DNA of 64,000 bases from contig JAIUPH010000004.1 of assembly GCA_020161065.1 (NCBI GenBank), positions 1 to 64,000 of the forward strand, in the 5' to 3' direction. How positions within the stretch are numbered: the stretch's first letter is position 1; every line of letters begins with the position of its first letter. The stretch is from Pseudomonadota bacterium. GTDB taxonomy: Bacteria > Pseudomonadota > Gammaproteobacteria > Burkholderiales > Burkholderiaceae_C. Shown piece by piece: positions 1-64,000 of the stretch. Both the position numbers and the translations under genes were made by a program. The notes below the pieces were generated by a model, which saw only the letters and a program-made list of their open reading frames with translations, was not told the DNA's origin and ran no database searches.

Positions 1-138
1 CTTGGCGTCGATGCTCTTGTCGGTGCTGAGCAAGTCGATGTCCAGCGCGTAGAGCTCGCTCAAACCCTCGTGGCCGCGCAGCTGGCGGAACTGCAGGGCC
101 TGGCCCAGCGGGGTCTGGATGGTGACGCGGCGGGTCAT
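1..138 (-). CDS. vgrG: Type VI secretion VgrG spike protein, N-terminal fragment
   Basis: Only the first 46 codons are inside the window; the gene runs off the left edge. The peptide begins MTRRVTIQTPLGQALQFRQL and continues with a GHEGLSELYALDIDLLS stretch. This is the pattern at the start of VgrG/TssI proteins, where the gp27-like domain opens with a beta-strand and then a G-x-E-x-L-x-x-L-Y/F-x-x-x-x-x-L-L-S motif. VgrG trimers form the puncturing tip of the type VI secretion system. A GGGAGGG ribosome binding site lies just before the ATG, which supports this start. No other T6SS gene is visible on the right, so this may be an orphan vgrG island or the end of a cluster. Confidence 0.8.
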   Translation of the reverse strand, partial: MTRRVTIQTPLGQALQFRQLRGHEGLSELYALDIDLLSTDKSIDAK

Positions 139-309
139 GCGCTGGCCCTCCCGGGCTGTTCTTGTTGCTGACGGCAGATCCGAGCGGATTGTGCAACCCG
201 GATCCGCCGCGACTCCTGCCTAAAGCGGAGTATTCGCCTTGATGCCGCGCAATTAAGAAGTCTTCAGGTCTGGCGCCGGGATGCTTGCGAAAGGCGTCGA
301 TGGTGAAGA

Positions 310-576
310 TCAAATCTCGGAAGACCGGCGCAGTGCGGGCCGTCTGAATGCCTCGCTACGCAGCCGCAGCCGCGCCGACGTGCCGCTGTCGTTCTCGACC
401 ACGCAGCCGCGGCCATCCAGCAACAGGCGGCTGCCGGGATCGATGAAGTGGTCGTCGGGGTCGCCGCTGCGCGTCAGCCAAAGGCGGCCGCTCAGCAGGT
501 GCAGGTGCAGCGCGGCCCGCGGCGGCAGGGTCAGCGCGGCGCCGGGGGGCAGTTCGAGGTCGAGGTCTGTGTCCAT
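310..576 (-). CDS. DUF2917 domain protein
   Basis: Small protein of 88 residues starting MDTDLDLELPPGAALTLPPR. It carries the DUF2917 signature: a leucine-rich beta stretch followed by GRLWLTRSGDPDDHFIDPGS, then a LLLDGRGCVVEN strand. The fold is probably a small cupin-like beta barrel and the function is unknown. An upstream in-frame start would give 125 residues, but the N-terminal extension is arginine/proline-rich without family resemblance, so the ATG at 576 is preferred. It is divergent from a MocR-type regulator gene across a spacer with CTGTA repeats. This pairing recurs in Burkholderiales as I recall it, and suggests that the regulator controls this gene. Confidence 0.75.
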   Translation of the reverse strand: MDTDLDLELPPGAALTLPPRAALHLHLLSGRLWLTRSGDPDDHFIDPGSRLLLDGRGCVVENDSGTSARLRLRSEAFRRPALRRSSEI

Positions 577-662
577 GGCCGGCAGCATCGGCCGCCGTGC
601 CGGGCCGCGACAGCCCCAGCGCGGCACCGGCTGCAGCGGCACAGCGGTCGCCGGCGGCCGCG

Positions 663-720
663 CTGTATCGCCTGCGCTGGCGGCCATCTGTACTGCCCGC
701 GCGCCGCGTCAGCGATACAG
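663..720. promoter_or_regulatory. Candidate MocR operator: CTGTA direct and inverted repeats
   Basis: The spacer between the divergent DUF2917 and MocR genes holds CTGTATCGCC at 663-672, CTGTACTGCC at 688-697 (25 bp apart, same orientation) and GCGATACAG at 712-720. The last is the exact inverse of CTGTATCGC at 663-671. MocR-family regulators commonly bind direct repeats containing CTGTA-like half sites. The last half site ends 8 bp before the regulator's ATG, so autoregulation is plausible. Assignment is by position and symmetry only. Confidence 0.5.
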
Positions 721-728
721 AATGGCCC

Positions 729-2174
729 ATGGCCAGCAACACCGGCAAGCTCTACCTCGCAGTGGCCGAGGGCATCGCGCGCTCCATCCGCAGTGGCGTG
801 CTGCCGCGCGGCGAGCGCATTCCCTCGGTGCGCGCGCTGGCGGCGCAGCAAGGCGTGTCGGTGTCGACCGCCATCCAGGCCTACCGCGCGCTGGAAGACG
901 CGCGGCTGATCGAAGCGCGGCCGCGCTCGGGCTACTTCGTCGCCGCGCGCCCGGCGCCGCTGCCCGAGCCCGAGACCACCCAGCCGCCGGCCGCCTCGCA
1001 GCCGGTGCAGCCTTCGGCGCTGGCGGCGCGCGTGATGCAGCTCGCCAGCGACGCGCGCTACGTCTCCTTCGGCGCCGCCTGCCCGGGGCCCGAGCTGTTC
1101 GACCAAGACCGCATCCGCCGCGCCATCAGCCGCGCCGCGCTGCGCCATCGCGATCAACTGGCGCGTTATGCCTTCGGCAGCGGCCAGGAAGCGCTGCGCC
1201 GCGCCATCGCCCGCCACGCGCTGGCGATGGGCTGCCGGCTGGACCCGGCGCGCATCGTCGTCGCCAACGGCTGCCGCGACGCGCTGGTGCTGGGCCTGCG
1301 CGCCGTCACCCGCCCCGGCGACGTCGTGGCGCTGGAATCGCCCACCTACTTCGGGCTGCTGGAGATCCTGCGCCACCTGGGCCTGCGCGCGCTGGAGATC
1401 CCCACCCATCCGCGGCACGGGCTGTCGCTGGACGCGCTGCAGTTCGCGCTGGGGACGCAGCCGGTCAAGGCCGTGCTGGCGGTGCCCACGCTCAGCAACC
1501 CGATCGGCGCCTGCATGCCGGTGGCCGAGCGCCGGCGCCTGGCGCGGCTGCTGGCCGAGCACGACGTGCCGCTGCTGGAAGACGTGATCTACAACGACTT
1601 GTGCGAGCAGCCCGAATTCAGGCGCGCGGTGAAGTCCTTCGACGCCAGCGGCCACGTGATGCTGTGCGGGTCGTTCAGCAAGACGCTGGCGCCGGGCATG
1701 ACGCTGGGCTGGATCGAGCCCGGCCGCTGGCATGCCCAGGTGGCGGGGCTGAAGGCGGCCACCAGCGGGTCGCAGACGGCGGTGCTGGAACTGGCGATGG
1801 CCGACCTGCTGGCGCAGCCCGGCAACGAGAGCAACTACCGCCAGCTGCGTGCCGCCTTCGCGCGCCAGGTCGACGAGGGGCGGCAACTCGTCGGCGCCCA
1901 CTTCCCTCGCGGCACGCGCGTGACCGATCCGCCCGGCGGCTACATCCTGTGGCTGGAGCTGCCCGAGGGCGCCGACTCGCAGGCCTTGTTCGAGGCGTGC
2001 CTGGCCGAGCACATCGTGATCGCGCCCGGCGGCATGTTCAGCAGCAGCGACCGCTACCGCCGCTGCATCCGCCTGGGCGTGGCCAGCACCTGGGGCGAGG
2101 CCCAGCGCCGCGCGCTGCGCCGCGTGGGCGAACTGGCCGGCCGGCTGCAGCGGCAGGCGCGCCAGGCGGCTTGA
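729..2174 (+). CDS. MocR/PdxR-type GntR regulator with aminotransferase domain
   Basis: 481 residues. Residues about 1-75 form a GntR winged helix (IPSVRALAAQQGVSVSTAIQ, then a wing ending RSGYFV). The rest is a fold-type I PLP aminotransferase domain, with GSFSKTLAPGMTLGW around the Schiff-base lysine (K318). These fusions sense pyridoxal phosphate or an amino-acid aldimine and act on DNA as dimers. I chose the ATG at 729 (MASNTGKLYLAV) because the upstream in-frame extension is low-complexity Arg/Ala/Pro sequence and would run through the CTGTA repeats. The divergent neighbour, a DUF2917 gene, is its likely target. Ligand specificity cannot be read from the sequence. Confidence 0.9.
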   Translation: MASNTGKLYLAVAEGIARSIRSGVLPRGERIPSVRALAAQQGVSVSTAIQAYRALEDARLIEARPRSGYFVAARPAPLPEPETTQPPAASQPVQPSALAARVMQLASDARYVSFGAACPGPELFDQDRIRRAISRAALRHRDQLARYAFGSGQEALRRAIARHALAMGCRLDPARIVVANGCRDALVLGLRAVTRPGDVVALESPTYFGLLEILRHLGLRALEIPTHPRHGLSLDALQFALGTQPVKAVLAVPTLSNPIGACMPVAERRRLARLLAEHDVPLLEDVIYNDLCEQPEFRRAVKSFDASGHVMLCGSFSKTLAPGMTLGWIEPGRWHAQVAGLKAATSGSQTAVLELAMADLLAQPGNESNYRQLRAAFARQVDEGRQLVGAHFPRGTRVTDPPGGYILWLELPEGADSQALFEACLAEHIVIAPGGMFSSSDRYRRCIRLGVASTWGEAQRRALRRVGELAGRLQRQARQAA

Positions 2175-2214
2175 AGCGGCACGAAGCCGCGTGACGCCGC
2201 CGAACTCCGCGTAA

Positions 2215-2228
2215 CGCAACGCGTTGCG
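2215..2228. repeat. Perfect 14-bp palindrome CGCAACGCGTTGCG
   Basis: It lies in the 171-bp spacer after the MocR gene and before the receiver-domain gene. No T-run follows, so it is not a clear Rho-independent terminator. It could be an operator or chance symmetry in GC-rich DNA. Nothing else is recognisable in this spacer. Confidence 0.3.
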
Positions 2229-2345
2229 GCGCCGGCCGCGTTCGGCGGCGCTGAATAGCGGCCGTATCCCGCGCGCATGCCGGGCGCGGCGCGGCTATGC
2301 TGATCGCTCGCGCGAAAAGGCCGCCTGGCCTGGGAATGTCGATCG

Positions 2346-3512
2346 ATGGACGAGTGGATCTGGTGGCTGCTGGCGATGGCCCTGCTGGTGTTGGTGTTGG
2401 GGCGGGCCGCCCTGCGGCGGGCGCGCCGGGCGCAGCGGTTGCCCGAGCGCGATGCGCCGCCGCCGCGCCCGCCCGCGCCGCTGCCGACGCCGCCGACCGA
2501 GCCGTCGTCGCTGGACCCCGGCGTCAGCGACGACGCGCACGAACGCGCCGCCGCGGCCGCCGAAGCAGCGCTGCGCGAGGCGCAGGACAGTGCGCGCCGC
2601 GAACTGGCGGCGCGCGAGGCCGCCGAGCGCGAGGCGGCGGCGCGCGCGGCAGCCGAACGCGCCGCAGCTGAACGCGTTGCAGCTGAACGCGCTGCAGCCG
2701 AGCGCGCGCAGGCCGAACGCGTGCAGGCCGAACGCGAGGAACGGCAGCGCCGCGAAGCCGAACGGTTGGAGCGCGAACGCCAGGCGCGCGAAAGGCTCGA
2801 AGCCGAGCGTCTGCAAGCCGAGCGCCGCGCCGAGGCCGAGCGCCGGGCCCGTCTCGAAGCCGAACGCGTCGAAGCTGAACGTCGCGACGCCGAGCGTCGC
2901 GAAGCCGAGCGGGTCGAAGCCGAGCGGCTGGCCGCTGAACGGCGCGAAGCCGATCGCCGCGAAGCCGATCGCCTGGCCGCTGAACGAGCCGCTGCCGAAC
3001 GCGCCGCCGCCGAGCGCGCTGCAGCCGAACGCGCCGAAGCCGAACGCCGCCGCCAGGCCATCGAAGCCGCGCCCCCGCCGGCGCCCGTTCCGCCTGTACT
3101 GCCGCCGCCCCCGCCGCGCCGCCCCGAGCAGATCCTCGTGATGGTGGCCGACGACTCCAAGGTCGTGCGCGTCAAGACCAGCCGGCTGCTGGCGGCGCAT
3201 CAGTTCCGCGTCGTGCTGGCGGAGGACGGGCGGCAGGCGCTGGCCTTGATCGGCCAGGAGACGCCGCAGGTGCTGATCACCGACGTCGAGATGCCCGGCA
3301 TGGACGGCCTCGACCTCACTCGCGCGCTGCGCGCCGACGCCCGCACCGCGGCGCTGCCGGTGGTGATGATCACCTCGGCCGACGACCGCCTGCGCGACCA
3401 GGCGCAGCAGGCCGGCGTCACCGTGCTGATGGGCAAGCCTTATGCCGAGGCCGACCTCGTGGCCCACGTCGCGCGGCTGGCCGGCGTCGGCACCGGCGCG
3501 CCTTCGGCTTGA
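2346..3512 (+). CDS. Membrane-anchored coiled-coil protein with C-terminal receiver domain
   Basis: 388 residues in three parts. Residues about 4-22 are a transmembrane helix ([16 protein letters not shown]) followed by a basic stop-transfer patch. Residues about 60-240 are an extreme Ala/Glu/Arg repeat of the type A-E-R-x-A-A-E-R, predicted to be a long charged helix or coiled coil; at DNA level it is a degenerate GCCGAACGC minisatellite. After a proline-rich linker, residues about 262-385 are a CheY-like receiver with VADDSK, the phospho-acceptor Asp in [10 protein letters not shown], an ITSAD strand and the KPY lysine. There is no output domain, so phosphorylation may be read through protein interaction at the membrane. 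No kinase gene lies next to it. The architecture is clear; the role is unknown. Confidence 0.75.
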
Positions 3513-3590
3513 GCGGCGGCCCGATCGTGCGCCGCCGCGCGGCCGCGCCGGCGCGGCATCATCGGGGTTGACCCCGCGCCACCCCCCGCG

Positions 3591-5144
3591 ATGAGCCTTT
3601 CGCTCGCCCTCGCCGCCGACGCTCCCTTGCCGCCCCTGCCCGGCGGCGGCGATGGCACGCGCGCGCGCCTGCGCCGCCCGACGCTGGCGCAATGCCTGCT
3701 GCTGGCCGGGCTGCTGCACCTGCTGCTGGTGGCGCTGGTCGGCACCGCGCCCGGCGGCCCGGCGGGCAGCGGCGAAGGCGCATGGGGCGCCATCCAGATC
3801 CGCCTGGGCGGCAGCGGCCCCGCCGACAGCCCCGGCCGCAGCGACGCGCCGCAGCCCGGCGCCGGCCCGGCCGGCCCGGCGCCCGAGCCGCGCTTCGGTG
3901 GCACGCTGCGCGAGGCGCAGCCGCAGCCGTCGCCGACGCCCGGCGCGGCCGAGCTGGGCGACTGGCAACTGCAGCCGACGCCGCTGCCGCGCAGCCCGGC
4001 GCAGCCGGTGCCCGCGGCGGCCGACCCGGCGCCCGCCGCGGCGCCGCCGCCGGTGCTGCAGCGCCGCGACCGCCCCGGCCCCGAACGCCGCGAAGACGCC
4101 AGCGCCGCCCCCGCGCCGGCGGCCGCCGTCGCGCTGCCCGAACAGCCGCCGCGGCCGGCGACCGATGCCGCGCCCTCGTCGTCGACCGCGCCGCGGCTGG
4201 CGCCGGCGGACACCCGCGAAGCCCCCGTGCTGCAGCCGCCGCAGCAGGCCCAGCACGAGATTGCCGACCCCGCGGCGCAGCCGACGCCGGCGCCGCGCCC
4301 GCAACCCACCCCGGCGCCGCGGCGCGACAGCCCCACGCCCGCGCCGCCGGCCGCCGTGGTGCCGCCGCCCCCGCCGCTGCCGCAGGTGGAGCCGGCGCCG
4401 ACGACCGTGGCGCCCGCGCAGGCGCCGGCGACACCCAGCGCCGGCGCGGCGCCGGTGCCGCTGCCGGCGCCGCCGGAAGCCGAGCCGCGTGCCTTGCCGC
4501 CGCCGGTAGTGCCGCCGGTGGCGTCGCCGGTCACGCCCTCGGCGCAGACCGTCGCGCCCCCGGCGCAGCCGGTCACACCCCCCGCGCAGCCGGTCACACC
4601 CCCGGCGCAGCCGGTCACACCGTCCCTGCAGCCGCCGGCCCTGCCGGCCGCCCCGCTCAGCGCCCCGGCGGCGCCGCGCGTCCCCAGCCTGGCGCCGGTG
4701 GACGCCACCGCCTTGCCGCGCAGCGCCGCGCTGGAGCCTGCGGCGCCGTCGGCGTTGCCGGGCACCGCGGTGCCGGCCGCCAACCCGTCGGCCGCAGCGC
4801 CGGCGGCCGGGCGCGGCGCCGTGCCGTCAACGGCACCGGGCGCGGCGGCTGGCCCGGGCCCCGGCGCCGGCGGCCCGGCCGCTGCCGCAGCCGGCGGCGC
4901 ACCGCCGCCGCTGAAGCTCGATCTGCCCAGCGCCCGGCCGGGCGCGCGGCCCGGCCCCGCCGGGTCCGCCAGCCCGCGGCTGCTGAACCTGGTGCCGCCG
5001 CCGCCGGAACGCAAGTCGCCGCTGGCCGAGGGCATCGAGAAGGCGGCCAAGCCCGATTGCCGCAAGGCCTACGCCGGGATGGGCCTGCTGGCCGCAATCC
5101 CGCTGGCCATCGACGCCGCGCGCGAAGGCGGCTGCCGCTGGTAG
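3591..5144 (+). CDS. Proline/alanine-rich membrane-anchored protein of unknown function
   Basis: 517 residues. One hydrophobic segment (about 33-52, CLLLAGLLHLLLVALVG) is followed by about 400 residues dominated by Pro, Ala and Gln. These include three tandem copies of a PAQPVTP unit at about 321-345 (QPVTPPAQPVTPPAQP). The C-terminal about 55 residues are ordered-looking, with two cysteines (PDCRKAYAGMGLLAAIPL and the final GGCRW). A single N-terminal helix plus a long Pro-rich span resembles TonB-like periplasm-spanning proteins, but no TonB C-terminal domain is seen. It sits 2 bp before the ECF sigma gene and is probably co-transcribed with it. The strong codon bias in this frame supports a real gene; reading frames on the opposite strand here are shadows. 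Confidence 0.6.
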   Translation: MSLSLALAADAPLPPLPGGGDGTRARLRRPTLAQCLLLAGLLHLLLVALVGTAPGGPAGSGEGAWGAIQIRLGGSGPADSPGRSDAPQPGAGPAGPAPEPRFGGTLREAQPQPSPTPGAAELGDWQLQPTPLPRSPAQPVPAAADPAPAAAPPPVLQRRDRPGPERREDASAAPAPAAAVALPEQPPRPATDAAPSSSTAPRLAPADTREAPVLQPPQQAQHEIADPAAQPTPAPRPQPTPAPRRDSPTPAPPAAVVPPPPPLPQVEPAPTTVAPAQAPATPSAGAAPVPLPAPPEAEPRALPPPVVPPVASPVTPSAQTVAPPAQPVTPPAQPVTPPAQPVTPSLQPPALPAAPLSAPAAPRVPSLAPVDATALPRSAALEPAAPSALPGTAVPAANPSAAAPAAGRGAVPSTAPGAAAGPGPGAGGPAAAAAGGAPPPLKLDLPSARPGARPGPAGSASPRLLNLVPPPPERKSPLAEGIEKAAKPDCRKAYAGMGLLAAIPLAIDAAREGGCRW

Positions 5145-5146
5145 CG

Positions 5147-5743
5147 ATGGCCACCGCCGCCAGCGACCTCGACGACGCCGCGCTGCAGACCTTGCTGGCG
5201 CGCATCGCGCTGCAGGACCGCGCGGCGCTGCGCGCGCTGTACGACGCCAGCGCCGGGCGCCTGCTGGCCATCGTGCAGCGCATGCTCGACGATCGCGCCG
5301 CCGCGGAAGACGTGATCCAGGACACCTTCGTCACCGTCTGGCAGCGCGCGCCGCAGTTCCCGCAGCTGCGCACCAGCCCGCTGGCCTGGCTGACCACCAT
5401 CGCCCGCCATCGCGCCATCGACCTGCTGCGCCGCCGCCGCCCCGAGACGCCGCTGGCCTGGACCGATGCCGACGGGCAGGAGCACCGGCACGACGTGGCC
5501 GACCCCGGCGCCACGCCGCCCGAGCAGATCGAGCAGCAGCAGGATGACGGCCGCCTGGCCGCGTGCGTCGGCCGCCTGGCCGACGAGCCGCGCCAGGCCG
5601 TGCTGCTGGCCTACTACGAAGGGCTCACGCACGAGCAGCTGGCGCAGCGGCTGCGGCGGCCGCTGGGCACCGTCAAGGCCTGGGTGCGGCGCAGCCTGCA
5701 GCAGTTGAAGACCTGCCTCGAAGGCGCGGAAGCCGTCGGATGA
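5147..5743 (+). CDS. ECF-type RNA polymerase sigma factor
   Basis: 198 residues. Region 2 is visible in residues about 30-95 (AAEDVIQDTFVTVWQRAPQF, then SPLAWLTTIARHRAIDLLRR). Region 4 is at about 140-190 (EPRQAVLLAYYEGLTHEQLA, then GTVKAWVRRSLQQLK). The arrangement resembles SigK-type ECF factors paired with RskA-like anti-sigma proteins. It starts at the ATG 2 bp after the proline-rich gene and its stop overlaps the next gene's ATG (ATGA), so the pair is translationally coupled. Target promoters were not identified. Confidence 0.9.
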   Translation: MATAASDLDDAALQTLLARIALQDRAALRALYDASAGRLLAIVQRMLDDRAAAEDVIQDTFVTVWQRAPQFPQLRTSPLAWLTTIARHRAIDLLRRRRPETPLAWTDADGQEHRHDVADPGATPPEQIEQQQDDGRLAACVGRLADEPRQAVLLAYYEGLTHEQLAQRLRRPLGTVKAWVRRSLQQLKTCLEGAEAVG

Positions 5744-6522
5744 CGATTCACCGCCCCAGCGACGAGCTGATCGACCGCCTCGCCGCCGACTACGCGCTGG
5801 GCACGATGAGCGGCGGCGCGCGCCGCCGCTTCGAGCGCGCGCTGCGAGAGGACGCGCGCGTCGCGCAGGCGGTGATGCGCTGGCAGCAGCGGCTGCTGCC
5901 GCTGGACGCGCGGCTGCCGCCCGCGCCGGCCGGCGCCGCGCTGTGGGCGCGCATCGAGCGCCAGGCGTTCGGCGGCGCGACGGTCGCAGCGGCCGATGCG
6001 GCGCCGGCCCAGGCTCGGCGCTGGTGGCAACGCTGGTTCGCGCCGCTGCCGGCCGGCGCGCTGGCGATGGGCTTGCTGCTGGGCTCGCTGGCGCCGGCGT
6101 TGTACCGCCAGCTCCAGGCCGATGCCTTCGAGACCCAGTTGCCTGAAAGTTATGTCGGCGTGCTGGCCACCGCCGACGGCCGGCCGGGGCTGATCGTCTC
6201 CAGCCTGCGCCGCGGCCGCGTGGTCGACCTCAAGCGCCTGGCGCCGGTGGCGGCCACCGCCGCTCAGGTGCCGTACCTGTGGACGCTGGACGCGCAAGGC
6301 CGCGCGCAAGCCGTGGGCCCGCTGCCGGACTTCGACGGCCGCGGCCTGGCGAGCCTAAAGCTGGCGCAGCCGGCCGAGGCGCTGTTCCAGCGCGCGGTGG
6401 AACTGGCGGTGTCGCTGGAAGCGGCCGGTGCCACGCCGGCGCAGCCCAGCGGCGCCTTCGTCTACCGCGGGCTGTGCGGCAAGCTGTGGCCGCCGGCGCC
6501 GGCCGCCGCCGGGTCACGCTGA
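5740..6522 (+). CDS. Anti-sigma K factor (RskA-like) membrane protein
   Basis: 260 residues. The N-terminal domain (about 8-70, LIDRLAADYALGTMSGGARR, then VMRWQQRLLPL) matches the zinc-free anti-sigma domain that grips a cognate ECF factor. One transmembrane helix follows at about 105-123 (GALAMGLLLGSLAPALY). The C-terminal periplasmic RskA domain has the conserved G-x-L-P-D-F-D and the closing YRGLCGKLW strand. The start overlaps the sigma gene by 4 bp. The pair probably responds to an envelope signal through proteolysis of the anti-sigma factor, as in other RskA systems; the signal is unknown. Confidence 0.85.
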   Translation: MTIHRPSDELIDRLAADYALGTMSGGARRRFERALREDARVAQAVMRWQQRLLPLDARLPPAPAGAALWARIERQAFGGATVAAADAAPAQARRWWQRWFAPLPAGALAMGLLLGSLAPALYRQLQADAFETQLPESYVGVLATADGRPGLIVSSLRRGRVVDLKRLAPVAATAAQVPYLWTLDAQGRAQAVGPLPDFDGRGLASLKLAQPAEALFQRAVELAVSLEAAGATPAQPSGAFVYRGLCGKLWPPAPAAAGSR

Positions 6523-6546
6523 CACGCGGCGCCGGCCGGCGCCGCG

Positions 6547-6822
6547 TCACGCCGACACGCGGCGCCGCACGCGCCACTCGCCTTCTTGTTCGGCCGGCTC
6601 GCTGAGCTCGATCAGCCAGCGCTTGGCCGCGATTGCCGTGCCGCGCGCGGTGGCATGCGCGCTGACGGCCAGCGTCGCCTCGCCGTCCGCGGCCGCATCC
6701 ACACGCGCCGCAGCGCTGCCGAGGTCGCTGAACTCGATCGTCAGCCGCTGGCCGACGCGCAAGGCCAACGGGCCGCGCAGCCGTGCACCGGGGTACAGAT
6801 GGGTGTTCGTCGCGCGCAGCAA
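6547..6822 (-). CDS. Small hypothetical protein downstream of the FadR-type regulator
   Basis: 91 residues starting at a TTG (LRATNTHLYPGARLRG). A GAGG motif ends 8 bp upstream of the TTG, and the start lies 10 bp after the regulator stop, so it looks like the last gene of the importer operon. No ATG is available in this frame. The sequence predicts a small all-beta protein (LALRVGQRLTIEFSDLG, then GEATLAVSAHATARG). I do not recognise the family. The operonic position suggests a role linked to the transporter substrate, but this is inference. Confidence 0.45.
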   Translation of the reverse strand: MLRATNTHLYPGARLRGPLALRVGQRLTIEFSDLGSAAARVDAAADGEATLAVSAHATARGTAIAAKRWLIELSEPAEQEGEWRVRRRVSA

Positions 6823-6832
6823 GGCAGTCGCC

Positions 6833-7501
6833 TCATTCGTCGGACAGCGCCTCGGCGACGATGTGCATCGTGCTTTCGATGTGACGGCGCGCCGCGGTCT
6901 CGGCCGTCGCGCCGTCGTGATCCTTCAAGGCCTGGAACAGCGCGCGGTGCTGCTCGGTGGAAACCGCGAGCTGCTCCTTCAGGAAGACCACCGGCAGCCG
7001 CAGGTTCCAGTACTGGAACTGCGTGCGCTCGTGCATCTCGACGAACAGCGTGTTGCCCGAGGCCTTGACGATCTCGACATGGAAGGCGCGGTTGAGCCGG
7101 TTGATCTCCGAGCGCGGCTTGTCGGCCACCTCCATCGCCGCCATCAACTGCTCCAGCCGGGCCAGGCCTTCGCCGTCCAGCCGCTCGGCGGCCAGGCGCG
7201 CGGCATAGCCCTCGATCGCGATGCGCGCCTCGAAGATGCTGCGGAAGTTGGCCGGGTCGGTGGCCTCGACGATCCAGCCGCGTTGGCGGCTGACCAGGCC
7301 TTCGCCCTGCAGGCGCAGCAGCGCCTCGCGCACGGGGGTGCGGCCGGCATTGAAGGTGGCCGTCAGCTCGTCTTCGACCAGCCGCGTGCCGGGGCGGAAC
7401 TCCAGCGTCAGGATCTTGGTGCGCAGCCGGTCGTGGACGTCGGAGGCAATGAGCTCGGTGCCGGTGCGTTTCATCGGGGCGATCGTGGCGGGGCTGTCCA
7501 T
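6833..7501 (-). CDS. FadR/FCD-type GntR transcriptional regulator
   Basis: 222 residues. The N-terminal winged helix ([20 protein letters not shown], then [19 protein letters not shown]) is the typical GntR form. The C-terminal about 140 residues are an all-helical FCD effector domain with the metal-binding pattern D/N-x-x-F-H (NRAFHVEIV), later [10 protein letters not shown] and RRHIES. Such proteins bind a small acid or amino acid. The start at 7501 ([12 protein letters not shown]) lies 7 bp after the ABC ATPase stop, so it is in the same operon and likely represses it. A palindrome upstream of the operon is a candidate site. Confidence 0.9.
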
Positions 7502-7508
7502 TGTGTGA

Positions 7509-8314
<806 letters not shown>

Positions 8315-8315
<1 letters not shown>

Positions 8316-9178
8316 CAACGGTGAGGGAACTTCTTCTCGAGCACGGTCTGGATCGCGGTCGCGAAAGCCGTCATCACCAGATACCAGAACGCGGCCACGG
8401 TCAGCAGCTCGACGACGCGGAAGTTGGAGGCATAGATGTCGGTGCTGATGCGCAGCAGTTCCAGGTAGCCGATCGCCGAGGCCAGCGAGGTCGACTTCAA
8501 CAGCATGATGTACTGGTTGCCGGTGGCCGGCACGATGATGCGCGAGGCCTGCGGGATCACGATGTGGCGCATCAGCCGCCCAGTGCTCATGCCGAGCGAT
8601 CGCGCGGCGTCGCGCTGGCCGGCGTCGACCGCCAGGATGCCGCCGCGGATGATCTCGGCCATGTACGCGCCTTCGGCCAGCGACAGCCCCAGCAACGCCG
8701 CCGCGTAGGGCGTGATGAGCTGCGTCATCGGCACGTGGGCCAGCACGACGCCGAACAGCTCGACGTGCAGCTCCTTGAACATGGTCGGGAAGGCGTTGAA
8801 CCAGAAGATCAGCTGGATCAGCATCGGCGTGCCGCGGAACAGGTACACGTAGGCCGCCGACACCGCCACCAGGATGGGGTTGCCCGAGACGCGCATCAGC
8901 GCCACGACCAGCCCCACCAGCACCGCGATGAACAGCGCCACCGTGCCCAGCGCCAGCGAGTTGCGCGCCCCGATCAGCATCTGCGGGCTGAACAGGTATT
9001 GGCCGACCACGCCCAGGTCGACGATGCGCGCCGTGACCGCTGCCTTCAGCAGCGCCGCCAGCAGCGCCAGCACCAGCGCACCGAAAAGCCACGCCCCCCA
9101 ATGGCGGCGGTGGACGATGCGCTGCGGCGGCGGCGCGACGGCGGCGGCTTTGTCTTCGCTGAGCACGGCGCCGATCAT
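8315..9178 (-). CDS. Polar amino acid ABC transporter permease
   Basis: 287 residues with an N-terminal hydrophobic segment (about 27-47) and the HisM/GlnP permease core. Visible core motifs are RGTPMLIQLIFW and the EAA loop region (GILAVDAGQRDAARSLGMS, then RHIVIPQASRIIVP). The protein starts at the ATG 8 bp downstream of the binding-protein stop. As only one permease gene is present, it would work as a homodimer. Confidence 0.9.
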
Positions 9179-9186
9179 CGCTGCCT

Positions 9187-10080
9187 TCAGCGCGTCGGAC
9201 GCTTGTTGGCCGGCAGGTTGATCGAGATCTCGGGCAGCGCGCCGCCGGCCACGCCCCACTTGTCCATCAGCTTCTTGTAGCTGCCGTCGGCCGCCATGCC
9301 TTGCATCGCCTTCTGCACCGCGTCGCGCAGCGCGGCGCGGTTCTTCGCGAAGCCCCACGAGGTGATGTAGGGCGTGAGGATGTAATTGCCGCCGACGATC
9401 CGGTAGCGCCCGGGGAACTGCGAGCCCATGTAGACCAGCGCCGGAAAGTCGCCCATGTAGGCGTCCACGCGCTTGAGGTCGAGCTGCATGCGCGCGTCGG
9501 GCGCTGACGGCAACTGCTCGGTCTTGATCGCCGCCTTGCCGCCCTTGGTGCAGCGCTCGGATGCCGCCTCCACCACGCCCATGATCACGCGGCTGCCCAG
9601 CAGCGTGGCGGTGGTGCGGCCGCAGAAGTCGTCGATGGTCTTCGCGCTGGCCGCCAGCGGGCTTTCGGCCAGCACCATCATCGCGCCGCCCGAGTACATG
9701 TAGTTGACGAAGTCGAGCTTCTGCTCGCGCTCCTCGGTGTCGCTGATGCCGCCGGAGGCGAGGTCGAAGCGGTCGGCCTCGACGCCCGATATCAGCGAGG
9801 CGTACTCGCCCTGGATGTATTCGAGCTTCAGGCCCAGGCGCTTCGCCACTTCGGCCAGCAGGTCGGCGCTGACGCCCACCACCTCGGTCTTGCCGGGCTC
9901 GCGAAACTCCACCGGCGGAAAGGTCTGCTGCGAGCCCACGCGCAGCGTGCCGCGGGCGCGCACCTCGGCGGGCACCAGCTTGGCGGCATCGCCGGCGGCG
10001 GCCTGGGCCAGCGCGGGCAGGGGCGCGGCGCCGGCCGTCAGCAGGGCCAGCGCGCACAGGAAGGACAGGCGTCGTTTCAT
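9187..10080 (-). CDS. Periplasmic amino acid-binding protein of ABC importer
   Basis: 297 residues with a Sec signal peptide (MKRRLSFLCALALLTAGAAP, cleavage near ALAQA). The mature part is a family 3 solute-binding protein: the opening strand GTLRVGSQQTFPPVEF, then GVSADLLAEVAKRLGLKLEY, GISDTEEREQ and a C-terminal WGFAKNRAALRDAV. It delivers the substrate to the downstream permease and ATPase. It is probably the first transporter gene of an operon that may begin with the preceding cyclotransferase-like gene, 29 bp upstream. The exact ligand is not predictable by eye. Confidence 0.9.
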   Translation of the reverse strand: MKRRLSFLCALALLTAGAAPLPALAQAAAGDAAKLVPAEVRARGTLRVGSQQTFPPVEFREPGKTEVVGVSADLLAEVAKRLGLKLEYIQGEYASLISGVEADRFDLASGGISDTEEREQKLDFVNYMYSGGAMMVLAESPLAASAKTIDDFCGRTTATLLGSRVIMGVVEAASERCTKGGKAAIKTEQLPSAPDARMQLDLKRVDAYMGDFPALVYMGSQFPGRYRIVGGNYILTPYITSWGFAKNRAALRDAVQKAMQGMAADGSYKKLMDKWGVAGGALPEISINLPANKRPTR

Positions 10081-10109
10081 CGCAGGGCTCCGAAGTCGAT
10101 AGGCAGAGG

Positions 10110-10631
10110 TCAGCGGGTGTCGGCCGATTTGCCGGGAATCGCCGACGGGTTGGGCCGGTCGGCGCGCGGGCAGGGGGAGCAGGCTTCGTACATCGCCAGC
10201 ACCTGGTCGACGTAGGCCTGCGGGAAGCCGTGGTGCTTCATCCCCGCGGGGATGTGCTCCCAGTAGAAGTTGGGCGGACGCATCGCGACGCCGGGCTGGG
10301 TCATGCGGTAGGTCCAGCAGTCGTAGGCCTTGCCGTCGTCGCCGTGCACGGTGACCGCGCAGCGCTCGAAGTCGTCGTAGTCCTCCTCGAAGTGGTGCTC
10401 GGGATGCTCGAAGACGACGCCCAGGCAGTCGCTGCCCCAGGCGGCGGCGCTGCTGTTGAAGTGGCACCAGCCGCGGTCGCTGCGGCCGGCGGCGGCGTGG
10501 AACTCCAGCCGGTGGTTCTTGGCCACCGCTTTGGTGACCTCGCGCGCCTCGGGAAAGTAGCGGCGCAGCTCGGGATCGTTCAGCCAGGTGCAGTAGGCGA
10601 AGTAGTACATCGATTTCTCCGGGACCTTCAT
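10110..10631 (-). CDS. Gamma-glutamylcyclotransferase-like protein
   Basis: 173 residues. The opening YYFAYCTWLND resembles the Y-F-A-Y-G-S/T-N-M glycine-rich start of gamma-glutamylcyclotransferases. Later come a GVVFEHPEHHFEEDYDDFE strand/helix containing the candidate catalytic glutamate, a C-W-T-Y strand and FYWEHIPAGMKHHGFPQAYV near the end. Proteins of this fold release 5-oxoproline from gamma-glutamyl amines. The normally conserved Gly in the first motif is Cys here, so activity should not be assumed. It is the promoter-proximal gene of the importer operon, which hints that a gamma-glutamyl compound is taken up and processed. Confidence 0.6.
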   Translation of the reverse strand: MKVPEKSMYYFAYCTWLNDPELRRYFPEAREVTKAVAKNHRLEFHAAAGRSDRGWCHFNSSAAAWGSDCLGVVFEHPEHHFEEDYDDFERCAVTVHGDDGKAYDCWTYRMTQPGVAMRPPNFYWEHIPAGMKHHGFPQAYVDQVLAMYEACSPCPRADRPNPSAIPGKSADTR

Positions 10632-10633
10632 GT

Positions 10634-10643
10634 TCGTATACGA
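10634..10643. promoter_or_regulatory. Palindrome TCGTATACGA, candidate GntR/FCD operator
   Basis: A perfect 10-bp palindrome lies in the 60-bp spacer between the divergent cyclotransferase-like gene and the VOC gene. A related degenerate half (ATCGTGTATG) lies about 20 bp to the right. FCD-type regulators typically bind short GT-N-AC palindromes, and such a regulator is encoded at the end of the leftward operon. It could therefore control both directions. Confidence 0.45.
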
Positions 10644-10691
10644 CGCAGTATATGTTATCGTGTATGCCTGTCCATCCCCGGTTCAACCCTG

Positions 10692-11156
10692 ATGAAGCCG
10701 CTGTTCGACAGCCTCCACCACGTCTGCATCGTCGTCCATGACCTGGAGCGCGCCGTCGCCTATTGGCAGCGGCTGGGCGCAGGCCCCTGGTTCGATTACC
10801 CGAAAGCCGGCACTTACATCGACTTCGACGTGCCGAACGCCGAGGCCTCGCAGGCGATGCGCTACAAGTGCTGTGATTTGGGCAACGTGCAGATCCAGCT
10901 TTGCCAGCCGCCGCTGCTGGACTGCCCGCAGCGCCGCTTTCTCGACGCGCACGGCGAGGGCGTTTACCACCTGGGCTTCGAGGTCGCCGACCGCGATGCG
11001 GCCGAGGCGCAAGGCCGCGCGCTGGGCCTGGCGGTGACGGCCCGCGGCCGCCGCGCCGACGGTTCGGGCTTCGCCTACTTCGACACGCGTGATGCCGCCG
11101 GCGTCACGCTGGAGATCCGCAAGACGCCGGCCGCTGCTCCTTCGAGCGAAGGCTGA
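10692..11156 (+). CDS. VOC (glyoxalase/bleomycin resistance) family protein
   Basis: 154 residues. The start LFDSLHHVCIVVHDLERAVA gives the first metal-ligand histidine and the beta-alpha-beta module of vicinal-oxygen-chelate enzymes. The second half has GEGVYHLGFEVADRDAAEAQ and ends with ASVTLEIR-like AGVTLEIRK, which contains the last glutamate ligand. The spacing resembles methylmalonyl-CoA epimerase-like single-unit proteins that dimerise. It is divergent from the importer operon and may act on the same substrate pathway. The reaction is unknown. It is tail-to-tail with the aldo/keto reductase with no spacer. Confidence 0.8.
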   Translation: MKPLFDSLHHVCIVVHDLERAVAYWQRLGAGPWFDYPKAGTYIDFDVPNAEASQAMRYKCCDLGNVQIQLCQPPLLDCPQRRFLDAHGEGVYHLGFEVADRDAAEAQGRALGLAVTARGRRADGSGFAYFDTRDAAGVTLEIRKTPAAAPSSEG

Positions 11157-12110
11157 TCAGGCGCTGGCCTGGGTCAACGCCTCGGCCACGTCGTCGGGCA
11201 GTTGCAGCGTGGCGGCGGCGGCCAGTTCGCGCCATTGCGCCAGCGAGGTGGCGCTGGCGATCGGCGCCACGATGCCCGGCTGGCGCATCTGCCAGGCCAG
11301 GGCCACGGCGGCCAGCGGCGCGTTCAGGCGCTCGGCCGCGGCGTCCAGCGCGGCCAGCACGCGCCAGCCGCGGTCGTTGAACGCCAGTTCCTTGACGCCG
11401 GGGCCGCGCGGGCTTTTGGCAAGGTCGGCCTCCGAGCGGTACTTGCCGCTGAGGAAGCCGCGCGCCAGGCCGAAGTAGTTGATGACGCCCAGCCCTTCGC
11501 GCACGCACAGCGGCTGCAGTTCGGCCTCGTAGGCGGCGCGGTCCACCAGGTTGTACAGCGGCTGCAGCGTTTCGTAGCGCGGCAGCCCCAGCTCGGCGCT
11601 GGTCTGCAGCGCCTGCTGCAGCCGCGCCGCGCCGTAGTTGCTGGCGCCGATGGCGCGCACCTTGCCGGCCCGGATCAGCTCGGCAAAGGCGCCCAGCGTC
11701 TCGGCCAGCGGCGTGTCGGCGTCGTCAGTGTGAGCCTGGTAGAGGTCGATGCGGTCGGTCTGCAGCCGGCGCAGGGAATCGTCGACCGCCTGGCGGATCC
11801 ACGCCGGCCGCAAGCCCTTGTGGTCGCCGCCCATGTCCATGCCGACCTTGGTGGCGATGACCACGCGCTGGCGCATGCCCGGCCGCGCGGCCAGCCAGCG
11901 GCCGATCACGCTTTCCGATTCGCCGCCGTGGTGGCCCGGCGCCCAGCGCGAGTAGACGTCGGCGGTGTCGATCAGGTTGAAGCCGTCGCCGACGAAGGCG
12001 TCGAGCAGCGCGAAGGAACGGGCCTCGTCGGCCGTCCAGCCGAACACGTTGCCGCCGAAAGCCAGCGGCGCCACCTGCAGGCCGCTGCGGCCGAGGGATC
12101 GGGTCTGCAT
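11157..12110 (-). CDS. Aldo/keto reductase
   Basis: 317 residues. The catalytic tetrad is visible: Asp and Tyr in LIDTADVYSRW, Lys in VIATKVGMDM and His in LYQAHTDDADTP. The NADPH-binding end has IASATSLAQWRE. The overall form is that of YajO/IolS-like AKRs acting on small aldehydes or ketones. The start at 12110 is MQTRSLGRSGLQVAPLAFGG, the standard opening of the family. No clear pathway partner is adjacent; the convergent VOC gene and the upstream hemerythrin gene look unrelated. Confidence 0.9.
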   Translation of the reverse strand: MQTRSLGRSGLQVAPLAFGGNVFGWTADEARSFALLDAFVGDGFNLIDTADVYSRWAPGHHGGESESVIGRWLAARPGMRQRVVIATKVGMDMGGDHKGLRPAWIRQAVDDSLRRLQTDRIDLYQAHTDDADTPLAETLGAFAELIRAGKVRAIGASNYGAARLQQALQTSAELGLPRYETLQPLYNLVDRAAYEAELQPLCVREGLGVINYFGLARGFLSGKYRSEADLAKSPRGPGVKELAFNDRGWRVLAALDAAAERLNAPLAAVALAWQMRQPGIVAPIASATSLAQWRELAAAATLQLPDDVAEALTQASA

Positions 12111-12192
12111 CAGCGTGCTCCCGGGAGTTGTTGAAGATGCGGGCGCAGCCATTGTGGCGCTGCTGCCGCCGTGGCCGCGGCCGGCCGGCGCG

Positions 12193-12729
12193 TCAGCGCT
12201 TCTGGCCGCGGCGGCGCGCCATCTCCAGCCCCATCTCGTGCTGGTGGGCGGCGTCCAGCGTGGCTTCGACCACCGGGAAGGCGTGCGCGTCTTCCGCCGC
12301 GGCGTGGGCGCGGTACAGCTCGGCAAAGCGCTGCCAGCGCGCGTAGTCGGCCGCCGTGGCGGTGGTCCAGCGGCCGGCGGCCACCTCGGCCAGGTCGCGC
12401 CGCAGCGCCGTCCAGCGGCGCTTCATCTCGCGGTGCTCCTGCTCGATCTGCGCGGCGAAGGCCTCGTCGCCGTTGGCGCGCAGCACGGGCAGCACGTGGC
12501 GCTCTTCGTCTTCGTGGTGGGCCGGCGCGGCGAGGTCGAAGTAGCGCATCAGGTCGCGCGCCGCGTCGGCGGCCTGCGCGTCGCAGCCCTGGCGCGCCAG
12601 GTGCGCGGCCAGCCGTTCCAGCAGGCGCAGCGAGCGCTCGACGCGCTCGTGGCAGGCGGCCAGCATCGCAAAGGGTTCGTCGAAGCCGGCGGCGGGGGCG
12701 GCCGGGTGCAGCAGCGGGGAAGCGGGCAT
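12193..12729 (-). CDS. Hemerythrin-domain (HHE) protein
   Basis: 178 residues. The di-iron ligands of a hemerythrin fold are visible in order: H in AACHERVERS, HHEDEE with the H-x-x-x-E pattern (APAHHEDEERHVLPVL), H-E-M in EQEHREMKRRW, and a late AAEDAHAFPVVE. Proteins of this group bind O2 or NO, or protect iron-sulfur proteins. An AGGAGG ribosome binding site precedes the ATG at 12729. It is divergent from nirS with an FNR/DNR-type box in the shared 198-bp spacer, which suggests a function in NO handling or O2 sensing during denitrification. Confidence 0.85.
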   Translation of the reverse strand: MPASPLLHPAAPAAGFDEPFAMLAACHERVERSLRLLERLAAHLARQGCDAQAADAARDLMRYFDLAAPAHHEDEERHVLPVLRANGDEAFAAQIEQEHREMKRRWTALRRDLAEVAAGRWTTATAADYARWQRFAELYRAHAAAEDAHAFPVVEATLDAAHQHEMGLEMARRRGQKR

Positions 12730-12798
12730 GGGCGAATCCTCCTGCAAAGAAAGACGGACCCGCCACAGCTTGCCGCGCCGCGCGCGGCCCGACCTTGA

Positions 12799-14645
<1,847 letters not shown>

Positions 14646-14646
<1 letters not shown>

Positions 14647-15218
14647 TGGGCGGCTGGTGCGGCTGGACCGGCGCGGTGATGGGGGTCACCGCGGTGGCCA
14701 CCGCGGCGGCGGCCAGCGCAGCCGCCGCCGGCCCGCAAGCCGCATCCGCCGACGGCCAGTGGACGCTGGCCGCCGACGACGAAGCCCAAGGCCTGGTGCT
14801 GCGCGACGCCGCCGGCGCCGTGCAGCGCCGCTACCCGGCGCGCTCGCTCGATGGCCGCGAGCGCGGCCGTGCGCGGCAGGTGCTGGCGCTGGCCGCGCGG
14901 CGCAGTTTCCTGGTCAGCTTCGACGGCCTGCCGGAATGGTGGGAGATCGCGCTCGACCCGCGCGCCGAGCCGGTGTTCGACGGCCTCGTGCACGACTACC
15001 GCATGGGCGAAGGCCTGGCCAGCGCCGGCTTCCTGGGCGTGCGCCGCACGCGCTTGAGCGAGCCGCTGCTGATCGTCTCGACCGACGGCGCCGGCTTCGC
15101 GCTGGGCCGCGGCGCGGCGCAGGCCGACGGGCGCTTCGAGCTGCAGGTGGTGCAGCTCGACGTGCGCAAGGCGGTCGCCCGCTTCAACGTGGCGGCCGAC
15201 CTGCAACCGGGCCGCTAG
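14646..15218 (+). CDS. Unknown exported protein, possibly d1-propeller-like fragment
   Basis: 190 residues, with the ATG overlapping the nirS stop (TGATG), so it is translationally coupled to nirS. There is a hydrophobic signal-like N-terminus (about 8-30, rich in Ala). The body has SFLVSFDGLPEWWEIALDP, then VHDYRMGEGLASAGFLGVRR. From memory this resembles part of the NirF/NirN-type d1-heme propeller proteins, but it is about half their length (usual NirF is near 390). It could be a truncated NirF-like protein, a dedicated NirS partner or an unrelated beta protein. I am not sure of the family; coupling to nirS is the strongest clue. Confidence 0.5.
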
Positions 15219-15227
15219 CCACAGGCG

Positions 15228-15944
15228 TTAGCCCGGCTGGTAGCCGGCCAGCGCGTGCACGTCGAGGATGTGCACTTCGCGCTTGTCGATGCGCACCAGC
15301 CCCGCGGCCTCCAGCTCGTGCAGCACGCGCGAGAAGTATTCCGGCGTCAGCGACAGCCGCGAGGCGATGGTCGCCTTGCTGACCGGCAGCGAGACGGTGA
15401 CCACCTCGCCGCTGACGCAGTCTTCGGCCGTCTGGTCGCGCAGCAGGTAGCCGATGACGCGCTGCAGCCCACTGTGCAGCGCATAACTCTCCACGTCATG
15501 GACCAGGCCGTGCAGCCGGCGCGAGATGCCGGCCAGCATGCGCAGCGCGAAGCGCGAATCCTGCTCGATCTCGCCCACCACCGCGGCCTTGCCGATCGAC
15601 AGCACCAGCGAGTCGGCCAGCGCCTGCGCGTTCACGATGTAGGGCCGGCCGGTGAACATCAGCGCCTCGGCAAAGCTCTGCCCGGGGCCGACGATCTCGA
15701 TCACCTTCTCGGCGCCGGCCGGCGAGATGACGAACAGCTTGACCTGCCCCGTCACCGCGACGTGGAAGGCCTCGCAGGGCTCGCCGACGCGGAACACCAT
15801 GTCGCCGCGCGCCAGCCGGCGCAGCGTGCAGCCGGCGGCCAGGCGGTTGAGTTCGGCCGCGTCCATCTCTTGGAACAGCGGCTGCATCGACAGGTAGCGC
15901 GGCAGGTTGAAGCCGCTGCTCTGGCGGACCACCGTGGTTTCCAT
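15228..15944 (-). CDS. Crp/Fnr-family regulator, DNR/NNR-like
   Basis: 238 residues. There is an N-terminal cyclic-nucleotide-binding-like beta roll (GDMVFRVGEPCEAFHVAVTG), a long dimer helix and a C-terminal helix-turn-helix (SKATIASRLSLTPEYFSRVL). The recognition helix keeps the E-x-x-S-R pattern that reads TTGA half sites. The four-cysteine cluster of FNR is absent, which points to an NO-sensing DNR/NNR-type protein rather than an oxygen-sensing FNR. The start METTVVRQS at 15944 is chosen because a GGAG lies 8 bp upstream; an ATG six bases earlier has it too close. An FNR-type box lies between this gene and napD. Location between nirS and nap strongly suggests it controls denitrification. 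Confidence 0.85.
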   Translation of the reverse strand: METTVVRQSSGFNLPRYLSMQPLFQEMDAAELNRLAAGCTLRRLARGDMVFRVGEPCEAFHVAVTGQVKLFVISPAGAEKVIEIVGPGQSFAEALMFTGRPYIVNAQALADSLVLSIGKAAVVGEIEQDSRFALRMLAGISRRLHGLVHDVESYALHSGLQRVIGYLLRDQTAEDCVSGEVVTVSLPVSKATIASRLSLTPEYFSRVLHELEAAGLVRIDKREVHILDVHALAGYQPG

Positions 15945-15999
15945 GGGCATGTCTCCGACTGACTGAACCCCAGTGTCACGAGGTGAGGGTCCAGTGCGA

Positions 16000-16013
16000 T
16001 TGATGAACGTCAA
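16000..16013. promoter_or_regulatory. FNR/DNR-type box between the regulator gene and napD
   Basis: TTGATGAACGTCAA fits TTGA-N6-TCAA exactly. The 174-bp spacer is divergent, with the regulator on the left (centre about 62 bp from its ATG) and napD on the right (about 112 bp). It may give autoregulation as well as nap control. Confidence 0.75.
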
Positions 16014-16118
16014 TGTGAAGAAGCGTCAGCATACAATTGCCGAAGGTCAACTTGGCGCGCGACGCCCGCCGGCACAGTGCGCGGCCGCCGGTTTTCGGCG
16101 GGGAGCGTCGTTGTACAC

Positions 16119-16439
16119 ATGACCATTCTGGGCGTCATCGTGCGTTGCCGGCCGCAGACCGCGGCCGCCGTGGGGCAGCGCTTGCGCGAGCTGCCGGGCG
16201 TCGAGCTGGCGCCGTGCGCCGACGCGGCCGACGACGGCCGCTGGGTCGCCGTGATCGAAGACCACGCCGCCGGCGCCGCCGCGGCCACGCTGGGCGCCAT
16301 CGCGCTGTGGCCCGAGGTGCTGAACACCTCGCTCGTCTACGAGTATTCGGGCCCCGATTCGCCGCCGCCGGAATCCGAGGAACTGCAGGGTTACCGCGAC
16401 TGGCGGCGCAGCCTGGTGCCGGGTTCGAGCGGAACTTGA
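16119..16439 (+). CDS. napD: NapD, chaperone for periplasmic nitrate reductase
   Basis: 106 residues. The sequence opens with a [17 protein letters not shown] ferredoxin-like strand/helix typical of NapD, and later has [17 protein letters not shown]. NapD binds the Tat signal of NapA in the cytoplasm during cofactor insertion. It is the first gene of a napDAGHBC cluster. The C-terminus (after about 85) is a short polar tail. Start choice at 16119 gives the usual family length; an upstream in-frame start would add an Arg-rich extension. Confidence 0.88.
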
Positions 16440-16449
16440 ACCGCTTCAA
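16436..16449. promoter_or_regulatory. FNR/DNR-type box between napD and napA
   Basis: TTGAACCGCTTCAA matches TTGA-N6-TCAA. It overlaps the napD stop codon and lies about 106 bp (centre) before the napA ATG, in a 109-bp gap that is wide for this operon. It suggests a second, internal promoter for napAGHBC. Confidence 0.65.
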
Positions 16450-16548
16450 GGACAAAACCCGAATACGCGATCAGCATCCAGATCAAGCAAGGCCCTGTCG
16501 TCAACGGGGTCAGTCCAGCGCAAGACCCGAGACAGCGAGAGAGCCGAG

Positions 16549-19098
16549 ATGAAGACCGAGCGCCGCACCTTCCTCAAGAGCCAGGCCCTGGCCGCCACCG
16601 CCGCGGCCGCCGGCATTCCCATCATGCCGGCCAGCGCGCAGCAGCAGCCGCGCAGCGCGGCCGACGTGGGCGTGCGCTGGGACAAGGCGCCGTGCCGCTT
16701 CTGCGGCACCGGCTGCGCCGTGATGGTGGGCGTGCAGGACGGGCGCGTCGTCGCCACCCAGGGCGACCCCGACGCGCCGGTCAACCGCGGCCTCAACTGC
16801 ATCAAGGGCTACTTCCTGTCGAAGATCATGTACGGCAAGGACCGCCTGACGACGCCGCTGCTGCGCAAGAAGAACGGCCAGTACGACAAGAACGGCGACT
16901 TCACGCCGGTGAGCTGGGACGAGGCCTTCGACATCATGGCCGCCAAGTGGAAGCAGACGCTGAAGTCCGACGGCCCGGCCGGCGTCGGCATGTTCGGCAG
17001 CGGCCAGTGGACGATCTTCGAGGGTTATGCGGCCGCCAAGCTGTGGAAGGCCGGCCTGCGCAGCAACAACATCGACCCCAACGCGCGCCACTGCATGGCC
17101 AGCGCGGTGACCGGCTTCATGCGCAGCTTCGGCATCGACGAGCCGATGGGCTGCTACGACGACATCGAGCAGGCCGACGCCTTCGTGCTGTGGGGCAGCA
17201 ACATGGCCGAGATGCATCCGGTGCTGTGGAGCCGCATCACCGACCGCCGGCTGTCGCACCCGCACGTCAAGGTGGTGGTGCTGTCCACCTACGAGCACCG
17301 CAGCTTCGACCTCGCCGACAGCGGCCTGATCTTCCGCCCGCAGACCGACCTGGCGATCCTCAACTACATCGCCAACTACCTCATCAAGAACGGCAAGGTC
17401 AACCAGGACTTCGTCAAGAAGCACGTCAACTTCAAGAAGGGCGTGGACGACATCGGCTACGGCCTGCGCCCCGGCCATGCGCTGGAGAAGGACGCCAAGG
17501 CCAACGGTTATGCCGGCGCCGACGGCAAGCCCAAGGGCAACCCCAACGACAGCACGCCGATCAGCTTCGACGACTTCGCCAAGTTCGTCAGCGAGTACAC
17601 GGCCGAGAAGGTGAGCGCGCTGTCCGGCGTGCCGGTCAAGCAGCTCGAAGACCTGGCCAAGGTCTACGCCGACCCGAAGACCAAGGTGATGAGCCTGTGG
17701 ACCATGGGCTTCAACCAGCACACGCGCGGCACGTGGGCCAACAACATGGTCTACAACATCCACCTGCTGACGGGCAAGATCAGCCAGCCCGGCAACAGCC
17801 CGTTCAGCCTGACCGGCCAGCCCAGCGCCTGCGGCACCGCGCGCGAGGTGGGCACCTTCGCGCACCGGCTGCCGGCCGACATGGTGGTCACCAACCCCGA
17901 GCACCGCAAGCACACCGAGGAGATCTGGGGCCTGCCCGAAGGCACCATCCCCGACAAGATCGGCCTGCACGCGGTGGCGCAGAGTCGCGCGCTGAAGGAC
18001 GGCAAACTCAAGTGCTACTGGACCAGCACCACCAACAACATGCAGGCCGGTCCCAACATCAACGGCGAGGTGCTGCCCGGCTGGCGCAACCCGGCCGCCT
18101 TCGTGGTGGTGAGCGACGCCTACCCGACGGTGAGCGCGATGGCCGCCGACCTGGTGCTGCCCAGCGCGATGTGGGTGGAAAAGGAAGGCGCCTTCGGCAA
18201 CGCCGAGCGGCGCACGCAGTTCTGGCGCCAGCAGGTGGCCGCGCCCGGCGAGGCGCGCAGCGACCTGTGGCAGTACATCGAGTTCAGCAAGCGCTTCAAG
18301 GTCGAGGAGGTCTGGCCCGCCGAGCTGCTGGCCAAGAAGCCCGAGCTGAAGGGCAAGACGCTGTTCGACGTGCTGTTCAAGAACGGCAAGGTCAACAAGT
18401 TCCCGCAGGCCGACCTGGTCAAGGTCAACGGCAAGTACATCGCCGACTACGCCAACGACGAGAGCAAGGCGCTGGGCTTCTACCTGCAAAAAGGCCTGTT
18501 CGAGGAATACGCCGAGTTCGGCCGCGGCCACGGCCACGACCTGGCGCCGTTCGACACCTACCACGAGGTGCGCGGGCTGCGCTGGCCGGTCGTCAACGGC
18601 AAGGAGACGCTGTGGCGCTTCCGCGAAGGCTACGACCCCTACGTCAAGGCCGGCGAAGGCGTGCGCTTCTACGGCTTCAAGGACGGCAAGGCCAACATCT
18701 TCGCGCTGCCCTACCAGCCGGCGGCCGAGAGCCCCGACAAGGACTACGACCTGTGGCTGTGCACCGGCCGCGTGCTGGAACACTGGCACACCGGCAGCAT
18801 GACGCGCCGCGTGCCCGAACTGCACCGCGCGGTGCCCGAGGCGCAGCTCTTCATGCACCCCGACGACGCGCAGGCGCGCGGCATCCAGCGCGGCATGAAG
18901 GTCAAGGTGGCGTCGCGCCGCGGCGAGATCACGCTGGCGGTGGAAACCAAGGGCCGCAACAAGGTGCCGCGCGGCCTGGTGTTCGTGCCCTTCTTCGACG
19001 AAGGCCGGCTGGTCAACAAGCTGACGCTGGACGCCACCTGCCCGATCAGCAAGGAAACCGACTTCAAGAAGTGCGCCGTGAAGGTGGTGCGCGCCTGA
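16549..19098 (+). CDS. napA: Periplasmic nitrate reductase catalytic subunit NapA
   Basis: 849 residues, full length. It reduces nitrate to nitrite in the periplasm using Mo-bis-MGD. A Tat signal (RRTFLK at residues 5-10) ends near SAQQQ. The [4Fe-4S] ligands are C49, C52, C56 and C84 (CRFCGTGC and NCIKGY). The molybdenum ligand is Cys182 in ARHCMASAV. Later conserved stretches include [28 protein letters not shown] and [13 protein letters not shown]. Electrons arrive from NapC through NapB, both encoded downstream. A ribosome site GAGAGCCGAG precedes the ATG. An FNR/DNR box lies upstream. Confidence 0.97.
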
Positions 19099-19122
19099 GT
19101 GCCTGAGCCCGCGCCGGCCGCC

Positions 19123-19932
19123 ATGGACCTCAACCGCCGCTCGCTGCTGCAAGGCAGCGCCACCGCCGCCACCGCCGCGTTGATCGCCGGCGGCGCCGCG
19201 CTGGTGGCGCCGCCGGCCGGCGCGCGGCCGGCGCAGGCGCTGCGGCCGCCGGGAGCCATCGCCGAAGACCGCTTCCTCGGCGCCTGCGTGCGCTGCGGCC
19301 TGTGCGTGCGCGACTGCCCGCCGCAGAACCTGAAGCTGTCCACCTGGGGCCGCGGCCTGGCGCGCGGCGTCGCGGTGGGCACGCCGTACTTCGTGGCGCG
19401 CGAAATCCCCTGCGAGATGTGCGAGGACATCCCCTGCGTCAAGGCCTGCCCCACCGGCGCGCTGGACCCCGCGCTCACCGAGATCAACCGCGCCCGCATG
19501 GGCCTGGCGGTGCTGATCGACGAAGAGAACTGCCTGAACTTCCTGGGCCTGCGCTGCGACGTCTGCTACCGCGTGTGCCCGGTGATCGACCAGGCGATCA
19601 CGCTGGAGAAGGTGAGCAACCCGCGCAGCGACCGCCACGCGATGCTGCTGCCCACGGTGCACGCCGACCACTGCACCGGCTGCGGCAAGTGCGAGAAGAG
19701 CTGCGTGCTGGAGCAGGCCGCCATCAAGGTGCTGCCGGCCACGCTGGCGCGCGGCGAGCTGGGCCACCACTACCGCAAGGGCTGGGACGCCGCCAACCAG
19801 GGCGGCCGGCCGCGCTTCGAGCAGCCGGTGCAGAACCTGCCCGCCGCGCCGGTGCCCGGCGACCTGGCGCCGCTGCGCTCGGGCCGCGACCCCTACGGCC
19901 CGGGCAGCGCCGCGTCCGGAGCCAAGCCATGA
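19123..19932 (+). CDS. napG: NapG-type ferredoxin protein of the nitrate reductase system
   Basis: 269 residues with a Tat-like signal ([19 protein letters not shown]). Four [4Fe-4S] clusters are indicated by cysteine sets: [26 protein letters not shown], a longer-spaced [17 protein letters not shown], and [12 protein letters not shown]. NapG with NapH passes quinol electrons toward NapA. I chose the ATG at 19123; a GTG at 19099 directly after the napA stop would add eight residues before the Tat motif. The stop overlaps the napH ATG (ATGA). Confidence 0.93.
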
Positions 19933-20795
19933 ACCGCGCCATGAACCGCGCGATGAGCAGCGCCGCGGTGCCGCCGCACAGCTGGTGGCGCTCGCACCGC
20001 TTCCTGTTGCTGCGCCGGCTGTCGCAGGCCGGCGTGCTGGCGCTGTTCCTGCTGGGGCCGCTGGCCGGCTGGTGGATCGTCAAGGGCAACCTGTCGTCCA
20101 GCCTGACGCTCGGCGTGCTGCCCTTGACCGACCCCTTCGTGCTGGCCCAGGTGCTGGCCAGCCGGCACTGGCCGGCGGCCAGCGCGCTGATCGGCGCGGC
20201 CATCGTCGTGGCCTTCTACGCCCTGGTCGGCGGGCGCGCCTTCTGCAGCTGGGTGTGCCCGGTCAACGTCGTCACCGACGCCGCCGCCTGGGCGCGCCGG
20301 CGCTTTCGCATCACCAGCGGCCGCGCGCCGCGCCCCGGCCTGCGCCGCGCGCTGCTGGTGGCCGTGCTGCTGGCCAGCGCGCTGGCCGGCCAGGCGGTGT
20401 GGGAGACGGTCAACCCGGTGTCGCTGACGCAGCGTGCGCTGATCTTCGGCGGCAGCCTGGCCTGGGGCGCGGTGGCCGCGGTCTTCCTGTTCGACCTGCT
20501 GGTCGCGCCGCGCGGCTGGTGCGGCCACGTCTGCCCGGTGGGCGCGGCTTACGCGCTGATCGGCCAGGCCAGCGTGCTGCGCGTGTCGGCGCGCCACGCC
20601 AGCCGCTGCGACGACTGCGCCGACTGCTATGCCGTCTGCCCCGAGCCGCAGGTCATCGTCGGCCCGCTCAAGGGCAAGGGCGGCGCCGGGCCGGTGATCA
20701 ACGACAGCGCCTGCACCAATTGCGGCCGCTGCATCGACGTCTGCGCGCCGGCGGTGTTCGGCTTCACCCATCGATTCGACAACAGAAGGGACTGA
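19929..20795 (+). CDS. napH: NapH, membrane quinol dehydrogenase component
   Basis: 288 residues. Four or five transmembrane helices are visible (for example [18 protein letters not shown] and [18 protein letters not shown]). Two cytoplasmic CxxxCP motifs (FCSWVCPVN and WCGHVCPVG) and a C-terminal pair of [4Fe-4S] motifs ([23 protein letters not shown]) are the standard NapH layout. It forms the membrane quinol-oxidising partner of NapG. Start repeats MNRAMNRAM, so an initiation at any of three ATGs is possible; the first overlaps the napG stop. Confidence 0.93.
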
Positions 20796-20798
20796 TCC

Positions 20799-21257
20799 AT
20801 GCAAGTCCGCGACTTGATCAAGCTGGCGCTGGCCGTCGGCCTCATCACGCTGGGGGCGCAGCTCGCCCAGGCGGCGGACCCCGCGCCGGTCAAGCTGCAA
20901 GGCCTGCGCGGCGGCACGCCGGTGAGCGCCGACAACCCGCCCGGCGCCTCGCACCAGGAGCGCGACCACGCGCCCGCGCCGCGCGACTACGTGCAGCAGC
21001 CGCCGCTGATCCCGCACACCACCAGCGGCTACCAGATCACCAAGAACTTCAACAAGTGCATGGACTGCCACGCCTGGTCGAAGGCCGAGAGCACCGGCGC
21101 CACCAAGGTCGGCGTGTCGCACTTCCGCACGCGCGACAACACCGAGCTGGACAACATCAGCCCGCGGCGCTACTTCTGCACGCAGTGCCACGTGGCACAG
21201 ACCGACGCCAAGCCGCTGGTGGGCAACGCCTTCCAGCGCGCCCGCGGATTGCAGTGA
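20799..21257 (+). CDS. napB: NapB, diheme cytochrome c subunit
   Basis: 152 residues with a Sec signal ending near AQAAD. Two c-heme motifs, CMDCH and CTQCH, and the usual NapB flanks (PPLIPHTTSGYQI, NKCMDCH, SHFRTRD, ISPRRYFCTQCH) are present. It transfers electrons from NapC to NapA in the periplasm. It starts 3 bp after napH. Confidence 0.95.
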   Translation: MQVRDLIKLALAVGLITLGAQLAQAADPAPVKLQGLRGGTPVSADNPPGASHQERDHAPAPRDYVQQPPLIPHTTSGYQITKNFNKCMDCHAWSKAESTGATKVGVSHFRTRDNTELDNISPRRYFCTQCHVAQTDAKPLVGNAFQRARGLQ

Positions 21258-21272
21258 CGGGTCGAGGGCACC

Positions 21273-21953
21273 ATGGCAGAACAAGAAAAGCGCAGCGGCT
21301 GGTTCGGCAGCCTGGCCGGCAAACTGTGGGCACTGGCCACCGGCGCCGTCGGCGTGGCCTTCGTGCTGGGCATCATCTTCTGGGGCGGCTTCAACACCGC
21401 GATGGAGTGGACCAACCGCGAGGCCTTCTGCATCTCGTGCCACGAGATGCGCGACAACGTCTACGTCGAGTACCGCAACACGGTGCACTACCAGAACCGC
21501 ACCGGCGTGCGCGCCACCTGTCCCGACTGCCACGTGCCCAAGGAATGGGTGCCCAAGATCATCCGCAAGATACAGGCCAGCAACGAGGTGCTGCACAAGG
21601 TGCTGGGCAGCATCGACACGCCGGAGAAGTTCAACGCCAAGCGCGCCGAGCTGGCGGGCCACGAGTGGGCCCGCATGAAGAAGAACGACAGCCAGGAATG
21701 CCGCAACTGCCATAACTTCACGTTCATGGACTACGCGGAGCAGAACCGGCGCGCCGCCACGCGGCACCAGACGGCGTTCAACGAAGGGCAGACCTGCATC
21801 GACTGCCACAAGGGCATCGCGCACACGCTGCCGGGCATCGAGCAGAACATCGGCGCGCCCAAGATCGACGCCGCCGAGCTGCCGTCGTCGCAGGCCGAGC
21901 CGGCCACCCGCGCCCAGCGCGCCGAGCAGGCCGACAAGCCGGCTTCGAACTGA
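21273..21953 (+). CDS. napC: NapC, tetraheme membrane cytochrome c
   Basis: 226 residues. An N-terminal transmembrane anchor (about 20-42, [20 protein letters not shown]) is followed by four CxxCH motifs (CISCH, CPDCH, CRNCH, CIDCH) in the NapC/NirT pattern. It oxidises quinol at the membrane and reduces NapB. Having both NapC and NapGH gives two possible electron entry routes. The tail after the last heme is Ala/Glu-rich and low complexity. It is the last gene of the nap operon; the downstream GC-rich palindrome has no T-run. Confidence 0.95.
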
Positions 21954-21998
21954 GGGCTTGACGGGCCCCGCGGGGCGGCGCTGGCACACTCCCGGCGC

Positions 21999-23963
21999 AT
22001 GCCCTTCGACGTTGACGCCAACGCCGACCCTAACGCCGACGCCGACCCCGACGCCGACCGCTGCATGGCGCTGTTGCTGGCCGACGACGCCCAGGCGCGC
22101 CAGCCGCTGCAGCAGGCCTGGCAAGCCGCCGGCGAACGCGGCGACGCCGCGGCGCAGCACCTGCTGGCCGGCCTGGCCTTGCTGGCCATCGAGACCGAGA
22201 TGGCCGACTTCCGCGGCCTGCACGACTGGCTGGCGCGCTTCGCCGACGGCGAGGCCGCCGCGCCGCCGCCGCGCCGCGCGCTCGACGCGCTGCGGCTCGA
22301 TGCCGCGCGCCTGGTGCTGCCCGCGCTCGACCACCGCTTCGCCTACGGCAGCAGCAGTGCGCATGGCGCCGCCGCGCGGCTGCTGCAGGCGCTGCGCGAC
22401 GGCGCCTGGCCGCCCGGCGACGAGCACGCGCTGCTGGCCAAGGTGCTGCACGAATACCACGGCATGGAGTACCAGGCCGCCGCCTGCGAACGCGTGGCGG
22501 CATTGGTCGCGCCCGCGCTGGCGCTGGCCAGCCCGGCGTGGCAGGCGCGCTGGTGGGTGCAGCTCGAAGACTGCCTGGGCTTCTGGGGCCATGCCGAGGC
22601 CGCCGCGCAGGCGCGCCAGCAACTGGCTGCGTTGGCCGCGCTGGCCGCGGTGGCGGACCTGCAGGGCACTGGGCTGCCGGCCTGGTCGCACGCCGTGGTC
22701 GAGCTGCGCCACGCGCTGCGCGGCAGCGACGCCGCGGCGCAGGACCGCGCCTACGCCGCGGTCGACCGTTTGCGCACGCTGCAGCGGCCGGGCCGCGCGC
22801 TGCAAGGCCTGCGCTGGCAGGCCATGGTGCTGCTGCAGCGCGGCCGCTTCCGCGCCGCGCTGGAGAAGGCCGAGCTGCTGCTCGACCTGAGCGCCGACGT
22901 CGAGGTGCCCGAGCGCGACCGCGGCGTCTACCACGACCTGCGCGCCCAGGCGCTGGCCGGCGTCGGCCGTTGGGACGAGGCCTTGCAGGTGCTGGACGCG
23001 CTGCGCCAACACCAGACCGGCGCGCAGGCGCGCATCGTGGCGGCGCTGCAGGCGGCCATGCGCGCCGCGCAGGCGTTGGCGCAGGGCGCGGCCGAGGCGC
23101 CGGCGCTGTGCCTGCAGGCGCTGCTCGCGGCGGCCGCCAACGACTGGCCGCGCTTCCTGGGCTACTTTCCCGACTGGGCGGCGCAGGTGGCCGACGCCGG
23201 CTTGCGCGCCGGCGTCGAGGTCGAGTTCGCCAGCGCCGCCATCCGCGAACGCCGGCTGCTGCCCAGGGCGCGCTGGCGCGACGACTGGCCCTGGCGGCTG
23301 AAGGTGCGCGTGCTCGGCGCGCTGGCCATCGAGCGCGACGGCCGGCCGCTGGTGATCGGCGGCAAGACGCCGCGCAAGCCCCTGGAGCTGCTGGCGCTGC
23401 TGGCCGCCCACGGCGGCGGGCCGCTCGACGCGCAGGCGGTGATCGACGACCTCTGGCCTTCGCTCGACGCCAGCACGCCGCGCGCGTCGCTGGACATGGC
23501 GGTGTCGCGCCTGCGCCGCCTGCTCGACCTGCCCGACGCCGTGGTGCTGGCCGACGGCCGGCTGGCGCTGCACCCGGCGCTGGCGTGGACCGACGTGGCC
23601 GCCTTCGAGCAACTCGCCGACGCGGCCGAGGCCGGTGACGTCGATGCCGCCGCTGCCGCCGATGCCGCTGACCGCGCCTTGCGGCTGCACGCCGACCGGC
23701 TGCTCGGCAGCCAGGCGCTGGCCGGCCTCAACGCGCGCCGCCGCCGCCAGTTGCTGCAACGCCAGGCCACGCTGGCGTTGGGCCGGGCGCGCACGCTGCT
23801 GGCCGGCGGCGATGCCGCCGCCGCCTGCCACGTGCTGCAGCGCGCGCTGCGCTGCGACCCCGGCGCCGCCGCGCTGGCGCAGGCGCTGGCCGATGCGCAG
23901 CAGCACCTGGCCGCCGAGCTGCGGCCGCCCCCTGCAAACGGGGGGAGTGTGGCCCAGGCCTAG
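21999..23963 (+). CDS. BTAD/SARP-like transcriptional regulator with helical repeats
   Basis: 654 residues. After a short N-terminal Asp/Asn/Ala-Pro repeat (DANADPNADADPDAD), about 400 residues are alpha-helical, TPR/MalT-like repeats. Near 425-520 an OmpR-type winged helix is visible (VRVLGALAIERDGRPLVIGG, KTPRKPLELLALLAAH, then DLWPSLDA, SLDMAVSRLRRLL, ADGRLALHP). A short BTAD-like helical tail follows. This is the arrangement of large SARP/LAL-like regulators. The next gene, a putative sorted surface protein, is only 83 bp downstream and in the same direction, so it may be a target. The signal is unknown. Confidence 0.7.
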   Translation: MPFDVDANADPNADADPDADRCMALLLADDAQARQPLQQAWQAAGERGDAAAQHLLAGLALLAIETEMADFRGLHDWLARFADGEAAAPPPRRALDALRLDAARLVLPALDHRFAYGSSSAHGAAARLLQALRDGAWPPGDEHALLAKVLHEYHGMEYQAAACERVAALVAPALALASPAWQARWWVQLEDCLGFWGHAEAAAQARQQLAALAALAAVADLQGTGLPAWSHAVVELRHALRGSDAAAQDRAYAAVDRLRTLQRPGRALQGLRWQAMVLLQRGRFRAALEKAELLLDLSADVEVPERDRGVYHDLRAQALAGVGRWDEALQVLDALRQHQTGAQARIVAALQAAMRAAQALAQGAAEAPALCLQALLAAAANDWPRFLGYFPDWAAQVADAGLRAGVEVEFASAAIRERRLLPRARWRDDWPWRLKVRVLGALAIERDGRPLVIGGKTPRKPLELLALLAAHGGGPLDAQAVIDDLWPSLDASTPRASLDMAVSRLRRLLDLPDAVVLADGRLALHPALAWTDVAAFEQLADAAEAGDVDAAAAADAADRALRLHADRLLGSQALAGLNARRRRQLLQRQATLALGRARTLLAGGDAAAACHVLQRALRCDPGAAALAQALADAQQHLAAELRPPPANGGSVAQA

Positions 23964-24046
23964 CCATCGGTTAGTCATCGGTTGGAGCGGTTCGGCGCCG
24001 GCTTTCGTACCGTGCGCGCGTCGTCCACTGCCCGAGGTTCCGCGCC

Positions 24047-25345
24047 ATGACCGCACCCGCCTTCGCCGCCGCCTTGCTGTGCGGCGCCGCCACCGTGGCC
24101 GGCGCCGCGCCGCTCACCCTCTACCTGCAGCCGGTGGACCTGGCCTGGGCGACGCGCTTCGAGGCCGCCGCCGGCCACGCGGTGCACAGCGAGGTGCGCG
24201 ACGAAAAGTCCACCGAGGCGGTGCTGATGGGCCCGGTGATCGCCAGCGGCACCACCAGCAGCAACCAGGTGCTGCGTTATGCGGGCCAGGGCTATGCGAC
24301 GCAGGCCAGCAGCGTGGTCGGCGCCACCGTCAGCGCCGGCGCCGCCCTGCTGCTGCAGCAGACGAACGGCCAGCCGACGCCGTTGCCGGGGCAGGGCGCG
24401 CCCGACACCCAGGCCAGCGCGCGCGCGCAGACCGGCACGCTGGGCGGCCTGCAGGGGCAGACGCTGGTGGACTTCTGGACCTCGCGCGTCGAGACGCGGA
24501 CCAACCGCGTCGGCCTGCTGACCGGCAGCCACACCTACCAGAACCAGTACCAGTGCGCGTCGGCCACCGATCCCAACGGCACCGTGTTCTGCCTGACCGA
24601 CCCGATCACCGTGAGCCTGGGCACCGCCAGCCACCACCAGGCGGGCGCCGAGTCGTGGTGGATGGACACCTGGACGCCCAGCGCCGACACGCTGGTGACG
24701 CTGAGCTTCGGCGTGCACATGAACCTGGGCGCGGTGTTCGGCGACCGCAGCGACAGCTTCGTCGAACTGACCCCGGGCCAGTTGACCGGCCAGGGCTTTG
24801 CCGGTGGGCCGCTGTTCGACATCGTGCAGCAGCAGCGCGCCGACGTCGAGCCGCTGCTGGCCGGGCTCGGCGTGTGGGACTTGTCGGTGCGCTCGCCGAT
24901 GCAGTGCGCCGACTACCCCGAGCTGCCGCCCGCGCTGCAGGAATCGGGCTGCCCCGAGGCGGTGGCCAGCCAGTTCGTGAGCGCCAGCACCGCCTTGCGC
25001 GAGTTGATGGAAGCCGGCGGCACGCTGGAGGTCGACACCGTGTTCGAGCTGCAGTTCCTGGCGCTGGCCGGCCACCAATACCGCGTGGTCGGCGGCATCG
25101 AGGTGCAGACGTCCAACGGCGCCGACCTCGACGGCTTCAACACCTTTGCCTTGAAGAGCGTGGCGTTGACCAACGGCGCGACGCTGCACTCCAGCGCGGC
25201 CGCCGCCTACGGCCTGCAGTTGCCGGGCACGACGGCCGACCCCGATCCCGACCCGCTGGCCGTGCCGGTGCCGCCGACGGCCGCGCTGCTGCCGGGCGCG
25301 CTGCTGGCGCTGCTGGCGGCCGGCCGCGCACGGCGGCGCCGCTAG
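24047..25345 (+). CDS. Exported protein with PEP-CTERM-like C-terminal sorting signal
   Basis: 432 residues. There is a signal peptide (AFAAALLCGAATVAGA) and a secreted body with SWWMDTWTPSADTLVTLSFG-type beta strands. The C-terminal tail is VPVPPTAALLPGALLALLAA followed by GRARRRR. A V-P-x-P motif, a hydrophobic helix and an Arg cluster define PEP-CTERM-type signals recognised by exosortases. Here the motif is PVPP rather than PEP, so it is a variant or could be handled by another sorting enzyme. The presence of an XrtA locus about 19 kb downstream supports the reading. The function of the body is unknown. Confidence 0.65.
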   Translation: MTAPAFAAALLCGAATVAGAAPLTLYLQPVDLAWATRFEAAAGHAVHSEVRDEKSTEAVLMGPVIASGTTSSNQVLRYAGQGYATQASSVVGATVSAGAALLLQQTNGQPTPLPGQGAPDTQASARAQTGTLGGLQGQTLVDFWTSRVETRTNRVGLLTGSHTYQNQYQCASATDPNGTVFCLTDPITVSLGTASHHQAGAESWWMDTWTPSADTLVTLSFGVHMNLGAVFGDRSDSFVELTPGQLTGQGFAGGPLFDIVQQQRADVEPLLAGLGVWDLSVRSPMQCADYPELPPALQESGCPEAVASQFVSASTALRELMEAGGTLEVDTVFELQFLALAGHQYRVVGGIEVQTSNGADLDGFNTFALKSVALTNGATLHSSAAAAYGLQLPGTTADPDPDPLAVPVPPTAALLPGALLALLAAGRARRRR

Positions 25346-25387
25346 CCGCCGCTAGCCGCCGCTAGCCACCGACCACCACCGCCCGCG

Positions 25388-27946
25388 TCATGGCTGGCGC
25401 GGGCCGCGGCTCGCGTCGTTCTTCGGCCCGCCTGCCGCGCCGCGCCGCGGCCACGCCAGCGCCGCCACCGCCAGCGCCAGCCCGAGCAGCCAGCCCGGGC
25501 TGGTGGCGCCGCCGCCACCGCCGCCGCCGCTGCTGGCGGTCGCCTGCGTGACCGTCACCGTGCTCGTGCGGCTGTCCTGCGCGCCGCTGCTGTCGGTCAC
25601 GGTCAGCGTGATCGTGAAGCTGCCCGCCGCGCTGGTGCTCACCGTGGCGCTGGCTGCCGTGCTGCTGCCGCTGATGGCGGCGATGTTGCCGCCGCTGGTG
25701 ATGGCCCAGCGGTAGCTGCTGATGCTGCGCCCGCTGGGTGCCGTCGAGCCGCTGCCGTCGAAGCTGACCGTGCTGCCGGCGCTGACGCTGGCCGCCGAGG
25801 CGCCGATGCTGGCCGTCGGCCCCAGCGCGGTGACGTTGATGGTCAGGCTGGCGTTCGACTGCTGGCCCAGGCTGTCGGTCACCGTCAGCCGCACCGTGAA
25901 GCTGCCGCTGCTGCTGCCGGTGGTGGCGATGCTCACGCTCGACGCGGTGGCCGTCGAGGTGATGCTGGCCAGGCTGGCGCCGCTGGTGATGGCCCACTGG
26001 TAGCCGGCCACGCTCAAGCCCGCTGCCACCGTGGAGCCGCTGCCGTCGATGGTGACCGTGCTGCCCGCCGTCACCACCTGCGACGAGGCCAGCAGGTTCA
26101 CCGTCGGCGCCGCCGGCGCATTGACGTTGACCGTGCTGCTGGCGCTGGCCTGCGCGCCGGCGCTGTCGGTCACCATCAGGCGGATGGTGAAGCTGCCGCT
26201 GCCCGAGGTCAGCACGCTCACCGTGGCGCCGCTGCTGCTGCCGCTGATCGCCGCGATGCCGCTGCCCGCGGTGATGGCCCACTGGTAGCTGCTGATGCTG
26301 CGCCCGGCGGCCGCCTTGGAGCCGCTGCCGTCGAAAGCCACCGTGCTGCCGGCCAGCACGGCCGTGCCGCCGCCGCTGATGCTGACGCTGGGCGCCGAGT
26401 TGGCGGCCGCCGCGGCCACCGCGGCGCCGGCGTCCAGCATGCCGGCGCCGCAGGTGGAGGTGGTGCACAGGCATTCGTCCTGCGGCACGCTCGTGGGCGC
26501 CTTGCACTGCGCCACTGTGGGGTCGCTGCTGGTGGTGGGGAAGGCGCGCGCGCTGCCCTGGATCAGCGACTTCACCTGCGCCGGCGTCAGGCTGGGGTTG
26601 ACCGAGAGCATCAAGGCCGCGGTGCCGGCGACCAGCGGCGCCGAGAAGCTGGTGCCCACCGAGTAGTTGCTGCTGTCGCTGTAGGTATTGGCCGCGGGGC
26701 CGGTGTTGCCGCTGTTGATGGTGGTGAGGATCGGGTACAGGCAGGCGCCGCTGGTGTTGACGCAGTTGCCGCCCGGCGCCGACACCGTGACCTGCGGCCC
26801 GATGCTGGAAAAGCCCACCTTGGTGCCGGCGTGGCGCAGCCCGGCCACCGCGATCACGCCGCTGCAGTTGGCCGGCGTGGCGACGGCCAGGCCTTCCTCG
26901 TTGCCTGCCGAGGCCACCACCACCACGCCGGCGGCCGTGAGCTGGCCGATCACGTCGGTGTAGGCGGCGGTGCAAGAGCCGGCCGAGCCCAGGCTGAGGT
27001 TGATCACGCGCGCCGGGTTGGGGTTGGCCACGGGGCTGCTGCTCAGCCCGGCGGCCCAGCGCAGGCCGGCCAGGATGTCGGAGTCGTAGCCGCCGCAGCG
27101 GCCCAGCACGCGCACCGGCAGCACCATCACGTTGAAGCCCACCGACGCCATGCCGACGCCGTTGTTGGTTTGCGCGCCGATCAGCCCGGCCGTCTGCGTG
27201 CCGTGCCAGCTGCTGGGGGCGGCGGCTTCGCCGGCGTCGCATTGGTTGGCGGTGGTCCAGTCGCCGGGGTCGCTGGCGTCGCTGTCGCGGGCGTTGCCGT
27301 CGTTGGCGGTGTCGGTGTCGCTGATGAAGTCGTAGCCCGGCAGCAGCTTGGCCGCCAGGTCGGGGTGGTCGAAGCGCACGCCGGTGTCGAGGTCGGCCAC
27401 CACCACCTGCGCCGAGCCGGTGCTGATGTCCCAGGCGCCGACGGCGTTGATGGCCGAGACGAAGGTGCTGTCGGGCGCGCGCAGGTACCACTGCCCGGCG
27501 GCCGGCGAGATCACGCTGTTGGCGGCGAACAGCGGGTCTGACGGCACGGCCAGCGCGCGGCGGCGCTCGTCGGGCACGGCGTATTCCACGTCGTCGTCGG
27601 CCGCCAGCTTGGCGGCCAGTTGCGCCGAGCTGAGGTCGCGCCCGCCCAGCAGCACCTGGGTGCGGCGGTCGATGCCGCGGCCGTCGGCCAGGCTCAGGCC
27701 GTGGCGCTGCGCCATCGCGGCGGCCAGCCGCGGGCCGGCGGCGCCGACGGTGGCGGCGCTGGCCTCGCGCATCAGCCGGCCCAAGGCCTTGTACTTGACG
27801 ATCACGCGCGCCGCCGGGCGCTGCGGCGTGGTGGTGTCGGCGGCCCAGGGGCCGCCGCTGATCGAGGGCAGGGCCAGCAGCATGGTCATCAGCAGGGCCA
27901 GGGCGAGCAGGCGCCGAAGTCGCATCGGAGTGGAGGCCATGGGCAT
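25388..27946 (-). CDS. S8 subtilisin-like protease with Ig-like repeats and GlyGly-CTERM
   Basis: 852 residues. Signal peptide (RRLLALALLMTMLLALP) and a propeptide-like region (to about 130) precede the catalytic domain. The triad is Asp187 (DLDTGVRFDHPDL), His248 (SSWHGTQTAG) and Ser433 (GTSFSAPLVAG), with oxyanion Asn349 (ASAGNE). About residues 480-800 are three related Ig/PKD-like repeats with the pattern AGSTVSFDGSGS, SISSYRWAITSG and GSFTITLTVTDSSG. The C-terminus has SSGGGGGGG, a hydrophobic helix (GWLLGLALAVAALAW) and basic residues: a GlyGly-CTERM signal. The gene overlaps the rhombosortase stop (TGATG), so enzyme and substrate are coupled. The ATG at 27940 is an alternative start. 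Confidence 0.9.
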   Translation of the reverse strand: MPMASTPMRLRRLLALALLMTMLLALPSISGGPWAADTTTPQRPAARVIVKYKALGRLMREASAATVGAAGPRLAAAMAQRHGLSLADGRGIDRRTQVLLGGRDLSSAQLAAKLAADDDVEYAVPDERRRALAVPSDPLFAANSVISPAAGQWYLRAPDSTFVSAINAVGAWDISTGSAQVVVADLDTGVRFDHPDLAAKLLPGYDFISDTDTANDGNARDSDASDPGDWTTANQCDAGEAAAPSSWHGTQTAGLIGAQTNNGVGMASVGFNVMVLPVRVLGRCGGYDSDILAGLRWAAGLSSSPVANPNPARVINLSLGSAGSCTAAYTDVIGQLTAAGVVVVASAGNEEGLAVATPANCSGVIAVAGLRHAGTKVGFSSIGPQVTVSAPGGNCVNTSGACLYPILTTINSGNTGPAANTYSDSSNYSVGTSFSAPLVAGTAALMLSVNPSLTPAQVKSLIQGSARAFPTTSSDPTVAQCKAPTSVPQDECLCTTSTCGAGMLDAGAAVAAAAANSAPSVSISGGGTAVLAGSTVAFDGSGSKAAAGRSISSYQWAITAGSGIAAISGSSSGATVSVLTSGSGSFTIRLMVTDSAGAQASASSTVNVNAPAAPTVNLLASSQVVTAGSTVTIDGSGSTVAAGLSVAGYQWAITSGASLASITSTATASSVSIATTGSSSGSFTVRLTVTDSLGQQSNASLTINVTALGPTASIGASAASVSAGSTVSFDGSGSTAPSGRSISSYRWAITSGGNIAAISGSSTAASATVSTSAAGSFTITLTVTDSSGAQDSRTSTVTVTQATASSGGGGGGGATSPGWLLGLALAVAALAWPRRGAAGGPKNDASRGPRQP

Positions 27947-28638
27947 CAGGGTCGAGGGTTGACGGGCGGACGACGGGCCGGCGCAGTGTCGGCCGCGTGG
28001 GTGTCCGGCGTGGCAGCGGTCTGTGTCGGCGCCGACACATGGCGGCGGCGGCCGAACATCATCGACAGCGAGGTTAGCAGCCCGGCCACCGTGCCGCTGA
28101 GGTGCGACCAGGGCACGATGGCGATGTCCCAGCCCGACCGCATCTGCAGCGCCGGGCCCCAGGGCGTTTCGAGCACGAGCTTGAGCGCCAGCCCGAGCAG
28201 CAGCGCGGCGCCGATCCAGCGCTGCCGCGGCTTGCGGGTCGGCCACAGCAGATGCAGCGCCGCCACCGCCACGCCGGCGTGCAGCACGCCCGACAGGCCG
28301 CCGAAGCGCGGCAGGTCGGGCCGCAGCGCCAGGCCGAGCTGCGTCAACGGCCAGGCCAGCGCCCAGGCCCAGGCGGCGCGCCGCGGCAAGCGCGCCAGCA
28401 GCCCCAGCGCCGCCAGCAGCATCAGGCCGGCCAGGTTGGCGGCCAGGTGCAGCTTGCTCCAGTGCACCCAGGCGGCGGTCCACCAGCGCCAGGGCTGCGT
28501 CCAGGCGAGCGCCGGCTGCCAGTCCAGCCAGGCGGTGGGCAGCTTCGTCGCGGCCAGGCAGCCGGCGGCCAGCAGCGCGGCCAGCGCCACCCAGGCGCGG
28601 GCCGGTGCGGCGCGGAGCCGATCAAGTCCGCTGGCCAC
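27946..28638 (-). CDS. rrtA: Rhombosortase (rhomboid-family GlyGly-CTERM protease)
   Basis: 230 residues starting at a GTG inside the end of the TPR gene (17-bp overlap). Multiple transmembrane helices carry the intramembrane serine protease pair: Ser116 in GGLSGVLH and His179 in PWSHLSG. H64 and N68 in LHLAANLAG fit the rhomboid oxyanion region. Rhombosortases remove the C-terminal GlyGly-CTERM helix from exported proteins. The immediately following, translationally coupled protease carries such a helix, which makes this assignment strong. An upstream ATG would add a Cys/Arg-rich stretch inside the TPR gene and is unlikely. Confidence 0.88.
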   Translation of the reverse strand: MASGLDRLRAAPARAWVALAALLAAGCLAATKLPTAWLDWQPALAWTQPWRWWTAAWVHWSKLHLAANLAGLMLLAALGLLARLPRRAAWAWALAWPLTQLGLALRPDLPRFGGLSGVLHAGVAVAALHLLWPTRKPRQRWIGAALLLGLALKLVLETPWGPALQMRSGWDIAIVPWSHLSGTVAGLLTSLSMMFGRRRHVSAPTQTAATPDTHAADTAPARRPPVNPRP

Positions 28639-29293
28639 CGTGGCGCCGCACGGCGTCTTCGAGCAGCTCCAGCATCTCCGGCCCGTCTTCGAGGTTGGGG
28701 TTGGCCTGCAGCGCACGGGTGTAGGCCTGCAAGGCCAGCTCGGCGTCGCCGCGGCGCAGGTGGATGTGGGCCATGCCCGACAGCGCGCCGAAGTGCAGCG
28801 GGTTGCGCTTGAGCGTCTCGCGGCAGTCGTGCAGCGAGGCCTCGTCGTCGCCCAGCATGAAGTGCACGGTGGCGCGCTTGTTCCAGCCTTCGGCGAAGGC
28901 CGGCTTCAGGCGCACCACGCGGTCGAAGCTGGCCAGCGCGGCGTCGAGCTCGCCTTCGCCCATCTGGCGCATGCCGCGCTCGAACAGGCGGTCGATGGCC
29001 TTGTCGCCCGAGCGGCTCCAGATCATCCACAGCGCCGAGCCGGCCAGGCGGCGCACGTCGGCGTCTTCGTCGCGCAGCCGCTCGGCCACGCGGCGGCTGT
29101 CGGCCATCTGCCCGAGGTCGGCCAGCCGCGCCACGGCGGCCTGGCGCTGCAGCGCCTGCGGGTGCGACAGGGCCTGCAGCGCCTGCTGGCGCGTCATCGG
29201 CGGCGCGGCGGCCGTGGCGCCACCGCCCGGCAGCAGCAGGCACAGCGTGAACAGCCGCAACCAGCGGCCCAGGCTCGTGATGGCAGGCGCCAT
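28622..29293 (-). CDS. Exported tetratricopeptide/HEAT-like repeat protein
   Basis: 223 residues with a signal peptide (ITSLGRWLRLFTLCLLLPGG). The N-terminal half has HEAT-like helices (ALQRQAAVARLADLGQMADS, then RRLAGSALWMIWSRSG). The second half has at least three TPR units (GELDAALASFDRVVRLKPAF, AEGWNKRATVHFMLGDDEAS, and AELALQAYTRALQANPNLED). GGGGAGG 8 bp upstream supports the ATG at 29293. It is the first gene of an operon with rhombosortase and its protease substrate, so it may scaffold that system in the periplasm. An FNR/DNR-type box lies 78 bp upstream, facing the divergent heme gene. Confidence 0.75.
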   Translation of the reverse strand: MAPAITSLGRWLRLFTLCLLLPGGGATAAAPPMTRQQALQALSHPQALQRQAAVARLADLGQMADSRRVAERLRDEDADVRRLAGSALWMIWSRSGDKAIDRLFERGMRQMGEGELDAALASFDRVVRLKPAFAEGWNKRATVHFMLGDDEASLHDCRETLKRNPLHFGALSGMAHIHLRRGDAELALQAYTRALQANPNLEDGPEMLELLEDAVRRHGGQRT

Positions 29294-29370
29294 GGCCCAT
29301 CCTCCCCGCGGCCCTGAACTGCGGGGCCGGTGCGGCGATTCTGCGGCCGCCGGCGCCGTCGGTGCGAGGC

Positions 29371-29384
29371 TTGACACGCCTCAA
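29371..29384. promoter_or_regulatory. FNR/DNR-type box upstream of heme A synthase gene
   Basis: TTGACACGCCTCAA matches TTGA-N6-TCAA. It lies in the 170-bp divergent spacer, about 86 bp (centre) from the heme A synthase ATG and about 84 bp from the TPR gene ATG. Confidence 0.65.
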
Positions 29385-29463
29385 GTGTGGTGGCGCGGTG
29401 CTTGCCCACACTGCGGCGGCCGATTCCGGATCTCCCGCGCGGCCCACGCGCCCGCTCGCCGCC

Positions 29464-30696
29464 ATGCAAGCCAGCTTCTACGACCTTTCGCCCGCCGGCC
29501 AGTTGCTGCTGATCGGCGGCCTCGCCGCCACCCTGGTGTTGACCTGGATCCTGCGGCGCGAGCGTGGCGGCGGCTGGCCCGCCCGCTGGCGGCTGCTCAC
29601 CCGGCTGCTGCTGGTGCTGACCTTCGACCTGGTGCTATTCGGCGCCTTCACGCGGCTGACCGATTCCGGCCTCGGCTGCCCCGACTGGCCGGGCTGCTAC
29701 GGCAACGCCAGCCCGCTGGGCGCACGCCACGAGATCAACGCCGCGCAGGCCGTGCTGCCCGACGGGCCGGTGACCCACGGCAAGGCCTGGATCGAGATGG
29801 TCCACCGCTACCTGGCCACGTCGCTGGGGGCGCTGATCACGGTGGCCATGCTGGCGAGCTGGTGGCTGCGCCGGCGCGACCACACGGCGCCACCGGCGCC
29901 GCCATGGCCCACGGCGGCGCCACCGGCGCCGCCATGGCCCACAACAGCGGCGGTGTCGCCAGGCCTGGCCACGGCGGCCTTCGTCTGGGTCTGCGTGCAG
30001 GGCGCCTTCGGCGCGCTGACGGTCACGCTCAAGCTCTACCCGGCGATCGTCACGCTGCACCTGCTGGGCGGCTACGCCGGGCTGGCGCTGTTGACGCTGC
30101 AGGCGCACGACCGCCGCTTGGCCGCCGTGCCCTGCAGCGCCGGCCTGCGCCGTGCCGCCTGGGCCGTGCTGGCGCTGATCGTGGTGCAGAGCGCGCTGGG
30201 CGGCTGGGTCAGCACCAACTACGCAGTGCTGGCGTGCAGCGAGTTTCCGCGCTGCCAGGGTTCGTGGTGGCCGCCGATGGACTTCGGCCACGGCTTCACG
30301 TTGTTGCGCGACCTGGGGCAGACCGGCGACGGCCAGGGCCTGCCGTTTGCGGCGCTGACGGCGATCCACTACACGCACCGGCTGGCGGCTTACGTCGTGC
30401 TGGCCTCGATGGCCGCGCTGGCCTGGGCGCTGCACCGGCACGGCGGCGTTCATTTACGACGTTATGCGCAAGGCCTGGCGGCGCTGGCGGCGTGGCAGTT
30501 CGCGAGCGGGCTGTCCAACGTCGTGCTCGGCTGGCCGTTGCTGGCGGCGCTGGCGCACACCGGCGGCGCTGGCGCGGCGATCGTGCTGATGACGCACCTG
30601 CTGGCGCGCACGCGCGCCGTGCCGGCGGTGGTGGCACCGCTCGCGCCGCCGCTCAGACCAGGCGCGCCAGCAGGGCGAGCAGCGCAGCCGCGATGA
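29464..30696 (+). CDS. ctaA: Heme A synthase (CtaA/Cox15 family)
   Basis: 410 residues, eight predicted transmembrane helices. Conserved motifs are FGAFTRLTDSGLGCPDWPGC (residues about 59-78), EMVHRYLAT (Glu111, His114), THRLAAYVV and a late HTGGAGAAIVL. The two-cysteine loop of the family is present (GCPDWPGC). The protein converts heme O to heme A on the periplasmic side. It contains a 10-residue tandem duplication (Pro/Ala-rich loop after about residue 140). It shares an FNR/DNR-box spacer with the TPR gene and sits upstream of the heme-copper operon, which suggests a dedicated heme supply. Confidence 0.88.
   Translation: MQASFYDLSPAGQLLLIGGLAATLVLTWILRRERGGGWPARWRLLTRLLLVLTFDLVLFGAFTRLTDSGLGCPDWPGCYGNASPLGARHEINAAQAVLPDGPVTHGKAWIEMVHRYLATSLGALITVAMLASWWLRRRDHTAPPAPPWPTAAPPAPPWPTTAAVSPGLATAAFVWVCVQGAFGALTVTLKLYPAIVTLHLLGGYAGLALLTLQAHDRRLAAVPCSAGLRRAAWAVLALIVVQSALGGWVSTNYAVLACSEFPRCQGSWWPPMDFGHGFTLLRDLGQTGDGQGLPFAALTAIHYTHRLAAYVVLASMAALAWALHRHGGVHLRRYAQGLAALAAWQFASGLSNVVLGWPLLAALAHTGGAGAAIVLMTHLLARTRAVPAVVAPLAPPLRPGAPAGRAAQPR
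29885..29942 (+). repeat. 30-bp tandem duplication inside the heme A synthase gene
   Basis: Two copies of a 30-bp unit (28 of 30 bases shown by CGGCGCCACCGGCGCCGCCA at both offsets) encode a duplicated Pro/Ala/Trp loop between transmembrane helices. In-frame, so the gene stays open. Confidence 0.8.
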
Positions 30697-31546
30697 GGTT
30701 GTGCAGCAGCACGGCGGCCAGCGGCAGGCCGCTGGCCGTCATCCACAGCCCGAGCAGCGCCTGCAGCAGCAGCAGCGCGCCGATGGCGAGGCCGGTCGCG
30801 CGGCGGCCCAGGCGCAGCGCCAGCCAGGCCACCACGGCCAGCAGCGGCAGCAGCAGCGCCGCGCCGCCGCGGTGCAGCAGGTGCAGCCAGGCGCCGCGCG
30901 GCTGGCCGGGCGCCGCGGCGGCATCGGGCGCCAGCCAGGGGTTGAGCGCCTGCGCGTCCCAGCCGGCCTGACCCGCGATGCGGCTGCAATCGGCCCAGTC
31001 GCCGCAGGCCTGCGCGGCCGCGGCGCCGCTGATCAGCGCGCCCAGCGCCGCTTGCAGCACGACGGCCAGCAGCGCGACGGCGGCCCAGCGCCTCAACTGA
31101 AGCGTTGGCCGCGTTGACGCTGGCGGCGTCGGCGGCGCCGCCAGCCGCACGCTGAGCGCCAGCAGCACGAAGCCGCCGAGCAGGTTGCCCAGCGTCACCG
31201 CCGGCAGCGTGGCGCCGCGCGTCACCACGCCGAGTGCGGCCAGCGCCAGCGTCAGCACCAGCAGCGCCAGCGCCAGCGGGCCCTCGGGCCGCAGCGCCGG
31301 GCGCGGCCGGTGGCTGATCACCAGCAAGGCCACGGCCAGGCCGAGGAAGACGGTGGCCACGATGCGGTGGGCCAGCCGCGCCAGCCCTTCGGCAACGCCG
31401 GACGCGGCGGCCGGCGGCGCACCGGCCTGCGACAGGCGCAGGTAGGCGCTGAGCACGATGGTGGCCAGCATCAGCGCCACGCAGACGCGGGCCAGGCGGC
31501 GGATCTGCGCGCGGCGGCGCGCGGGCTCAGGGGCGGCGAGGGCCAT
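30653..31546 (-). CDS. Degenerate Cox15/CtaA-like membrane protein
   Basis: 297 residues with about eight transmembrane helices and the general CtaA layout. It lacks several hallmark residues. The loop motif L-T-x-S-G-L-x-C-P-D-W is reduced to LRLSQAGAPPAAASG. The conserved Glu before the first His is Ala/Leu (GLARLAHRIVA, His60). A second-helix His is Asn (LGNLLGGFVL). Later histidines (LLHRGGAALLL, LLHNLIAAALL) remain. It may bind heme without full heme A synthase activity, or may be a regulatory partner of the neighbouring CtaA. It is convergent with that gene and overlaps its end by 44 bp. Start at 31546 (MALAAPEPARR) is preferred. Confidence 0.7.
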   Translation of the reverse strand: MALAAPEPARRRAQIRRLARVCVALMLATIVLSAYLRLSQAGAPPAAASGVAEGLARLAHRIVATVFLGLAVALLVISHRPRPALRPEGPLALALLVLTLALAALGVVTRGATLPAVTLGNLLGGFVLLALSVRLAAPPTPPASTRPTLQLRRWAAVALLAVVLQAALGALISGAAAAQACGDWADCSRIAGQAGWDAQALNPWLAPDAAAAPGQPRGAWLHLLHRGGAALLLPLLAVVAWLALRLGRRATGLAIGALLLLQALLGLWMTASGLPLAAVLLHNLIAAALLALLARLV

Positions 31547-31645
31547 CGATGGGCACGGCGGGAGCGGCAAGCAAAACCCGCGAAAGCAGCAGGGATTCGA
31601 TGCTAGCCGCGCGCGTTGCCGGGGCGGTTTCGGGCTTCGTTTTTC

Positions 31646-31659
31646 TTGACTTGGTTCAT
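31646..31659. promoter_or_regulatory. FNR/DNR-like box upstream of the heme-copper operon
   Basis: TTGACTTGGTTCAT matches TTGA-N6-TCAA at seven of eight half-site bases. Its centre is about 105 bp from the ATG of the first small subunit at 31758. It would place the operon under the same regulator as nirS and nap. Confidence 0.55.
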
Positions 31660-31757
31660 GTCCCGGCCCAGGGGGCGGGGCAAAGAATGCGCCGCATCCG
31701 GGGGGCTCGCGAGGGGAGCCGTCCGTCCATTTCAGTCCTCACGACGAAGGAGCGCTC

Positions 31758-31919
31758 ATGACGACACCGGCACACGACGATCCGAACGAACCCGTGCCCT
31801 GGATGCAGCAGTTGCTGGACAACCCGTTCCTGCTGTTGTTCCTCGGCGTGTTCGTGCCCATGATGGTCTACACGGTGTGGGGCGTGGTCGACATCCTCAC
31901 GCTGCCGGTGGCCAAGTAG
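31758..31919 (+). CDS. Small single-helix membrane subunit of the heme-copper enzyme
   Basis: 53 residues: MTTPAHDDPNEPVPWMQQLL and one transmembrane helix (FLLLFLGVFVPMMVYTVWG). AAGGAG lies 7 bp before the ATG. It is 9 bp before the CuA subunit gene. Small single-helix subunits (for example the IIa subunit of ba3 oxidase) are typical of the B-type heme-copper family. This protein has that position and form, and the family link is by context. Confidence 0.75.
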   Translation: MTTPAHDDPNEPVPWMQQLLDNPFLLLFLGVFVPMMVYTVWGVVDILTLPVAK

Positions 31920-31928
31920 GAGAACGGC

Positions 31929-32468
31929 ATGAGCGCCATTCTTCCGCCGGCCGAGCGGCTTTGGTACAAGCACCCGATCGACCGTGTCGAAGGCACCTGG
32001 ATCGCCATCGCGCTGACCTGGTGCCTGATCATGTTCTTCATGATGGTCGGCTGGCACATCTGGGGCCAGCAGAACCTGTCGACCGAGACCTACCGCACCA
32101 CGCCTGACAAGTTCATGCCCAAGGTGCAGGCGATGGTCGACAAGTACACCGTGCGCACCGAGACCGACGAGAAGACGCCGGTGGTGGCGCCGCCGGCGGG
32201 CAGCGACGTCTACATGCTGGCGCGGCTGTGGAGCTTCTACCCGATCCTGGAGTTGGAGAAGGGCAAGACCTACAAGCTGCACCTGACGGCGATGGACTAC
32301 AACCACGGCTTCTCGCTGCAGCCGGCGAACATCAACATCCAGATCGTGCCCGGCTTCGAGCACGTGGTCACCGTCACGCCCAACCAGTCGGGCACCTACT
32401 CGGTGGTCTGCAACGAATACTGCGGCATCGGCCACCACAAGATGGTCGGTCGCATCTACATCAAGTGA
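31929..32468 (+). CDS. CuA-binding subunit II of B-type heme-copper enzyme
   Basis: 179 residues. One N-terminal transmembrane helix (about 24-45, WIAIALTWCLIMFFMMVGW) anchors a periplasmic cupredoxin. The CuA ligands are all present: His126 (MDYNHGFSL), Cys161, Cys165, His169 and Met172 (VVCNEYCGIGHHKMVGR). The length and single anchor fit ba3-type subunit II. It accepts electrons from a cytochrome c or cupredoxin and feeds subunit I. With the adjacent subunit I lacking the active-site tyrosine, it may be the CuA subunit of an sNOR-type NO reductase (the norSY-senC arrangement known from nitrifiers). Confidence 0.9.
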   Translation: MSAILPPAERLWYKHPIDRVEGTWIAIALTWCLIMFFMMVGWHIWGQQNLSTETYRTTPDKFMPKVQAMVDKYTVRTETDEKTPVVAPPAGSDVYMLARLWSFYPILELEKGKTYKLHLTAMDYNHGFSLQPANINIQIVPGFEHVVTVTPNQSGTYSVVCNEYCGIGHHKMVGRIYIK

Positions 32469-32478
32469 GGAGGACGCG

Positions 32479-34179
32479 ATGAGCACCGCGACGACGTATC
32501 GCACCTGCCCGCGTTCCGGGCTGCAATTCGAGCGCCAGGCCGAATGGCTGATCAAGGCCAACGCCTTCATCGCCGTGGTCTGGCTGCTGATCGGCGGCCT
32601 GCTGGCCATCGGCGTCGTGCTGACGCGCTGGCCGGCGGTGCGCTGGCTGGAGGCCGACACCTTCTACATGGTGCTCACGGCGCACGGCATCGACATGCTG
32701 ATCTTCTGGATCATCTTCTTCGAGGTCGCGGTGCTGTACTTCTGCGCCTCGACGCTGCTGCGCTGTCGAATCGCGACGCCGAAGATCGCCTGGCTGGCCT
32801 TCGCGCTGATGCTGATCGGCTCGGTGGTCAACAACATCTCGGTGTTCCGCGGCGCGTCCAGCGTGATGATGACCTCGTACGTGCCGATGATGGCCGAGCC
32901 GAACTTCTACCTCGGCCTGATCCTGTTCGCCGTCGGCGCGCTCGTCGCCTGCTTCGTGTTCTTCGGCACCCTGGTGGTGGCCAAGCGCGAGAAGACCTAC
33001 ACCGGCTCGGTGCCGCTGGTCACCTTCGGCGCCATCACGGCGGCCATCATCGCGGTGTTCACCATTGCCTCGGGCGCGATCATCCTGATCCCCACCTGGC
33101 TGATGTCGCTGGGCGTCGTGAAGTCGGTCGATCCGCTGGTCTACCGCACCATCTGGTGGGCCTTCGGCCACTCGTCGCAGCAGATCAACGTGGCGGCGCA
33201 CATCTCGGTGTGGTACCTGGTGGCGGCCATCGCCTTCGGCGCCAAGCCGATGAGCGAGCGCGTCAGCCGCACCGCCTTCCTGCTGTACATCCTGTTCCTG
33301 CAGCTCGCCTCGGCGCACCACCTGCTGGCCGACCCGGGGCTGTCCACCGGCTGGAAGGTCGTCAACACCAGCTACTTCATGTACTTCGCGGTGCTGGCCT
33401 CGATGCTGCACGGACTGACGATCCCCGGCGCGATGGAAGTGGCGCAGCGCCAGAAGGGCTACACCAAGGGCCTGTTCGAGTGGCTGCGCAAGGCGCCCTG
33501 GGGCAACCCGACGTTCTCGGGCGTGTTCATCTCGATCATCGGCTTCGGCTTCCTCGGCGGCATCTCCGGCGTGATGATGGGCACCGAGCAGCTCAACATG
33601 ATCATCCACAACACCATCTACGTGCCGGGGCACTTCCACGCCACGGTGGTGGTGGGCACGACGCTGACCTTCATGGCGCTGACCTACTACCTGATCCCGG
33701 TGCTGTTCAAGCGCGAGATGATCCTGCCCGGGCTGGCCAAGTGGCAGCCCTACCTGTTCGGCTTCTCGATGTACTTCTTCTGCCTGGTGATGATGGGCGC
33801 CGGCACGCTGGGCGTCTCGCGCCGGCACTGGGACATGGCCTTCAACGGCCACGCCCTGGCCTACGAATGGCCCGGCGCCGCCTACCTGATGATGGCGCTG
33901 GTGGGCATCGGCGGCGTGGTGGCGATCGCCGGCGGCGCGATCTACATCCTGATCACCGTCGGCTCGCTGCTGTTCGGCCGCAAGCTCGACGAAGGCGCCA
34001 CCAGCCCGAAGTTCACGCCGATCCCGCGCACCGCGCCGACCGGTGCCGCGCAGACCTACGGCTCGATGGGCTTCGCGGCGCCCGGCACCTTCGCGCTGGC
34101 GATGGTCTTCCTGCTGGCCTTCGTGCTGTACTACTTCATCAACTGGAAGTACCTCTCGACCTTGTGGGGCTTGTCGTGA
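32479..34179 (+). CDS. B-type heme-copper catalytic subunit with Gln replacing the active-site Tyr; candidate CuA NO reductase
   Basis: 566 residues, about 13 transmembrane helices. Low-spin heme ligands are His69 (LTAHGIDM) and His387. The high-spin heme ligand is His385 (VPGHFHATV). CuB ligands are His231 (AFGHSSQQ), His280 and His281 (SAHHLLADPG). These positions match Thermus ba3 oxidase (His72, 233, 282, 283, 384, 386) closely. The residue corresponding to its cross-linked Tyr237 is Gln235. That tyrosine is required for O2 reduction, and enzymes of this superfamily that lack it are NO reductases where tested. The gene order small subunit, CuA subunit, subunit I, ctaB, SCO resembles norSY-senC clusters. 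Ordinary ba3 oxidase is the alternative but the Gln argues against it. Overall call: heme-copper enzyme certain, NOR function inferred. Confidence 0.85.
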   Translation: MSTATTYRTCPRSGLQFERQAEWLIKANAFIAVVWLLIGGLLAIGVVLTRWPAVRWLEADTFYMVLTAHGIDMLIFWIIFFEVAVLYFCASTLLRCRIATPKIAWLAFALMLIGSVVNNISVFRGASSVMMTSYVPMMAEPNFYLGLILFAVGALVACFVFFGTLVVAKREKTYTGSVPLVTFGAITAAIIAVFTIASGAIILIPTWLMSLGVVKSVDPLVYRTIWWAFGHSSQQINVAAHISVWYLVAAIAFGAKPMSERVSRTAFLLYILFLQLASAHHLLADPGLSTGWKVVNTSYFMYFAVLASMLHGLTIPGAMEVAQRQKGYTKGLFEWLRKAPWGNPTFSGVFISIIGFGFLGGISGVMMGTEQLNMIIHNTIYVPGHFHATVVVGTTLTFMALTYYLIPVLFKREMILPGLAKWQPYLFGFSMYFFCLVMMGAGTLGVSRRHWDMAFNGHALAYEWPGAAYLMMALVGIGGVVAIAGGAIYILITVGSLLFGRKLDEGATSPKFTPIPRTAPTGAAQTYGSMGFAAPGTFALAMVFLLAFVLYYFINWKYLSTLWGLS

Positions 34180-34237
34180 GTCCCGCCCGGCCGCCCGAAG
34201 GGATTCACACCGCAGTGCGGAGCACGGAGGTTTCACC

Positions 34238-35110
34238 ATGACCCAGGGTGGCCGCTGGCGCCTGGTGGCGAGCGTGTTCAAGCTGCGCATCGGGCTGCTG
34301 ATCATGCTCACCGCCGTCGCCGGGCTGGCCATCGTTCCCGGGGGCGCGTCGGTGACGGCGCTGCAGGCCCTGGTGCTGGCGTTGTCGGTGTTCGTCGCGT
34401 CGGCCAGCGCCGGCGCCTTCAACCAGTTCGTCGAGGCCGACAGCGACCGCCTGATGCCGCGCACGCGCGCCCGCGCGTTTGCCAGCGGCGCGCTGCCGCG
34501 CAGCGCCGGCTGGCTGAGCATCATCGTCGGGCTGCTGGTCGTCGCGGTGGCCGCCGCGGCCTGGTGGGTCAACGCGGTGGCCGCCACCTTCGTGCTGCTG
34601 GGCGCGCTGACCTATGCGGTGGTCTACACGCTGGGGCTCAAGCGCCGCACGGCCTGGAACATCGTGGTCGGCGGCCTGGCCGGCAGCTTCGCGGTGCTGG
34701 CCGGCGCGGCGGCGGTGAACCCGCAGCTCGGGCCGCAGGCGCTGCTGCTGGCGCTGGTGCTGTTCCTGTGGACGCCGCCGCACTTCTGGAGCCTGGCCAT
34801 CGCCAACGAGGCGCAGTACGCCGCCGCCGGCGTGCCCATGCTGCCGGTGGTGGTGGGGCCGGCGAGGGCCGCGCGCATCGTGCACGCCAACACCGTGGCA
34901 CTGGTGGTGGCCTCGCTGCTGCCGCTGGCCTTCGGCGCCGGCTGGGCCTACGGCGCGGGCGCGGTGATCGGCGGCGCCTACTTCCTGCGCAAGACGCACG
35001 CGCTGGCGCGCGCGCCGCAGCGCAGCACCGCCATGGCCTCGTTCTTCGCGTCGATGCTGCAGCTCAGCGCCTTGATCGCCGGGGTGTTGATTGACGCTGC
35101 CTTGCGTTGA
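34238..35110 (+). CDS. ctaB: Protoheme IX farnesyltransferase (heme O synthase)
   Basis: 290 residues of the UbiA prenyltransferase family. The prenyl-diphosphate motif NQFVEADSDRLMPRTRAR (residues about 67-84) fits the N-x-x-x-D-x-x-x-D pattern, and a second set appears as RRTAWNIVVGGLAGS and LFLWTPPHFWSLAI. GGAGG 8 bp upstream supports the ATG. It makes heme O for the heme-copper enzyme encoded just upstream. Its presence implies that the enzyme uses a farnesylated heme. The next gene overlaps its end by 20 bp. Confidence 0.9.
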   Translation: MTQGGRWRLVASVFKLRIGLLIMLTAVAGLAIVPGGASVTALQALVLALSVFVASASAGAFNQFVEADSDRLMPRTRARAFASGALPRSAGWLSIIVGLLVVAVAAAAWWVNAVAATFVLLGALTYAVVYTLGLKRRTAWNIVVGGLAGSFAVLAGAAAVNPQLGPQALLLALVLFLWTPPHFWSLAIANEAQYAAAGVPMLPVVVGPARAARIVHANTVALVVASLLPLAFGAGWAYGAGAVIGGAYFLRKTHALARAPQRSTAMASFFASMLQLSALIAGVLIDAALR

Positions 35111-36011
35111 ACGCCTTGCCGCCGCGCTGCTGGCCGCCGCGGCGCTGCTGCTGATCGGCGGCGGCGCGCGCGCGGCCGCCGCCGAAGCCGAGGCTGCCAC
35201 CACCACCACGACCCCCACGACCCCCACCGCGGTGCCGGCGCTCGACGAGCGCGAGGCGCTGCGCCTGGGCGACGCCGCCATCGGCCGCGCGGTGCCCGAG
35301 CTGGCGCTGCGCGACCGCCAGGGCCAGCTCGTGAACCTGTCGCGCTACCGCGGCAAGCCGCTGCTGGTGAGCTTCATCTACACCGGCTGCTTCCAGATCT
35401 GCCCGACGCAGACGCGCGCGCTTTACGAAGCCGTCAAGGGGCTCGACCGCATGCTCGGCGAGCAGCAGTTCAACGTCGTCAGCATCGGCTTCAACCAGCC
35501 CTTCGACACGCCCGACGCGATGCGCGCCTTCGCGGCGCAGAACCGCATCGGCTACCGCAACTGGGAGTTCCTGAGCCCCACGCGCGAGCAGGTCGAGCCG
35601 CTGACGCGCGCCTTCGGCTTCAGCTACGTGGCGACGCCGGCCGGCTTCGACCACGTGCTCGGCGTGACCGTGGTCGACGCGCAGGGCCGCATCCACGCCC
35701 AGGTCTACGGCGACCGCCTGCGCGCCGACCGCCTGGGCGAGCCGCTGCGCCAGTTGCTGCTGGCCGCGCCGCCGCAGGCCGCGCCGGTGACGCTGGCCAG
35801 CATGGTCGAGCGCGTGCGCATCCTGTGCACCATCTACGACCCCGACAGCGGCGAGTACCGCTACGACGTCAAGCTGATCCTCGAAATCATCGGCGGCGCC
35901 GGCTTCTTCCTCACGGTCATCGTCTACGGTCTGCTCGAATGGCGCAGCCAGCGGCGCGCGCGCCGGTCAACATGTCAGCCTCCGCAACCAGCCTCCGGCA
36001 GCGCGGCCTGA
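35091..36011 (+). CDS. SCO1/SenC-type copper chaperone with C-terminal membrane helix
   Basis: 306 residues starting at a TTG (TLPCVERLAAALLAAAALLL) directly after an in-frame stop, overlapping ctaB by 20 bp; no ATG is available before the signal sequence. The thioredoxin-like domain has the copper site Cys100-x-x-x-Cys104 (TGCFQICPTQT) and His188 (GFDHVLGV). After about 260 a transmembrane helix follows (IIGGAGFFLTVIVYGLLEW). Such proteins load the CuA centre. Its position after the CuA enzyme matches the senC gene of norSY-senC clusters. The next gene starts inside its 3' end. Confidence 0.85.
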   Translation: MTLPCVERLAAALLAAAALLLIGGGARAAAAEAEAATTTTTPTTPTAVPALDEREALRLGDAAIGRAVPELALRDRQGQLVNLSRYRGKPLLVSFIYTGCFQICPTQTRALYEAVKGLDRMLGEQQFNVVSIGFNQPFDTPDAMRAFAAQNRIGYRNWEFLSPTREQVEPLTRAFGFSYVATPAGFDHVLGVTVVDAQGRIHAQVYGDRLRADRLGEPLRQLLLAAPPQAAPVTLASMVERVRILCTIYDPDSGEYRYDVKLILEIIGGAGFFLTVIVYGLLEWRSQRRARRSTCQPPQPASGSAA

Positions 36012-37543
36012 AGGGCTGGCAGGCCGTCGAAGCGCTGTTCGACGCCGCCTTCGGCTCGCGCCTGAACCCGCTGCGCCACCTGGGCGCGATCGGCGTGCTG
36101 GCGTTCTGGCTGCTGGCGGCCAGCGGCATCGTGCTGTACGCGGTGCTCGATACCTCGGCGGCCGGCGCCTGGGCGTCGGTCGAGGCGCTGGCGCATGTGC
36201 CGTTGGGCCTGGGCCTGCTGCTGCGCGGCCTGCACCGCTACGCAGCCGACGCGCTGATGCTGGCCATGCTGCTGCACCTGCTGCGCGAATGGCTGCACGC
36301 GCACGAGCGCGGCGTGCGCCGCTTCCACTGGCTGACCGGCGTGGTGCTGATCGGCTTCGTCTTCGTCGCGTCGATCGGCGGCTTCTGGCTCAACTGGGAC
36401 CAGCTCGGCCAGTACTCGGCCATCGCCACCGCCGAGTGGCTGGACGCGCTGCCGCTGCTGGCGGCGCCGCTGGCGCGCAACTTCCTGGCCGGCGCGGTGG
36501 GCGACCGGCTGTTTTCGCTGTTCGTCTTCGTCCACCTGGGGGTGCCGCTGCTGCTGCTGTTCGGGCTGTGGTTCCACGTGCAGCGCCTCAGCCGCGCCGA
36601 GTGGCTGCCGCCGCGGCCGCTGGCGCTGGGCGTCACGCTGACGCTGGCCGCGCTGGCGCTGGCCTGGCCGGTGCTGAGCCAGCCGCCGGCGGCGCTGGAC
36701 CGCGTGCCGCAAAGCCTGCAGCTCGACTGGCTGCTGCTGTGGCTGCACCCGCTCACCGATGCCGGCTCGGCCGCGCTCACCTGGGCGCTGGTCGGCGGCG
36801 CGGCGCTGCTGCTGCTGACGCTGCCGTACTGGCCGCAGCCGGCCAAGCCGGCGGTGGCGCTGGTCGATGCGGCCAACTGCAACGGCTGCCGGCGCTGCTT
36901 CGCCGACTGCCCCTACGCCGCGGTGACCATGGTGCCGCACCCCAACCAGCGCATCGGCCGCCAGCTCGCGCAGGTCGACGCCGACCTCTGCGTGGGCTGC
37001 GGCATCTGCGCCGGCGCCTGCCCGTCGTCGACGCCGTTCCGCGGCGCGGAGCGGCTGGTCACCGGCATCGACATGCCGCAGCTCGGCGTCGACGGCTTGC
37101 GCCGCCGGCTGCGCGAGGACCTGGCGGCGTCCAAGGCCGAGCGGCCGCTGGTGGTGTTCGGCTGCGACCACGGCGCGCGCCGCGGGGCCGCGGCTAACGC
37201 CGATGATGATGATGTCAGCGGCTGCAGCCTGCTTTGCGCCGGGCAGTTGCCGCCGTCGTTCGTCGAGTACGCGCTGCGCGACGGCGCCGCCGGCGTGCTG
37301 GTGGCCGCCTGCCGCGAAGGCGGCTGCGAGTTCCGCCTGGGCGAGCGCTGGACCGCCGAGCGCCTGGCCGGCCGCCGCGAGCCGCACCTGCGCGCCCAGG
37401 TGCCGCCCGAGCGCGTGGAGCTGGTCTACGCCGGCCCCGGCGACGAGGCGCTGCTGGCCGCCGCGCTGCAACGCCTGCGCCGGCGCGTGCAGGCGCTGGC
37501 CCCGATTCCTTCGGATCCCGAACGGCGCCTGCGCCATGGCTGA
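35972..37543 (+). CDS. Cytochrome b fused to 2x[4Fe-4S] ferredoxin and MvhD-like domain
   Basis: 523 residues. Residues 1-285 are a cytochrome b6-like module with two histidine pairs spaced 14 apart (His88/His102 and His188/His202), giving bis-heme b. Residues 298-352 hold two [4Fe-4S] motifs (C303, C306, C309, C313 and C340, C343, C346, C350). Residues 390-505 carry cysteines at 398, 418, 422, 447 and 452 in a pattern (VFGCDHGA, GCSLLCAG, AACREGGCEFRLG) like MvhD/FrhD [2Fe-2S] proteins. That family links electron-bifurcating dehydrogenases to hydrogenase or methyl-carrier partners. A fusion to cytochrome b is unusual. It overlaps the SCO gene by 40 bp and the next gene by 8 bp. It likely transfers electrons between the quinone pool and a cytoplasmic iron-sulfur partner; direction is unknown. 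Confidence 0.8.
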   Translation: MSASATSLRQRGLKGWQAVEALFDAAFGSRLNPLRHLGAIGVLAFWLLAASGIVLYAVLDTSAAGAWASVEALAHVPLGLGLLLRGLHRYAADALMLAMLLHLLREWLHAHERGVRRFHWLTGVVLIGFVFVASIGGFWLNWDQLGQYSAIATAEWLDALPLLAAPLARNFLAGAVGDRLFSLFVFVHLGVPLLLLFGLWFHVQRLSRAEWLPPRPLALGVTLTLAALALAWPVLSQPPAALDRVPQSLQLDWLLLWLHPLTDAGSAALTWALVGGAALLLLTLPYWPQPAKPAVALVDAANCNGCRRCFADCPYAAVTMVPHPNQRIGRQLAQVDADLCVGCGICAGACPSSTPFRGAERLVTGIDMPQLGVDGLRRRLREDLAASKAERPLVVFGCDHGARRGAAANADDDDVSGCSLLCAGQLPPSFVEYALRDGAAGVLVAACREGGCEFRLGERWTAERLAGRREPHLRAQVPPERVELVYAGPGDEALLAAALQRLRRRVQALAPIPSDPERRLRHG

Positions 37544-38084
37544 AACCTTGTCTTCTTCTCCGTCACGTCCTTCCGATGCGCCGGCCGGCCCGGCGCGCTG
37601 GCTGGGCCAGGTGCTGCTGTACGGCCTGTTCGCGCTGGCGATCGGCGTCTTCTCGCACTGGCCGCCGTACCACCACCTGGGCCCCGGGCAGGCGCTGATC
37701 AAGGTCAGCTTCTCGCGCGTGGGCAAGCCGGTGGGCGACTGCCGCAAGCTCAGCGACGCCGAGCTGGCCAAGCTGCCGCCCAACATGCGCGCCACCGAAC
37801 AGTGCCCGCGCGAACGCTCACCGGTGACGATCGAGGTCGACGTCAACGGCGCCAACGTGCTCAGCCGCACGGCGCCGCCGAGCGGCCTGTCCAAGGACGG
37901 CGCCTCGGCGCTTTACCAGCGCCTGGTGGTGCCGGCCGGCGAGCAGCGCATCGCGGTGCGCTTTTCCGACGACGTGCGCGCCCGCGCCACGCCGTACCAC
38001 CGCGAAGCCACGGTGAAGCTGGTGCCGGGCCAGGTGCTGGTCATCGATTTCGACGCCGAGAAGGGCGGCATCACCCTGCAATGA
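37536..38084 (+). CDS. Single-helix membrane protein of unknown function in the respiratory operon
   Basis: 182 residues. One transmembrane helix (about 22-42, ARWLGQVLLYGLFALAIGVF) is followed by a periplasmic beta-rich domain with a conserved-looking HWPPYHHLGPGQALIKVSFS, a Cys pair (DCRKLSD, TEQCPRER) and a closing LVPGQVLVIDFD. It overlaps both neighbours (8 bp and 4 bp). I do not recognise the family. The position between the two redox fusions and the two cysteines suggest an assembly or electron-transfer accessory, like FixH-type proteins, though no FixH motif is seen. Confidence 0.65.
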   Translation: MAETLSSSPSRPSDAPAGPARWLGQVLLYGLFALAIGVFSHWPPYHHLGPGQALIKVSFSRVGKPVGDCRKLSDAELAKLPPNMRATEQCPRERSPVTIEVDVNGANVLSRTAPPSGLSKDGASALYQRLVVPAGEQRIAVRFSDDVRARATPYHREATVKLVPGQVLVIDFDAEKGGITLQ

Positions 38085-39508
38085 ACACCCTCGTCGCCTT
38101 GCGCAAGCATTCCCGCGCCGTGCCTGCCACGGCATCCACCCCGTCCGACTACGTGCTGCCGGTGGCCGGCGCCGAGCGCATCGCGCTGGCGCGGCGCTGG
38201 CTGCTGCTGGCGCTGGCGGCGCTGCTGGGCTCGGGGCTGTTCTCGGTGCTGCTGGTGCTGGCGCGCACGCCGGGCATCAACGCCTGGCTGCCGGCCGGCG
38301 ACTTCTTTCGCGTGGCGCTGGTCGTGCACGTCGACCTGTCGGTGCTGGTCTGGTTCGCCGCGATGGCCGGGCTGTTGTGGAGCCTGAACCTGCGCGAGCC
38401 GCAGACGCCGCGCGCGCGGCTGGCGGCGCGCGTGCCGCTGGCGCTGTGCGCGCTGGGCGCCTTCGGCATGGCGCTGGCCGCCTTCGTCGAGCCCGGGCAG
38501 GCGGCGGTGATGGCCAACTACATCCCGGTGCTCGACGGCGTGGTCTTCCGCGGCGCGCTGGCGCTGTTCGGCGCCGGCGCGCTGGCGCTGGTGGCGCTGG
38601 GACTGGCGCGCGCCCTGCCCGTGGGGCTGGCGCCCGACGGCAGCGGTGCCTTGCGCTTCGGCCTCAACGCCAGCGTGGTGGCGGCGGCGGTCGGGCTGCT
38701 GGCCTTCGGCTGGTCGCTGGCGGTGGTGCCGGCCGATCTGCCGGCCAAGGCCTATTACGAGATCCTGTTCTGGGGCGGCGGCCATGCGCTGCAGTTCACC
38801 TGGACGCTGCTGATGCTGGTCTCCTGGCTGGCGCTGGCGCAGGCCTGCGGCGGGCGGCTGCCCTTGAGCCCGCGCGTGGTGCTGCTGATGTTCGCGGTGG
38901 CGCTGGCCAGCGTCTTCGTCACGCCGCTGGCTTATCTGATGCACGACGTGAGCACGGTCGAGCACCGCGACATGCACACCTGGGGCATGCGCTTCGGCGG
39001 CGGCGTGGCCATCGTGCCGCTGGCGCTGGCGGTGCTGGTGGCGGTGGCGCCGCTGCGCTCGGTGGGCGCGCTGCAGCGGCCGCTGCGCGCGGCGCTGCTG
39101 GCGTCGATGCTGCTGTTCGTCGCCGGCGGGCTGATCGGCCTGGGCATCCAGGGCAGCAACGTCAAGATCCCGGCGCACTACCACGGCTGCATCGTCGGCG
39201 TCACGCTGGCGCTGATGGGCATGGTCTACCACCTGCTGCCGCGCCTGGGCTACGCGGCGCCCAGCGGCCGGCTGGCGGTGGCGCAGCCCTGGGTCTACGG
39301 CATCGGGCAGTTGATGCACATCGTCGGCCTCGTGTGGTCGGGCGGCTACGGCGTGCAGCGCAAGGTGGCCGGCGCCGAGCAGGTGCTGCGCAGCACCGGC
39401 GAGGTGGCCGGCATGGGCTTGATGGGCCTGGGCGGGCTGCTGGCGGTGGTCGGCGGGCTGCTGTTCGCGCTGGTGGTGTGGCGCGCCATGCGGGCGGCGG
39501 CGCGATGA
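38081..39508 (+). CDS. Highly divergent heme-copper oxidase-like subunit lacking Tyr and His-His pair
   Basis: 475 residues, about 12 transmembrane helices. Heme-copper features: His83 in a helix-II-like VVHVDLSVLVW; His235 in FWGGGHALQFT, where the Tyr position (+4) is Phe239; His366 and His368 in IPAHYHGCIVG (the helix X pair). In place of the CuB His-His, helix VII reads VEHRDMHTWGMRFGGG with His295 and His299. This differs from all oxidase types I can name. It may represent an uncharacterised NO reductase-like family, where active sites vary. It overlaps the next gene by 4 bp (ATGA) and follows the unknown protein by a TGA/ATG overlap. It is a separate catalytic subunit from the CuA enzyme at 32479. 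Confidence 0.75.
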   Translation: MNTLVALRKHSRAVPATASTPSDYVLPVAGAERIALARRWLLLALAALLGSGLFSVLLVLARTPGINAWLPAGDFFRVALVVHVDLSVLVWFAAMAGLLWSLNLREPQTPRARLAARVPLALCALGAFGMALAAFVEPGQAAVMANYIPVLDGVVFRGALALFGAGALALVALGLARALPVGLAPDGSGALRFGLNASVVAAAVGLLAFGWSLAVVPADLPAKAYYEILFWGGGHALQFTWTLLMLVSWLALAQACGGRLPLSPRVVLLMFAVALASVFVTPLAYLMHDVSTVEHRDMHTWGMRFGGGVAIVPLALAVLVAVAPLRSVGALQRPLRAALLASMLLFVAGGLIGLGIQGSNVKIPAHYHGCIVGVTLALMGMVYHLLPRLGYAAPSGRLAVAQPWVYGIGQLMHIVGLVWSGGYGVQRKVAGAEQVLRSTGEVAGMGLMGLGGLLAVVGGLLFALVVWRAMRAAAR

Positions 39509-41433
39509 TCGCCTTGCTTCAGCGCGTGCTGCGCGCCGGCTTCATGCGCGCCGAGGCGCTGTTCAACCGCGCCTTCGGCGACCGGCTGAACCCGCTGTAC
39601 CACCTGGGGGCGATCACCTTCTTCCTGTTCTGGGTGGTCGGCGGCACCGGGCTCGTGCTGTATGCCTTCTTCGACACCAGCGTCAGCGGCGCCTACCGCT
39701 CGGTGGAGGCCATCAGCCACGGCGCCTGGGGCGCCGGCGGCGTGCTGCGCACGGTGCACCGGCATGCGTCGGACGCGATGCTCTTGAGCATGCTGATCCA
39801 CCTGCTGCGCTACTTCGCCTTCGACCGGCTGCGCGGCTTTCGCTGGTTCTCGTGGGTCACCGGCGTGGTGCTGCTGTGGCTGGCCTACATCGCCGGCGCC
39901 AACGGCTACATGCTGCCGTGGGACCGGCTGGCGCAGTTCGTCACGCAGGCCAGCTTCGAGTGGCTGGACTGGCTGCCCGGCTTCGGCGGCCGGCTGATCC
40001 GCAACTTCATCCTGCCCGAGCACGTCAACGACCGGCTGTTCTCGCTGCTGGTCTTCATCCACATCGGCGTGCCGCTGCTGATGCTGCTGCTGATGTGGGT
40101 GCACGTGCAGCGCGTGCCCAAGGCCGCCACGCAGCCGCCGCGGCCCATCACCGTGGCGCTGCTGGTGATGCTGCTGCTGCTGGCGCTGCTGGCGCCGGTG
40201 GTCAGCCAGGGCCCGGCCGACCTGCACACGACGCCGGCGGTGCTGTCGATCGACTGGTTCATCCTGCCCATCTTCACGCTGCTGTACGCTTGGCCGCTGG
40301 CGGGCGTGTGGACGCTGGTGCTGGGCGGCACGGCGCTGCTGGCGCTGCTGCCCTGGCTGCCGCCGCGGCGCCGCGCCGGGCAGCTGCGGCAGATCACCGC
40401 GCACCCGGGGCCGGCGCGCATCGCGGCGCGGCCGGGCGAGACGCTGCTCGAAGCCGGGCTGCGCGCCGGCCTGGCGCTGCCCTACGACTGCCGCGCCGGC
40501 GGCTGCGGCCAATGCCTGTGCACGGTGCTCAACGGCCGCGTCGACCAGGGCGCCTTCCAGGCCGCGGCGCTGACGCCGGCCATGCAGGCGCGCGGCCAGG
40601 CGCTGATGTGCTGCGCGGTGGCGCTGGAAGACGTGGAGATCGAAGTCGAAGGCGTTGCCACGCTGGGCAGCGCCGACGCCACGCCGCTGGGCCGCTGGCA
40701 GGCGCGCGTGCAGCGCATGGAACGGCTCTCGCCCGACCTGATGCGCATGCACATCGCGCTGCCCGAAGGCCAGCACCTGCCCTTCACCGCCGGCCAGTAC
40801 ATCAACATCCTGCTGGCCGACGGCGAGAAGCGCGCCTTCTCGTTCGCCAACGCGCCGGCCGACCCGGCGCAGCCGCCGTCGACCGCGGGCGACGTGATCG
40901 AGCTGCACGTGCGCTGGATTCCCGGCGGCCGCTTCACGACCCAGGTTTTCGAGCAGATGAAGGTCGGCGACACGCTCGATTTCGAAGGGCCGCTCGGCCG
41001 CTTCACGCTGCACGACAGCGAGCGGCCCATCCTGATGCTGGCCGGCGCCACCGGCTTCGCGCCGATCAAGAGCATTCTCGAAGACGCCTTCCGCCGCGGC
41101 GTGCAGCGGCCGATGCAGCTCTACTGGGGCGTGCGCAAGGCCGGCGACCTGTACCTGCAGGAGCTGCTGCAGCGCTGGCAGGCCGAGCACCCCAACTTCC
41201 GCTACGTGCCGGTGCTGTCGGAGGCCGACGACGACGCACGCTGGAGCGGCCGCCGCGGCTACGTGCACGAAGCCTTGCTGGCCGACCACCCCGACCTCGG
41301 CGGCTTCGAGGTCTACGCCTGCGGCTCGGTGCGAATGGTGCAGGCGGCGGTGCCCGACTTCCTGGCGCACGGGCTGGGCGAGCAGTTCTGCTTCTCGGAC
41401 GCGTTCGTGCCCTCGCCGCGTAGCGGCGGCTGA
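39505..41433 (+). CDS. Cytochrome b fused to [2Fe-2S] ferredoxin and FAD/NAD(P)H reductase
   Basis: 642 residues. Residues 1-285 are a cytochrome b module with His pairs 85/99 and 186/200. Residues about 293-385 are a plant-type ferredoxin (C329, C334, C337, C369 or C370 in YDCRAGGCGQCLC and LMCCAV). Residues 393-640 are a ferredoxin-NADP reductase-like unit: flavin motif KRAFSFANAP, NAD(P) motif LAGATGFAPIKSI and YACGSVRMVQ. The layout would move electrons from NAD(P)H via FAD and [2Fe-2S] to membrane hemes b. Placed next to a heme-copper-like subunit, it may supply it directly with NAD(P)H electrons. The start (ATG inside ATGA) overlaps the preceding gene. The last codons lie in a 25-bp tandem repeat. 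Confidence 0.85.
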   Translation: MIALLQRVLRAGFMRAEALFNRAFGDRLNPLYHLGAITFFLFWVVGGTGLVLYAFFDTSVSGAYRSVEAISHGAWGAGGVLRTVHRHASDAMLLSMLIHLLRYFAFDRLRGFRWFSWVTGVVLLWLAYIAGANGYMLPWDRLAQFVTQASFEWLDWLPGFGGRLIRNFILPEHVNDRLFSLLVFIHIGVPLLMLLLMWVHVQRVPKAATQPPRPITVALLVMLLLLALLAPVVSQGPADLHTTPAVLSIDWFILPIFTLLYAWPLAGVWTLVLGGTALLALLPWLPPRRRAGQLRQITAHPGPARIAARPGETLLEAGLRAGLALPYDCRAGGCGQCLCTVLNGRVDQGAFQAAALTPAMQARGQALMCCAVALEDVEIEVEGVATLGSADATPLGRWQARVQRMERLSPDLMRMHIALPEGQHLPFTAGQYINILLADGEKRAFSFANAPADPAQPPSTAGDVIELHVRWIPGGRFTTQVFEQMKVGDTLDFEGPLGRFTLHDSERPILMLAGATGFAPIKSILEDAFRRGVQRPMQLYWGVRKAGDLYLQELLQRWQAEHPNFRYVPVLSEADDDARWSGRRGYVHEALLADHPDLGGFEVYACGSVRMVQAAVPDFLAHGLGEQFCFSDAFVPSPRSGG

Positions 41434-41540
41434 GGTGGAAACGCGTAGCGGCGGTTGAGGCGGAACCGCGTAGCGGCGGTTGAGGTGGCACCGCGTAGCG
41501 GCGGCTGAGGTGGAACCGCACAGCGGCGGCTGAAAGGGCG
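41416..41540 (+). repeat. 25-bp tandem repeat, about five copies, at the end of the operon
   Basis: Units start at 41416, 41441, 41466, 41491 and 41516 and share CGTAGCGGCGG(C/T)TGAGG with small changes (last copy degenerate, GCACAGCGGC). The first unit contains the stop codon of the fusion gene (TCG..GGC TGA). There are no unique spacers, so it is not a CRISPR. It may arise by slippage or act on transcript ends. Confidence 0.85.
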
Positions 41541-41638
41541 CCGGCAATCGTCGGAAAGTGCCGGCCCCGCGGCGAGGCGGGCCGCTAGACTGCAGCGCTT
41601 TGCCCCGTCCTCCCGCCCCTCAACCCCCGCTGCCGCGC

Positions 41639-42646
41639 ATGAAGATCCTCGTCACCGGAGCCGCCGGCTTCATCGGCATGACCACCAGCCTGCGCCTGCT
41701 TGCGCGCGGCGACGAGGTGGTCGGCCTCGACAACCTCAACGACTACTACGACGTGCAGCTCAAGCGCGACCGCCTGGCTCGGCTGACGCCGGCGCCGGGT
41801 TTCCGCTTCGTGCAGATCGACGTCGCCGACCGGCCGGCGATGGAGGCGCTGTTCGCCGCCGAGCGCTTCGACCGCGTCATCCACCTGGCGGCGCAGGCCG
41901 GCGTGCGCTACTCGCTGCAGAACCCGCACGCCTACGTCGACAGCAACGTCGTCGGCTTCATGAACGTGCTGGAAGGCTGCCGCCACGGCGGCGTGCAGCA
42001 CCTGGTGTACGCGTCCAGTTCGTCGGTCTACGGCGGCAACACACGCATGCCGTTCTCGGTGCACGACCGCGTGGACCACCCGGTCAGCATGTACGCGGCC
42101 ACCAAGAAGGCCAACGAGCTGATGGCGCACACCTACAGCCACCTGTTCGGCCTGCCGACCACGGGCTTGCGCTTCTTCACGGTCTACGGGCCCTGGGGGC
42201 GGCCGGACATGGCGCTGTTCCTGTTCACCAAGGCCATCCTCGAAGGCCGGCCGATCGACGTCTTCAACCGCGGCAACATGCGGCGCGACTTCACCTACGT
42301 GGACGACATCGTCGAAGGCGTGATCCGCGTGACCGACCGCGTGGCCACGCCGTCGGACCGCTACGACGCCGAGCAGCCCGACCCCGCCACCAGCCATGCG
42401 CCGTACCGCGTGTTCAACATCGGCAACCACCAGCCGGTGCCGCTGATGGACTTCATCGCCTGCATCGAGGACGCGCTGGGCCGCAAGGCCGAGAAGAACT
42501 TCCTGCCGCTGCAGGACGGCGACGTGCCCGCCACCTACGCCGACGTGGCGGCGCTGGAAGACTGGGTGCAGTTCAAGCCGGCGACCTCGATCAGCGCCGG
42601 CATCGGCCGATTCGTCGACTGGTACCGCGGCTACTACAAGGTCTAG
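41639..42646 (+). CDS. UDP-glucuronate 4-epimerase-like NAD-dependent epimerase
   Basis: 335 residues of the short-chain dehydrogenase epimerase family. NAD-binding G-x-x-G-x-x-G is in [18 protein letters not shown]; the catalytic Ser/Tyr-x-x-x-Lys is [10 protein letters not shown] with [10 protein letters not shown]. Motifs [13 protein letters not shown] and [20 protein letters not shown] are typical of the GalE-type UDP-glucuronate 4-epimerases (WbpP/CapI). It would supply UDP-galacturonate for surface polysaccharide. It lies before the sugar transferase and the XrtA genes, which use such precursors. Sequence upstream to 41558 is open but lacks a start that matches the family. Confidence 0.88.
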
Positions 42647-43449
42647 GAGCGGTTCTCGGCGATCAGCGCGTGCAGGTAGCGCACCGGCAGCGCGTAGGTG
42701 ATGCCGGTGGGCTGGCTGAGCGCCGATTCGCGGCCGCCCTTCACCAGCCCCATGTTGACGACGCCGATGACGCGGCCGGTCTCCAGCTCGAACAGCGGCC
42801 CGCCGCTGTTGCCCGGATAGGCGGTGGCGTCGAGCTGCAGCAGCTCGAAGCTGCCCTCGCGCAGCCGCGTCACCGTGCCTTCGTCGAGCTGGCGGGCGCC
42901 GGCCGTCGGCAAGGCGCTGGCGACGATGGAAGCCACGATGCCGCGGTGGGTGACCGGCTTGAAGCCCAGCACGCCGCCGATCGGGTAGCCGATCAGCGCC
43001 ACGTCCATGCCTTCGCGCGCCGTGCCGGCCGCCGCCAGGGGCAGGGCCGGCCCCGGCTGCCCCTTGATGCGCAGCAGCGCCAGGTCGTGCGCGCGGCTGC
43101 TGCCCAGCACTTCGGCGTCGCGCTGTTCCAGGCTGCCGTCGGGCCGGGCCGTCTGCACGGCGATCGAGGTCACGCCCGCCGTGCGGTTGGGCGCCGTCAG
43201 GTCGGGCAGCACGTGCCAGCAGGTGGCCACGATGCTGCCGTCGCCGATGAAGAAGCCGCTGCCGCGAAAGCCGAAGCGCGGGCTGTCCATCATGTTGAAG
43301 GTGCCGACGGCGCACACCGACGGCTTGGCCGTGGCGATCAGCTCCGGCAAGGGCGTCGCCGCCCAGGCCGGCAGCGCCACAGCGCCGCCGGCCAGCGCCA
43401 GCAGGCGGCGGCGCCGCAGATCGGGGGGCTGAGGGCGGTGTTGCTGCAT
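42643..43449 (-). CDS. Trypsin-like (S1C) serine protease, exported
   Basis: 268 residues from the ATG at 43449 ([20 protein letters not shown]). Its twin-Arg/hydrophobic start ends near AWAAT. The chymotrypsin-like fold has the histidine in [10 protein letters not shown], an Asp in [15 protein letters not shown] and Ser in [14 protein letters not shown], which matches the S-G-G-P motif. It lacks a PDZ domain, unlike DegP. A slightly longer start at 43470 is possible. It is convergent with the epimerase with 4-bp overlap. Role unknown; a surface or stress protease is likely. Confidence 0.85.
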
Positions 43450-43840
43450 GCGCTGTCGCCGGGCTGTCATCGACGCGGCGCATTGTGCGGGCCGGTGGCC
43501 ACGATGTCTGCGGTGGCGCGAGGTGCGTCGTCGTGGACGAGTACCGAAACTATCCGTGACGGGCGCAATGGCGGCTGCAATCATCCTGGGCCTGTGGACA
43601 ACAATAATTGCAAGCGGGTGTCAACTGTTGGGCATGGACCACGGTGCGCCCCCCTAGGCCGGGGGTTGTTCGGCCGGAGACCGGCTCCTTACAGTCGTCG
43701 CCCGGTGTCGGGAGATCACTCATCTCAAAGCGTCCGCGTGGCGCCAGCTCCCACCGGGCACGTGCTGCCGACTGTGAATAACTGGCCTGCCGATCGGCCA
43801 GCCGGTCTTACGAATTGATCCGAATCACAGGTTTCTCTCG
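43450..43840. other. 391-bp intergenic region between protease and sugar transferase genes
   Basis: No gene is supported. A hairpin-like CCCCCTAGGCCGGGGG occurs at about 43651-43666. A TGG-ACA...ATTGCA pattern near 43596-43612 resembles a sigma-54 site, but the GG to GC gap is 12 instead of 10. The region must hold promoters for both divergent genes, but none can be fixed by eye. Upstream of the ATG at 43841 only a short AGG is visible. Confidence 0.4.
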
Positions 43841-45226
43841 ATGATCCGCATCTTCAGCCACTACGTAAGCCGGCAAAGCATGCTGCGGGTGCTGTTCGAC
43901 CTGGCTTTCCTGCTGCTGGCCATGTTGGTCGTGTTCGTGGCGTTCGCCGACGGACTGTCCGCCATCGGGGCGCAGGCCGGCGCGCCGGTGCTGTCGGTCG
44001 CCGCCGGCATGTTCATCGTCAACTCGGCTTCGGGTTTTTACCAACGCTCCAGCAACTTCACGGCGTCCCAGGCGCTGGGCCGTGCGACCATCGCCTTGTT
44101 GATCGTGCTGCCGTTGACGTACTTCGTCTTCGACCTGCTGCCCCCCACCGTCACCAATCGCGAAGCCATCAAGTACGCCGCCATGTTCGGCGCCGGGGCC
44201 GTGGTGCTTCGCCGCCTGTACGTCACGCTGTGGGGCGCCGACCCCCTGTCGCGCACGCGCATCCTGATCTTCGGCGCGGGGCCTGCCGCGGGCATCGTCG
44301 GCGCCACGCTGAAGGCGTCGGACCCCAACGCGCACATCGTCGGCTACGTCTCGGGCCCCAACGAAAAGGAAGTCTCCGTCGCCAGCGGCGAGTTGCTGTC
44401 GACCGACGGCCAGTCGCTCACCGAAACGGCGCGGCGGCTGCAGGTCGACGAGATCGTCGTCGCGCTGACCGAGCGCCGCGCCGGCAGCATGCCCTTGCGG
44501 CAACTGCTGGACTGCAAGCTCAGCGGCATCAAGGTCTACGACATCGCCACGCACTTCGAGAAGACGCTGGGCCAGATCCGCATCGACTACGTCAACGCCG
44601 GCTGGCTGATCTTCGGCAGCGGCTTCAACCAGGGCGTGGCGCGCAGCCTGATCAAGCGCAGCTTCGACCTGCTGTGCTCGTTCGTGCTGTTCGTGCTGGC
44701 GCTGCCGATCATGCTGGTGACGGCGCTGCTGATCAAGCTGGAAAGCCGCGGCCCGCTGCTGTACCTTCAGGAGCGCGTGGGCCAGAACGGCAAGACCTTC
44801 AAGGTGTGCAAGTTCCGCAGCATGCGCACCGATGCCGAGAAAGACGGCCGCCCGGTCTGGGCCGTGGCCAACGATTCGCGGGTGACGCGCATCGGCGCCA
44901 TCATCCGCAAGCTGCGGGTCGACGAACTACCGCAGCTCTTCAACGTGCTCAAGGGCGAGATGAGCCTGGTCGGCCCGCGGCCGGAGCGGCCGTTCTTCGT
45001 CGAGCAGTTGACGGCGCAGATCCCGTACTTCGCGGCCCGCCACAGCGTCAAGCCGGGCGTGACGGGTTGGGCGCAGGTGCGGTATCAGTACGGATCGACG
45101 GTGGAGGACTCGCAGGAGAAACTCCAGTACGACCTGTACTACGTGAAGAACCATTCGCTCTTCCTCGACATCGTCATCCTGTTCGAGACGGTCTTCGTCG
45201 TGCTCACCGCCAAGGGCGCACGCTGA
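43841..45226 (+). CDS. XrtA-system undecaprenyl-phosphate sugar phosphotransferase (EpsB type)
   Basis: 461 residues. Four or five N-terminal transmembrane helices, a Rossmann-like middle (ILIFGAGPAAGIVGATL) and a C-terminal bacterial sugar transferase domain. That domain starts RSFDLLCSFVLFVLALPIML and holds LLYLQERVGQNGKTFKVCKF, then LRVDELPQLFNVLKGEMSLVGPRP-type motifs (RVDELPQLFNVL; MSLVGPRPERP). It loads the first sugar phosphate onto undecaprenyl phosphate for exopolysaccharide. The protein matches the PEP-CTERM-associated family. Its place directly before prsK supports the XrtA context. Confidence 0.9.
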   Translation: MIRIFSHYVSRQSMLRVLFDLAFLLLAMLVVFVAFADGLSAIGAQAGAPVLSVAAGMFIVNSASGFYQRSSNFTASQALGRATIALLIVLPLTYFVFDLLPPTVTNREAIKYAAMFGAGAVVLRRLYVTLWGADPLSRTRILIFGAGPAAGIVGATLKASDPNAHIVGYVSGPNEKEVSVASGELLSTDGQSLTETARRLQVDEIVVALTERRAGSMPLRQLLDCKLSGIKVYDIATHFEKTLGQIRIDYVNAGWLIFGSGFNQGVARSLIKRSFDLLCSFVLFVLALPIMLVTALLIKLESRGPLLYLQERVGQNGKTFKVCKFRSMRTDAEKDGRPVWAVANDSRVTRIGAIIRKLRVDELPQLFNVLKGEMSLVGPRPERPFFVEQLTAQIPYFAARHSVKPGVTGWAQVRYQYGSTVEDSQEKLQYDLYYVKNHSLFLDIVILFETVFVVLTAKGAR

Positions 45227-45274
45227 ACGCTCGCGGCGGCTTCGCCGCACGAGCGGGCGCTGACCCCGGCCCCG

Positions 45275-47395
45275 ATGCTTGAACCCTCGCTCACGCTGCC
45301 GTTGGTGGGCCACGCGATCGCGGCGGCCGTCTACGCGGCGTTCGCCATCTACCTGCTGAAGCACGGCTACGCCTCGCGGCGCGGCGCCCGCGTGCAACAG
45401 GCGATGCTGGGCGCCGTGGTGCTCAGCCTGGGCTGGGCGCTGGCCGGCGTCGGCGATCAACTCTCGCCCTACACCTGGCCCGGCTACGTGGCCGCCGGCT
45501 TCGACCTCGCGCGCTACGCGGCCTGGCTGATCGTGCTGCTGTTGATGCTGCGCCCGGCGGGCGGTGGCGGGGCGTCGCAGCCGGGCCCAGGCGGCCGCAG
45601 CTTGCCCCGCGCGAGCGCGTGGCTGACCGCCGCGCTGCTGGCCGCCGCCGCGCTGGCGCTGGCCGAGCGCGTGCGCCAGGGGCAGTACGAGCCCGATGCT
45701 TCGCGCAACTTCCTGCTGGTGGCGCTCGGCCTGCCGGTCATGGGCCTGGTGCTGATCGAGCAGATCTTCCGCAACCTGGCCGACGCGCTGCGCTGGTCGG
45801 CCAAGCCCTTGTGCGTGGGGCTGGGCTTCATCTTCGTCTTCGATGTCTACCTCTACGCCGAAGGCGCGCTGCTCGGCCGGATCGACCCCGACGTGCTGGC
45901 GATCCGCCCGCTGGCGCATCTGCTGCTGATCCCGCTGCTGGCGCTGGCCTCGTGGCGGCGCGTCGACTGGGTGCAGACCATCCAGGTCTCGCGGCGCGCG
46001 GTCTTCTACTCGGCGACGCTGCTGCTGGCCGGCGGCTACCTGCTGTTCCTGGCGCTGATCGGCTACTACGTTCGCTACTTCGGCGGCCAGTGGGGCCGCG
46101 CGCTGCAGTTCGGGCTGCTGTTCGCCGGCGGGCTGACGCTGGTGCTGCTGGTGCTGTCGGCCTCGCTGCGCGCTCGCGTGCGGGTGTTCATCGGCAAGCA
46201 CTTCTTCAGCTACCGCTACGACTACCGCGAGGAGTGGCTGGCCTTCACCGCGATGCTGTCGTCCGACTCGTCGCCGCAGGAGGTGGGCGTGCTGGTGATC
46301 CGCGCGCTGGCCAACATCGTCGAATGCCCGGCCGGCAGCCTGTGGACCCGGGCCGACGATGGCGCCTACCGGCAGGCCGCGCACTGGAACACGCCCGAGC
46401 AAGCCAACCGTGAGCCGGCCGATTCGCCGCTGATCGGCTTCCTGCGCGAGAAGGCCTGGGTCATCGACGTGGAGGTCTTCCGCCGCGCGCCGGCCGACTA
46501 CGGCAACCTCGACCTGCCGCCGTGGCTGCTGGCCAACGACCACGTGTGGGCCGTGATCCCCTTGCACGACGGCTCCGAACTGCTGGGCTTCGTGGTACTG
46601 GCGCCGCCGCGCACGCCGGTCGACCTGAACTGGGAAGCGCGCGACCTGCTCAAGACCGCCAGCCGGCAGGCCGCCGGCTACCTGGCGCAGATGCGGGCGA
46701 CCGAGGCGCTGCTGGAGTCGCGCAAGTTCGACGCCTTCAACCGCATGTCGGCCTTCGTCGTCCACGACCTCAAGAACATCGTCACCCAGCTCTCGCTGAT
46801 GATGAAGAACGCCGCCCGGCTGCGCGACAACCCCGAGTTCCAGGAGGACATGCTGCTCACCGTCGAAAGCTCGCTGGAGAAGATGCGCCGCCTGATGCTG
46901 CAATTGCGCGAAGGCGTCGCGCCGCCGGGCGGCGTGCGCGGGGTGGAACTGGCCGGCATCGTCGAGCGATTGGGCCACCTCGCCGGCCAGGCCGGGCGCC
47001 GCCTTGACATCGAGCTGGCCGAACCCCTGGCCACGCGTGGCCACGAAGACCGTCTGGAGCGCGTACTCGGCCACCTTGTGCAGAACGCACTCGACGCCAC
47101 GCCGCCTTCAGGCAGAGTCTGGGTGCGTGTCAACCGCTTTGGCGGACAGGTGCGCGTCGAAGTCGGAGACACGGGTCAGGGCATGAGCGAGGAATTCGTC
47201 CGCACGCGGCTGTTCAAGCCGTTCAGCAGCACCAAGCACAGCGGCATGGGCATCGGCACCTACGAAAGCGCGCAGTACATCCGCGAACTCGGCGGCTCGA
47301 TCGAGGTCGACAGCCAGCCCGGGCGCGGCACGACGCTGACCGTACTGCTGCCGCTGTTCGACAGCAGCCGCGGCTCCGACCTGCGGGCGGCGTGA
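45275..47395 (+). CDS. prsK: PrsK, XrtA-associated sensor histidine kinase
   Basis: 706 residues. About 8-9 N-terminal transmembrane helices (to about 300), a GAF-like domain (about 320-470) and a kinase core. The phospho-acceptor is His497 in FVVHDLKNIVTQLSLMMKN. The ATP-binding motifs are VQNALDATPP (N box), VGDTGQGMS (G1), and FKPFSSTKHSGMGIGTYESA (F and G2). This is the standard partner of PrsR in XrtA/PEP-CTERM loci. It ends 4 bp before prsR. The kinase may sense surface or membrane state; the ligand is unknown. Confidence 0.92.
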   Translation: MLEPSLTLPLVGHAIAAAVYAAFAIYLLKHGYASRRGARVQQAMLGAVVLSLGWALAGVGDQLSPYTWPGYVAAGFDLARYAAWLIVLLLMLRPAGGGGASQPGPGGRSLPRASAWLTAALLAAAALALAERVRQGQYEPDASRNFLLVALGLPVMGLVLIEQIFRNLADALRWSAKPLCVGLGFIFVFDVYLYAEGALLGRIDPDVLAIRPLAHLLLIPLLALASWRRVDWVQTIQVSRRAVFYSATLLLAGGYLLFLALIGYYVRYFGGQWGRALQFGLLFAGGLTLVLLVLSASLRARVRVFIGKHFFSYRYDYREEWLAFTAMLSSDSSPQEVGVLVIRALANIVECPAGSLWTRADDGAYRQAAHWNTPEQANREPADSPLIGFLREKAWVIDVEVFRRAPADYGNLDLPPWLLANDHVWAVIPLHDGSELLGFVVLAPPRTPVDLNWEARDLLKTASRQAAGYLAQMRATEALLESRKFDAFNRMSAFVVHDLKNIVTQLSLMMKNAARLRDNPEFQEDMLLTVESSLEKMRRLMLQLREGVAPPGGVRGVELAGIVERLGHLAGQAGRRLDIELAEPLATRGHEDRLERVLGHLVQNALDATPPSGRVWVRVNRFGGQVRVEVGDTGQGMSEEFVRTRLFKPFSSTKHSGMGIGTYESAQYIRELGGSIEVDSQPGRGTTLTVLLPLFDSSRGSDLRAA

Positions 47396-47399
47396 GGTC

Positions 47400-48791
47400 A
47401 TGAGCACCGATGCCAGCCCGCCGCTGCTGATCGTCGAGGACGATCTGGCGCTGCAGAAGCAGATCAAGTGGTCGCTCGACCGCTTCGACTGCGTGACCGC
47501 CAGCGACCGCGAAACCGCGCTGGCCGCCTACCGCCGCCACCGCCCGGCCGTCGTCACCATGGACCTGGGCCTGCCGCCCGACCCCGACGGCACCGGCGAG
47601 GGTTTCCGGCTGCTGGGCCAGTTGCTGGAACTGGACGCCGACCTCAAGGTCATCGTGCTGACCGGCCAGAACGACCGCGCCAACGCCTTGCGCGCGGTGT
47701 CGCTCGGCGCCTACGACTTCTTCGCCAAGCCCTTCGAGCCCGAACTGCTGGCGCTGACCATCGAGCGCGCCTACCGGCTGTGGGAACTGCAGGCCGAGAA
47801 CCGACGCCTGCAGGCCCAGCAACCCAGCGGCGCCTTGGGCGGCTTGATCACGCGCGACCCCGAGATGCTGCGCATCGGCCGCGTGATCGAGCGCGTGGCC
47901 AGCTCCGACGCCACCGTGATGCTGCTGGGCGAAAGCGGCACGGGCAAGGAAGTGCTGGCGCAAGGCCTGCACCAGGCCAGCAAGCGCAGCGGCAAGTTCG
48001 TGGCGATCAACTGCGCCGCCATCCCCGAGGCGCTGCTGGAAAGCGAACTCTTCGGCTACGAAAAAGGCGCCTTCACCGGCGCCGCCAAGACCACGGTCGG
48101 CAAGATCGAGACCGCGCACGGCGGCACGCTGATGCTCGACGAGATCGGCGACCTGCCGCACCCGCTGCAGGCCAAGCTGCTGCGCTTTTTGCAGGAACGC
48201 AAGATCGAGCGCATCGGTGGCCGGCAGGAGATTCCGGTCGACGTGCGCGTGGTGTGCGCGACCCACCAGGACCTGCAGGAACTCATCAAGCAGCAGCGGT
48301 TCAGAGAGGATCTGTACTACCGGCTGGCGGAGATCGTGGTCAACATCCCGGCGCTGCGCGAGCGGCAGGGCGATGCGCTGCTGCTGGCGCAGGCGTTCCT
48401 GCGGCGGTTTGCGCAGGAGCAGCGGAGCAACCTGAGTTTCAGCGAAGATGCCGTGACGGCGATTGAGCGGTTCGACTGGCCGGGGAACGTGCGCCAGTTG
48501 CTCAACGCCGTCAAGCGTGCGTCGATCATGGCCGACGGCAGCCGGGTCAATGCGCAGGACCTGAGCCTGCCGGCGACGGCGTCTTCCTCCGCCTTGGCGG
48601 ATGACGGCGCCAAGCCGCAGTCGCTGGATCTGCGCCTGGCCCGTGAAACGGCCGAGCGGCAAGTCGTGCTGACCGCGCTGGCGCGCACGGCGGGCAACAT
48701 GGCCAGAACAGCGGAACTGCTGGGGGTCAGTCGTCCAACCCTGTATGACCTGATGAATCGGTTGGCGATTCGGCAGCAGATCGAAGGCTGA
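47400..48791 (+). CDS. prsR: PrsR, sigma-54-dependent XrtA response regulator
   Basis: 463 residues. Receiver domain with phospho-Asp55 ([10 protein letters not shown]) and Lys110 (FFAKPF). AAA+ domain with Walker A GESGTGKE (177-184), the GAFTGA sigma-54 loop (223-228), and Walker [13 protein letters not shown] Fis-type helix-turn-helix ends the protein ([20 protein letters not shown]). It activates sigma-54 promoters of PEP-CTERM and polysaccharide genes. A matching promoter lies upstream of the PEP-CTERM gene at 51840. It is coupled closely to prsK. Confidence 0.93.
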
Positions 48792-48886
48792 TCGTCGGAT
48801 CAGGGATCGCCGGCGGCGACTCGTCCGCACGCGCAGGCGCGGCGCGACACAGCCACCATCGGCAAATGACTGGGGAAGTTGTCCAC

Positions 48887-51664
48887 ATGAGCACACGTGC
48901 AAGAACAGCAATCGCGGCGGCCGTCATCCTCACCAGCTTGCTGGCGGGCTGCGATCGGCCGGCGGCCGAAGGCAATCTGGACAGCGCGCGCAAGCATCTG
49001 GCGCGTCATGAACACGTGGCCGCGGTCATCGAACTCAAGGCTGCCCTGCAGAAGGCCGAGACGGGAGAGGCCCGCTATCTGCTCGGCACCGCCTTGCTCG
49101 AGCAAGGCGATGCGGCGGCGGCGCTGTTGGAGTTTGCCAAGGCGCAGCAACTGCAATTCGATCCGGACCAGCTTGCGCCTCGCCTGGCGCACGCCATGGT
49201 GCTGGCCGGCAAGGCCAAGGAAGTCATCGACCAGTTTGTCGGCAACGAGCTTCATGCTCCTGCCCATACGGCAGAGCTGTACACCGCGTTGGCGCTTGCG
49301 CATTCAAGACTGGGCCACCGGGCGGAGGCGGATGCCGCTCTGGCCAAGGCCCTGGCCAGCGACCCCAAGTATCCCTGGGCCCTGCTGACGCAAGCGCGCA
49401 AGCTGGTCGGCCAGGGCAAGGTCGATGAAGCCCTGGCGACGGCGGAGCAGGCCCGCCTGCCCGGCGGCCCGAATGGCGAAGTCGACTTGTTCCAAGGGCA
49501 ATTGCTGGCCGCAGCCAACCGGCCACCCGAGGCCGTCGTCAAGGCATTGACGGCCGCTGCCGAGGACCCCCTGCAGACGCTGCGCGCACGCACCCTGCTG
49601 GCCGAACACTACCTGCGCCACAACAACCTGCCGGCGGCCAAGGAGCAGCTGGCGATGTTGCAGAAGCTGGCGCCGCAGAACCTGCAGACGGTGTACCTCG
49701 ACGCGGCGCTGGCGTTCGAGGAGGGTGCCTACGCGCGCAGCGAAAGCGTCGTCGACACGCTGTTGCGCGTGGTGCCCAACAACGCGCAGGCCTTGGTGCT
49801 CGGTGGCGCGGCCAGCTTGCGGCGGGGGTCGCTGATCGCCGCCGAAACCAAGCTCGGCAGGGCCGTGCAGACGACCGAGAACGCCGTGGTCGCGCGACGG
49901 TTGCTGGCCGAAACCTACTTGCGCATGGCGCAGCCCGCCAAGGCGATGCACGTGCTCAAGCCGTTGATCGAGCGCCCGCGTCCCGATGTCGATGCGCTGG
50001 TTCTGGCGGCACAGGGCAGCCTGATGTCGGGTGACATCAACCGCGCCGAGTCGCTGTTCGCGGCGGTCGCGTCCAGTCGACCCGACGACATGACGGTGAA
50101 GACGGCACTGGCGCTGATCACGCTCGACCGCGGCAACTCGAACGAAGCATTCAACGCCCTGCGTTCGATCTCGCAACGCGACACCGGCGACAGTGCCGAC
50201 CTCGCCACGATCAGCCGGCGCTTGCGCCGGCAAGAGTTCGACGAGGCCCTGACGGCAATTGCCGCGCTGGAGAAAAAGCAGCCGACCGCGCCGACCGCTG
50301 CCTACCTGCGCGGCCTGGCACTGGCCGGCAAGGGCGACGTGGCGGGAGCCAGGCAGTCGTTCGAGGCGGCACTCAAGATCGCGCCGACCTATCAGGCGGC
50401 GCTGCTGGAGCTGACGCGCTTGGATGTCGAGGAGCAGAAGCTGGACGCGGCCCGCAGCCGCCTGGCGAAATGGGTGGAGGCGCATCCCACCGACGTCGCC
50501 ATGCGCATGGCGCTGCTCGATGTCCGGCTGCGGCAGAACGCGCCCGGCGAGGAACTGCTGTCGGCCATTGACGAGGCCATCCGCATCGCACCCACCGAGC
50601 CGGCGCCCTATCTGGCCAAGATCGTCCAGACCAAGCGCATCAAGGGCACGCGTGACGCGGTGGCGGCAGCCCAAACGGCGCTGGCAGCGCTGCCCAATCA
50701 TGTCTCGGTGCTCGATGCGGCCGGCGTCGTCTTCTCGGCGGCCGGCGAAGACCAGCAGGCGATTTCCGTCTTCAACCGCATGGCGTCGCAGGCGCCGGCA
50801 TCGGCCGTGCCCTTCCTGCGCTTGTCCGACGTGCACAGCAAGCTGGGCAATGTCGCGGCCGCCACCTCTGCCCTCGAGCGCGCCTTCGATCTGGATCCGG
50901 TGTCTCCCGACGTGCACCGGCAACTGCTGGCCTACGCGGCGAAGTACAAGGACTTCAAGATGCCGCTGTCCGCGGCCAAGCGCCTGCAGCAGCGCTACGG
51001 GGACCGACCGGCCGGCTTCGAACTGGAGGGCGACCTCGCGGCGGCGCAACGTCGCTGGGACGCCGCGGCTACGGCTTATCGCGCCGGCTTGGCGCGGGGC
51101 GCGGGGACGCGCCTGGCGATCAAGACCTGGGACGTGCTGGCGCTCGGAGGTTCGGGCCATGCCGGCGCCGAAGCCTTTGCCCGCGAATGGATCGCCAAGC
51201 ACCCGACCGACAGTGCGTTCCACGCATTTCTGGCCGACCGCGCCCGCGGTGCGAAGGACTACGCTGCAGCCGAGCGCAACTACCGCAGGGTACTGGAACT
51301 GCGGCCCGAGCATGGCATCGCCATGAACAACCTGGCCTGGGTGCTGGGACAGTCGGGACGCCGCGCTGAAGGCATCGAGTGGGCGCAGAAGGCGACTCGC
51401 CTATACCCCAAGGCGGCGCCGTACATGGACACGCTGGCCAGCCTGCTGGCGGCCGATGGCCAGGCCGCTGCTGCAATCGATTGGCAGCGGCGTGCCGTCG
51501 GCGCTGACGACGGCGATGTATCGCTCAAGCTCGGCCTGGCCAAGCTGCTGCTGGATGCCGGCCAGAAGCAGGAGGCGCGCAGCCTGCTGGCGACCTTGGC
51601 CAAGAGCAATGCATCGGCGCCGGCCTCGGCGGAAGTTCAGCGGCTGCTCAAGCTGGCATCTTGA
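48887..51664 (+). CDS. prsT: PrsT, XrtA-system TPR lipoprotein
   Basis: 925 residues. Lipoprotein signal with lipobox LLAGC at residues about 19-24. The remainder is about 20 TPR units, for example HVAAVIELKAALQKAETGEA, APAYLAKIVQTK-type helices, and AAERNYRRVLELRPEHGIAM. Such proteins accompany PrsK/PrsR at XrtA loci and are thought to act in polysaccharide or protein sorting in the envelope. The start at 48887 (MSTRARTAIAAAVILTS) is preferred because an ATG at 48866 lacks signal-like context; GGGGAAG is suitably placed before it. Confidence 0.9.
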   Translation: MSTRARTAIAAAVILTSLLAGCDRPAAEGNLDSARKHLARHEHVAAVIELKAALQKAETGEARYLLGTALLEQGDAAAALLEFAKAQQLQFDPDQLAPRLAHAMVLAGKAKEVIDQFVGNELHAPAHTAELYTALALAHSRLGHRAEADAALAKALASDPKYPWALLTQARKLVGQGKVDEALATAEQARLPGGPNGEVDLFQGQLLAAANRPPEAVVKALTAAAEDPLQTLRARTLLAEHYLRHNNLPAAKEQLAMLQKLAPQNLQTVYLDAALAFEEGAYARSESVVDTLLRVVPNNAQALVLGGAASLRRGSLIAAETKLGRAVQTTENAVVARRLLAETYLRMAQPAKAMHVLKPLIERPRPDVDALVLAAQGSLMSGDINRAESLFAAVASSRPDDMTVKTALALITLDRGNSNEAFNALRSISQRDTGDSADLATISRRLRRQEFDEALTAIAALEKKQPTAPTAAYLRGLALAGKGDVAGARQSFEAALKIAPTYQAALLELTRLDVEEQKLDAARSRLAKWVEAHPTDVAMRMALLDVRLRQNAPGEELLSAIDEAIRIAPTEPAPYLAKIVQTKRIKGTRDAVAAAQTALAALPNHVSVLDAAGVVFSAAGEDQQAISVFNRMASQAPASAVPFLRLSDVHSKLGNVAAATSALERAFDLDPVSPDVHRQLLAYAAKYKDFKMPLSAAKRLQQRYGDRPAGFELEGDLAAAQRRWDAAATAYRAGLARGAGTRLAIKTWDVLALGGSGHAGAEAFAREWIAKHPTDSAFHAFLADRARGAKDYAAAERNYRRVLELRPEHGIAMNNLAWVLGQSGRRAEGIEWAQKATRLYPKAAPYMDTLASLLAADGQAAAAIDWQRRAVGADDGDVSLKLGLAKLLLDAGQKQEARSLLATLAKSNASAPASAEVQRLLKLAS

Positions 51665-51756
51665 TCTGGTGTCGACTGTCGAGATTTTTTTCATCTGCGC
51701 CATTCGACCACCCGATCAAGCTGATAAGTGATTGTTTTTAAAAGATAAAAATCTCT

Positions 51757-51772
51757 TGGCACTGTGGATGCA
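51757..51772 (+). promoter_or_regulatory. Sigma-54 (-24/-12) promoter of the PEP-CTERM gene
   Basis: TGGCACTGTGGATGCA matches TGGCAC-N5-TTGCA with one change (ATGC for TTGC). The GG and GC are 10 bases apart as required. Transcription would start near 51783, about 57 bp before the ATG at 51840. The PrsR activator encoded 3 kb upstream carries the sigma-54 loop, so it is the likely activator. Confidence 0.75.
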
Positions 51773-51839
51773 TAAAAGATGACGAAGGCCGATCAGTGGC
51801 ATCGGCCGACAGATCAAGGCCCTCCAAAGGAGATTGAAA

Positions 51840-52649
51840 ATGGCGGGTTTCAAAGTTAAGTCAGTAGCGTTGTCGGCTCTGCTGGCAATCGGCGGTGTGG
51901 CTCAGGCGAACGTGGTCGATCTGTTCACCGATCCGCCCGGCGGCCAGATCACGAACTGGGCGAAGAGCGAAGGCTTGGTGACCAAGGTCACGGAAGCGGG
52001 CGCCTACCCCAGCACGATCCTCGGCGGCTACCGCGATATCGTGCTGCAGATCACCAACACGGCGGGCAGCGGCAACTTCGCCACGGCTTCCGCTTCGGTT
52101 GCTGACGGCAAGTTCGAGTTGGCCACCTCGCCGAACATCACGGCCATTGCTCGCGTGCAGTGGGACGGCGGTGACAACAGCGCGGCGCTCAACACCCAGG
52201 GTCTCAACCACGCCAATCTGGTGGTCCAGAGTGGTTGCCCGGCCACTGGTTGCGATCGTTTCGTGGCAGACGTGTCGTTCGCTGACCTGCAGTTCCAATA
52301 CCAGATCGTCATTTATGACATGACGGGGAACTTCTCGATCCTGACGAGCGCTGCGCCTGGCGGCATCACGTCCGACACGCCGATCGACTTCCCGTTCGAG
52401 TGGTGGGGCCTGAGCGCTGGTGCGCACACCATCGATGGCGTCACGTTCAATATCACCCGTAGCGCGGGCGCCGTTGACTTCACGAACATCGGCGCGATGG
52501 AGTTCGTGGTCAACAGCGACGGTCAGACCGTGTCGGTTGACTTGGCTCTGGGTGGCGTGACCAAGACGGGCGTGCCTGAGCCGGCGTCGATCGCTCTGGC
52601 TGGTCTGGCGTTGCTGGGCCTGGGCGCCGCTCGCCGCCGCAAGATGTGA
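51840..52649 (+). CDS. PEP-CTERM sorting-signal protein
   Basis: 269 residues. A signal peptide (SVALSALLAIGGVAQA) precedes a secreted, all-beta body with no recognised enzyme motif; CPATGCD is a Cys pair. The C-terminus has VPEPASIALAGLALLGLGAA followed by RRRKM. This is a textbook PEP-CTERM signal, cleaved by exosortase A. AAGGAG 8 bp upstream fixes the ATG at 51840. Upstream sigma-54 promoter and downstream terminator make it a single-gene unit. Its GC content and codon use look lower than those of the EPS genes. It is probably an abundant matrix or surface protein. Confidence 0.93.
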   Translation: MAGFKVKSVALSALLAIGGVAQANVVDLFTDPPGGQITNWAKSEGLVTKVTEAGAYPSTILGGYRDIVLQITNTAGSGNFATASASVADGKFELATSPNITAIARVQWDGGDNSAALNTQGLNHANLVVQSGCPATGCDRFVADVSFADLQFQYQIVIYDMTGNFSILTSAAPGGITSDTPIDFPFEWWGLSAGAHTIDGVTFNITRSAGAVDFTNIGAMEFVVNSDGQTVSVDLALGGVTKTGVPEPASIALAGLALLGLGAARRRKM

Positions 52650-52689
52650 GATGAAGCCTGCGTCGGCCGAGTCAGGCCGACCAGCTGAC

Positions 52690-52720
52690 AAAAGGCGGGG
52701 CCAGTGGCTCCGCCTTTTTT
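52690..52720 (+). terminator. Rho-independent terminator after the PEP-CTERM gene
   Basis: A GC-rich hairpin (AAAGGCGG, GCCAGTGGC loop region, CCGCCTTT) is followed by a T-run (CTTTTTT). It sits 41 bp after the stop of the PEP-CTERM gene. Confidence 0.85.
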
Positions 52721-52874
52721 CTTGGTGCGCCCGGCACGGGCGCCCACCCGAAGCTTCGAGGCCGCGGGCTGGGCTGGGGCACATCGCAGATACACTCCAC
52801 AGCGGTGGGCGCGGGATGCGCATCGCCACCTGCACCAACCGTTACCGGCACGTCCAGGCAAAGGCTCAGCAACC

Positions 52875-53690
52875 GTGGTCGACGAAGCAGTCGCTTCACT
52901 CAGCGACGTGGTCAAGTCCTATCAGATGGACGACGTGGTCGTTCCCGTATTGCGGGGCATCGACGTCGCCATCAGGCCGGCCTACTTCACCGTATTGCTG
53001 GGCCCTTCGGGCAGCGGCAAGACCACGCTGCTGAACCTGCTGGGCTGCCTGGACCGGCCCAATCAGGGCAAGGTGATGGTTGCGGGAACCGATGTCAACA
53101 GCCTGAGCGACGACGAACTCTCCGACTTCCGCAGCGAGAACATCGGCTTCGTCTTCCAGTCGTTCAATCTGGTCCCCGTATTGACGGCGTTCGAGAACGT
53201 CGAATATCCGTTGGTACTGGCCGGCATGGACCCTGTTCGGCGGCAGCGGCGCGTCAAGCGCCTGCTCGAAGCGGTGGGCCTCGATGAACGGGCCCACAAC
53301 CGTCCGGGCCAGCTCTCCGGTGGCCAGCGCCAGCGTGTGGCGATCGCGCGCGCCTTGGCGCGCAAGCCCAAGCTCGTCATCGCCGACGAACCCACCGCCA
53401 ACCTCGACAGCCAGACCGGCGCCGCGATCATCGCGCTGATGCGCTGGATGCAGCAGAACTTCAAGATCTCGTTCATCTTCTCGTCGCACGACTCGGGGCT
53501 GATCAAGGCGGCGGACGACCTGATCGTGCTGCGCGACGGCGTGATCCAGTCGGTGCGTCGCAAGCCCGGCGAAGCCGCGTCGCTGACGAGCGAGTTCGAG
53601 ACTGACGACGATAGTGGCCCGCGCTGGGGCGAGGATCCTGCAGCGACGGATTTCTCGGCTTTGGACGACGCGACGAGGCCCAGCGCGTGA
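52875..53690 (+). CDS. ABC transporter ATP-binding protein (MacB/LolD type)
   Basis: 271 residues from a GTG start (VVDEAVASLSDVVKSYQ). Walker A is GPSGSGKTT, Q-loop in FVFQSFNLVPVL, signature [15 protein letters not shown], Walker B LVIADEPTANLDS, and switch His in SSHDSGLI. The sequence fits the LolD/MacB class that works with FtsX-type permeases. No ATG exists in this frame before the domain. A 4-bp overlap (GTGA) joins it to the permease gene. The tail after the switch region is acidic. It would power the extraction or export of a lipid or lipoprotein. Confidence 0.88.
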   Translation: MVDEAVASLSDVVKSYQMDDVVVPVLRGIDVAIRPAYFTVLLGPSGSGKTTLLNLLGCLDRPNQGKVMVAGTDVNSLSDDELSDFRSENIGFVFQSFNLVPVLTAFENVEYPLVLAGMDPVRRQRRVKRLLEAVGLDERAHNRPGQLSGGQRQRVAIARALARKPKLVIADEPTANLDSQTGAAIIALMRWMQQNFKISFIFSSHDSGLIKAADDLIVLRDGVIQSVRRKPGEAASLTSEFETDDDSGPRWGEDPAATDFSALDDATRPSA

Positions 53691-55102
53691 GGATGACCCT
53701 CTCGCTGGCAACACGCAACCTGCTGCGCAACCGGCGCCGCTCGCTCGCGACGTTGCTGGCCCTGGCAATCGGGGCGACGTCGGTGTTGCTGTTCGGGGGC
53801 TACAGCGCCGACATCAAGTACAGCCTGCTTACCGGTTATGTGCAGGGCGGCGGCCACCTCCAGGTGCAGCACAAGGATTTCTTTCTTTTCGGCAACGGCA
53901 ACCCCACGGCCTATGGCATTGCGGGCTATACGCGGCTGATGGAGGCGATCGGCAACGATCCCGAGCTCAAGCCCGAGGTGCGGGTGATTTCGCCGACGCT
54001 GCAGTTCGGAGGCTTGGCCGGCAACTACGAAGCCTCGGTCTCGCGCACGGTGATGGGCGTGGGCTACGTCGCCTCGGATGTCGCCAAGATGCGCGAATGG
54101 AACGAGTTCGGCATCCCGCCGCTGTCGCCGCCCTTTGCCCTGGTCGCGGCCCCGGAGGACGCGGTCATCGTTGGCCTCGGGGTCGCTCGGGTGCTGTTGC
54201 TGTGTGACCGACTGGGACTGAAAAACTGCCCCAAGCCGGCGGTTGGCGACAAGCGCGCCGGCGCCGGCGGGCCGGCGTTGCCTGCCGACATCATGGCGCT
54301 GGCCGAAGGTGACCCCCAGCGGCCGGCCGGTGCGCCGGCGGCGGCCGTTGAACGTCCACAGATCGAACTGCTGGCGACCCAGCCCCGCGGATCGCCCAAC
54401 GTCGCCGCGGTGAAGGTGCTGGCGGCCGAGGACCAGGGCTTCAAGGAGCTCGATGAAGTCACCGTCATCCTGCAGCTGAGCCAGGCGCAGAAGCTGGTCT
54501 ACGGGCGCGGCGAGCCGCGGGCCACCTCGATCATGATCCAGCTCGAGCACACCGACTCGATCCCGGATGCTGCCAAGCGCGTGCGGGCCGTGCTGGACCA
54601 GGCGATGCCGGGTCATCCCTTGGCGGTGCTGGACTTCAGGCAGCTCAACCCCTTCTACGGTGAAACCATCAATCTGTTCAACACGATCTTCGGCTTCATC
54701 TTCGTGCTGATCGGCGGCATCGTGCTGTTCACGGTCAGCAACACGATGATGGCCGCCGTCATGGAGCGCACCACCGAGATCGGCACCGTCCGCGCGGTCG
54801 GCCTTCGCCAGAGCGGGATCCGCAAGCTGTTCGTGACCGAAGGCTTCCTGCTCGGCTGTGTCGGTGCGACACTCGGCGTCGTGCTGGCGCTGGTCTTGGC
54901 GGCGATCGTCAAAAGCCTGCATCTCACTTGGCTGCCGCCGGGATCGTCGACCCCGCTGCCGCTGACCATCCGCGTGGCGGGCGAGTACGGCATGATCGTT
55001 GGTACCATGCTCGGCTTGATCGTTATCGCAACCGTGTCGGCGTGGCTGCCGGCCTGGCGTGCCGCCAGGCTCAGCATCGTCGATGCGTTGAGGCACGCCT
55101 GA
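53687..55102 (+). CDS. ABC transporter permease (FtsX/MacB family)
   Basis: 471 residues from GTG 53687 (overlap GTGA) or ATG 53693. A first transmembrane helix (about 16-36) is followed by a large periplasmic domain, then three helices in the FtsX core: IFGFIFVLIGGIVLFTVSNT, LLGCVGATLGVVLALVLAAI and GTMLGLIVIATVSAWLPAW. The TTEIGTVRAVGLRQSGIRKL loop is the class-defining cytosolic element. It pairs with the ATPase immediately upstream. The genes continue with a LolA-like protein and an outer-membrane protein, suggesting a transenvelope export path. Confidence 0.88.
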   Translation: MRMTLSLATRNLLRNRRRSLATLLALAIGATSVLLFGGYSADIKYSLLTGYVQGGGHLQVQHKDFFLFGNGNPTAYGIAGYTRLMEAIGNDPELKPEVRVISPTLQFGGLAGNYEASVSRTVMGVGYVASDVAKMREWNEFGIPPLSPPFALVAAPEDAVIVGLGVARVLLLCDRLGLKNCPKPAVGDKRAGAGGPALPADIMALAEGDPQRPAGAPAAAVERPQIELLATQPRGSPNVAAVKVLAAEDQGFKELDEVTVILQLSQAQKLVYGRGEPRATSIMIQLEHTDSIPDAAKRVRAVLDQAMPGHPLAVLDFRQLNPFYGETINLFNTIFGFIFVLIGGIVLFTVSNTMMAAVMERTTEIGTVRAVGLRQSGIRKLFVTEGFLLGCVGATLGVVLALVLAAIVKSLHLTWLPPGSSTPLPLTIRVAGEYGMIVGTMLGLIVIATVSAWLPAWRAARLSIVDALRHA

Positions 55103-55887
55103 TGGACCGCTCCCGAATCCGCTTTCTGGCCTGCATGGGCTTCGCCGCGCTGACGGCGTGGGGTGCTGCGGGCGCCGCGCCGGATGCCCAGGCCCTGCTG
55201 ACGGCCAGCGATGCCATCCGCAACCCTTCGCAGCCGTTCAAGGTCACGGTCACGCTGACGGAATTCGAGAAGGGCCAGCAGGTCGACTCCACCACGCTGG
55301 TCAGTTATGCGCGTACGTTGGAGAACGGCGGGCAGTTCGCGACGCTGGTGCGTTTCGTCGAGCCGGCGCGCGATGCCGGCAAGCTGATGCTCAAGAACGG
55401 CAACGACTTGTGGTTCTATGACCCCGCCACCAAGTCCAGCGTGCGAATCTCGCCGCAGCAGCGCTTGATGGGCGAGGCGGCGAACGGCGACGTGATCACC
55501 GTGGCCTTGGCCCGCGACTACAAGGCGAAATACGAAGCCGAGGAGACCGTGACCGACGGCGAGCGCAAGCCGCGCAAGGCCCACAAGCTGCTGCTCGCCG
55601 CGGCCTCGGAGGACGCCACGTATGCCACCGTCGAGCTGTGGGTCGACGCCGAGAACCGGCGGCCGATCAAGGCGCGCTTTTTGGCGGACTCGGGGCGGCT
55701 GCTGAAGACGGCCTTTTATCGCCGCTTTCAGCCGCAGTTGGGAACCGAGCGGCCCACCGAGACGGTGATCATCGACGGCCTGAATCCCCAGCAGGTCACG
55801 CTGGTGCGCTTGACGGACTTCGTGGCTCGGAACATCCCGCCAACGTGGTTCCAGCGCGATTTCTTGCCGCGTTTTCAGGGGGAATGA
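55102..55887 (+). CDS. LolA-like outer membrane lipoprotein-sorting family protein
   Basis: 261 residues with a signal peptide (FLACMGFAALTAWGAAG). The fold is the LolA/LolB-like beta half-barrel family linked to MacB-type transporters: VRFVEPARDAGKLMLKNGND, LWFYDPATKSSVRISPQQRL and a late VTLVRLTDF. The start overlaps the permease stop (TGATG). It may carry a lipid or lipidated product across the periplasm. Its partners are the permease upstream and a beta-barrel protein downstream. Confidence 0.85.
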   Translation: MDRSRIRFLACMGFAALTAWGAAGAAPDAQALLTASDAIRNPSQPFKVTVTLTEFEKGQQVDSTTLVSYARTLENGGQFATLVRFVEPARDAGKLMLKNGNDLWFYDPATKSSVRISPQQRLMGEAANGDVITVALARDYKAKYEAEETVTDGERKPRKAHKLLLAAASEDATYATVELWVDAENRRPIKARFLADSGRLLKTAFYRRFQPQLGTERPTETVIIDGLNPQQVTLVRLTDFVARNIPPTWFQRDFLPRFQGE

Positions 55888-57173
55888 CCACCATGGTTCA
55901 TGGCCGCACGCTGCTGAGCGCAGGCTTGGCTCTGGCCTTTCTGGCGGTGCAGCCTGCGTTCGCGGCCAGCGAAGAGGATGCCGCGCTGGACCTCGCGCCG
56001 GCGGCCGAAGCGGCGCCCGCCGCACGCGCCGAGCCGGGCCTGCGCGTGTTTGTCGAAGGCACCGCTGGCCGGTTGACGCAGCGCTACGGCTTGCCCAGCG
56101 AGGATGTGCGCCGCCTGTCGCTCGACCTGACCTGGCAGTTCAAGCCCGCGGCGCAATGGCGGGCGGTCTTGTCCAATCGGCTCGACGACATCCATCCGGC
56201 CGAGCAGGGCAGCCGGTCCACCTTGAACAGCCTGCGCGAGGTCTACGTCGGTTGGCAAGCGGCGGACGGGCAGTGGGCTGCGGACCTGGGGCGCGTCAAT
56301 CTGCGCAACGGCCCGGCCTATGGCTTCAACCCGACCGACTACTTCCGCGATGGCAGCGCGCGTGCCGTGACGAGCGCCGATCCGCTGGCGCTGCGCGAAA
56401 ACCGCCTGGGTACGGCCATGCTGCGGGCGCAGCGGTTGTGGGAGGGCGGCAACCTCACCCTGGTGGCGGCGCCCAAGCTGCGCGATGGCCCCAGCGACTC
56501 GTCGTTCAGCCCCGACTGGGGCGCGACGAATCACGCCGATCGGGTGTTGATGTCGGTGACGACCCAGGCCGGCAGCAACGTCAACCTGCAGGGCTTTGCC
56601 TTCCATGAACAAGGCAAGGGCGCCCAAATCGGCGCCAGTGGGACGGCCCTGCTGGGCCGATCGACGGTGGGCTTCTTCGAGTGGTCGGGCGGCAAGGATG
56701 CCGAATTGCTGAGCGAAGCGCTGACCCCGTCGCCTCGGATCATCACCGGCCACCGCGCGACGGTGGGCGCGACGTTCACGTTGCCGACCGGCCTCGCCTT
56801 GACGGCCGAGTTTGAGTACAACAAGTTCGCCCTCGACAAGGCCGGTTGGAACGAAGCGTTGGCGACCTACGGGCTCGAGCCGTTGGGCACCTACCTGTTC
56901 CATGTCCAGCGCCGGCAGGACATCGCGTCGCGCAAGGCGGCGATGGTCTACGCTTCGCAACGCAATGCGTTCGTGAGAAACCTCGACCTGACCGGGCTGG
57001 TCCGCTACAACACGGAGGATCGCAGCCGCTTCTACTGGGTGGAGGCGCGCTACCACTTCCCGAAGGTCGACGTAGCCTTGCAATGGCAAGGCAACCGCGG
57101 CGCCGCGCAGACCGAGTATGGCGCCGTGCCCGGCCGCACGTTGGTGCAGTTGTTGGCGGCCGTCTACTTCTGA
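55884..57173 (+). CDS. Outer membrane beta-barrel-like protein of the export cluster
   Basis: 429 residues with a signal peptide (TLLSAGLALAFLAVQPAFA). The mature part contains many amphipathic strands (LRVFVEGTAGRLTQRY, WRAVLSNRLDDI, FYWVEARYHFPKVDVALQWQ) and ends with a C-terminal aromatic, LVQLLAAVYF, as in outer membrane proteins. It overlaps the LolA-like gene (ATGA) and is the last gene of the transport operon. It overlaps the stop of the ketosynthase by 10 bp (convergent). The family is not one I can name. Confidence 0.7.
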   Translation: MTTMVHGRTLLSAGLALAFLAVQPAFAASEEDAALDLAPAAEAAPAARAEPGLRVFVEGTAGRLTQRYGLPSEDVRRLSLDLTWQFKPAAQWRAVLSNRLDDIHPAEQGSRSTLNSLREVYVGWQAADGQWAADLGRVNLRNGPAYGFNPTDYFRDGSARAVTSADPLALRENRLGTAMLRAQRLWEGGNLTLVAAPKLRDGPSDSSFSPDWGATNHADRVLMSVTTQAGSNVNLQGFAFHEQGKGAQIGASGTALLGRSTVGFFEWSGGKDAELLSEALTPSPRIITGHRATVGATFTLPTGLALTAEFEYNKFALDKAGWNEALATYGLEPLGTYLFHVQRRQDIASRKAAMVYASQRNAFVRNLDLTGLVRYNTEDRSRFYWVEARYHFPKVDVALQWQGNRGAAQTEYGAVPGRTLVQLLAAVYF

Positions 57174-58432
57174 GCCTGGCGAACGGCCAGCACGACGTTG
57201 CTGCCGCCGAACGCGAACGAGTTGGACAGCGCAAACGGCAGCTTGCCCACGTCGCGCCCTTCGCCGAGGATGTGATCCACGCCGGTGCAGGCCGGGTCGA
57301 TCGCCGAACGGTGGGCCGTGGGCGGCAACTGGCCGTGGTGGACGGCCAGGATGGTGATCAAGGCCTCGATGGCCCCCGACGCACCCATCAAGTGGCCGTG
57401 CATCGACTTCGTGGCGCTGACCGGCAGCACGGCCGCACGGTCGCCGAAGAACTGGCGCAACGCATCGATCTCGACGGGGTCACCTTCCGGCGTGGCGGTG
57501 CCGTGAGCGTTGACGTAGCCGACTTCGTCCTTGTCGGCTTTGGCGTCGCGCAGCGCCGCCGTGAGGGCGCGAAGCTGGCCGGCCGCCGACGGCGCCGTGA
57601 TGTGGCCGTGATCGCACGAACTGCCGGTGCCGGCAATCTCGGCATAGATGCGCGCGCCGCGGGCCTGCGCGCGTTCCAGGCTTTCCAGCACCAGGACCGC
57701 CGAGCCTTCGCCCAGCACCAGGCCGCCTCGGTCGGCGGCAAACGGACGGCAGGCGGCCCGTGCCGACGCTTCGTCGGCAGCCGGTGCCAACACCTGCATC
57801 GACAACCAGGCCTTGACCACGCCATAGGGCAAGGCGGCTTCCGCCCCGCCGGCGAGCACGACGCCGGTCTGGCCGCTGCGGATGCGTTGCACGCCGTCGG
57901 CGATGGCCGCCGCCGCCGACGCGCAAGCGACCGAGTACGTGTAGCAGGCGCCGCCCAGGCCGAAATGCTGCGCGACATGCGCCGCCGCCGCGTTGTTCAT
58001 GCACTGCACGACGGTCAGCGGCGACAAGCGGTTGCGATTGCGCAGGAAGAGGTCTCGATAGCCCTTTTCAGTCGTCTGCGCGCCGCCGACGCCGGTGCCG
58101 AACAGCACGCAGGCCGTCTCGCGCTCTTCGGCCGACATGGCATCCATGCCGGCATCGTTCCAGGCCGCGCTGGACGCCAGCATCGCCAACTGGCTGACCC
58201 GGTCGAGCACGGCCGATCGACCGCGGCCCAGGATCGGTGCCGCATCGACCTCCTTGCAAACGGCGCTCGCGATGGTGGCCGCGTGGGGAGCGTCTCCGAC
58301 GGTGTTCAGCGAGATCGCGCTTTGCCCGGCCATCAGCGCTTGAAAGGCCGCCGACGCATCGCAGCCATGGGGACCGGCCAGCCCAAGGCCGGTGACGACG
58401 ACTCGCACCCGATCCGCGCTGGCGACGGTCAT
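57164..58432 (-). CDS. Beta-ketoacyl-ACP synthase (FabF-like) of an XrtA-linked operon
   Basis: 422 residues of the KAS II/FabF thiolase fold. The catalytic triad is Cys170 (YSVACASAAAA), His310 (VNAHGTATPEGD) and His347 (KSMHGHLMGASG), with Lys342 and the GGSNVVL closing loop. The start overlaps the ACP stop (TGATG). With one ACP and a Cys-hydrolase upstream, and no acyltransferase or reductase, it may extend or load a specific acyl chain rather than make whole fatty acids. A place in exopolysaccharide or surface-lipid acylation is inferred. Confidence 0.9.
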   Translation of the reverse strand: MTVASADRVRVVVTGLGLAGPHGCDASAAFQALMAGQSAISLNTVGDAPHAATIASAVCKEVDAAPILGRGRSAVLDRVSQLAMLASSAAWNDAGMDAMSAEERETACVLFGTGVGGAQTTEKGYRDLFLRNRNRLSPLTVVQCMNNAAAAHVAQHFGLGGACYTYSVACASAAAAIADGVQRIRSGQTGVVLAGGAEAALPYGVVKAWLSMQVLAPAADEASARAACRPFAADRGGLVLGEGSAVLVLESLERAQARGARIYAEIAGTGSSCDHGHITAPSAAGQLRALTAALRDAKADKDEVGYVNAHGTATPEGDPVEIDALRQFFGDRAAVLPVSATKSMHGHLMGASGAIEALITILAVHHGQLPPTAHRSAIDPACTGVDHILGEGRDVGKLPFALSNSFAFGGSNVVLAVRQAQK

Positions 58433-58701
58433 CAGGAGGTCTTGGCCTTCTTGGCCAGCTCGCTCATGAAGGGTTCGATCAGGCGCTGCAGATCGGCGAC
58501 CGTTTGCGGCCGCTCGGACGGCTCGGCGATCGAGGTGCCCAGCGTGTCTTCCAGCGCGAACAGCATCTCGGCCAGCGACAGCGAGTCCACGTTCAGGTCG
58601 GCCAGCGTGGCCGAGGGGACGATCGATTCGACCGGCGCGTCGCAGTACTTGACGATCACCTGCCGGATCAGCGACAGCGAATCCACCTCAGAGTCGGGCA
58701 T
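58432..58701 (-). CDS. Acyl carrier protein
   Basis: 89 residues. The phosphopantetheine site is Ser40 in DLNVDSLSLAEMLFAL, which fits the D-S-L motif. Three helices and an acidic surface are as expected. It overlaps the hydrolase stop by 14 bp and the ketosynthase start by one base. It is the carrier for the acyl chain worked on by its neighbours. Confidence 0.92.
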   Translation of the reverse strand: MPDSEVDSLSLIRQVIVKYCDAPVESIVPSATLADLNVDSLSLAEMLFALEDTLGTSIAEPSERPQTVADLQRLIEPFMSELAKKAKTS

Positions 58702-59827
58702 GTTCTAAGCTCCTGGTTCCATGGGTCGAGTTGATGGGCGCTGCGCCGGACTCCGTCGCTGCGGACGCCTGAGAGCCACCCTGCAGGAAGTCTTTCATCT
58801 CGGCAAGGACTCGGGCCTTCTCCCGGTCGATGCTGATCATGTGGTAGCAGTCATTCAAGACGAGACAGTGCACGCGCTCTGACCGGACGCTGCTGGCGAC
58901 TTCGAACGCGCTGCGCGGCGACGCGCAGTCATCTTCGCGGGCATGCAACAGCAGCGTGGGCGCGACGATGCTCTTCAGTTCGGGCCGCACGCGACGCATG
59001 AGATTCTGCGCCTCCAGCAGGTCTTTCACGCGCAGCGAGGCAGCGCCGGCATCGGACCCGCCCGACTCGCGCATCTGCGCCGCAATCCAGGCGCGCAGAC
59101 GCTCGTCCTTCAGGCCGAACGGCTCGCGCTCGGTCACCGCCAGTTTGCCGAAGGCCGGCATCATGCGCGCCAGCGGCAACAGCCAGCGGCTGCGCGGCGC
59201 AGCCCAACCGTCGTAATGCAAGGTGGTCGACAGGGCCAGCACGTGAGAAACGGCCTTCGGCCGCGTGCCCGCGACATGCAGCGACAACAAGGCGCCGATG
59301 CACAAGCCGCCGACGGCCAGCGAATCGTGCTGCGAGCGCATGCGGTCGAACTCGGCGACGGCGGCGTCTGCCCATTGACGGTGCCCGGACGGCGTGGGCG
59401 AAGGCAGGCCGTGCGAATAGCCTTCGATCACCGCCACGCGGACCGAATAGCCGGCGCGATGCAGGCCGCGAGCCAGGAACTGCAACTCCAGCGGTGTGCT
59501 GGAGAGGCCGTGAAACAGCAGCACGCCGCGGCGGCCGCCCGGCAGGCTCAGGGCGCGTGGCCCGGTCGGCTTGTCGGCTTGCGGCTTCGGCGCGGGCGAC
59601 GGCGGCGGCAACGTCGGCGTGCGGACCATCGTCAGCCCGGTCACCGTGCCTTCGCCGGTGCCGGGGCGGTACAGCCCGGTTACCCGGCCCTGCGCATCGG
59701 GCCGACCTTCTTCAAGCCAAACCCCGCTGGTGCCATGCCCGCCGAAGCGACTGGGCCCGAACTGGCTCTCGCCGAACCGGCTGGGACCGGCGTCCGGTTC
59801 GGGCGCTCGCGGGGGTTTGAAATCCAT
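58688..59827 (-). CDS. Alpha/beta hydrolase with Cys at the nucleophile elbow
   Basis: 379 residues. N-terminal about 90 residues are low-complexity, with SRFG repeats (PSRFGESQFG, PSRFGG). The hydrolase core has LLFHGLSSTPLELQFLARGL (oxyanion H-G), the nucleophile elbow GLCIG with Cys176 where G-x-S-x-G is usual, Asp at about 300 (REDDCAS) and His329 (CYHMISID). A cysteine is found in dienelactone hydrolase-like enzymes and would favour acyl transfer or thioesters. XrtA loci often contain such hydrolases. It heads an operon with ACP and ketosynthase. Confidence 0.85.
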   Translation of the reverse strand: MDFKPPRAPEPDAGPSRFGESQFGPSRFGGHGTSGVWLEEGRPDAQGRVTGLYRPGTGEGTVTGLTMVRTPTLPPPSPAPKPQADKPTGPRALSLPGGRRGVLLFHGLSSTPLELQFLARGLHRAGYSVRVAVIEGYSHGLPSPTPSGHRQWADAAVAEFDRMRSQHDSLAVGGLCIGALLSLHVAGTRPKAVSHVLALSTTLHYDGWAAPRSRWLLPLARMMPAFGKLAVTEREPFGLKDERLRAWIAAQMRESGGSDAGAASLRVKDLLEAQNLMRRVRPELKSIVAPTLLLHAREDDCASPRSAFEVASSVRSERVHCLVLNDCYHMISIDREKARVLAEMKDFLQGGSQASAATESGAAPINSTHGTRSLEHARL

Positions 59828-60223
59828 GGTTGATGTTGCGCAACGATCACCGATCCGTGATCCGCCGAAGAAAGGCCAGCCCCGGCGGCGGCATGCACCA
59901 TAGCAGACTGACGCGCAGTCGCCTGCAGCGCGTTGCCCGGGAAGCTAATAGTTCATGGCAGACAACAAATGTTACCAGTGGGGCTGCCCGGTCGTGCGTC
60001 CATCAAGAGGGTGACGCAGGCAGAAGTCTGCCGTGAATATTGCGCTGGACCCTCGTTCGTGGCCCTAGAAGCTTGCCGAGTGCCATCGACGCTGTGCGAA
60101 GATCTTGACCCCATGCTTCGGTGGCGGGGCCGGATGAAGGCTGCGCACGCTGCGCCCGAGGAGATCGGCGCTGGCCATGGCCCCTGCTCAAGACCAAGAC
60201 AGACCCGCAACGAGGTAACCGCA
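59828..60223. other. 396-bp intergenic region with operator-like repeats
   Basis: No gene is supported. It contains GTTGCGCAAC at 59835-59844 (perfect palindrome, 8 bp before the hydrolase ATG) and GATCACCGATCCGTGATC at 59845-59862 (6-6-6 inverted repeat). A TGCCGTGAATATTGC at 60029-60043 resembles a sigma-54 site but with GC for the needed GG. The divergent hydrolase and export genes must both start here. A leader of about 180 bp precedes the export gene if that site is used. Confidence 0.45.
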
Positions 60224-60850
60224 GTGAACCTTCCGATGTCGATCGCCACCCTTTCGCGCCGCCTGCTGGTGTTGCTTGCCGTCGCCATCGTGGGCTGCGC
60301 AGGCCCGAGCTTCCCGCCCGCGCCGGCCGCGTTGCCGGCGTCGCAGGACTACACCTACGTCATCGGTCCGGGCGATGGGTTGCACGTGATGGTCTGGCGC
60401 AACCCCGAGTTGTCGATGGCGGTCTCGGTGCGGCCCGACGGCAAGGTCAGCGCGCCGCTGGTCGACGAACTCGTTGCCCAAGGCAAGACGCCCGAGCAAC
60501 TGGCGCGCGATGTCGAGAAGGTGCTGGGCAAGTACGTGCGCGACCCGGTGGTCACGGTGATGGTGACCGGCTTCGTCGGACCCTACAGCGAGCAGATCCG
60601 CGTGGTGGGCGAGGCCGCCAAGCCGCAGTTCCTGCCGTACAAGAACAAGATGACCTTGCTCGACGTGATGATCGCCGTCGGCGGGCTGACCGACTTCGCC
60701 TCCGGCAACAAGGCCACCATCCTGCGCACGGCCGAAGGCAACAAGCAGTACTCGGTGCGCGTGCAGGACCTGATCCGCCGCGGCGACGTGACGGCCAACG
60801 TCGAGATGCGGCCGGGCGACATCCTGATCATTCCGCAAAGCCTGTTCTGA
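60224..60850 (+). CDS. XrtA-system polysaccharide export lipoprotein (Wza-like)
   Basis: 208 residues from GTG 60224, with GAGGT just upstream; the ATG at 60236 is an alternative. Lipobox is VAIVGCAGP. The Poly_export domain is DYTYVIGPGDGLHVMVWRNP, and the SLBB-like domain runs through IRVVGEAAKPQFLPYKNKMT to MRPGDILIIPQS. It would form the outer membrane pore for exopolysaccharide with the chain-length protein next to it. The spacing to the next gene is 52 bp. Confidence 0.9.
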   Translation: MNLPMSIATLSRRLLVLLAVAIVGCAGPSFPPAPAALPASQDYTYVIGPGDGLHVMVWRNPELSMAVSVRPDGKVSAPLVDELVAQGKTPEQLARDVEKVLGKYVRDPVVTVMVTGFVGPYSEQIRVVGEAAKPQFLPYKNKMTLLDVMIAVGGLTDFASGNKATILRTAEGNKQYSVRVQDLIRRGDVTANVEMRPGDILIIPQSLF

Positions 60851-60902
60851 CCGGCCTTCCGGGCTGACCAGACCGTTCCTCTTTCAACCGACCCCGTACG
60901 CC

Positions 60903-62486
60903 ATGCAAGATCTTCTGCGTCAAGGCCTTTCGCTCCTGCGCGGCATGTGGAAGTACCGCTGGCCGGGCCTGCTCACGGCCTGGGTGGCGGCCATCGTCGG
61001 CGTGGTCATCGTCTTCAAGATTCCCGACCAGTACGAGGCCTCGGCCCGCATCTACGTCGACACGCAGTCGATCCTGAAGCCGCTGATGGCCGGGCTGACG
61101 GTGCAGCCCAACGTCGAGCAGCAGGTGTCGATGCTCAGCCGCACGCTGATCAGCCGGCCCAACGTCGAGAAGCTGATCCGCATGGCCGACATGGACCTGA
61201 AGGCCAGTTCCAAGGTCGAGCAAGAAGCGCTGATCGAACGGCTGACCAAGGAAATACAGGTGCGCAACACCGGCCGCGACAACCTGTACTCGCTGGCCTA
61301 CAAGGATTCCGATCAAGAGAAGGCCAAGCGCGTGATCCAGTCGCTGGTGTCGATCTTCGTCGAATCGAGCCTTGGCGCCAGCCGCAAGGACACCGACTCG
61401 GCAAAGACCTTCCTGAACGACCAGATCAAGCAGTACGAGGCCAAGCTGGAAGAATCCGAGGCGCGGGTCAAGGAGTTCCGGCTGCGCAACCTCGACAGCC
61501 AGTCTGCCGACGGCAAGGACGCGGCGACGCGGGTCGGCGAACTGGGCCGCCAGCTCGAACAGGCCAAGCTCGAATTGCGCGAGGCCGAGAACGCGCGCGA
61601 TGCCGCCAAGCAGCAGTTGGCGGCTGAAAAGGGCCAGGGCAACAATCTGGCGACGCAAAGCCTGCTGCAGGAATCGTCGATCTCCGTGTCGACGCCCGAG
61701 ATCGATTCCCGCATCGAAGCACAGAAGCGCAACCTCGACGCGCTGTTGCAGCGCTACACCGAAGCGCACCCCGACATCATCCAGACCCGCCGCCTGCTCA
61801 AGGAACTGGAAGAGCAGAAGAAGAAGGAAGTGGCCGAACTGCGCAAGACCGCGCTGGCCACCACCGGCGGCTCGACACCGCAAGCGACCTCCAGCCTGGC
61901 GGCGCAGGAGCTCAGCCGCCTGCTGGCCGGCACCGAGGTGCAGGTCGCGTCCCTGAAGGCGCGCGTCGGCGAGTACACCGCGCGCTACAACGCGGCCCGG
62001 GCCTCGCTGAAGACGGCGCCGCAAATCGAGGCCGAGGCGGCGCAACTCAACCGCGACTACGCCATCGTCAAGAAGAACTACGAAGACCTCGTGGCCCGGC
62101 GGCAGTCGGCCGTGATGTCCGGCGAACTCGACGTCGCCTCCGGCGTCGCCGACTTCCGCCTGATCGACCCGCCGCGCGTGTCGCCCAAGCCGGTATCGCC
62201 AAACCGGCTGGCGCTGCTGCCGCTGGCGCTGGTGGCCGCGGTGATCATCGGACTGGCCGTCGCGCTGATCGCCAGCCAGTTGCGCCCCGTCTTCAGCGAC
62301 CCGCACGAGTTGCGGGTCAAGACCGGCCTGCCGATGCTGGGCGTCATTTCGATGGCGCTGAGCGACGGCGAACGCCGCTCCGAGCGGCGCAGCATGATCC
62401 AGTTCTACGGCGCTTCCGCCGCGCTGGTCGGGGTGTTCGTGGTCGGGCTGGTGGCCATGGCTTTCATGACCCGCAACTTCGGATAA
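60903..62486 (+). CDS. XrtA-system chain length determinant protein (Wzz/PCP family)
   Basis: 527 residues. N-terminal transmembrane helix (about 19-38, WPGLLTAWVAAIVGVVIVFK), a long coiled coil (about 170-410, with LEESEARVKEFRLRNLDS and KRNLDALLQRYTEAHPDIIQ), and a PCP-type C-terminal helix (ALLPLALVAAVIIGLAVALI) preceded by the proline-rich RVSPKPVSPNRL. A second hydrophobic stretch near the end (ALVGVFVVGLVAMAFM) is typical of this subgroup. It sets polysaccharide length with the tyrosine kinase encoded 4 bp downstream. Confidence 0.92.
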   Translation: MQDLLRQGLSLLRGMWKYRWPGLLTAWVAAIVGVVIVFKIPDQYEASARIYVDTQSILKPLMAGLTVQPNVEQQVSMLSRTLISRPNVEKLIRMADMDLKASSKVEQEALIERLTKEIQVRNTGRDNLYSLAYKDSDQEKAKRVIQSLVSIFVESSLGASRKDTDSAKTFLNDQIKQYEAKLEESEARVKEFRLRNLDSQSADGKDAATRVGELGRQLEQAKLELREAENARDAAKQQLAAEKGQGNNLATQSLLQESSISVSTPEIDSRIEAQKRNLDALLQRYTEAHPDIIQTRRLLKELEEQKKKEVAELRKTALATTGGSTPQATSSLAAQELSRLLAGTEVQVASLKARVGEYTARYNAARASLKTAPQIEAEAAQLNRDYAIVKKNYEDLVARRQSAVMSGELDVASGVADFRLIDPPRVSPKPVSPNRLALLPLALVAAVIIGLAVALIASQLRPVFSDPHELRVKTGLPMLGVISMALSDGERRSERRSMIQFYGASAALVGVFVVGLVAMAFMTRNFG

Positions 62487-62490
62487 GCGC

Positions 62491-63441
62491 ATGAGTCTGA
62501 TCGAACAAGCCGCTCGCCGCCTCGAACAACTGCGCCAGGCCGGCATCGCCGTCCCTGACGCCGACCCGGCGCTGCAGGACGTGGCCGTGCGCCAGCCGGA
62601 GCCATTGCTGCGCGCGCCGCAGCCGCCCATCGGCGGCGTGCCGACCTCGAAGGCCGTCACGCTCGATCTCGAGATGCTGGCCGCCAAGGGCATCGTCACG
62701 CCCAACGCCCCGCGCTCGTTCATCGCCGACCAGTACCGCGTGGTCAAGCGACCGTTGATCGCCAATGCCATCAGCCGCGGCGACTCGGCCGTCAAGCACT
62801 CCAACCTGATCATGGTGACGAGCGCCTTGTCCGGCGAAGGCAAGAGCTTCACGTCGATCAACCTGGCGATGAGCATCGCGGCCGAGCTCGACCACACCGT
62901 GATGCTGGTCGACGCCGACGTGGCGCGCCCCTCGGTGCTGAAGGTTCTGGGTCTCGACCCGGCGCCGGGGCTGCTGGAAGTGCTGGAAGGCAAGTCCGAC
63001 CTCGCCAGCACGCTGCTTCGCACCAACGTCGACAAGCTGACGCTGCTGCCCAGCGGCACGCCGCACCCCAAGGCCACCGAACTGCTGGCCTCCGATGCGA
63101 TGGGCGCCTTGCTCGACGACATTGCCACCCGCTATTCGGACCGCATCGTCATCTTCGATTCGCCGCCGCTGTTGCTGACCACCGAATCACGCGTACTGGC
63201 CTCGCACATGGGGCAGATCGTGGTCGTGGTCCACGCCGGCCGCACCTTGCAGGCCGAGGTCCAGCATGCGCTGTCGACCATCGAGTCGTGCCCGATCCGC
63301 ATGACGCTGCTGAACAAGGCGCGCTCGATCGGCAAGGACTCGTACGGCTATGGCTACGGTTATGGCTACGGGTACGGCTATGGCTATGGCTATGGATACG
63401 AGGACCAAGGCGTCGCTGCCGCCGCGGATGCCAAGAGCTGA
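62491..63441 (+). CDS. XrtA-associated tyrosine autokinase (BY-kinase)
   Basis: 316 residues. Walker A is SALSGEGKS (111-119), Walker A' is VMLVDADVARP (137-147), and Walker B-like IVIFDSPPLL. The C-terminus is a tyrosine cluster of 10 Tyr alternating with 9 Gly (residues about 285-303), the phosphorylation tail. It acts on itself and regulates chain length with the PCP protein, replacing the fused Wzc design. It directly precedes the outer membrane gene. Confidence 0.93.
   Translation: MSLIEQAARRLEQLRQAGIAVPDADPALQDVAVRQPEPLLRAPQPPIGGVPTSKAVTLDLEMLAAKGIVTPNAPRSFIADQYRVVKRPLIANAISRGDSAVKHSNLIMVTSALSGEGKSFTSINLAMSIAAELDHTVMLVDADVARPSVLKVLGLDPAPGLLEVLEGKSDLASTLLRTNVDKLTLLPSGTPHPKATELLASDAMGALLDDIATRYSDRIVIFDSPPLLLTTESRVLASHMGQIVVVVHAGRTLQAEVQHALSTIESCPIRMTLLNKARSIGKDSYGYGYGYGYGYGYGYGYGYEDQGVAAAADAKS
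63343..63399 (+). repeat. Tyr-Gly codon repeat in the kinase tail
   Basis: 57 bp of TAC/TAT alternating with GGC/GGT/GGG encode (Tyr-Gly)9-Tyr. Such repeats vary by slippage and alter the number of phosphorylation sites. Confidence 0.85.
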
Positions 63442-64000
63442 ATGAGCCCTGACAATCGCAATCCAGGTGGCTGCAATCGGGAGAGGCTGGGCCGCATCAA
63501 GCTGCTGGCCGTGGCTGCCGCTGCGATGTGCTGGGGCGCCGCCCAGGGCCAGGCATCGGACCAGGCGTTGGCGCAAGGGCAGGTACAGACCCTGGGCAAG
63601 GGACTGACCCTCACGCCGACCTTCAACCTGACCGAGACCTGGACGAGCAACCGCGATCTGTCGTCGGTTGACCGGCGGCCCGACTACGTCACGCAGATCA
63701 GCCCGGGCCTGTCCATGAGGGCCGGGCGCGGGCCGCTGCAAGGGACCTTGTCGTACGCGCTCAATGGCCTGATCTACGCCGACCAGACCTCGCTCAACAC
63801 CGTCTACCACACGCTGGCGAGCCAGGCCAGGCTGAGCTTGCTGGACGGGCGCGCCGGCGTCGAAGGCACGGCGACGGCCAACCGCCAGATCGTCTCGGCC
63901 TTCGGCACGCAGTCGAACGAGCAAGCCCTCAACAACGCCAACCAGACGCAGGTGTTCAGCTACAGCCTGGCGCCCTACCTGACGGGGCGGCTGCTGGGCA
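63442..64000 (+). CDS. XrtA-associated outer membrane protein, N-terminal part
   Basis: Starts at the ATG one base after the kinase stop and runs past the right edge (186 codons visible). A signal peptide (RIKLLAVAAAAMCWGAAQG) is followed by LTLTPTFNLTETWTSNRDLS, repeated beta strands and RAGRGPLQGTLSYALNGLIY. This is the opening of the PEP-CTERM-associated outer membrane beta-barrel family. It is probably the partner for polysaccharide secretion. The exosortase gene itself is not in the window and is expected to the right. Confidence 0.88.
   Translation, partial: MSPDNRNPGGCNRERLGRIKLLAVAAAAMCWGAAQGQASDQALAQGQVQTLGKGLTLTPTFNLTETWTSNRDLSSVDRRPDYVTQISPGLSMRAGRGPLQGTLSYALNGLIYADQTSLNTVYHTLASQARLSLLDGRAGVEGTATANRQIVSAFGTQSNEQALNNANQTQVFSYSLAPYLTGRLLG

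Follow-up and report, generated by a model that had tools for sequence, protein, structure and literature searches.

Does a heme-copper enzyme that has the ligands of a ba3-type oxidase, and a Gln where oxidases carry the cross-linked active-site Tyr, reduce O2 or NO, and to which family does it belong? Such an enzyme is encoded in the stretch of DNA analysed here, designated the window, the first 64,000 nucleotides of contig JAIUPH010000004.1 of assembly GCA_020161065.1, a Pseudomonadota bacterium of the Burkholderiaceae_C with a genome of 6.29 Mb (41 contigs, 98.7% complete). An original prediction described the enzyme as a candidate NO reductase that receives electrons from cytochrome c, based on the active-site residues, a nearby nirS and a gene order resembling the norSY-senC (sNOR) clusters. 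The features identified are listed in Table 1.

Table 1. Genes of the heme-copper cluster and nirS in the window, with the evidence for each assignment
Feature	Coordinates	Strand	Evidence
nirS, cytochrome cd1 nitrite reductase, NO source	12853..14646	+	PF02239 494.7 bits and cytochrome c domain
Small one-helix subunit, 53 aa	31758..31919	+	ORF; homologue upstream of subunit II
Subunit II with CuA site	31929..32468	+	PF00116 24.5 bits; CuA ligands conserved
Subunit I, heme-copper enzyme with Gln235 for the cross-linked Tyr, candidate eNOR	32479..34179	+	566 aa; PF00115 214.5 bits; tree; residue tables
ctaB/cyoE heme O synthase	34238..35110	+	TIGR01473 239.9 bits, above cut-off
SCO1/SenC-type protein, likely copper chaperone, start codon uncertain	35091..36011	+	PF02630 52 bits
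Cytochrome b - 4Fe-4S - FlpD fusion, start codon uncertain	35972..37543	+	PF00033, PF12838, PF02662
Conserved protein of unknown family	37536..38084	+	No Pfam or NCBIfam match
HCO2, second paralog of subunit I, lacking His in the CuB columns of helix VII	38081..39508	+	PF00115 57.5 bits; residue table; heme-copper fold
Cytochrome b - 2Fe-2S - FAD/NAD(P)H reductase fusion	39505..41433	+	PF00033, PF00111, PF00970, PF00175

As originally predicted, subunit I has His residues (His69, 231, 280, 281, 385 and 387) that align with all of the heme and CuB ligand positions of ba3 oxidases, and these presumably serve the same metal-binding roles. The Gln reported four residues beyond His231 is also present, as Gln235, and aligns with the cross-linked Tyr of the B-family oxidases, the helix VI residue that marks ba3-type O2 reductases. 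All 72 family rows that cover this site, equivalent to 71 of 71 distinct sequences with about 46-100% identity to the window protein, have Gln and a chance origin of Gln235 is therefore rejected. The six His are complete in 70 of the 72 rows, the exceptions being two Thermus relatives with Lys in place of His387. These are the plasmid relatives L037 and L038, in which the site reads HFK, and Rrf2 and DUF542 genes are located near by. With K-path sites named and numbered by what we take to be the Thermus ba3 convention, Y246, S259 and S308 are present in 28, 27 and 28, respectively, of 28 Gln rows; the T312 site is occupied by His (H311) in all 28 and Y244 is lost. The predicted structure of subunit I is of moderate quality (mean pLDDT 71.9), with best matches to the Aquifex oxidase 7deg and to Thermus ba3-type oxidases. 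Subunit II was expected to have an intact CuA site and this is borne out by the alignment, in which the five ligands (H126, C161, C165, H169 and M172) are identical in 157 of 157 rows (148 distinct sequences).

The check proposed with the original prediction was a tree of subunit I, together with an alignment of helix VI. The tree has 63 rows, among them 28 with Gln, 26 B-family oxidases with Tyr and two enzymes with Asn from AOB. The Gln rows form a single clade (support 100/99), which includes the window enzyme and the Gln enzymes of Thermomicrobium and Thermus plasmids, and the 26 Tyr oxidases form a separate clade with weaker support (88/89). A placement of subunit I among the Tyr oxidases is rejected by this tree. 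The residue at the Tyr position is Tyr in 26 of 26 B-family oxidases and Asn in both AOB enzymes. A tyrosine elsewhere that fills the site had been named as an outcome that would speak for an oxidase. The column read for this, which we take to be the alternative-Tyr position of C-type oxidases, has either Leu or Ile in each of the 28 Gln rows, and this candidate was rejected.

These results bear on the alternative of a high-affinity O2 reductase able to dispense with the cross-linked Tyr of helix VI. It retains all of the metal ligands and a modified K path, three other tyrosines (Y270, Y299 and Y302) are typical of the Gln clade, being present in 28, 28 and 26 of the 28 rows, and an argument for an O2-reductase role has been made for the Nitrosomonas sNOR, in the excerpted part of PMC6967387. 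The absence of a Tyr in the column taken as the C-type alternative argues against this, as do the invariance of the Gln and the distribution of the enzyme, documented below, which tracks nirS-type genes and extends to genomes where NorB is missing. We consider an O2 reductase to be improbable.

The two AOB enzymes were found in two of eight searched genomes with AMO matches, and were taken as norSY-senC based on these matches and on the presence of a CuA subunit upstream and a SCO protein downstream. The Asn that marks sNOR is not the residue in subunit I, which has Gln, and the AOB enzymes have Ile or Val at the S309 site and Val in both cases at the T312 site, so that K-path residues kept in the window enzyme are lost. 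They branch outside the Gln plus Tyr B-family enzymes (100/99), although on a very long branch (3.92). Forcing the Gln and Asn rows together reduced the log-likelihood by 40.8, with a p-AU of 0.071 that does not reject such a clade at 0.05. The tree program also gave a warning about long branches that join between the Gln group and a pair of degenerate rows (L182 and L198). That the enzyme is a Gln variant of sNOR would agree with this p-AU value and with the similar order of CuA subunit, subunit I and SCO genes, the last two being separated by ctaB in the window, but it is made very improbable by the Asn and lost S309 and T312 K-path sites of the two AOB enzymes, and by their position in the tree. 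Membership of sNOR is rejected on the first two grounds, and the comparison with norSY-senC made in the original prediction does not hold at the active site. The degenerate heme-copper homologue in L182 and L198, both of which also have a Gln enzyme, has YFH in helix X, with Tyr in place of the first His, and YH in helix VII, and retains the helix VI Tyr.

As set out in the excerpted text of PMC8756737, the residue at the Tyr position is Asn in sNOR and CuA-NOR, Gln in eNOR, Asp in gNOR and Glu in cNOR and qNOR. Putative eNOR are there defined by the Gln, are credited with one proton channel, with none credited to sNOR, and are reported in many Alpha-, Beta-, Gamma- and Deltaproteobacteria. 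In the part of PMC11388526 consulted, eNOR is included among the biochemically characterised NORs, with the characterised enzyme given as reference 22 of that paper. Subunit I has the Gln by which eNOR are defined in the excerpt from PMC8756737, and the gene immediately upstream encodes the cupredoxin (CuA) subunit II. Subunits I and II, with the small subunit, are thus a candidate CuA-type NO reductase of the eNOR kind, a reading to which we assign a probability of roughly 80% and in which the class is given by the published Gln definition. The best reading of the sequences remains a predicted reduction of NO with electrons from cytochrome c via CuA, and this part of the original prediction stands. 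By the Gln definition, the enzyme is a further member of the published eNOR family and what is unusual is the long conserved cluster in which it is encoded and the presence of HCO2.

In the mechanism envisaged for such an eNOR, a periplasmic c-type cytochrome would reduce CuA, which would donate to the low-spin heme, and this in turn would reduce the high-spin heme/CuB site for the conversion of two NO to N2O and water. As Gln235 replaces Tyr, this site would function without the helix VI Tyr that takes part in O2 cleavage by oxidases. The modified K path through Tyr246, Ser259, Ser308 and His311, the latter replacing Thr, could serve for proton uptake. The enzyme would remove the NO made by NirS in a genome that has no NorB match.

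As had been stated, nirS is nearby, about 17 kb upstream of the enzyme, and nap genes are located after nirS in the window. A gene encoding a hemerythrin-domain protein (12193-12885, minus strand) adjoins nirS, and two more cytochrome d1-domain proteins are encoded on another contig of the same genome (G000:C1:3195-4274 and 7850-8899). The genome has four PF00115 matches, namely the window enzyme, HCO2, an A-type protein with the motif GHPEVY and a protein resembling ccoN, these two names being presumed from motifs. With all four accounted for otherwise, there is no NorB match among the PF00115 matches of the whole 98.7% complete genome, and the earlier statement that no norBC is seen holds genome-wide as regards matches to norB. 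A search for nosZ with PF18764 also gave no match, but the controls were equally silent.

The distribution of the enzyme was surveyed in 399 genomes of the order. A match to subunit I at 1e-20 was obtained in 38 genomes, three of which have Tyr-bearing matches with 26-30% identity and were not counted as carriers. The remaining 35 have matches with 64-100% identity; the Gln was read in 30 of these, and five, including two with partial matches, were counted by similarity alone. A strong cytochrome d1 match, at a limit of 1e-80 that also admits nirS-like paralogs, is present in 102 of the 399 genomes. These matches are in 31 of the 35 genomes with the enzyme versus 71 of the 364 without (Fisher p 2e-16), and, among the genomes with d1, a cNOR or qNOR was found in 12 of the 31 with the enzyme versus 42 of the 45 tested without (p 3e-7), both p-values being a guide only because of relatedness among the genomes, the incompleteness of some of them and the setting of the cNOR/qNOR limits after inspection of the list. 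The search for NorB covered 80 genomes, including 45 of the 71 genomes with d1 but without the enzyme, and used one AOB cNOR as the query so that distant NORs could be missed. By the criteria used, a classical NOR is missing from 19 of the 31 d1 genomes that carry the enzyme. A classical NOR is also present in 13 of the 35 genomes with the enzyme, and four of the 35 do not have a strong d1 match. From this pattern, the enzyme seems to take the place of a classical NOR and, specifically, of NorB. Co-occurrence with nirS-type genes would also fit an enzyme that handles NO mainly for detoxification, or in some other N-oxide reaction such as dismutation, rather than for respiratory N2O formation, and the cluster departs from a simple respiratory NOR in having cytochrome b fusions of NAD(P)H-linked and iron-sulfur types. 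The CuA site and conserved K-path residues would, however, point to a cytochrome c-fed respiratory enzyme, and to us a primary role in detoxification or dismutation has little likelihood.

The order of small subunit, CuA subunit, subunit I, ctaB and SCO genes was correctly described in the original prediction, and the cluster continues beyond these to a total of nine genes, with the cytochrome b-4Fe-4S-FlpD fusion, the unnamed protein, HCO2 and the cytochrome b-2Fe-2S-FNR fusion following in that order. Conservation was counted in named loci taken from the best 80 of 552 matches, and so only the nearest ones, with 56 that have at least 8.5 kb downstream being counted. Within these best 80, the loci nearest to the window by subunit I are from Rubrivivax and other Burkholderiales MAGs. 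Cultured carriers among the named loci include Castellaniella defragrans DSM 12141 (L154) and Simplicispira strains (L135 and L140). All nine genes are present in 47 of these 56 loci and the gene order 3′ of subunit I is the same as in the window in 41; the two cytochrome b genes are swapped in eight. Again among these 56 loci from the best 80 of 552 matches, a homologue of the small subunit is located directly upstream of subunit II in 54, the two without (L119 and L178) being loci that start within the cluster, and a homologue of the unnamed protein is present in all 56. A distinct cytochrome b-FeS gene, counted after removal of matches that fall inside the other cytochrome b gene, is present in 52 of the same nearest loci and absent from four, ctaB is absent from five and HCO2 from one. 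This one locus (L103), from a Rubrivivax MAG, is a natural dropout that has the cluster without HCO2. Residues C100, C104 and H188 of the SCO protein are conserved in at least 95% of 65 rows.

The cluster on a Defluviimonas plasmid (L035) ends at the unnamed protein, which is followed by a hemerythrin gene, and has neither HCO2 nor the FNR fusion in the stretch compared; clusters of this kind can therefore reside on plasmids. This shortened cluster is near the hemerythrin gene, moaA and a gene for a molybdopterin oxidoreductase. In the stretches compared, the relative on a Thermomicrobium plasmid is accompanied by genes for the small subunit, subunit II and heme O synthase and by no other downstream cluster gene. 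Next to the two relatives on Thermus plasmids, in the stretches compared, there is a gene for subunit II and none of the downstream cluster genes. In the window, two convergent and slightly overlapping COX15/CtaA-type genes (29464-30696, plus strand, and 30653-31546, minus strand) are located just 5′ of the cluster and, as they adjoin it, heme A might be made for the enzyme in addition to heme O. Downstream, at 43841-51664, there are XrtA/PEP-CTERM-type exopolysaccharide cluster genes (TIGR03013, TIGR02917).

Across 80 HCO2 rows (79 distinct sequences), the His of helix II, that of helix VI and the two of helix X are always retained, which preserves the heme-ligand histidines and one CuB histidine, and the aligned helix VII His pair is replaced, in all 80, by a variable residue and an invariant Tyr. 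Its residue at the Tyr position is Phe in 76 rows, Tyr in two, Ile in one and Val in one. A role as gNOR was rejected, as gNOR requires an Asp at this position according to the excerpt from PMC8756737 and there is no Asp in the 80 rows. Two nearby histidines, H288 and H295, are present in 44 and 69 of 73 rows, respectively, with an adjoining E294 in at least 97%, and these count against a clean loss of the CuB site; H295 is absent from some of the more distant copies. In a 28-row tree, HCO2 proteins form their own clade (100/100) on a long branch (2.58), with an odd letter make-up in the window row. HCO2, the Gln clade and the two degenerate rows group inside the B family (97/95), with no settled order among the three. 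The predicted structure of HCO2 is good (mean pLDDT 86.6) and matches heme-copper oxidases. A plasmid search with HCO2 gave no match at 1e-5 and a sequence search of the PDB gave none up to E = 10. Among the titles and starts of abstracts listed in literature searches for HCO2-like proteins, or for eNOR in these genera, there was nothing on this cluster and no description of HCO2. The nNOR, a proposed B-family NOR, was also considered for HCO2, and in the texts consulted it is named with no account of its features.

From its residues, HCO2 probably binds two hemes without a normal CuB, and our guess would be an electron-input or accessory role together with the two cytochrome b fusions. The nine genes could, more broadly, form a composite NO-handling system, in which HCO2 and the two cytochrome b fusions would work together, as a unit for electron input, for regulation or for a second catalysis, to connect NO reduction with NAD(P)H and donors of the ferredoxin type, but this we regard as a tentative and rather doubtful proposal. 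If true, a protein of the heme-copper superfamily would be working in this system without a normal CuB/FeB centre. A conserved HCO2 that does not have the helix VII CuB histidines is, in any event, a testable case of the heme-copper fold leaving its usual chemistry.

The candidate eNOR would have consequences for annotation. In annotated plasmid records, its relatives carry names such as 'cbb3-type cytochrome c oxidase subunit I' or b(o/a)3-type oxidase, and genomes annotated in this way therefore appear to make NO, via nirS, yet to be unable to remove it. Counting the enzyme as an NO reductase would change which bacteria score as N2O producers.

The window enzyme shares features with several known systems. 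The ba3-type B-family oxidases of Thermus and Aquifex have the same fold and ligands, and 7deg and the Thermus ba3 entries are the nearest solved structures, but they have Tyr237 where the window enzyme has Gln235 and identities are about 26-35%. The sNOR (norSY-senC) loci similarly have a CuA subunit, subunit I and a SCO protein close by, whereas the two AOB enzymes have Asn rather than Gln, have lost K-path residues and are very divergent. The bNOR/CuANOR of Bacillus is also a CuA-containing NO reductase related to the B family, as described in the excerpted parts of PMC3475470 and PMC11388526, but has Asn at the Tyr position in the excerpt of the former. Relative to published eNOR, a possible difference is the nine-gene cluster of the window, with a heme O synthase, a SCO protein, two cytochrome b fusions and HCO2. 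A proton channel is predicted for the published eNOR, in the text excerpted, and in the window enzyme Y246, S259 and S308 are kept, T312 is replaced by His and Y244 is lost, although retained residues need not amount to a functional channel. As in the window, the published eNOR, so far as the excerpts describe them, have Gln in place of the active-site Tyr and an adjoining CuA subunit II, and are reported in Betaproteobacteria among others.
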